Positions 1 through 23,397 of a DNA stretch of 23,397 nt are shown here, one piece after another. The translations under genes and the position numbers were made by a program. The notes beneath the pieces are model-generated. The model was not told where the DNA came from. It saw nothing but the letters and a program-made list of their open reading frames with translations, and did no database searches. Position 1 is the first letter of the stretch, and every line of letters begins with the position of its first letter. Source of the stretch: a virus; IMG/VR virus record IMGVR_UViG_3300043446_004602, positions 1 to 23,397 of that record. One strand, given 5' to 3'.

Positions 1-1
1 A

Positions 2-613
2 AATAGATTGAATGAAACGAGTTTAAGTCGTGTTGTTCATCACATGGAAAATCACGATTGTGGAACTATAACTGCATTCCGTTCAAAGGAAGGGTGTGGT
101 GGACCGGAAGATAAACCATATTCATTACAAGATAATAAGAAGAGAAACAGACAACTCCATGCTATTCTTGAAAGTTTAGGTTACGGTGTCACTAATGTTG
201 ATGGTGCTTATATTGAAAACTTCGGAACTGATAATGCTGTTGAGGTAAAGGAAGATGTTTATTTTGTTGTTGACCTTAAAGACGGTGGTAGTCTTGAGAA
301 AGACCTTCGTAGATTAGGTGAACAATTCGACCAAGACTCAATCATGTTTATCCCAAAGGGAGGAATGGGTATGTTGATTGGAACAAATAATTGTTCTGAT
401 TTCCCTGGTTATGGTAAGACGGTTCCATTTTCAACACGTTCATTTGGTAAGCCAGGTGAATTTATGACGAAGGTAAAGAACAGACCATTTATGTTTGAAG
501 ATTCATTCTTGCAAAAGAACTGTAACGAGAATTACTACTCGGTCGCAAATATCATGGGTAAGTGGGCAATAAGTCATACAGCAAAAACAGATTGGAAAAA
601 AATTCAACTGTAA
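2..613 (+). CDS. Conserved phage protein, 5'-truncated; possibly DUF3293-like
   Basis: The reading frame is open to the first base of the window (codons for Asn-Arg before a TTG at 8), so the real start is probably upstream and this is a 3' fragment of about 203 residues. I recognise the type: phage proteins of unknown function with a Thr-Ala stretch near the N-terminus (HDCGTITAFRS), a polar EN/KKRN-like segment (here DNKKRNRQL), a glycine-rich middle and a later FDQDSI segment. That layout recalls bacterial DUF3293 proteins (TA.NP, EN..R, then an F-Q segment), but the match is by eye and I would not assign a function. No signal peptide or membrane segment is visible. It faces the next gene tail to tail, with five bases between the stop codons and no convincing terminator. 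Confidence 0.7.
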   Translation, partial: NRLNETSLSRVVHHMENHDCGTITAFRSKEGCGGPEDKPYSLQDNKKRNRQLHAILESLGYGVTNVDGAYIENFGTDNAVEVKEDVYFVVDLKDGGSLEKDLRRLGEQFDQDSIMFIPKGGMGMLIGTNNCSDFPGYGKTVPFSTRSFGKPGEFMTKVKNRPFMFEDSFLQKNCNENYYSVANIMGKWAISHTAKTDWKKIQL

Positions 614-618
614 TAGTT

Positions 619-1506
619 TTATAGTTTAAATCTATATCCAATCTTTGTACCAACCACTTCTATGCCTTCGGTGTATTTCATCAATCGATGTATAGGTTCC
701 CATATAGGTTCTTCACTTTGACGAAATGTTCCGAAGTGAATTGGTAAGATAACGGGTGATTTCATCATCTTTGTCATTTGAAGTGCTTCCTCCGGTGTAC
801 AATGATTATCCGAATAACCTTGATATGCCCCAATTGGCATGATTGATACATCTATATTTCCAAATTCCTGAAATGAATTTGTGTATGCTGTATCGCCGCC
901 AAATGCAATCTTCAAACCATTTCGTTCTATTACATATCCGTTATAACTTCTACCGGTTCTTTTGTAACCATCCCGTCTACATTTCTCTCCGGGTATTCTC
1001 CAACCATTGTGAAGAACTTGTTTTCCTGTTATGGTTACATTGTTTATACAGATTGAGTCATTCCAATCTAACTCTGTTAGAGACTTCCATTCCAAGTCAT
1101 TGATTATATCTGATGTATTCTTTGCAGTGATACAATGAATTTCATTTTGATTATTTTCTGTTAGATAATTTAGAGTTTCTAAATCCATGTGATCCATATG
1201 TGCGTGGGAAAGTAAAACAATGTCAATCTTTGGTAATTGTTCAATCGGAATTGCTGGTTTTGTATATCGGGATATACCTATTGTTTGTCCAAGAACATAT
1301 AGACCAACTCTGCTGAACATAACTGGGTCGGTGAGTATAGTTGTGCCATCTACATTTAACAAAACCGTGGAATGACCTATCCAAGTCGCAGTAAAAAATG
1401 GTTTGGAATTATCAGTTGAATTGAGTATATTACCAAATAAATTGTTGGTAAATATAACGGAACCACACGTCATGATGGATAGTCCCAAGAAATTTCTTCT
1501 ATTCAA
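619..1506 (-). CDS. Tat-signal metallo-beta-lactamase-fold hydrolase (COG2220 / NAPE-PLD-like)
   Basis: A 295-residue metal-dependent hydrolase. The metal motif is SHAHMDHMD (H101, H103, D105, H106), followed by a probable ligand in VLHNGW (H166), GGDT (D205), NHCTPEE (H235) and PIHFGTF (H257). The WIGHSTVLL and LTDPV segments and the PIGAY motif are typical of the COG2220 / bacterial NAPE-PLD-like branch, so a phosphodiester or related ester substrate is possible, but it cannot be read off. The N-terminus has NRRNFLGLS then a hydrophobic stretch, a twin-arginine export signal, so the product would act in the periplasm or outside the cell. The start is TTG at 1506: an in-frame TGA lies 18 bases upstream, GGGAG sits about 8 bases before it, and the next ATG would remove the twin arginines. 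It is the only minus-strand gene here, which suggests acquired cargo. Confidence 0.85.
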   Translation of the reverse strand: MNRRNFLGLSIMTCGSVIFTNNLFGNILNSTDNSKPFFTATWIGHSTVLLNVDGTTILTDPVMFSRVGLYVLGQTIGISRYTKPAIPIEQLPKIDIVLLSHAHMDHMDLETLNYLTENNQNEIHCITAKNTSDIINDLEWKSLTELDWNDSICINNVTITGKQVLHNGWRIPGEKCRRDGYKRTGRSYNGYVIERNGLKIAFGGDTAYTNSFQEFGNIDVSIMPIGAYQGYSDNHCTPEEALQMTKMMKSPVILPIHFGTFRQSEEPIWEPIHRLMKYTEGIEVVGTKIGYRFKL

Positions 1507-1590
1507 CGAAGGTCTCCCAAGTGTTCAACAATAATTATGAGTAGGGGTACTTGGTTTTGAATTATCATTTCTTTACATGGAGGTTATGTA
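1507..1590. promoter_or_regulatory. Divergent intergenic region with two ribosome-binding sites
   Basis: This 84-bp gap separates the only pair of divergent genes, so it should hold promoters for both. A strong Shine-Dalgarno GGAGGT lies at 1579-1584, six bases before the ATG at 1591. On the other strand GGGAG precedes the TTG at 1506. A weak sigma70-like pair can be drawn on the minus strand (TTCAAA, 16 bp, CATAAT), but neither box is close to consensus. CCAAGT (1517-1522) and ACTTGG (1549-1554) form a loose inverted repeat. Promoter positions are not established. Confidence 0.4.
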
Positions 1591-2748
1591 ATGTATTTAG
1601 AGTATTTTGATAAGTTTCGTAATATGAAACCATACTTCTCAATAGATGAGAAAGAATGGGAATACATAAAGAAAACATTTGACCAACAAGATGTTTTAGA
1701 ATCAATCGGAACAGTCCTTATGGACTATCCACTTCCGTATGCAGACCTTACTATTGAAGATGCACAATATGATTTTATGAAGTTAAAGGGTATTCGATGG
1801 AATGAGCTTATAACCGAAGGGGAATGGAAGGCAAGGCACGAATACCCTTTTGATTTTTTATGGAAAGGTAAATCTCTTTACTTCTCAAGAAGCAATGTAG
1901 GAAACGATTCTTCAAATTTCTTCCAACAGAAAAATCGTTGGGAAGTTGATGCAACACAATCACCTGGACCTGCTAGGTCTTGGACATCTTTAAGATCAAT
2001 GATGTCTATTGCAAAAGCATTTTATACTCTGAAATATCCACACCTCGATAAGAAAATAGTTCGTGGAGCAATGGGACTTCGTAAATATATCTGTTCGCAG
2101 TTTAAACCTAATGTTGCAAAAGCATTGTACGAAATGATGGGTGCGAAAGTTATATTGGATTTCTCTGCGGGTTGGGGAGACAGACTTGCTGGATTTTACG
2201 CTTCTAATGCAGATACATATATCGGTATAGATCCTCGTAAAGAGAACCACCATATTTACAGAAAGCAAATAGAATTCTATGATAAAAATTTAGGATGGTT
2301 TGACTCAAAGAAGAATGTATTCTTATATGAAAGTCCTGCCGAAGATTGGGACAATTCAGAATGGATTAATAAGGTGGACCTTGTATTTACATCACCACCG
2401 TATTTCAATACTGAAAGATACTCATACGATGATACGCAAAGTTGGGTTAGGTATAAGAATGTAGATTCTTGGAATAAAGATTTCTTACACAAAGCCCTTG
2501 ATAATATATGGGCAACTCTTAAATCTGGCGGTTATGCTATAATAAACATAGCAGACATCTACGATAGATCACAACACTCTTATGTTAAAATATGTGAACC
2601 TATGGTGAACTATATGAAAGAAAAAAGTGACTGTGAGTTCGAAGGAGTAATAGGTATGGAACTTTCAGTAAGACCTGCTGACCCTGGTATTGATGAGAAT
2701 GACCCTTCTAAATTCGCTGAACCATGTTGGATTTTTAGAAAGAAATAA
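1591..2748 (+). CDS. TSPPY-type DNA amino-methyltransferase, paralogue 1
   Basis: A 385-residue probable SAM-dependent DNA methyltransferase for an exocyclic amino group (N4-cytosine or N6-adenine). SAM-binding motif I is DFSAGWGDRL (190-199), an acidic motif II follows at IGIDPR (D214), and catalytic motif IV is TSPPYF (267-272). A typical NIAD segment after a GGY turn (313-322) completes the Rossmann sheet. TSPPY is more usual in N4-cytosine enzymes, but the base is not certain. Motif I precedes IV by about 70 residues with no recognition domain between, so recognition probably lies in the long N-terminal region (1-180), which I do not recognise. It is paralogous to the proteins at 6874-8496 and 8493-9560, sharing TSPPYFx2ExYx3[DE]TQS. 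GGAGGT six bases upstream supports the start; the stop overlaps the next ATG (TAATG). Confidence 0.8.
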   Translation: MYLEYFDKFRNMKPYFSIDEKEWEYIKKTFDQQDVLESIGTVLMDYPLPYADLTIEDAQYDFMKLKGIRWNELITEGEWKARHEYPFDFLWKGKSLYFSRSNVGNDSSNFFQQKNRWEVDATQSPGPARSWTSLRSMMSIAKAFYTLKYPHLDKKIVRGAMGLRKYICSQFKPNVAKALYEMMGAKVILDFSAGWGDRLAGFYASNADTYIGIDPRKENHHIYRKQIEFYDKNLGWFDSKKNVFLYESPAEDWDNSEWINKVDLVFTSPPYFNTERYSYDDTQSWVRYKNVDSWNKDFLHKALDNIWATLKSGGYAIINIADIYDRSQHSYVKICEPMVNYMKEKSDCEFEGVIGMELSVRPADPGIDENDPSKFAEPCWIFRKK

Positions 2749-3059
2749 TGGAGAACTTAATGCAACAATTGTCAGTAGAACTAATTAAATCTAGATTTAC
2801 TGCCTATGAATTTTTAGGTACGGAAGAATCTGCAAAAGAATTTTGTAGTAAATGGAATTTTTCTTATATTAAGGATTATATCTATCCGTATCAATATTGT
2901 GTAAAGTTGCCGTCGGGTTCTCTTTTGAGTAAAGGTAATTACCTCGTGGTTGATGGTAATCACTTTGAGATTTATAGTAAATACGATTTTGAATCTAAAT
3001 TTAGAATCTTAAATAAATCATTAGACCGTTATGGTCAAGATAATTTATTTGCCTCTTAA
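2748..3059 (+). CDS. Small PGDYG-like phage protein, copy 1
   Basis: A 103-residue soluble protein coupled to the methyltransferase upstream by a TAATG overlap. It begins with a beta-strand-like segment (ELIKSRFTAYEF), continues with a helix (EESAKEFCSKW) and ends with GNYLVVDGNHFEIYSKYDFE. This order (K...A at the front, a G[DN]Y-[VL]V-DG turn, then an F/Y-E helix) resembles the widespread small phage family named for its PGDYG motif; here the Pro-Gly-Asp is replaced by Lys-Gly-Asn. The function of that family is not known to me. It is clearly homologous to the next gene (shared EESAKEFC.KW and GNY.V.DGN.F), so the two form a tandem duplication. All five glycine codons are GGT and all eight phenylalanine codons TTT. 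Confidence 0.75.
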   Translation: MENLMQQLSVELIKSRFTAYEFLGTEESAKEFCSKWNFSYIKDYIYPYQYCVKLPSGSLLSKGNYLVVDGNHFEIYSKYDFESKFRILNKSLDRYGQDNLFAS

Positions 3060-3089
3060 ATATTTAAACACTAAAATAATATAACTGTT

Positions 3090-3362
3090 ATGGAACTTAT
3101 ACACGTAGAACTAAAAAAGACAAGGTACATGGCATACCTTTTCGACGGAAAGGAAGAATCCGCGAAAGAATTCTGCCGGAAATGGGGATGTGATTACGTT
3201 CAGGATTTCATGGAAAAAGAACTCGTGTCGATTGTATTTCCCAACGGAAAAAAATGTTACGCGGGAAACTATGTCGTTATCGATGGAAACACTTTCACCA
3301 ATTACACACCAGTTGAATTTGAAAAGATATTCAACATAATCAATCATTACCGCCAGTCATAA
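3090..3362 (+). CDS. Small PGDYG-like phage protein, copy 2
   Basis: A 90-residue paralogue of the preceding gene with the same plan: ELKKTRYMAYLF strand, EESAKEFCRKWG helix, a middle strand pair around VFPNGKKCY, then AGNYVVIDGNTFTNY and a terminal FEKIFNII helix. The match to PGDYG-like small phage proteins is clearer than in copy 1, but no biochemical role follows. It starts 30 bases after copy 1; the gap (with ATAATATAAC) has no good Shine-Dalgarno, so the start rests on the alignment with copy 1. Codon choice differs sharply from copy 1: all five glycines are GGA and five of seven phenylalanines TTC. The polymerase ATG follows two bases after the stop. Confidence 0.75.
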   Translation: MELIHVELKKTRYMAYLFDGKEESAKEFCRKWGCDYVQDFMEKELVSIVFPNGKKCYAGNYVVIDGNTFTNYTPVEFEKIFNIINHYRQS

Positions 3363-3363
3363 T

Positions 3364-5880
3364 ATGTATCAAAACATTTTCGTTAAAACAAACACAAACG
3401 AAGCTTGGGTATGGGACGATAAAAAAGGTCTCACTCACTTTAACTACACACCTTACGCATTTAAGAAAGACCCGAACGGAAAGTATCAATCACTTCACGG
3501 TGATAAACTTTCAAAGATTACTTCGTTCGTAAAGAATGACCCAAATCTATTTGAGTCGGATGTTCCTGAGACAACTCGTATTCTTGTGGATATGTACGGC
3601 GATTCGGACATACCGTCGGAAGGTATTGTAACAATGGCATTTGACATTGAGGTAGAAATGATTACGGGTCTACCCGACCCACAATTAGGAAACAACGAAG
3701 TTACTTCGATAGCGTACCACGATTCCGCAACAAATGAATATACGATTCTTCTTCTTGATAAAAAGAAAAGAGTAGAATCAAAAACAATTGGTAATCGTCA
3801 TATTGTATCTTGCAATAACGAGAAAGACCTTCTTCTTAAATTTATTGATGCAATTCACACGATTCAACCGCACATTATGACAGGTTGGAATTGTGATAAC
3901 TTTGATATTCCATATCTTTATAATCGTATCAAAAGAGTATTGGGTAAGAAAGTGGCAAACCAACTTTCAATCATCGGGGAAATGTTTTACTCACCGTATC
4001 GTAATCGATATACTATTGCCGGAACGGCAGTCTTAGATTACATGGTTGTGTATAAAAAGTTTTCCTATGGTGAACTTCCTTCTTACGCACTTAACGCAAT
4101 TTCAATGAAAGAGTTAGGACGTGGTAAGATTGAATACGAAGGAAACCTTGACATCCTAATGGAAAATGATATTGATACGTTTATTGAGTACAATATTACG
4201 GACGTTGAACTTATCCTTGAGTTAGATAAGAAGTTACAATACATTGACTTACTTCGTGGTATTTGTCATGTTGGTCACGTTCCTTATGAGGATTTTGTTT
4301 ATTCATCGAAGTATTTGGAAGGAGCTCTTCTTACTTACTTGAAGAGGGCAGGGAATATTGTTGCTCCGAATAAACCGGCAGACCGACGAGAAAAGATGGA
4401 TGAGTTACGTGAATCGGGTGAAGATGGTTTTATTGGGGCGTTTGTGAAAGACCCTATCCCTGGTAAGTATGAATGGATGTACGACTTGGACTTGACTTCT
4501 CTGTACCCTTCTATCATTATGACTTTGAATATCTCACCTGAAACAAAGGTGGCAAAGATTTTAGATTGGGATGCCGATAAGTTTCTTCGTGGTGAACAAG
4601 AAGAGTATATTGTAAATGGGGAAAAGGTAAGTAAAGATAAACTACAAAAGTTCTTTGACAAGTATCATTATACGGTGGCATCTAATGGTGTGATGTATAA
4701 TACGGATATTGTTGGACTTATTCCCGCTATTCTGAATGAATGGTTCGATAAACGCGTTGAATACAAAGACGCGATGAAGAAGTGGGGTAAAGAAGGAAAC
4801 GACGAGAAGTATGAGTTTTACAAGAAAAGACAGTTGGTTCAAAAGATTCTTCTTAACTCTCTGTACGGTGTGTTAGGTCTTCCTGCATTTCGTTTTTATG
4901 ACATTGACAATGCAGAAGCAGTAACTCTTTCAGGTCAGACGGTTATTAAAAAGACAGAAGCTGCAATCAACATGAAATATAATAAAGAACTAAAGACTGA
5001 TAATTTAGATTATGTTCAGTATGTTGATACTGATTCTGTGTTTGTTTCGTGTTTACCACTTGTGAAGAATCGTTTTCCTGACATTGATACCGATGATGTG
5101 CAACTTATGACCGATAAGATTTATGAGATTGCAACTGAAGTTCAGAATTATGTTAATGGTTTCTACGATGTATTCGCGAAGAAGATATTCAACACAGAGA
5201 AACACCGACTTGAAATCAAACAGGAAATGATTGGACGTACTGGCTTTTGGGTAAAGAAGAAAAGATACGCTCTTTGGATTATTTCAGACAATGGAGTTCC
5301 GATGGACAAGTTAGAAGTTAAAGGACTTGACGTTGTTCGTTCTTCATTCCCGAAGTCATTCCAAAAGTTTATGAAGGAAGTTCTTGTTGATATTCTAAAG
5401 TCGAAAGATAAAGATGACATTGACAATCATATATTGACATTCAAACGTCAGTTGGGTGAAGTTCTTTTTGCTGAGGTTGCAAAGAACTCTTCTATTAAAG
5501 ACATTAAGAAATATGAAGAACCAATCAAGGACGGTGTTCTTGGAACCTTTGCTAAAGGTACACCCTCTCACGTTAAGGCTGCAATTAATTACAACAAGTT
5601 GTTGAAGATGTTCAAGTGTCCTGCCAAATATCCGCCAATCAAGAATGGTGATAAGGTAAAGGTTGCTTATCTAAAGAACAACAAGTATGGTTTAGAAGAA
5701 TTGGCTTTTCGTGGTGATTCTGACCCCGATGAAATTATCCAATTTGTAAAAGACCACTTCGACGCTCAAGAGTTATTTAACTCTGAACTTGATGGTAAAC
5801 TTCGTGCTTTCTATGATGCACTCAAATGGGAATTCCCATCGGAACATAAAAAGAACGCACAAAAGTTTTTTTCTTTCTAA
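3364..5880 (+). CDS. 43: Replicative DNA polymerase, family B (T4 gp43 type)
   Basis: An 838-residue replicative polymerase with a 3'-5' proofreading domain. Exo I is FDIEVE (D94, E96), Exo II is WNCDNFD (D181) and Exo III is YNITD (Y276, D280). Polymerase motif A is DLTSLYPSI (D376), motif B is KILLNSLYG (494-502) and motif C is YVDTDS (D555, D557); KKKRY at 631-635 is the KxY element. All catalytic residues are present, so the enzyme should be active. It is somewhat shorter than T4 gp43 (898 residues), with no intein or obvious insertion. The C-terminus ends AQKFFSF, resembling the short hydrophobic clamp-binding tail of T4-type polymerases, which fits the clamp gene 48 bases downstream. 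No strong Shine-Dalgarno precedes the ATG; coupling from the upstream gene two bases away is likely. Confidence 0.97.
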   Translation: MYQNIFVKTNTNEAWVWDDKKGLTHFNYTPYAFKKDPNGKYQSLHGDKLSKITSFVKNDPNLFESDVPETTRILVDMYGDSDIPSEGIVTMAFDIEVEMITGLPDPQLGNNEVTSIAYHDSATNEYTILLLDKKKRVESKTIGNRHIVSCNNEKDLLLKFIDAIHTIQPHIMTGWNCDNFDIPYLYNRIKRVLGKKVANQLSIIGEMFYSPYRNRYTIAGTAVLDYMVVYKKFSYGELPSYALNAISMKELGRGKIEYEGNLDILMENDIDTFIEYNITDVELILELDKKLQYIDLLRGICHVGHVPYEDFVYSSKYLEGALLTYLKRAGNIVAPNKPADRREKMDELRESGEDGFIGAFVKDPIPGKYEWMYDLDLTSLYPSIIMTLNISPETKVAKILDWDADKFLRGEQEEYIVNGEKVSKDKLQKFFDKYHYTVASNGVMYNTDIVGLIPAILNEWFDKRVEYKDAMKKWGKEGNDEKYEFYKKRQLVQKILLNSLYGVLGLPAFRFYDIDNAEAVTLSGQTVIKKTEAAINMKYNKELKTDNLDYVQYVDTDSVFVSCLPLVKNRFPDIDTDDVQLMTDKIYEIATEVQNYVNGFYDVFAKKIFNTEKHRLEIKQEMIGRTGFWVKKKRYALWIISDNGVPMDKLEVKGLDVVRSSFPKSFQKFMKEVLVDILKSKDKDDIDNHILTFKRQLGEVLFAEVAKNSSIKDIKKYEEPIKDGVLGTFAKGTPSHVKAAINYNKLLKMFKCPAKYPPIKNGDKVKVAYLKNNKYGLEELAFRGDSDPDEIIQFVKDHFDAQELFNSELDGKLRAFYDALKWEFPSEHKKNAQKFFSF

Positions 5881-5883
5881 AAG

Positions 5884-5900
5884 ATTTCGTATATTATATC
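5884..5900 (+). promoter_or_regulatory. Candidate promoter motif upstream of sliding clamp
   Basis: ATTTCGTATATTATATC lies between the polymerase stop and the clamp start. The same 17-mer with one change (G for A at position 13) occurs at 9681-9697, before the clamp-loader gene. TATATT at 5890-5895 fits a -10 box and would give a leader of about 27 bases including the AGGAGA at about 5919. No clear -35 box is seen, so an activator or a phage-specific sigma factor is possible. This is inferred from the shared motif and its position. Confidence 0.5.
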
Positions 5901-5928
5901 AAATAAATTTTACTCATTAGGAGAAGTT

Positions 5929-6648
5929 ATGGAAAAAGCAAGACTTATTAATTTTATAAACAAGTATCACCTCGGCGGTTTAGTCCAGTCTGTTGCTTGG
6001 AATTCCAATGGTTCACTGGCTACACGTTTTATTTCTGATGATAAGTGTGTTGTTGGTGAAATCAAGTTGAATAAATTCAACTCTGATGCTTCAAAGTTTG
6101 GTGTGTATAACACAGACCTACTTGTGAAGTTACTTGGTGTTCTTGGTAACGATGTAAATTTTCAAATCAATTCAAGTGGAGATAAGGCATTTTCTCTAAC
6201 ATTAGATGACAAATCAACTACGGTTAATTATATGTTGGCTGACTTGGCAGTTATTCCACCAACTCCCGAATTGAAAGAATTGCCTCCTTTTGAATTGAAG
6301 ATAAACATCACTAAGGAATTCATCGATAAGTTTATTAAAGCAAAGTCAGCACTTCCTGAAATTGAACACTTCACGGTAATGAAGAACCCAAAATTGGGAA
6401 GGTATCAAATTGTTATTGGATATTCAAACACAAACTCTAATCGAATTTCACTTGATATTGAATGTGAATCTGATTCCGATATTGAACCTATTTCATTCTC
6501 AGCAAAGTATTTCCGTGAGATTCTTGCTTCAAACAAGGATTTAAACGGAGGAACAATGTTGGTATCATCTGAGGGACTTTCTAAGGTTGAGTTTGATATT
6601 GATGATTTTGAGTCTCGATACTTCCTTGTTAAATTGGAGAACAACTAA
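5929..6648 (+). CDS. 45: Sliding clamp (T4 gp45 type)
   Basis: A 239-residue protein in the place and size range of T4 gp45 (228 residues). It should form the trimeric ring that tethers the polymerase to DNA. Family features seen by eye: an N-terminal helix (LINFINKYHLGG), a first domain of short strands ending near LADLAVIPPTP, a linker with ELPPFELKINI like the start of the gp45 second domain, a long helix (KEFIDKFIKAKSAL) and a C-terminal strand series with FSAKYFREILASNKDL. There are no catalytic motifs, as expected. AGGAGA about six bases before the ATG makes the start secure, and a likely promoter lies just upstream, so the clamp can be expressed separately from the polymerase. Clamps diverge fast, but the position after gp43 and the fold-like pattern agree. 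Confidence 0.88.
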   Translation: MEKARLINFINKYHLGGLVQSVAWNSNGSLATRFISDDKCVVGEIKLNKFNSDASKFGVYNTDLLVKLLGVLGNDVNFQINSSGDKAFSLTLDDKSTTVNYMLADLAVIPPTPELKELPPFELKINITKEFIDKFIKAKSALPEIEHFTVMKNPKLGRYQIVIGYSNTNSNRISLDIECESDSDIEPISFSAKYFREILASNKDLNGGTMLVSSEGLSKVEFDIDDFESRYFLVKLENN

Positions 6649-6649
6649 G

Positions 6650-6874
6650 ATGGAAGATTTTTATTGGAAGAAACGAGATTCCTATTGGAAGTCTGATTAT
6701 TATGTAAGTCCTGAAGGACAGGTTGTTGGTGAACTAAATGACAGCCGTGAGAGTAATACATGGAGTGCAAAAGTTTGGAGTGAATCAGATAGACACTTCA
6801 TATTACTTGGAGTCTACATTAGTGAAGAACTTGCTAAGTCTGCAATAGAAAAATATTGTGAGGATAACTGTTAA
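6650..6874 (+). CDS. Small conserved-looking hypothetical protein
   Basis: A 74-residue soluble protein of unknown function. I chose the ATG at 6650, two bases after the clamp stop, because GGAG about ten bases upstream can serve it; a longer frame opens at 6587 but its first 21 residues overlap the clamp coding region and look like noise. The protein is rich in aromatic residues (DFYWKKRDSYW), has a SPEGQVVGE hairpin, then TWSAKVW, and ends in a helix (SEELAKSAIEKYC). The pattern of W.A, a Gly-Val-Tyr turn and an Ala-Lys helix is common in tiny phage proteins, with no known role. Its stop overlaps the next ATG (TAATG), so it is translated together with the methyltransferase. Confidence 0.7.
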   Translation: MEDFYWKKRDSYWKSDYYVSPEGQVVGELNDSRESNTWSAKVWSESDRHFILLGVYISEELAKSAIEKYCEDNC

Positions 6875-8496
6875 TGAAAAAATACTTCTACGAGAAAAGT
6901 AATATTCGCGAATGGCCTACGAATATAACGTATGGAGAATTGATGACGTATAACTCCGACCAGGTTTATACTTGGTTGGAGGATTTGCGTACACGGGTAA
7001 TTACAGACTGGGACGAGAATGGTCAACCACCTTTGGTTGGTAAAGATGAGGGGGAAATAATTCGTTCATTCTCTCGTCTACGTCAACTTGATGCAGGTTC
7101 TCTGTATCATACGTTAATTACACCAAATGACCCTAGTGTTGTTGGTGTGGTTGCTAACTTTACAAAGAATGCAACTGCCTGTAATCAATTCTTCCCAACG
7201 ATGTTGAAAACAAAAATATCGTCTGGTCTTTCAAGTGATAACGCACTTTCCATATATGATCACTTTACGGATAAATTAAAAGATAAGTTTCATCATACAA
7301 TGAAACGAACACTTTATAATGATTCCATGTATTCATATTCTAAATCAATTTTATCTACACAAGTAAAGAATCCGTACTTTCGCGAGGGAGAAACATTACA
7401 TGATTTCTTTACTGCGTATAAAAACGGAGATGGAAGATTTGATGGTCAAGGTTTGCGTATATCAAAAATTTCCTGTACTCTAAAGGAATACAATCGAGAG
7501 TACACAAAGTATCTCACAATAAAAGCAAATGAGATAAAGGAATTCTTGAAAGAAGGTTTGATAGAATCGACGATGGTTACTTATCTCGGAGATGTTGAGG
7601 AATTAGTTGACAATTATTATGTCAAGAATGATTCTTCAGAACCGCGAGTAAATGTGTATCTTATAAAGGCATACGAGAAAAACAAGAGAATATTTCCAAG
7701 TGCGTTACAAACGTTTCGTCTTTCTCTTGGTCAACCTGCAGTAAACTTTCCCCCGATGACTGCAAAGTTCTTGTATGAACATTTCACTAAACATATTCCT
7801 GCTAGTGAAAAAATACACGTTTACGATCCAAGTTCAGGGTGGGGTGGTAGAATACTTGGGGCTATGTCTGTTTCTCGTCCCATACATTATGTAGGGACAG
7901 ATCCTAACACAGATAACTTCATCCCTGAACTTGGTCTATCGCGATATGAATACATGGCTGATTTTTATCTTCGTTCTATTGGTGAAAAAGGAAATAACAT
8001 ATCCAATAAGTTTTTCCAAACGGAAGAGAATCACACATACGAAGTTTTTCAAGATGGCTCTGAATTGATTGGAAATAATCCAAAGTTTCAAAAGTATCGT
8101 GGTAAGATAGATTTTGTTTTTACTTCACCACCGTATTTTAACCGAGAACAATACTCTGAAGATGAAACACAATCATTTAAGGCATACTCACAATATTCTG
8201 ATTGGAGAGATAACTTTCTTCGTCCAACATTAACAACGGCGGTGGAATATCTAAAACACAATAGATACCTCTGTTGGAATATTGCAAATATCCGTGTCTC
8301 TGCAAATAAAGTAATAAATTTAGAGGAAGATTCCATTCAGATTCTTAAAGAACTTGGTATGGAATATAAGGGTAAAATAGGTATGTTAATGGCAAAAATG
8401 ATTGGTAACTCTGATATAGAAGCCCTTACAAATAAAGTTTGGTTTAAGGGTGAATGGTGGAAGGTGGAGCCTATATTTATTTTCTATAAACCATGA
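6874..8496 (+). CDS. TSPPY-type DNA amino-methyltransferase, paralogue 2 (long form)
   Basis: A 540-residue probable SAM-dependent DNA methyltransferase, the longest of three paralogues. Motif I is DPSSGWGGR (318-326), the acidic motif II is GTDPN (D343), motif IV is TSPPYF (417-422) and a NIAN segment follows at 469-472. TSPPYFNREQYSEDETQS matches the family signature of its two relatives. Just before motif I, NFPPMTAKFLYEHF corresponds to the FKPNVAKALYEMM and FRPTAAGVIYKNY segments of the others, a second shared element. The first 280 residues are largely unique, with a charged and aromatic composition; they probably hold target recognition or a partner-binding domain. The enzyme could methylate N4-cytosine or N6-adenine. 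It starts within the previous stop (TAATG) and ends in an ATGA overlap with paralogue 3. Confidence 0.78.
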   Translation: MKKYFYEKSNIREWPTNITYGELMTYNSDQVYTWLEDLRTRVITDWDENGQPPLVGKDEGEIIRSFSRLRQLDAGSLYHTLITPNDPSVVGVVANFTKNATACNQFFPTMLKTKISSGLSSDNALSIYDHFTDKLKDKFHHTMKRTLYNDSMYSYSKSILSTQVKNPYFREGETLHDFFTAYKNGDGRFDGQGLRISKISCTLKEYNREYTKYLTIKANEIKEFLKEGLIESTMVTYLGDVEELVDNYYVKNDSSEPRVNVYLIKAYEKNKRIFPSALQTFRLSLGQPAVNFPPMTAKFLYEHFTKHIPASEKIHVYDPSSGWGGRILGAMSVSRPIHYVGTDPNTDNFIPELGLSRYEYMADFYLRSIGEKGNNISNKFFQTEENHTYEVFQDGSELIGNNPKFQKYRGKIDFVFTSPPYFNREQYSEDETQSFKAYSQYSDWRDNFLRPTLTTAVEYLKHNRYLCWNIANIRVSANKVINLEEDSIQILKELGMEYKGKIGMLMAKMIGNSDIEALTNKVWFKGEWWKVEPIFIFYKP

Positions 8497-9560
8497 CCGA
8501 CGGAAATTCTTTAATAAAGTTTTTTGATGTAGACCCACTTGAAGTTCGTTTGAAAAAAGAAACGGATGAATTTTTTGCTGGCAATCGAGACTTGGATGAT
8601 ACAATTGAGTGTGTCTTTCAGTATTACCGTAAGCATGGTTATCCGTATATGAAAATTACTGAACAGGAAAAACATGAACACATGGTTAAACTACAAAAGT
8701 TCGATTATGATTCTATTTTCAAAGATGGTAATATAATACAAACAATGCACGGACTTCGTTTGGCATGGTCTTACTTTCCGCATGGCATGGAAGTAAAGTG
8801 CGGTAATTCCAAAATGTCTCCTATGGATAATTTCTTGAATGACAAAACATTCAAGATGACAATACGCAAATGTTTGAAGTGGTTAAACAAACATAAGAGT
8901 ATTGCAACTTGGCAAGAAAATCGTTTGCGCCAATCTCTAAAAATCTATTCAGGTGTTCAAGGTGTTTCTAATTTCAGACCAACTGCCGCCGGTGTTATCT
9001 ATAAAAATTATGGCGGTGATGGTGTTATGTGGGATATGTCTTGTGGTTGGGGTGGTAGATTGGTTGGTGCCCTTGCATCACCATACATCAAAACTTATAT
9101 TGGAACAGAACCATCTACGAAAACATTTGAAGGTCTTTGTAAACTACGTGATGATTTTTCTTATCTTAAAAAAGATATTCAACTTCATTGTATGGGTTCG
9201 GAGGATTTCCTACCACCCAAAGAAAGTTTAGACCTGTGTTTTACATCACCGCCGTATTTTGATACCGAGAAATATGCAGACGAGGAAACACAATCCTATA
9301 ATAAGTTTCCAACGAAAAATGAATGGGGTTCAGGTTTCCTTCGTAAAACGTTTTCTAATTGTTATCATGGTCTTAAACCTGGTGGATATATGTTAATAAA
9401 CATTGCCAATACTCCAAAGTACAAAGACTTAGAAGAAATGACAATTAAATATGCAACAGAAGTTGGCTTTGTTCATACTGAAACTTTGCAGTTAATTCTT
9501 TCTGCTGTTATGGGTGCCGGTCACAAATATGAACCAGTTTTTGTTTTTTCCAAACCATGA
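8493..9560 (+). CDS. TSPPY-type DNA amino-methyltransferase, paralogue 3
   Basis: A 355-residue probable SAM-dependent DNA methyltransferase that overlaps paralogue 2 by four bases (ATGA), so the two are likely made in linked amounts and may act together. Motif I is DMSCGWGGRL (181-190), the acidic residue after strand 2 is a glutamate (GTEP, E206) instead of the aspartate in the other two copies, and motif IV is TSPPYF (251-256) with the shared E259, Y261 and ETQS (265-268). GGYMLINIAN (297-306) completes the fold. The N-terminal 170 residues differ from the other copies apart from the FRPTAAGVIY element before motif I. A strong terminator lies about 70 bases after the stop, so this gene closes the upstream transcription unit. 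Confidence 0.78.
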   Translation: MTDGNSLIKFFDVDPLEVRLKKETDEFFAGNRDLDDTIECVFQYYRKHGYPYMKITEQEKHEHMVKLQKFDYDSIFKDGNIIQTMHGLRLAWSYFPHGMEVKCGNSKMSPMDNFLNDKTFKMTIRKCLKWLNKHKSIATWQENRLRQSLKIYSGVQGVSNFRPTAAGVIYKNYGGDGVMWDMSCGWGGRLVGALASPYIKTYIGTEPSTKTFEGLCKLRDDFSYLKKDIQLHCMGSEDFLPPKESLDLCFTSPPYFDTEKYADEETQSYNKFPTKNEWGSGFLRKTFSNCYHGLKPGGYMLINIANTPKYKDLEEMTIKYATEVGFVHTETLQLILSAVMGAGHKYEPVFVFSKP

Positions 9561-9580
9561 AATATTTATGAGTATAGTTC

Positions 9581-9661
9581 GTGTCCCCCTCTCCCGTCCT
9601 TTGCGGCGGTGAAGCGGCCGAACATTCTTCCAAAGGGGATTCGGCCGAAATCCCCTTTTTT
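9581..9661 (+). other. GC-rich intergenic island with two alternative hairpins
   Basis: Bases 9581-9660 contain 47 G or C out of 80, and the first 40 bases 29, far above the surrounding AT-rich sequence. The octamer CGGCCGAA occurs at 9615-9622 and again at 9642-9649, where it is part of the palindrome TTCGGCCGAA. The first copy can pair with TTCGGCCG (9640-9647) to form an 8-bp hairpin with a 17-base loop that would compete with the terminator stem at 9632-9658. A 14-codon frame starting at ATG 9568 ends at 9612, just before the first octamer, but has no Shine-Dalgarno. The region may be only a terminator, an attenuator-like switch, a small RNA or foreign DNA. Confidence 0.5.
9632..9661 (+). 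terminator. Rho-independent terminator
   Basis: A perfect 10-bp stem, AAAGGGGATT (9632-9641) with AATCCCCTTT (9649-9658), closes a 7-base loop (CGGCCGA), and the T tract continues to 9661. It ends the transcript of the polymerase-clamp-methyltransferase unit 70 bases after the last stop, directly before the promoter motif of the clamp-loader unit. Confidence 0.9.
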
Positions 9662-9680
9662 ATTTGTATATGTCCAAAAA

Positions 9681-9697
9681 ATTTCGTATATTGTATC
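9681..9697 (+). promoter_or_regulatory. Candidate promoter motif upstream of clamp-loader operon
   Basis: ATTTCGTATATTGTATC matches the motif at 5884-5900 in 16 of 17 positions. TATATT at 9687-9692 would be the -10 box, 31 bases before the clamp-loader ATG at 9723. It lies 20 bases after an intrinsic terminator, exactly where a new transcription unit should begin. No clear -35 box is seen. Confidence 0.55.
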
Positions 9698-9722
9698 TCA
9701 TTCAAAACAATAAGGTTTCAAA

Positions 9723-10661
9723 ATGTTCAATCCCCAACACACTCTTTATGTGGAAAAGTATCGTCCACAATCACTTGACACGTATATTGGAAACGAAACA
9801 ATCAAGGAAACGTTCAAGAGATACCTACAATCAGGTGATGTTCCTCACCTTCTTCTTTATGGTGATGCCGGTAGTGGTAAGACAACACTTGCAAAGATTG
9901 TAGCCAACACAGTTTCAAAAGACAATTACATTTACATAAATGCTTCCGATGAGAACTCCATTGATACCGTCCGAGACAAAATCAAGCAGTTCGCATCATC
10001 TATTGGTTTCGGTGGTTTGAAGATTATCATTCTCGACGAGTCTGATTATCTCACTCCAAATGCACAAGCGGCTCTCCGTAATATCATGGAGACGTTTAGC
10101 AAAACAACACGGTTCATCCTAACGTGTAATTATGTGGACAAGATTATTGACCCGATTCAATCTCGGTGTCAAATCTTCAACATCGTTCCTCCATCCAAGA
10201 AAGATGTTGCTGTTCACACGATGGGAATTCTTGAATCGGAAGGTGTGGAGTTCTCAAAGGAAGATTTAGCACAAATCATCAACATGACTTATCCTGATAT
10301 TCGTCGTGTCCTGAATACAGTTCAACGTTGTATTCTTGATGGTAAGATGCAACTTGATAAAACAACACTTGTTCAAAATAACTTTTACTCAACGATTGTT
10401 GATATTCTAAAGTCTGGTAAGAACAAGAAAGAAAAGTACACAGAGATTCGTCAGATTCTTGCTGACAACTCAATCCGTGATTACAACCCATTGTTCCGTT
10501 ATCTGTATGATAATGTAGAACAATTCGCGAACGGGTTTGTATCGTCAGCCATTCTTATTATCGCGGAATCACAATACAAAGATGCAATGGTAGTAGACCA
10601 TGAAATTAATGCGATGGCAATGTTTATTCAACTAATTATGGAAATCGATCAAAGGAAGTAA
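9723..10661 (+). CDS. 44: Clamp loader ATPase, large subunit (T4 gp44 / RFC-like)
   Basis: A 312-residue AAA+ ATPase that opens and loads the sliding clamp onto primed DNA. The N-terminal EKYRPQSLDTYIG box is typical of RFC and gp44 proteins. Walker A is GDAGSGKT (47-54), Walker B is IIILDESD (102-108), the sensor 1 region is FILTCNY (131-137), and the arginine-finger SRC motif is QSRCQ (146-150). Length and motif order match T4 gp44 (319 residues). The C-terminal 150 residues are helical, as expected for the lid and collar. AAGG about seven bases before the ATG serves as a weak ribosome-binding site. It is the first gene of a new transcription unit and is followed by the zinc-ribbon gene after one base and then by the small-subunit gene. 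Confidence 0.96.
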   Translation: MFNPQHTLYVEKYRPQSLDTYIGNETIKETFKRYLQSGDVPHLLLYGDAGSGKTTLAKIVANTVSKDNYIYINASDENSIDTVRDKIKQFASSIGFGGLKIIILDESDYLTPNAQAALRNIMETFSKTTRFILTCNYVDKIIDPIQSRCQIFNIVPPSKKDVAVHTMGILESEGVEFSKEDLAQIINMTYPDIRRVLNTVQRCILDGKMQLDKTTLVQNNFYSTIVDILKSGKNKKEKYTEIRQILADNSIRDYNPLFRYLYDNVEQFANGFVSSAILIIAESQYKDAMVVDHEINAMAMFIQLIMEIDQRK

Positions 10662-10662
10662 T

Positions 10663-10923
10663 ATGAACAATACACTTGATATTGGTGGTGGACAACCACA
10701 ACGCGTGAATGTAAATTTAAATGAAGCACAAGATTTAACTTGTCCGAAATGTGGCAGTCATTTCTTCAACACAGTATTTATGTTTAAAAAACTATCAGCA
10801 CTTGTTTCACCGAATGGTAGAGAATCTTTGATTCCTATTGAAACCTTCGCGTGTATTGAGTGCGGTACAATTCCTAAAGAACTTTTACCAAAGGCACAAA
10901 ATAATGGCTCGGAACTTATTTGA
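10663..10923 (+). CDS. Zinc-ribbon phage protein
   Basis: An 86-residue protein with two CxxC knuckles, CPKC (27-30) and CIEC (64-67), about 34 residues apart, each followed by Gly, as in a zinc ribbon. Between them FKKLSALVSPNGRESLIPIETFAC is a pattern I recognise from small zinc-ribbon proteins found beside replication genes in T4-like and cyanophage genomes; no function has been established as far as I know. It probably binds zinc and may contact nucleic acid or the replisome. AGGAAG lies just before the ATG, at the end of the clamp-loader gene. Its last 20 bases overlap the start of the clamp-loader small-subunit gene, so it sits inside the gp44-gp62 pair. Confidence 0.82.
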   Translation: MNNTLDIGGGQPQRVNVNLNEAQDLTCPKCGSHFFNTVFMFKKLSALVSPNGRESLIPIETFACIECGTIPKELLPKAQNNGSELI

Positions 10924-11356
10924 TCATATTAAGGGTGTTACCAAAGAAAAAAAGAAATGGGAAACACTTTCAGCTGAAGACCAAAAGACGTGGAACAATT
11001 TTATTGTTTCACGTTGGTTTTCTATGGAGATAGATTTAGTCGAGGCAGTAAATGATTTCCAAAAATACTCCAATGGAATTCTAACTTCAAAGGATTATTA
11101 CAATCTTTTATTCGATGCCTTACCGAAGACATCATTCTTTTTGAAATACACAAAGAAGAAAGGTAAAATTGAGATTGACCAAGAATTCGTTGATATATTT
11201 TGTAAACATTTTCAACTTGGAAAGAAAATCATTTATGAGTATATTGTTGACCTATCGAAGATAAATCCAAATGAACTTGTTTCTGTTTTGGAATCTTATG
11301 GAACGAAGAAAGAAGATATTGAAAAATTCAAGAAACAAATAAAGACAATAAAATGA
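10904..11356 (+). CDS. 62: Clamp loader small subunit (T4 gp62-like)
   Basis: A 150-residue protein taken to be the small subunit that completes the gp44 ATPase ring. The evidence is the position two genes after gp44 and a family-like pattern: LFDHIKGVTKEKKKW at the start, then NNFIVSRWFSMEIDLVEAVN (compare the F-[VM]-N-R-[WG]-[FL]-S...D.V...N signature in phage gp62 proteins), DYYNLLFDALPKTSFFLKY (compare the YDYL...I...KR...W region) and a helical tail. I chose the ATG at 10904 (MARNLF), since an upstream ATG at 10838 in the same frame would overlap the zinc-ribbon gene by 86 bases. The end overlaps an ATG in ATGA. gp62 proteins are poorly conserved, so a structural comparison would be more decisive than sequence. 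Confidence 0.75.
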   Translation: MARNLFDHIKGVTKEKKKWETLSAEDQKTWNNFIVSRWFSMEIDLVEAVNDFQKYSNGILTSKDYYNLLFDALPKTSFFLKYTKKKGKIEIDQEFVDIFCKHFQLGKKIIYEYIVDLSKINPNELVSVLESYGTKKEDIEKFKKQIKTIK

Positions 11357-11367
11357 GGACTAACAAA

Positions 11368-11757
11368 ATGGCGATAAAAGAAATTGACTTGGGTAGAAAG
11401 AAAAACGAAACACCCGATGTATCGGATGTAGTTCGTCTTATGGAAGAACGTCATCCTGAAATGATGGAAGAATTTCGGAAGATACAAAGAGAACAATATG
11501 AATTATTTGCACAAAAACAAATGGCATACGGCAAAGGAAATATTATGCTAGGTGGAGACATTGGTGTAGAAGAAGATAGAGTTGCGGCTATTCGTGGTAT
11601 AACGATTCGACTAAACGATAAAATGCAACGTCTCTTGAATCTAGTTTTGAAGGGTGTTGCTAATCCATTGAAGAACGAGAGTGTGTCTGATACATTTATG
11701 GATATGTCAGTTTATGGTATTATCTCCCTAATAGTTGAACGTGGGGAGTGGAAGTAA
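11368..11757 (+). CDS. DUF1599 / Nmad1-like protein (nucleotide-modification associated)
   Basis: A 129-residue protein whose C-terminal two thirds resemble DUF1599, also called nucleotide modification associated domain 1. The signs are KQMAYGKGNIM, then RGITIRLNDKMQRLLNLVLKG, a short gap with NES, and DTFMDMSVYGIISLIVERG. The first element matches a K..DYG-like motif and the latter two the R..DK..RL.NL and D...D...Y..I motifs of that helical family. The family is found in phages near base-modification genes and is thought to be related to all-alpha nucleotide pyrophosphatases, but its activity is not established here. The start at 11368 has AGGA eight bases upstream; an ATG at 11353, overlapping the previous stop as ATGA, would add five residues. 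The homing-endonuclease cassette begins right after its stop. Confidence 0.65.
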   Translation: MAIKEIDLGRKKNETPDVSDVVRLMEERHPEMMEEFRKIQREQYELFAQKQMAYGKGNIMLGGDIGVEEDRVAAIRGITIRLNDKMQRLLNLVLKGVANPLKNESVSDTFMDMSVYGIISLIVERGEWK

Positions 11758-11785
11758 TTATCACACTTTTATTATCACACTTTTA
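11758..11785 (+). repeat. Two perfect tandem 14-bp repeats
   Basis: TTATCACACTTTTA occurs twice with no gap (11758-11771 and 11772-11785), followed by a T run. It begins at the base after the stop codon of the DUF1599-like gene and marks the left edge of the homing-endonuclease cassette. It has no hairpin, so it is not an intrinsic terminator. It could be an operator, a replication-slippage product or a scar of the insertion. Confidence 0.85.
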
Positions 11786-11809
11786 TTTTTTCATCTATAT
11801 TTATAATAA

Positions 11810-11971
11810 ATGGGGCGTTCAAAGAAATATTACACCGAAGAAGAGTTAGCCAATGCTAATCGTGAAAAGTGTAAACGATATTATGAAAAGAATAAAGAAC
11901 GTCTAAATAGAAAAAGAATGGAAAAATATTGGGAGAATAAATGTGATGAAAGAAATAAAAGTGAGTCCTGA
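11810..11971 (+). CDS. Basic mini-ORF preceding homing endonuclease
   Basis: A 53-residue, lysine- and arginine-rich protein (MGRSKKYYTEEELANANREK, then KRYYEKNKERLNRKRMEKYWENK). This MGR.KKY-TEEE...RYYEKNKE pattern is familiar from short phage and mobile-element proteins or N-terminal segments linked to homing endonucleases, and suggests DNA or RNA contact. It has no clear Shine-Dalgarno. The last 29 bases overlap the endonuclease gene in another frame, so it may drive that gene by coupling, or the two may once have been a single fused gene. It is short, so its status as a real gene rests on the recognisable pattern. Confidence 0.6.
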   Translation: MGRSKKYYTEEELANANREKCKRYYEKNKERLNRKRMEKYWENKCDERNKSES

Positions 11972-12758
11972 TAAATACTATGTCTACATTATATGTGAAT
12001 ATTCGTCTATGTCTCCCATCTACGTCGGTAAAGGAAAGAACAATAGAGTAAAGTGGCATTTATATGCTTCAAAATTTGGCTATCATTACAATAAAAAACT
12101 TGAAAGAAAGTTGAAAAAGATAACGAACAATTTTACAGATATGAACAAAATATCAATACATATTGATTCAGAACACGAAAATGAATATGCTGCACTTGAT
12201 AGAGAATCAAAACTCATAACGGAAATTGGTTTATCAAAATTATGTAATCTTACTCTTGGTGGCGAAAGTCCATCTCTATCTGAAAAAAGTATAAAGAAAA
12301 TTGTAGAATCTAGGAAGTCAAACGGTAAACCTTGGCATAGTGAAGAGACGCGAAAGAGAATTGGAGAAGCCGGCAAGGGCAGAAAACATAACGAAGAAAC
12401 TAAACGTAGATTCAAAGAAAATCACAAGAAACCTATGCTTGAAAAAAATCATACAGATGATGCTAGACAGTTGATGTCAAAAAATCATGTAGATTTCAAT
12501 GGAGAAAAAAACCCATTCTATGGTAAATCTCATAGTAAAGAAGTTCGAGATATGTTCAGATTCAAATATGGGTATGAATGGGTTATACACCACAACGGAA
12601 ATCAAATATTAGTTGTTGGAAAAAGTGGTGTAAAAGAATATGTAGAGAACTATAACAAAGAAAATAATGTTTCAATAAGCTATAAGACATTGATTATGTA
12701 TAAGAAAATAAAAAAACACAACATACAACTTGTTCAAAACGGTAAGTGGGGTAAATAA
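11943..12758 (+). CDS. GIY-YIG homing endonuclease with NUMOD3 repeats
   Basis: A 271-residue site-specific endonuclease. The N-terminal GIY-YIG nuclease is visible as KYYVYIICEY (11-20, GIY position), PIYVGKGKNNRV (25-36, YIG position with R35), the catalytic glutamate in DRESKLITEIG (E88) and CNLTLGGES (101-109). The middle holds NUMOD3-type DNA-binding motifs: SEETRKRIGEAGKGRKH (133-149) and GEKNPFYGKSHSKEVRDMF (187-205). The tail (SGVKEYVENYN...YKTLIMYKK) resembles a small helix-turn-helix. It lacks an intron or intein partner, so it is free-standing. GGGAG seven bases before GTG at 11943 favours that start, but ATG at 11946 removes only one residue and is equally possible. The stop overlaps the next ATG (TAATG). 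Confidence 0.9.
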   Translation: MMKEIKVSPDKYYVYIICEYSSMSPIYVGKGKNNRVKWHLYASKFGYHYNKKLERKLKKITNNFTDMNKISIHIDSEHENEYAALDRESKLITEIGLSKLCNLTLGGESPSLSEKSIKKIVESRKSNGKPWHSEETRKRIGEAGKGRKHNEETKRRFKENHKKPMLEKNHTDDARQLMSKNHVDFNGEKNPFYGKSHSKEVRDMFRFKYGYEWVIHHNGNQILVVGKSGVKEYVENYNKENNVSISYKTLIMYKKIKKHNIQLVQNGKWGK

Positions 12759-13663
12759 TGCCAGCTGCCAAAATTTCCTTTTCACAATATCAAATGTGGA
12801 AGGGATGTCACCACCGTTGGAAGTTGAATTACATTGACAAAGTAGATGTTGGTTCACCATCTCTTGCACTTGTATTTGGTACTGCAATGCACGAAGTCCT
12901 TCAGATGTATATTGAATTAATGTACCGCTCAACAATTCAAGAAGCAAATGAACTTCCTCTTGAGATATTACTGCAAGAAAAAATGCAGGAGGAATACAAA
13001 AAATATCTTGAAGAAAATGATGGCGAACACTTCTCAGATAAGGATGAGATGCAAGAGTATCTTATGGATGGTATTGAAATTATCCGTTGGTTCAAGGCAA
13101 AACGTGATGAGTTTTTTACGAAAACTGATTGGGAACTTCTTGGTATAGAGTTGCCCATAAACATTGTTCCTGTTGAAACACACCCGACGGTTCGTCTTGT
13201 TGGATTTCTTGACCTCGTTATGAAAAATAAAAAGACGGGTAAGATTCACATCTACGATTTTAAAACCTCAACAAGTGGTTGGAACAAGTACACAAAGGCA
13301 GATAAAATAAAAGTATCACAACTCGTTTTATACAAGACCTTTTACGCAAAACAATTTGATATTCACCCCGATGATATTGTTGTTGAATATCTTATTCTGA
13401 AAAGAAAGATTAATGAAGACGCTGAATATGCTGCAATGAGAAAACGTGTTCAACGATTTGAACCTTCACATGGTAAAGTTTCACAGAGCCAAATTCTTAA
13501 AGAGATTCAAAACTTTGTTGTTACTAATTTTGATGAAGAAGGAAATAAGAGAACAGATGTTTTTTACGCACCGATTGCTGGCGAGAATGGAAAGAATTGC
13601 CGTTGGTGTGAATTCAAAGATAGAGATGATTTATGTCCAAAAATAAACAGGATTAAAGAATGA
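12758..13663 (+). CDS. Cas4/RecB-like PD-(D/E)XK nuclease with Fe-S cysteines
   Basis: A 301-residue nuclease of the PD-(D/E)XK superfamily, probably a DNA exonuclease. FSQYQMWKGCHHRWKLNYID at the start has C17 in the usual place; GTAMHEVLQ gives H45; GFLDLV gives D152; YDFKTS gives D167 and K169; SQLVLY (Q188, Y192) is the QxxxY motif. At the C-terminus CRWC (281-284) and C293 complete a four-cysteine set with C17, as in the Fe-S cluster of Cas4 and AddB; the last spacing (eight residues) is slightly longer than in many Cas4 proteins. No CRISPR repeats or other cas genes occur here, so a replication, recombination or DNA-end-processing role is more likely. Start ATG overlaps the endonuclease stop; the end overlaps the next ATG (ATGA). 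Confidence 0.85.
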   Translation: MPAAKISFSQYQMWKGCHHRWKLNYIDKVDVGSPSLALVFGTAMHEVLQMYIELMYRSTIQEANELPLEILLQEKMQEEYKKYLEENDGEHFSDKDEMQEYLMDGIEIIRWFKAKRDEFFTKTDWELLGIELPINIVPVETHPTVRLVGFLDLVMKNKKTGKIHIYDFKTSTSGWNKYTKADKIKVSQLVLYKTFYAKQFDIHPDDIVVEYLILKRKINEDAEYAAMRKRVQRFEPSHGKVSQSQILKEIQNFVVTNFDEEGNKRTDVFYAPIAGENGKNCRWCEFKDRDDLCPKINRIKE

Positions 13664-14691
13664 AATACGCATATACGTTTGATGATTTGCAAATAATCCC
13701 AAAGTATTCAGAGATAGAAAGTCGCGGCCAATGTGAGTTAAGAACTAAATTCACAAAGAGATATGTAATTGGTACACCGCTTGTTTCTTCACCTATGGAC
13801 ACCGTAACCGATTCCAAGATGGCATTATCAATTGCCTCTTATGGTGGAGTAGGTATCATTCATCGATTTATGAAAATAGATGAACAAGTAAAACACGTAT
13901 CAAAAGTAAAGGAACAAGAGAAACTTGTTTCAGCCGCGATTGGTGCAACAGGTGATTATCAAGAACGTGCAACTTCTCTCGCAAGTGCAGGTGCAATAGT
14001 TCTTCTAATTGATGTTGCACATGGCAACACAAAACAAGTAAAAGATGCAATCAAATGGTGTAAAGAAAATCTACCCGAATATGTAGATATAATTGCAGGT
14101 AATGTTGCAACTTATGAAGGTGCAAGAAATCTGGCAGAGTGGGGTGCTGATGCAATTCGTGTTGGTATCGGGAATGGTTCTCTTTGTGAAACGAGAATTA
14201 GAACAGGTGTTGGTATTCCACAGGTTACTGCACTTATCGAATCTATTCGTGCAGTAGAAGAATCAGGAATCGATGTTCCTATTATTGCAGACGGTGGAAT
14301 TAGAATGACGGGTGATGTTGCTAAGGCATTGTCACTTGGTGCAGATTCTGTTATGATTGGTTCACTTCTTGCAGGTACTCGTGAATCTCCCGGTGAGATA
14401 CAACGAATGGGAATGTGGCCGAATGAACAACTCTTCAAAAAGTATCGTGGTTCTGCATCTGCTGAAGTAAAACAAGTTCACGGCTTGGAAGAAAAGAACG
14501 TGGAAGGTAATTCAAAGTTAATTCCTTACAAGGGCAAGGTCGAGAGAATTATAAATGATATTCGTGATGGTGTTCGTTCTTCCATGTCTTATGTAAATGC
14601 AAAGAACATAACGGAGTTTCATGTAAATTCCGAACACGTTTTGATTACACAAAATGGTTTGATTGAAGCAAAACCACACTTGTTATTGTAA
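13660..14691 (+). CDS. IMP dehydrogenase / GMP reductase family enzyme, CBS-less
   Basis: A 343-residue TIM-barrel enzyme of purine nucleotide metabolism. Family motifs: TFDDLQIIPKYS (6-17), SSPMDTVT (43-50), AGNVAT (146-151), the catalytic loop GIGNGSLCETR (169-179, C176), ADGGIR (210-215), MIGSLLAGT (232-240), KYRGSAS (261-267) and EGNSKLIPYKG (282-292). The CBS pair usual in IMP dehydrogenase is absent, and the flap between YRG and EG is about 17 residues, shorter than in IMP dehydrogenase and closer to GMP reductase; the Arg-Tyr flap pair of IMP dehydrogenase is not seen. It may therefore convert GMP to IMP with NADPH, but IMP to XMP cannot be excluded. It overlaps the nuclease gene by ATGA, inside the DNA-metabolism block, and probably adjusts purine pools during replication. 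Confidence 0.85.
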   Translation: MKYAYTFDDLQIIPKYSEIESRGQCELRTKFTKRYVIGTPLVSSPMDTVTDSKMALSIASYGGVGIIHRFMKIDEQVKHVSKVKEQEKLVSAAIGATGDYQERATSLASAGAIVLLIDVAHGNTKQVKDAIKWCKENLPEYVDIIAGNVATYEGARNLAEWGADAIRVGIGNGSLCETRIRTGVGIPQVTALIESIRAVEESGIDVPIIADGGIRMTGDVAKALSLGADSVMIGSLLAGTRESPGEIQRMGMWPNEQLFKKYRGSASAEVKQVHGLEEKNVEGNSKLIPYKGKVERIINDIRDGVRSSMSYVNAKNITEFHVNSEHVLITQNGLIEAKPHLLL

Positions 14692-14696
14692 TCATT

Positions 14697-14713
14697 TTTT
14701 CTTATATTGATAT
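14697..14713 (+). promoter_or_regulatory. Possible degenerate promoter motif before the sugar cluster
   Basis: TTTTCTTATATTGATAT resembles the motif at 5884 and 9681 over its first 13 positions (two differences), with TATATT at 14703-14708, 41 bases before the ATG at 14749. It lies in the only gap (14692-14748) between the purine enzyme and the glycosyltransferase cluster. The match is weaker than between the other two, so this is tentative. Confidence 0.3.
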
Positions 14714-14748
14714 TTATTCAAAAGAAGTTTCGTATTTAAAGGTTATGT

Positions 14749-16152
14749 ATGGCAAAGAAAAAGATTCTATTATTATCGGATGATCTCCGACTGACATCAG
14801 GTATCGCTACAGTATCAAGAGATATGGTTATCGGTACTGTTCAACACTTCGATTGGTTCCAAGTCGGAGCCGCTATCAACCATCCTGAAAAGGGAAAGTT
14901 ATTAGACCTATCAGATGACGCTAAGAAATTAACAGGCGTACAAGACGCATCCGTTCGAATCCTATGCAATGATGGATATGGTGATCCATTACTTCTCCGT
15001 CAAATTATTCTTAATGAGAAGCCAGATGCTATTCTTCATTTCACAGACCCAAGATTTTGGGGATGGTTGTATAATATGGAACACGAGATTCGTACAAAGA
15101 TTCCACTTATCTATTTGAACATTTGGGATGACATTCCAGATCCAATGTGGAATAAAGAAGCATACTCAAGTTGTGATTTGTTGATGGCTATCTCTAAACA
15201 AACGTATGGTATTAACAAACGTGTGTTGACACGATGCGGAGAACCAACACCTCAACATAGAATAACTTATGTTCCTCACGGGATAGATACAGAAACTTTT
15301 CAACCTCTGACATCTTCACATAAAGATTGGGAAAGATTCAGTAAAGAAAATTCTATAATAAGAAATAACAATTCAAATAAGTTTGTAGTTGGTTGGAATA
15401 ACAGAAACATTCATCGTAAACATCCAGGTGATGTTATTCTGTCTTACAAACATCTCTGTGAACTCGTTGATAAAAATGGTGGTGATGCTAAGAATGATTG
15501 TCTATTACTAATGCACACTCAACCTGTGGATCCAAATGGAACAGATTTAACTGCGGTAGCAAGTGAGTTGTGTCCAGAATATCCTATAATGTTTAGTGAT
15601 AAAGTATTACCGTCCGATCAAATGAATCTTTTATACAACAGTATGGATGTTGTAATCAATATGGCTTCAAATGAAGGGTTCGGTTTAGCTACGGCGGAAG
15701 CAATGGCTGCTGGTGTACCTATAATTGTAAATGTCACAGGTGGTATGCAAGACCATTGCGGATTTATTAATCCGAAAACAGGAAAGTTCTTTACCGCTGA
15801 TGATTACGTTGAAGTGAAAACACTTCATAGAAAAGATGAGTGGGGACACTTACAACATGGTGAATGGGTAAAGCCCGTTTGGCCATCAAACATTTCTCTA
15901 CAAGGTTCTGTTCCAACTCCGTATATTTTCGATGACCGTGCAGACTTCCGTGATTTTGGTAATGCTTTATATGAGTGGTACACGATGTCAAAAGAAGAAC
16001 GTAAAGCCGCTGGTCTAAAGGGTCGTGATTATATTATGAATCCCGAAGTCGGTATGAGTAAAGTTAATATGTGTGAACGTATTTCCAAGAGTATCAATGA
16101 TACATTCGAAAACTTCACACCAAGAAATAGATATGAGTTACATTTAGCATAA
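14749..16152 (+). CDS. Glycosyltransferase, GT4-like (GT-B fold)
   Basis: A 467-residue retaining glycosyltransferase by fold and motif. The N-terminal domain opens with KILLLSDDLRLTSGIATVSR, a nucleotide-sugar-enzyme-like first strand with a Gly-rich turn; VPHGID (175-180) ends it; the C-terminal domain has NRNIHRKHPGDVILSY (218-233) and the donor-binding EX7E motif NEGFGLATAEAMAAGVP (E309, E317). Donor and acceptor cannot be read from the sequence. AAAGG six bases before the ATG supports the start. It begins a run of ten sugar-related genes and is followed after eight bases by a second GT-B enzyme. There are no membrane segments, so it is cytoplasmic. Confidence 0.88.
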   Translation: MAKKKILLLSDDLRLTSGIATVSRDMVIGTVQHFDWFQVGAAINHPEKGKLLDLSDDAKKLTGVQDASVRILCNDGYGDPLLLRQIILNEKPDAILHFTDPRFWGWLYNMEHEIRTKIPLIYLNIWDDIPDPMWNKEAYSSCDLLMAISKQTYGINKRVLTRCGEPTPQHRITYVPHGIDTETFQPLTSSHKDWERFSKENSIIRNNNSNKFVVGWNNRNIHRKHPGDVILSYKHLCELVDKNGGDAKNDCLLLMHTQPVDPNGTDLTAVASELCPEYPIMFSDKVLPSDQMNLLYNSMDVVINMASNEGFGLATAEAMAAGVPIIVNVTGGMQDHCGFINPKTGKFFTADDYVEVKTLHRKDEWGHLQHGEWVKPVWPSNISLQGSVPTPYIFDDRADFRDFGNALYEWYTMSKEERKAAGLKGRDYIMNPEVGMSKVNMCERISKSINDTFENFTPRNRYELHLA

Positions 16153-16160
16153 GGAATAAT

Positions 16161-17468
16161 ATGAGTTATAAACCAGAATTAGTTTTTTGTGGACCAGTAA
16201 CAACTCGTTCAGGATATGGGGAACACGCCCGTGATTTATTGACATCACTTATCAGTCTCGATAAGTTTAATATCAAAGTCATTTCTATTAATTGGGGAGA
16301 AACCCCCATGAATGCTTTGGATGAAAATAATCCAGAACACAAAATGATTTTAGATAAAATTATTCCAGGACTTCAATCTCAACCAGATGTTTGGGTTCAA
16401 TGTACAATTCCAAACGAGTTTCAACCTGTTGGTAAATACAACATTGGAATTACCGCTGGTATAGAAACAGATACTTGTTCGGGAGAATTCATAGAAGGTT
16501 GTAACAGAATGAACCTTGTCATAGTTCCTTCGAAGCACGCAAAAGATGTTTTCCTTAATGCAAAATATGAAAAGAGAGACCGTCAAAGTGGTCAACCGAT
16601 TGGAAATGTTGAAATAACTGTACCGATTGAAATCCTACATGAAGGTGTAAGACTTGACATCTTTGATAAAGATTTACCGAAGTCTGATGGTTTAACAAAA
16701 ACATTGGATAGTATAAAGGAAGAGTTTTGTTATTTGTTTGTAGGTCATTGGTTGAAGGGTGACTTTGGTCAAGATAGAAAAGATGTTTCCGGTCTCATCT
16801 ATACATTCTTAGAAACGTTCGGTGATATGGAAAATCCTCCTGCATTATTATTGAAAGCTTCGAGTGGCGGTTTCTCTATCACAGATAAATCAAGAACACT
16901 TGAAAAAATCAATATGATTAAAAAGATGTCAACAAAGAAAAATCTTCCTAACGTTTATCTTCTTCACGGGGATTTAACAGACCAAGAGATGAACACACTT
17001 TACAATCACGAGAAGGTAAAGTCACTTGTATCATTTACGAAGGGAGAAGGATATGGAAGACCTATTGCTGAATTCATTACAACTGGTAAGCCAGTCTTCG
17101 TATCAGGGTGGAGTGGCCACGTCGATTTTGTAAACCCAGCATTCCACACATACTTGAATGGAGAATTAAGACAAGTACATCCATCAGCCGTATGGGAAGG
17201 TATTATAAATAAAGAATCATCTTGGTTTGCTGTAAACTATCAATCTGCTGCAGAAACTTTGATGAAAGGTTACAAGAAATATAAATCGTATCTATCTGAT
17301 TCTAAAAAGTCAGTTCAAGAAATAAAAACAAGATTCTCATACGATAGTATGATTAAGAAATTTGATACTATACTTACGAACTATCTTCCTACATTTGCAG
17401 AGAAAGTTCAATTGAAGTTACCGACTTTAAAAAAATTGCCAACTTTAAATAAAGTAGAAACAGAATGA
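16161..17468 (+). CDS. Glycosyltransferase, GT4-like (GT-B fold), with repeated C-terminal tail
   Basis: A 435-residue glycosyltransferase. The N-terminus (VFCGPVTTRSGYGEHARDL) has the Gly-rich acceptor loop of GT4 enzymes, ILHEGV (158-163) closes the first domain, FGQDRKDVSGLIYTF (202-216) carries the usual Arg-Lys pair, and KGEGYGRPIAEFITTGKPV (294-312) is the EX7E donor motif (E296, E304). The protein ends with a Lys-rich repeat, LPTLKK then LPTLNK (420-431), that may be a flexible tail. AAGGA overlapping the previous stop is the ribosome-binding site. It is not close enough to the upstream glycosyltransferase to call a recent duplicate. The ATG of the next gene overlaps its stop (ATGA). 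Confidence 0.86.
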   Translation: MSYKPELVFCGPVTTRSGYGEHARDLLTSLISLDKFNIKVISINWGETPMNALDENNPEHKMILDKIIPGLQSQPDVWVQCTIPNEFQPVGKYNIGITAGIETDTCSGEFIEGCNRMNLVIVPSKHAKDVFLNAKYEKRDRQSGQPIGNVEITVPIEILHEGVRLDIFDKDLPKSDGLTKTLDSIKEEFCYLFVGHWLKGDFGQDRKDVSGLIYTFLETFGDMENPPALLLKASSGGFSITDKSRTLEKINMIKKMSTKKNLPNVYLLHGDLTDQEMNTLYNHEKVKSLVSFTKGEGYGRPIAEFITTGKPVFVSGWSGHVDFVNPAFHTYLNGELRQVHPSAVWEGIINKESSWFAVNYQSAAETLMKGYKKYKSYLSDSKKSVQEIKTRFSYDSMIKKFDTILTNYLPTFAEKVQLKLPTLKKLPTLNKVETE

Positions 17469-18091
17469 TTTCTTATACAATAACCGCTTGTAATGAAGAT
17501 AGAGAGTTGGATAAATTACTGAATGTGATTCGTGTAAATTTAAAAGATATAGACGAAGTAGTTGTCCAACTCGATCAAGATAAAGCAACTGATGAAGTTA
17601 GAAAGGTGTGTTCGATATATCAAGAAAGAATACCACTATTGAAGGTTATCGAGTTTCCACTTAACAATGATTTTGCATCATTTAAGAACAACTTAAAGAG
17701 TCATTGTACAAAAGAATGGATATTCAACATCGATGCCGATGAGATACCGTCGGGATTTCTACTTGAAAATATCCACACGATTCTCGAATCGAATTCTGAT
17801 TTAGACCTTTTAATTGTTCCGAGATGGAATATTGTTGAAGGTATAACAGAAAGTCATATCAACTCTTGGCGTTGGAGATATGACGAGTGGGGAAGAATAA
17901 ATTGGCCGGATTGGCAAATGAGAATCTATCGAAACAAAGAATCTATATCTTGGAAGAATAAAGTACATGAACAAATCAAAGGATATGAAAAGTATTCTTT
18001 CCTTCCAGAAGATAAGGATTATTGTCTTTTTCACAACAAGACAATACAAAAACAAGAACAACAAAATAAATTCTATGATGAGATGATATGA
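17465..18091 (+). CDS. Glycosyltransferase family 2-like protein
   Basis: A 208-residue GT-A-fold enzyme of the small family 2 type that includes LPS-core WaaE-like proteins. It starts with ISYTITACNEDRELDKLL, the usual first strand and CNE motif, and contains NDFASFKNNLKSHCTKEWIFNIDADE (68-93), with the metal-binding DAD at 90-92. NKVHEQI (near 163-169) is a typical acceptor-side motif of this group. It is short but not truncated: family members of about 200-250 residues exist. It overlaps both neighbours by ATGA. The product probably transfers a sugar from a nucleotide donor; which sugar is not visible. Confidence 0.82.
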   Translation: MISYTITACNEDRELDKLLNVIRVNLKDIDEVVVQLDQDKATDEVRKVCSIYQERIPLLKVIEFPLNNDFASFKNNLKSHCTKEWIFNIDADEIPSGFLLENIHTILESNSDLDLLIVPRWNIVEGITESHINSWRWRYDEWGRINWPDWQMRIYRNKESISWKNKVHEQIKGYEKYSFLPEDKDYCLFHNKTIQKQEQQNKFYDEMI

Positions 18092-18936
18092 TATTCATTA
18101 CAACTTTTACAAAAGAAATTTATAATTTCTGTGGAGAAAAATTATTACAGTCATTCATAGAAACAGGTAATTCAGAATTACATCACCTATTTGTATTCTT
18201 TGAAAACGAAGATGATTTGTACACGGAGAATTATCCTGATTGGTTGGTTAGATGGGCGAATGAAGAATCAATGACTTTCATAAACTTAATGAATTATGAC
18301 GTGTCAGGAATCAAAATAATAGATTTAGTTGATAAACATTTATCTCATAAAATCAATCATGTAAATGAATATTCTAGCCCACGAAGTGTTAAATGGTTTA
18401 GACCAGTAGCGGCAATACATTATGCTAGTTATCTCATAGATGAAGCATTTTGTTCTATTGACGCCGATTGTATTTTTACATCTAAAGTAACTAACGAATA
18501 CTTTAAAGATTTAATGATGGACTATAATGTTACTTTTCTTGGTAGAGAAAATTTTAATGTCATGCGTCATGGAACATACGATCAAAACGGGAATTACATA
18601 CATACGAACACAGTACCGGCAACTAATTCCGATAGGCACACAGAAACGGGATTCATTGGATTTAATTTATCTATGCCTGGTACAAGAAAATTCATTGAAA
18701 GAAATTTCAATTATTGGGTAGGTGAAGATATTCTTAATTTAGAATTCAAAACCGATTGCCATACTTTTGATGCAACGAGAAAAGAACTCGATTTAAAGTA
18801 CAACAATCTGTGTGAACCTATGGGAGAAGTTTCACCAGTTGGTTCTCGTGTTATCGAGGCATCTGTTCTCGGTGAATTCTTAACCCATCACAAAGGAACT
18901 ATTGGACCTAATCTTTATAGAAAAGGTAAAATCTAA
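18088..18936 (+). CDS. Putative GT-A-type glycosyltransferase
   Basis: A 282-residue protein I place with GT-A glycosyltransferases from its plan: a first strand (MIFITTFTKEIYNFCGEKLLQSF), an aromatic middle, AFCSIDADCIFT (120-131) with a DAD metal site (D125, D127), GFIGFNLSMPGTRKFI and a late HHKG. Enzymes of family 8 or 32 have a comparable layout, but the family cannot be fixed by eye. It has no membrane segment. It is embedded in the sugar cluster, overlapping the previous stop by ATGA and the next start by TAATG. A hypothetical protein of other function is possible but less likely given the DxD site and the neighbours. Confidence 0.65.
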   Translation: MIFITTFTKEIYNFCGEKLLQSFIETGNSELHHLFVFFENEDDLYTENYPDWLVRWANEESMTFINLMNYDVSGIKIIDLVDKHLSHKINHVNEYSSPRSVKWFRPVAAIHYASYLIDEAFCSIDADCIFTSKVTNEYFKDLMMDYNVTFLGRENFNVMRHGTYDQNGNYIHTNTVPATNSDRHTETGFIGFNLSMPGTRKFIERNFNYWVGEDILNLEFKTDCHTFDATRKELDLKYNNLCEPMGEVSPVGSRVIEASVLGEFLTHHKGTIGPNLYRKGKI

Positions 18937-20018
18937 TGATACCAATATCAATACCAAAGTTAAATAAGAAAGAAACAAAACTTGCAATAGATGCGATAAA
19001 GAGTGGTTACATTGCACACGGTAAGTATATTGAAGAATTTGAAAAGAAGTTTTCAAAATTCTGTAATAGAAAATACGGAGTGACTTGTAGTAATGGAACC
19101 GTCGCATTATATCTTGCAATAAAAGCTTTAAATTTACCTGAAGGTAGCGAAGTTATATTACCATCAATGACAATTCTTTCTTGTCTCACAGCTGTAACAG
19201 AAAACAATTTGATTCCTGTTTTCTGTGACATAGACGCAAAGACTTTAAATGTGGACTTCGAATCAATACGAGAAAAGATAAATAATAAAACTTCAGCCAT
19301 AATAGTTGTAAACACATACGGCTTAACAGTTAATGTTGATTATATTACTCAACTTAAAAACGATTATCCTTCTATCAAAATAATAGAGGATGCCTCTGAA
19401 TCACACGGGGCAAAATATGATAATAAGATAGCGGGTTCGATTGGAGATATTAGTACCTTCTCGTTTTATGCAAATAAAATAATCACCACAGGTGAAGGTG
19501 GTATGGTATTAACCGATGATGAAGAAGTTTACAACAGACTATTGAAATTAAGAAATTTAAATTTTGTTGATAGGAAAAAGTATATTCATTCTGACGTTGG
19601 TTTTAATTTTAGAATGACTAATATACAATGTGCTTTAGGAATTGGACAACTTGAAAATATTGATAAAACAATAAAACACAGACGAAGAATAGCTAAAAAA
19701 TATAACAAGTTTTTCAAAAACAATTCGTATATTGAACTTCCATTTGAAGACGAAAAGTATTATAACGTGTATTGGTATTATACTATTCGTATCAATAAAA
19801 ATTATAACAAAGTATTAGAGTCATTAGAATCTAAAGAAATAGATTATAGACATTTCTTTTATCCTCTGCATAAACAATCGTTTGTAAATTCAAACGAGAC
19901 TTTACAAAACTCAGAGGATGCATTTTCAACTGGTCTGATACTACCAACATTTACTGACTTAACTTCAAAAGAAATTAAATTTATATCGGAGACAATATTA
20001 GATGCAATCGGAAGTTAA
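18936..20018 (+). CDS. DegT/DnrJ/EryC1/StrS-family sugar aminotransferase
   Basis: A 360-residue PLP-dependent aminotransferase that converts a keto-deoxy nucleotide sugar to an amino sugar. Key segments: IAHGKYIEEFE (26-36), the cofactor-binding CSNGTVALYLAI (51-62), EVILPSMTILSCLTAV (72-87), EDASESHGA (151-159, D152 contacting the pyridine nitrogen) and FSFYANKIITTGEGG (175-189) with the PLP lysine K181. The EDAsESHGA and NKIITTGEGGM wording is close to perosamine-synthase-like enzymes, so GDP-4-keto-6-deoxymannose is a plausible substrate, but other 4-keto sugars are possible. The dehydratase-like gene at 20519 could supply its substrate and the acyltransferase at 21478 could use its product. 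Confidence 0.93.
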   Translation: MIPISIPKLNKKETKLAIDAIKSGYIAHGKYIEEFEKKFSKFCNRKYGVTCSNGTVALYLAIKALNLPEGSEVILPSMTILSCLTAVTENNLIPVFCDIDAKTLNVDFESIREKINNKTSAIIVVNTYGLTVNVDYITQLKNDYPSIKIIEDASESHGAKYDNKIAGSIGDISTFSFYANKIITTGEGGMVLTDDEEVYNRLLKLRNLNFVDRKKYIHSDVGFNFRMTNIQCALGIGQLENIDKTIKHRRRIAKKYNKFFKNNSYIELPFEDEKYYNVYWYYTIRINKNYNKVLESLESKEIDYRHFFYPLHKQSFVNSNETLQNSEDAFSTGLILPTFTDLTSKEIKFISETILDAIGS

Positions 20019-20505
20019 ATTAAATTTAGCCTGCGGACAAATGTATATCGATGGATATATCAACATCGATAATAAATCAATGTATCATGGTGACATGAGA
20101 GTGGATGTTGTACAAGATATTTTTACTTTACAATGGGAAAACAATTCTGTTGATGAAATACTTTTATCACATTTTGCAATGTATATTTCTTATCAAGAAA
20201 TGTCTGTACTACTTAAACGTTGGTATAATTGGTTGCGTAAAGGTGGTCGATTAATTATGGAAACAGGAAATGTTAAATCGATTGCAAAAACAATATTAGA
20301 ATCTGAAGATCCAAATGTGATAAATGGACCAAATGGTGTTATGCAACTTTTTGGTTGGGAGACAACTGCCGGTCATAAATGGGCTTGGTGTCCAGAAACT
20401 TTAGGTCAATCTATGATTAATGCAGGATTTGAGGATATTCAATACGGTGAAGGAGTCTATCACCGAAATCCAGAGAGAGATTTTATAATAGTAGGTACTA
20501 AATAA
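20002..20505 (+). CDS. Class I SAM-dependent methyltransferase (sugar cluster)
   Basis: A 167-residue small methyltransferase. SAM motif I is KLNLACG (6-12), followed by DGYINIDNKS (17-26), with the acidic D23 at the end of strand 2; VDEILLSHFAMYIS and LRKGGRLIMETGN are the later strands of the Rossmann fold. It lacks the TSPPY catalytic motif, so it is not related in function to the three DNA-type enzymes upstream. In this context it probably methylates a sugar or a precursor; no acceptor is visible. Its first 17 bases overlap the aminotransferase gene. It is short for the class but all core strands appear present. Confidence 0.82.
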   Translation: MQSEVKLNLACGQMYIDGYINIDNKSMYHGDMRVDVVQDIFTLQWENNSVDEILLSHFAMYISYQEMSVLLKRWYNWLRKGGRLIMETGNVKSIAKTILESEDPNVINGPNGVMQLFGWETTAGHKWAWCPETLGQSMINAGFEDIQYGEGVYHRNPERDFIIVGTK

Positions 20506-20518
20506 ATTGGAGTTAAAT

Positions 20519-21478
20519 ATGAGAGAAATTCGTAATACAAATGTTTGTGTTATAGGTGGAGCTGGATTTATTGGTTCTCACCTTGTTGATTATCTTATCA
20601 ACGAAAGAAATTGTAATGTAATTGTTCTTGATAACTTAATCACGGGACAAACAAAAAATATAAATAAAGCTGCTAAGTTTATATGGCATGACATCCGTGA
20701 TAATGAAAATGAATTGGCTCGTATATTTAAAACACATAATATCGAATATGTTTTCAATTATGCGGCCGAACCTTACATCCCTGAATGTTTTGAGAGGCCA
20801 ATGCACTTTTTCGATATAAATGCAACATCGGTACTTCGAGTGCTAAACGCTTGTCAGATAGCTAATATAAAAGGATTACTACAAGTTTCTTCAGCAGAAA
20901 TATATGGAGATATGACTGGTAAAATAAGTGAGTCTGATCCAGTTGTTCCACATTCTACATACGGAGTTTCTAAACTTGCTGCCGATGGTCTTGTTCAAGT
21001 TAGATGGAGAGAGGCAGGAGTTCCAGCCATAGCACTACGCCAGTTTAATTGTGTAGGTGAACGTGAAACACATGAATATGTTATTCCTGAAATCATTTCA
21101 CAACTATCAAAATCAAACGTACTAAATCTCGGTAACAATTCTTTTAGAGATTTCCTTTATGCGGGAGACGCGGTTGTTATGGCAGTTGAACTTTTAGAGA
21201 AGGGACAATTTGGTGAAGTTTATAATATGGGAAGTGAGACTGGAATAAAGATTTATGACTTGGCAGAATTAATTGGCAAGTTGATGGGACACCAAAGTAT
21301 AGAAATAAATGTTGACCAAGCAAGAGTTAGACCCTGGGAAATTTGGCACCTTCAATCAGATAATACAAAGTTGTACTCTGTAATAGATTCTAAGCCAGAT
21401 ACAACATTAGAAATTGCTCTTCAAAAGACAATACAATACTTTTACGATAATGGTAAAACTTGGAATTGGGTTAAGTAG
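20519..21478 (+). CDS. NAD-dependent sugar epimerase/dehydratase (GDP-mannose 4,6-dehydratase-like)
   Basis: A 319-residue extended short-chain dehydrogenase acting on nucleotide sugars. The NAD-binding motif is GGAGFIG (13-19), SSAEIYG (124-130) carries the active-site segment, and YGVSK (148-152) the Tyr and Lys. Glutamate at E127 follows the pattern of 4,6-dehydratases (S/T-x-E) and, with the late RVRPWEIWHLQSDNTKL segment, favours a dehydratase over a plain 4-epimerase; this is an inference. I chose the ATG at 20519 because GGAG lies six bases upstream; a TTG at 20507 would add four residues but has no Shine-Dalgarno. The stop overlaps the next start (TAGTG). The enzyme would feed a 4-keto-6-deoxy sugar to the aminotransferase at 18936. 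Confidence 0.9.
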   Translation: MREIRNTNVCVIGGAGFIGSHLVDYLINERNCNVIVLDNLITGQTKNINKAAKFIWHDIRDNENELARIFKTHNIEYVFNYAAEPYIPECFERPMHFFDINATSVLRVLNACQIANIKGLLQVSSAEIYGDMTGKISESDPVVPHSTYGVSKLAADGLVQVRWREAGVPAIALRQFNCVGERETHEYVIPEIISQLSKSNVLNLGNNSFRDFLYAGDAVVMAVELLEKGQFGEVYNMGSETGIKIYDLAELIGKLMGHQSIEINVDQARVRPWEIWHLQSDNTKLYSVIDSKPDTTLEIALQKTIQYFYDNGKTWNWVK

Positions 21479-22098
21479 TGAATGGATTTAATTTCATACA
21501 TCCAAGTGCTATTGTTTCTCCATCTGTAATACTTGGGGAAAACAATTACATAGGACCATTTTGTCACATAACGGGTAATACTATTATTGGTAATAACAAT
21601 AGATTTGAATCTCATTGTTCTGTTGGTACTCCACCTGAGCACACAGGTATGTTTTTTTACGAAGATGGAAAAACTATAATCGGAAACAATAATGTGTTTA
21701 GAGAATATACATCCGTACATTCAGGTGCTACTCGAGCAACTTCTATTGGTAACAATAACCACTTCTTACGAGGAAGTCATATCAGTCACGATACTATAAT
21801 AGAGGATTTTGTACACCTGGCTTGTAATGTTTTAATAGGTGGATATTCATATCTAATGGAAGGTGCAAAATTTGGTCTTGGAGCTGTCTGTCATCAACGA
21901 AGTAAAATCGGTGGGTATGTTATGATAGGTATGTCTTCTGTTATAACAAAAACAAGTGAAATACTTCCAGGAAATGTTTACGTTGGCTCACCTGTTAAGT
22001 TTTTGAAAAGAAATGATTATGGGTTGAAGAATAGTGGAATAACAGATGAATTTCTGAATGAAATAATTAAAAGATATAATTCGATAGAAACATTATGA
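21478..22098 (+). CDS. LpxA-like left-handed beta-helix acyltransferase
   Basis: A 206-residue hexapeptide-repeat acyltransferase. Repeats start at once (IHPSAIVSPSVILGENNYIG, 7-26) and continue to about residue 168. The segment IIGNNNVFREYTSVHSG (67-83), then SHISHDTIIEDFVHLACNVLIGG (100-122) with HD at 104-105 and HQRSKIGGYVMIGM (139-152), follows the order seen in LpxA, the UDP-GlcNAc acyltransferase of lipid A synthesis; the C-terminal GLKNSGITDEFLNEIIKRYNSI also matches its helical tail. At 206 residues it is shorter than LpxA (about 260), so it may instead N- or O-acylate the amino sugar made by its neighbours. The start is GTG, overlapping the previous TAG; no other start fits the repeat pattern. 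The end overlaps the next ATG (ATGA). Confidence 0.87.
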   Translation: MNGFNFIHPSAIVSPSVILGENNYIGPFCHITGNTIIGNNNRFESHCSVGTPPEHTGMFFYEDGKTIIGNNNVFREYTSVHSGATRATSIGNNNHFLRGSHISHDTIIEDFVHLACNVLIGGYSYLMEGAKFGLGAVCHQRSKIGGYVMIGMSSVITKTSEILPGNVYVGSPVKFLKRNDYGLKNSGITDEFLNEIIKRYNSIETL

Positions 22099-22952
22099 GA
22101 ATATCTTATATTCAAAATAAAACAGAATTACAAAGTACAGAGACAAGAATATCTTACAACTTGATACAGAACATTCTTGGTAGAGGTCACGAAATTGTTT
22201 TAAACGATTGTGATGATTCTTGTGACGTTATTCTTTCTATGAATGGATTGTCTCAGTCTCCCTTGTTCAATAAAATATCTTCAGCATATCCGAATATAAA
22301 AACGGTAATGTATGTGTGGGATTGTTATCCCTGGACAGAATATTTCAAAGGATATACCGAATTAAATTCTTATACGGAAATATGGACACCATCCAATGAA
22401 GTTATTTTAAGATTAAAAGAAGCATACGGTGTGGATGAATCAAAATGTAGAGTTATAAAAGCTTACACTACTTTCTTTGATTCAGAACCTAATAAAATAA
22501 GAAACGATAAATTTGTATATCATTTTGCTAGACCGTATAATGATCCTAATTTTGGAATAACAAATAAAGCCTGTCAACATTTAAACATACCGTTGGTTCG
22601 TGGAAATCATTCTTTCACGGAAGAAAAATATAGAGATACTATATTGTCTTGTTCCTTTTTAGTTACGGAATATATGGAAGCATCAACGGGTGGATTAACT
22701 TTATTGGAAGGATATTATCATGGTAAAAATGTATTAGTGTCTGATTCTATTTACATGGGAGCTAAAGATTACTTCGGTGATAGAGCGTATTATTTTAAAG
22801 ATGGAGACATCAATGATTTTGCAAGAATGATTCATTATCTCTGGAATTTAGAATACACTCCAGATTTAGAAGAACGTAGAGAATGGTGCAAACAATATAC
22901 AATAGATGCAATGGTTGATAGAATTTTAAACAGACTTGGGGAGTTAGTATGA
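22095..22952 (+). CDS. Putative glycosyltransferase, short GT-B type
   Basis: A 285-residue protein with GT4-like features: an N-terminal MRISYIQNKTELQSTETRISY strand and turn, VMYVWDCYPW (71-80), EIWTPSNEVILRL (95-107) typical of the end of the first domain, and MEASTGGLTLLEGYYHGKNVLVSD (194-217), where E195 and E205 take the place of the EX7E motif but with nine residues between the glutamates instead of seven. It is short for the GT-B fold, so the domains are compact. Arginine is coded by AGA 13 of 15 times, unlike the polymerase gene, which suggests a different origin for this part of the cluster. It overlaps both neighbours by ATGA. Confidence 0.7.
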   Translation: MRISYIQNKTELQSTETRISYNLIQNILGRGHEIVLNDCDDSCDVILSMNGLSQSPLFNKISSAYPNIKTVMYVWDCYPWTEYFKGYTELNSYTEIWTPSNEVILRLKEAYGVDESKCRVIKAYTTFFDSEPNKIRNDKFVYHFARPYNDPNFGITNKACQHLNIPLVRGNHSFTEEKYRDTILSCSFLVTEYMEASTGGLTLLEGYYHGKNVLVSDSIYMGAKDYFGDRAYYFKDGDINDFARMIHYLWNLEYTPDLEERREWCKQYTIDAMVDRILNRLGELV

Positions 22953-23397
22953 GTGACGTTATTTATTACATAAATGATCTTGGATTTAATAGAACTTTCC
23001 CAAAGTTCGATATAAAAAGATTGCCGTTTGCACACATGGAATATTATCCATGGCATCCTGTTAGTTGGGATAAAATAAACCAAGAGATTTCAGGTGAAGG
23101 CAATATCATAATAATACAAACTCCCGTTGGCCAAGAAGAATTGAAATTAAAAATTGCAATAGAACTTGCAGAAAAAAATATAGTTTTTGTTGGACAAGAG
23201 TCTTCCGTGTTCGATTGGTTTGAGTGGTCTGCTACTGAACAAGAATTGTACACTAACTTGTTATCAAAGTCTAAAGCATTTTTACACCATAGTGATTTTG
23301 ACAAAAGGGTTATGTCTATCTTCATAGATAAATTTGTTAAGTGGAATGGGTGTATAGATGTATCTGTTGAATCCTACAAATCATTCGAAGATTCTGG
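22949..23397 (+). CDS. Putative glycosyltransferase-like protein, 3'-truncated by window end
   Basis: The first 149 residues of a protein that runs off the window; the stop lies beyond base 23397. The ATG at 22949 overlaps the previous stop (ATGA). It begins MSDVIYYINDLGFNRTF, and GNIIIIQTPVGQEELKLKI, NIVFVGQESSVFDWFEW and KAFLHHSDFDKRVMSIF are alternating strands and helices of the kind found in the N-terminal half of GT-B proteins; the VGQES...DWFEW segment recalls the QEG-type loop of some phage and LPS glycosyltransferases. The donor domain is missing from the window, so the assignment is tentative and depends partly on the neighbours. Confidence 0.5.
   Translation, partial: MSDVIYYINDLGFNRTFPKFDIKRLPFAHMEYYPWHPVSWDKINQEISGEGNIIIIQTPVGQEELKLKIAIELAEKNIVFVGQESSVFDWFEWSATEQELYTNLLSKSKAFLHHSDFDKRVMSIFIDKFVKWNGCIDVSVESYKSFEDS

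Follow-up and report, generated by a model that had tools for sequence, protein, structure and literature searches.

Three old subfamilies of SPPY amino-methyltransferases, probably orphan DNA methylases, in the replication block of a large phage

Why should one phage keep three related methyltransferase genes among its replication genes, and on what do their products act? These questions are raised by a 23.4-kb IMG/VR virus record, the whole of which is referred to here as the window. Judged from their sequences, the three proteins (types 1, 2 and 3) are probably active orphan SAM-dependent amino-methyltransferases that work on DNA, most likely at N4 of cytosine, and that would shield the phage genome.

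Translation of the three ORFs bore out an earlier sequence-only reading of the window, according to which they share a motif X (F.P..A..[IL]Y), a motif I and a TSPPYFx2ExYx3[DE]TQS element. The type 1 gene (1591..2748, plus strand, with GGAGG just upstream) encodes 385 aa starting with MYLxYFDKF and comprising an N-domain (~1-165), motif X (171-180, FKPNVAKALY), motif I (190-198, DFSAGWGDR), motif IV (TSPPYF, 267-272) and an ExY...TQS element that extends up to residue 284. The type 2 protein (6874..8496, plus strand, 540 aa) has a near-invariant MKKYFYEK start and an N-domain (~1-285) with an additional alpha/beta stretch of ~120 residues, followed by motif X (292-301, FPPMTAKFLY), motif I (318-326, DPSSGWGGR), motif IV (417-422) and ETQS (431-434). 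The type 3 gene (8493..9560, plus strand, 355 aa) is coupled to the type 2 gene by an ATGA overlap, which proved real, at 8493-8496; its product has a predicted mainly helical N-domain (~12-150), motif X (161-170, FRPTAAGVIY), motif I (181-189, DMSCGWGGR), motif IV (251-256) and ETQS (265-268). The motif IV stretches of the three enzymes are TSPPYFNTERYSYDDTQS, TSPPYFNREQYSEDETQS and TSPPYFDTEKYADEETQS. Common to all is the order N-domain, motif X, motif I, acidic motif II, an invariant E, FTSPPYF, ExY and QS, after which come W..FL, NI and, close to the C-terminus, EP; motif I lies at residue 181-318 across the three enzymes and motif IV 70-100 residues further on.

The pattern TSPPYFxxExY occurred in exactly three of the 86 ORFs of the window and in none of 2000 residue shuffles. 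One enzyme used as query (P0003) recovered the other two within the record (E = 4e-25 and 7e-16), and in profile-profile comparisons of orthologue alignments every pair among the three types matched with 99.9% probability and E-values of 1e-33 to 1e-36. The earlier description of the three as paralogous therefore stands as far as homology is concerned, but a recent duplication does not agree with the trees. In the phage tree, types 1, 2 and 3 formed three groups on long branches. When members from bacterial records were added (some of them MAG contigs, probably of phage origin and placed in bacterial bins, such as L222, which has its own polymerase and clamp), type 1 joined planctomycete and actinobacterial copies (support 99/96), type 2 joined alphaproteobacterial, Flavobacteriales and ignavibacterial copies (92/82; core 98/98) and type 3 joined Bacteroidota, acidobacterial and Vibrio phage copies (95/89). 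Several bacterial-record members match the subfamily profiles over the N-domain too (type 1, residues 8-375 in L218; type 2, 3-536 in L220 and 5-187 plus 233-537 in L228; type 3, 34-354 in L198), indicating that the types split before the lineage of the window phage. Each of the three types is thus an old subfamily with members on unrelated mobile elements; tree support is strong for two of them and moderate for the third. Recent tandem duplication is ruled out, the subfamilies being old and including unrelated hosts; they may have originated by duplication in a phage or by separate arrival.

With regard to the N-domains, said earlier to have little visible similarity, the description holds for type 2, which is just weakly like the others: its N-domain alone aligned in the same register with those of type 3 (P=0.016) and type 1 (P=0.045), the matches falling at a common P-Y/P...E....KL element. 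The description does not hold for types 1 and 3, whose N-domains are homologous and aligned over 107 columns (P=2e-5). No family of their own was found for the N-domains in Pfam, PHROG or NCBIfam. In types 2 and 3 they change faster than the catalytic domains, in type 1 about as fast; for pairs inside a subfamily, the lowest N-domain identity was 0.50-0.80 where catalytic identity was 0.80-0.95, and this comparison gave no sign of wholesale N-domain swapping between close relatives. The earlier suggestion that different N-domains serve different target sites gains from these results, since N-domains of three kinds, each old and conserved separately, fit three targets.

TSPPYF was intact in all 154 aligned orthologues of the three types and motif I (D.S.G[WYF]G.R) in 152/154. 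The dN/dS ratios against near relatives were 0.05-0.16; those for which dS is above 1, and so saturated, are rough. These ratios, together with motifs that are intact in essentially all orthologues, indicate that three active enzymes are maintained rather than one plus dead partners, and a dead or regulatory subunit among the three is ruled out. An oligomeric modification complex had also been proposed; in the form of a single hetero-oligomer, its subunits would read sequence for one another. The translational coupling of the type 2 and 3 genes and the neighbourhood of all three in the window lineage would suit such an arrangement, but the presence of SPPY in every aligned copy and of motif I in nearly all argues against it, as do genomes with a different set: L099/G013 has types 1 and 2 but lacks type 3, the Vibrio phage has one type 3 gene only, and others have tandem copies of one type. 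Linkage is not fixed across lineages. The complex is not needed to explain enzymes that each have a complete catalytic motif set and relatives with one type alone, and we consider it very doubtful.

The [DE]TQS element had been taken as a hint that the family might do something other than plain methylation. QS after motif IV was kept in 154/154 aligned members of the three types, whereas permuted TSPPYF enzymes from the same scan have motif IV before motif I (DPFAGSGT after IV) and are without ExY...QS, which marks the element as a family signature. Alignments thus identify ExY...QS / [DE]TQS as a loop that follows motif IV and is peculiar to this family, whose members are in other respects SPPY enzymes of the standard kind; it is a hallmark and not a sign of different chemistry. 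Members from Twort-like phages are without the [DE]TQS element and retain motif IV and ExY. The present enzymes also differ from the permuted ones in having an N-terminal variable domain and motif I first; beta-class (permuted) amino-methyltransferases such as rotifer N4CMT have IV before I, an order that none of the three shows.

The sequence-only reading would have been refuted by a profile match to an RNA or protein methyltransferase family; none appeared above the cut-off in profile searches of the three enzymes, which returned DNA-methylase matches. PF01555 (DNA methylase) scored 28.1, 28.0 and 28.7 bits against a gathering cut-off of 26.7, in matches that cover just 69-106 of 221 profile positions. 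The phage family phrog_12517, which has no assigned function, and the DNA methyltransferase families phrog_498/phrog_67 matched all three, either from motif I to motif VI or around motif IV, with little coverage of the N-domain; we know no characterised member of these families. PADLOC models of type II methyltransferases gave mostly generic matches, and a mad2 match of type 3 was weak and confined to the catalytic part. The assignment to DNA methylases draws on these profiles and on SPPY. As for the base, all three enzymes contain FTSPPY, in agreement with [LIVMF]-T-S-P-P-[FY], which we take to be the classical N4-cytosine signature, PROSITE PS00093. The TSPPY N4-cytosine methylases of PF01555/IPR017985 have the same FTSPPY catalytic motif together with SAM motif I, and the homologue from Vibrio phage 2.058.O (41.6% to type 3) is annotated as an N-4 cytosine-specific DNA methylase through IPR017985. 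SPPY, as opposed to DPPY or NPPY, accompanies most bacterial N4C enzymes, and in rotifer N4CMT, an analogy only since it belongs to the permuted class, changing SPPY to APPA abolished 4mC (PMC8885841). The signature and the loss of 4mC in the rotifer mutant are the grounds for preferring cytosine. Some SPPY enzymes methylate adenine, and PF01555 spans both chemistries, so that the base is not certain from sequence; N6-adenine methylation by the three, or a mixture among them, nevertheless seems unlikely in view of the exact FTSPPY string and the IPR017985 assignment of the Vibrio homologue. A literature search gave no paper joining TSPPY, phage and methyltransferase, and measured activity was found for no member of the family, the annotations of which are based on motifs. 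On present evidence the enzymes are an uncharacterised, widespread SPPY amino-methyltransferase variant with unusual multiplicity, a link to the replisome genes and no new chemistry.

Relatives of solved structure were not found by sequence at a useful E-value. The predicted model of type 3 is confident (pLDDT 92.4, pTM 0.89), with a mainly helical N-domain followed by a Rossmann methyltransferase, and that of type 2 is fair (pLDDT 81.0, pTM 0.73), with the alpha/beta stretch in its longer N-domain. In VIA-align comparisons the solved catalytic domains closest to the type 3 model were those of Trm11, TrmN and Trm14 (Z 17.6-18.6, rmsd 2.4-2.9 over 173-179 residues, 14-19% identity), the same proteins matching the type 2 model best (Z about 14); m1A58 and many further class I enzymes reached Z 15-17 against the type 3 catalytic domain, and EcoKI HsdM was among the Foldseek matches. 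The best structural neighbours of the models are class I nucleic-acid methyltransferases, a likeness of fold that says nothing on the substrate. Methylation of RNA (tRNA or phage mRNA, say), as by Trm11/TrmN, could be read from these best matches and from the many RNA enzymes among the structural matches, but the tRNA enzymes stand only slightly above the next group, and the likeness lies mainly in the shared Rossmann catalytic part. Trm11, TrmN and Trm14, which are tRNA guanine-N2 methyltransferases, use DPPY/NPPY and carry an alpha/beta THUMP domain, whereas SPPY is found here in all aligned orthologues and the N-domain of type 3 is modelled mainly as helices, which does not look like THUMP. 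As the profiles also point to DNA methylases, we regard RNA as an improbable substrate. In BFVD, the leading matches, mostly giant-virus proteins, extend over the greater part of the type 3 model (TM 0.58-0.74 for the first ten, 14-22% identity). Most of the named ones are pithovirus proteins, several labelled site-specific DNA-methyltransferase (cytosine-N4-specific) by annotation, and satyrvirus and salmon gill poxvirus proteins are also included. The likeness to these proteins of viruses with eukaryotic hosts is one of structure only, their functions are given by annotation, and some carry unrelated names (glutathione synthase, type I RM).

Single-protein scans with types 1, 2 and 3 found 53, 80 and 72 viral loci, and a scan with the family alignment found at least 554 confirmed stretches. 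Named phages with homologues are, besides the Vibrio phage, Bacteroides phages DAC16-23 and SJC03 and Twort-like Staphylococcus/Mammaliicoccus phages, some with two copies. Among 30 IMG/VR contigs of relatives (54-289 kb), at least two full members (matches above 240 bits) were present in 26 and at least three in 17, counts that describe carriers and not all phages, since the contigs were selected for holding a member. The contig of the nearest relative (L005) holds a fourth, type-1-like copy (L352, 413 aa, 582 bits), and some relatives have type 1 genes, or type 2 genes, in tandem. Divergent TCPPY methyltransferases of ~300 aa were also seen in relatives' contigs (L353:858-1766, L353:2390-3343, L354:8101-9030 and L355:1131-2039), and the number of methyltransferases per genome is therefore higher than the three to four family members. 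The family extends to plasmids and prophage-like islands; some relatives in cellular genomes lie near integrases, terminases or other methyltransferases, and no partner gene common to them was found among the neighbours. A type-1-like protein on a Pseudoalteromonas contig (L218:5227-6675), for which a plasmid homologue was found, has CPPPF as motif IV, and its active site is possibly changed or dead. In Ignavibacteria prophage-like regions, just before terminase-like genes, there are fusion proteins (L208:5335-6837, L210:5311-6837 and L214) in which the family catalytic domain is preceded by a stretch that by eye resembles ParB and has no Pfam match.

The genes around the three enzymes are those of a replisome. 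A family B DNA polymerase (T4 gp43-like, 3364..5880) and a sliding clamp (gp45-like, 5929..6648, phrog_223) lie between types 1 and 2, and the large (gp44-like, 9723..10661, phrog_168) and small (gp62-like, 10838..11356, phrog_225) clamp loader subunits follow type 3, all on the plus strand. The type 1 gene had been placed just before a polymerase pair; it is near, but two small plus-strand ORFs of no assigned function intervene (2748-3059, which overlaps the type 1 stop, and 3090-3362), and the pair is polymerase plus clamp. A further small plus-strand ORF without family match (6587..6874, 95 aa as listed) lies between clamp and type 2. Just 3' of type 3, a consensus scan marked a terminator-like hairpin with T tail (9632..9658, plus strand), in a region where such sites equal the shuffle mean in number.

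The window lineage has the order type 1, polymerase, clamp, type 2, type 3, clamp loader, and a second lineage the order polymerase, clamp, type 1, clamp loader (L007, L014, L017, L036 and the Flavobacteriales record L222). As the genes sit with polymerase, clamp and clamp loader, their main role might be control of replication or expression (marking of new strands, timing of late genes) rather than anti-restriction, and N-domains that are unswapped inside a subfamily, unlike a possible arms-race pattern, would agree with this. However, phage early genes with a wide range of functions are found close to the replisome, in other, more distant lineages types 2 and 3 lie elsewhere, and members occur on plasmids and prophage-like islands; such a main role thus has a small though appreciable chance.

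A more specific proposal, that the enzymes are tethered to the phage clamp and modify DNA leaving the replisome with three specificities at once, is a long shot. An aromatic pair falls within the first 12 residues of all three (MYLEYF, MKKYFY, SLIKFF) and of no other product among the 26 window genes checked, against a background of 9% per 12-mer and in a post hoc test made after seeing the data. The pairs resemble the polymerase C-terminus, AQKFFSF, kept in the lineage (SIERFF in another) and probably a clamp-binding peptide, and the way in which the genes are arranged about clamp and clamp loader in both lineages is circumstantial support for a tether. The pair is kept in 49/49 type 2 and 29/41 type 1 proteins but in only 5/64 of type 3 among those aligned, which is why we hold the idea at low probability. 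No paper on clamp-coupled phage methylation was found in the literature search.

Polymerase, clamp, loader, nucleases, IMPDH and glycosyltransferases make the window fit a large T4-like phage. Besides a RecB-like PDDEXK_1 nuclease, it encodes a free-standing GIY-YIG/NUMOD3 homing endonuclease (11943-12758) within the replication block; the polymerase is split into two ORFs in L005, L064 and L045, with a GIY-like ORF between the halves in L005. A complete IMP dehydrogenase/GMP reductase gene (13660-14691; PF00478, E 2e-107) has relatives in L053 and L131. It is followed by a sugar-decoration cluster (14749-22952) with a long glycosyltransferase run, the first of which is conserved beside the replication block in many relatives, and, by eye, a DegT-like aminotransferase, a NAD-dependent epimerase and a hexapeptide acyltransferase. 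The window has a single clear minus-strand gene (619-1506), for a metallo-beta-lactamase-fold protein with a signal-like N-terminus; it was not seen among the relatives' loci displayed and is perhaps a recent insertion. Conserved downstream of the clamp loader is a gene for 134 aa (11353-11757) matching phrog_1485 and, below cut-off, DUF1599 (nucleotide modification associated domain 1). No hypermodification pathway was recognised. Neither was a restriction enzyme partner recognised by Pfam/PHROG among the neighbours, several small ORFs of which had no match.

Anti-restriction is the usual explanation for orphan methyltransferase genes of phages. In our preferred reading as DNA-shielding methylases, the C-terminal Rossmann domain would bind SAM and methylate a flipped base via SPPY, while the N-terminal domain would read the target; as this domain differs by subfamily, each enzyme would mark its own site on replicating phage DNA. 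Progeny DNA would thereby be shielded from host restriction enzymes of several specificities, with possible additional functions in timing or marking. Computed support comes from homology, intact SAM/SPPY motifs, the class I fold, the old subfamilies, purifying selection and placement in the replisome block. In gut phages 4mC is common by PacBio, and many phage type II methyltransferases are without a nuclease (PMC10711547). By analogy with Pithovirus sibericum, whose predicted DNA methyltransferase is expressed and whose DNA is unmethylated (PMC7253447), an intact gene may not imply a modified genome.

The three enzymes appear to belong to a large, old and apparently uncharacterised SPPY family, recognisable by a readable signature (TSPPYF-x2-E-x-Y-x3-9-QS, motif I first, N-terminal variable domain) and spread over large phages, plasmids and prophage-like islands and, by structure, also giant viruses. 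With at least three members per phage in over half of the long contigs, the role of repeated amino-methylation is directly testable.
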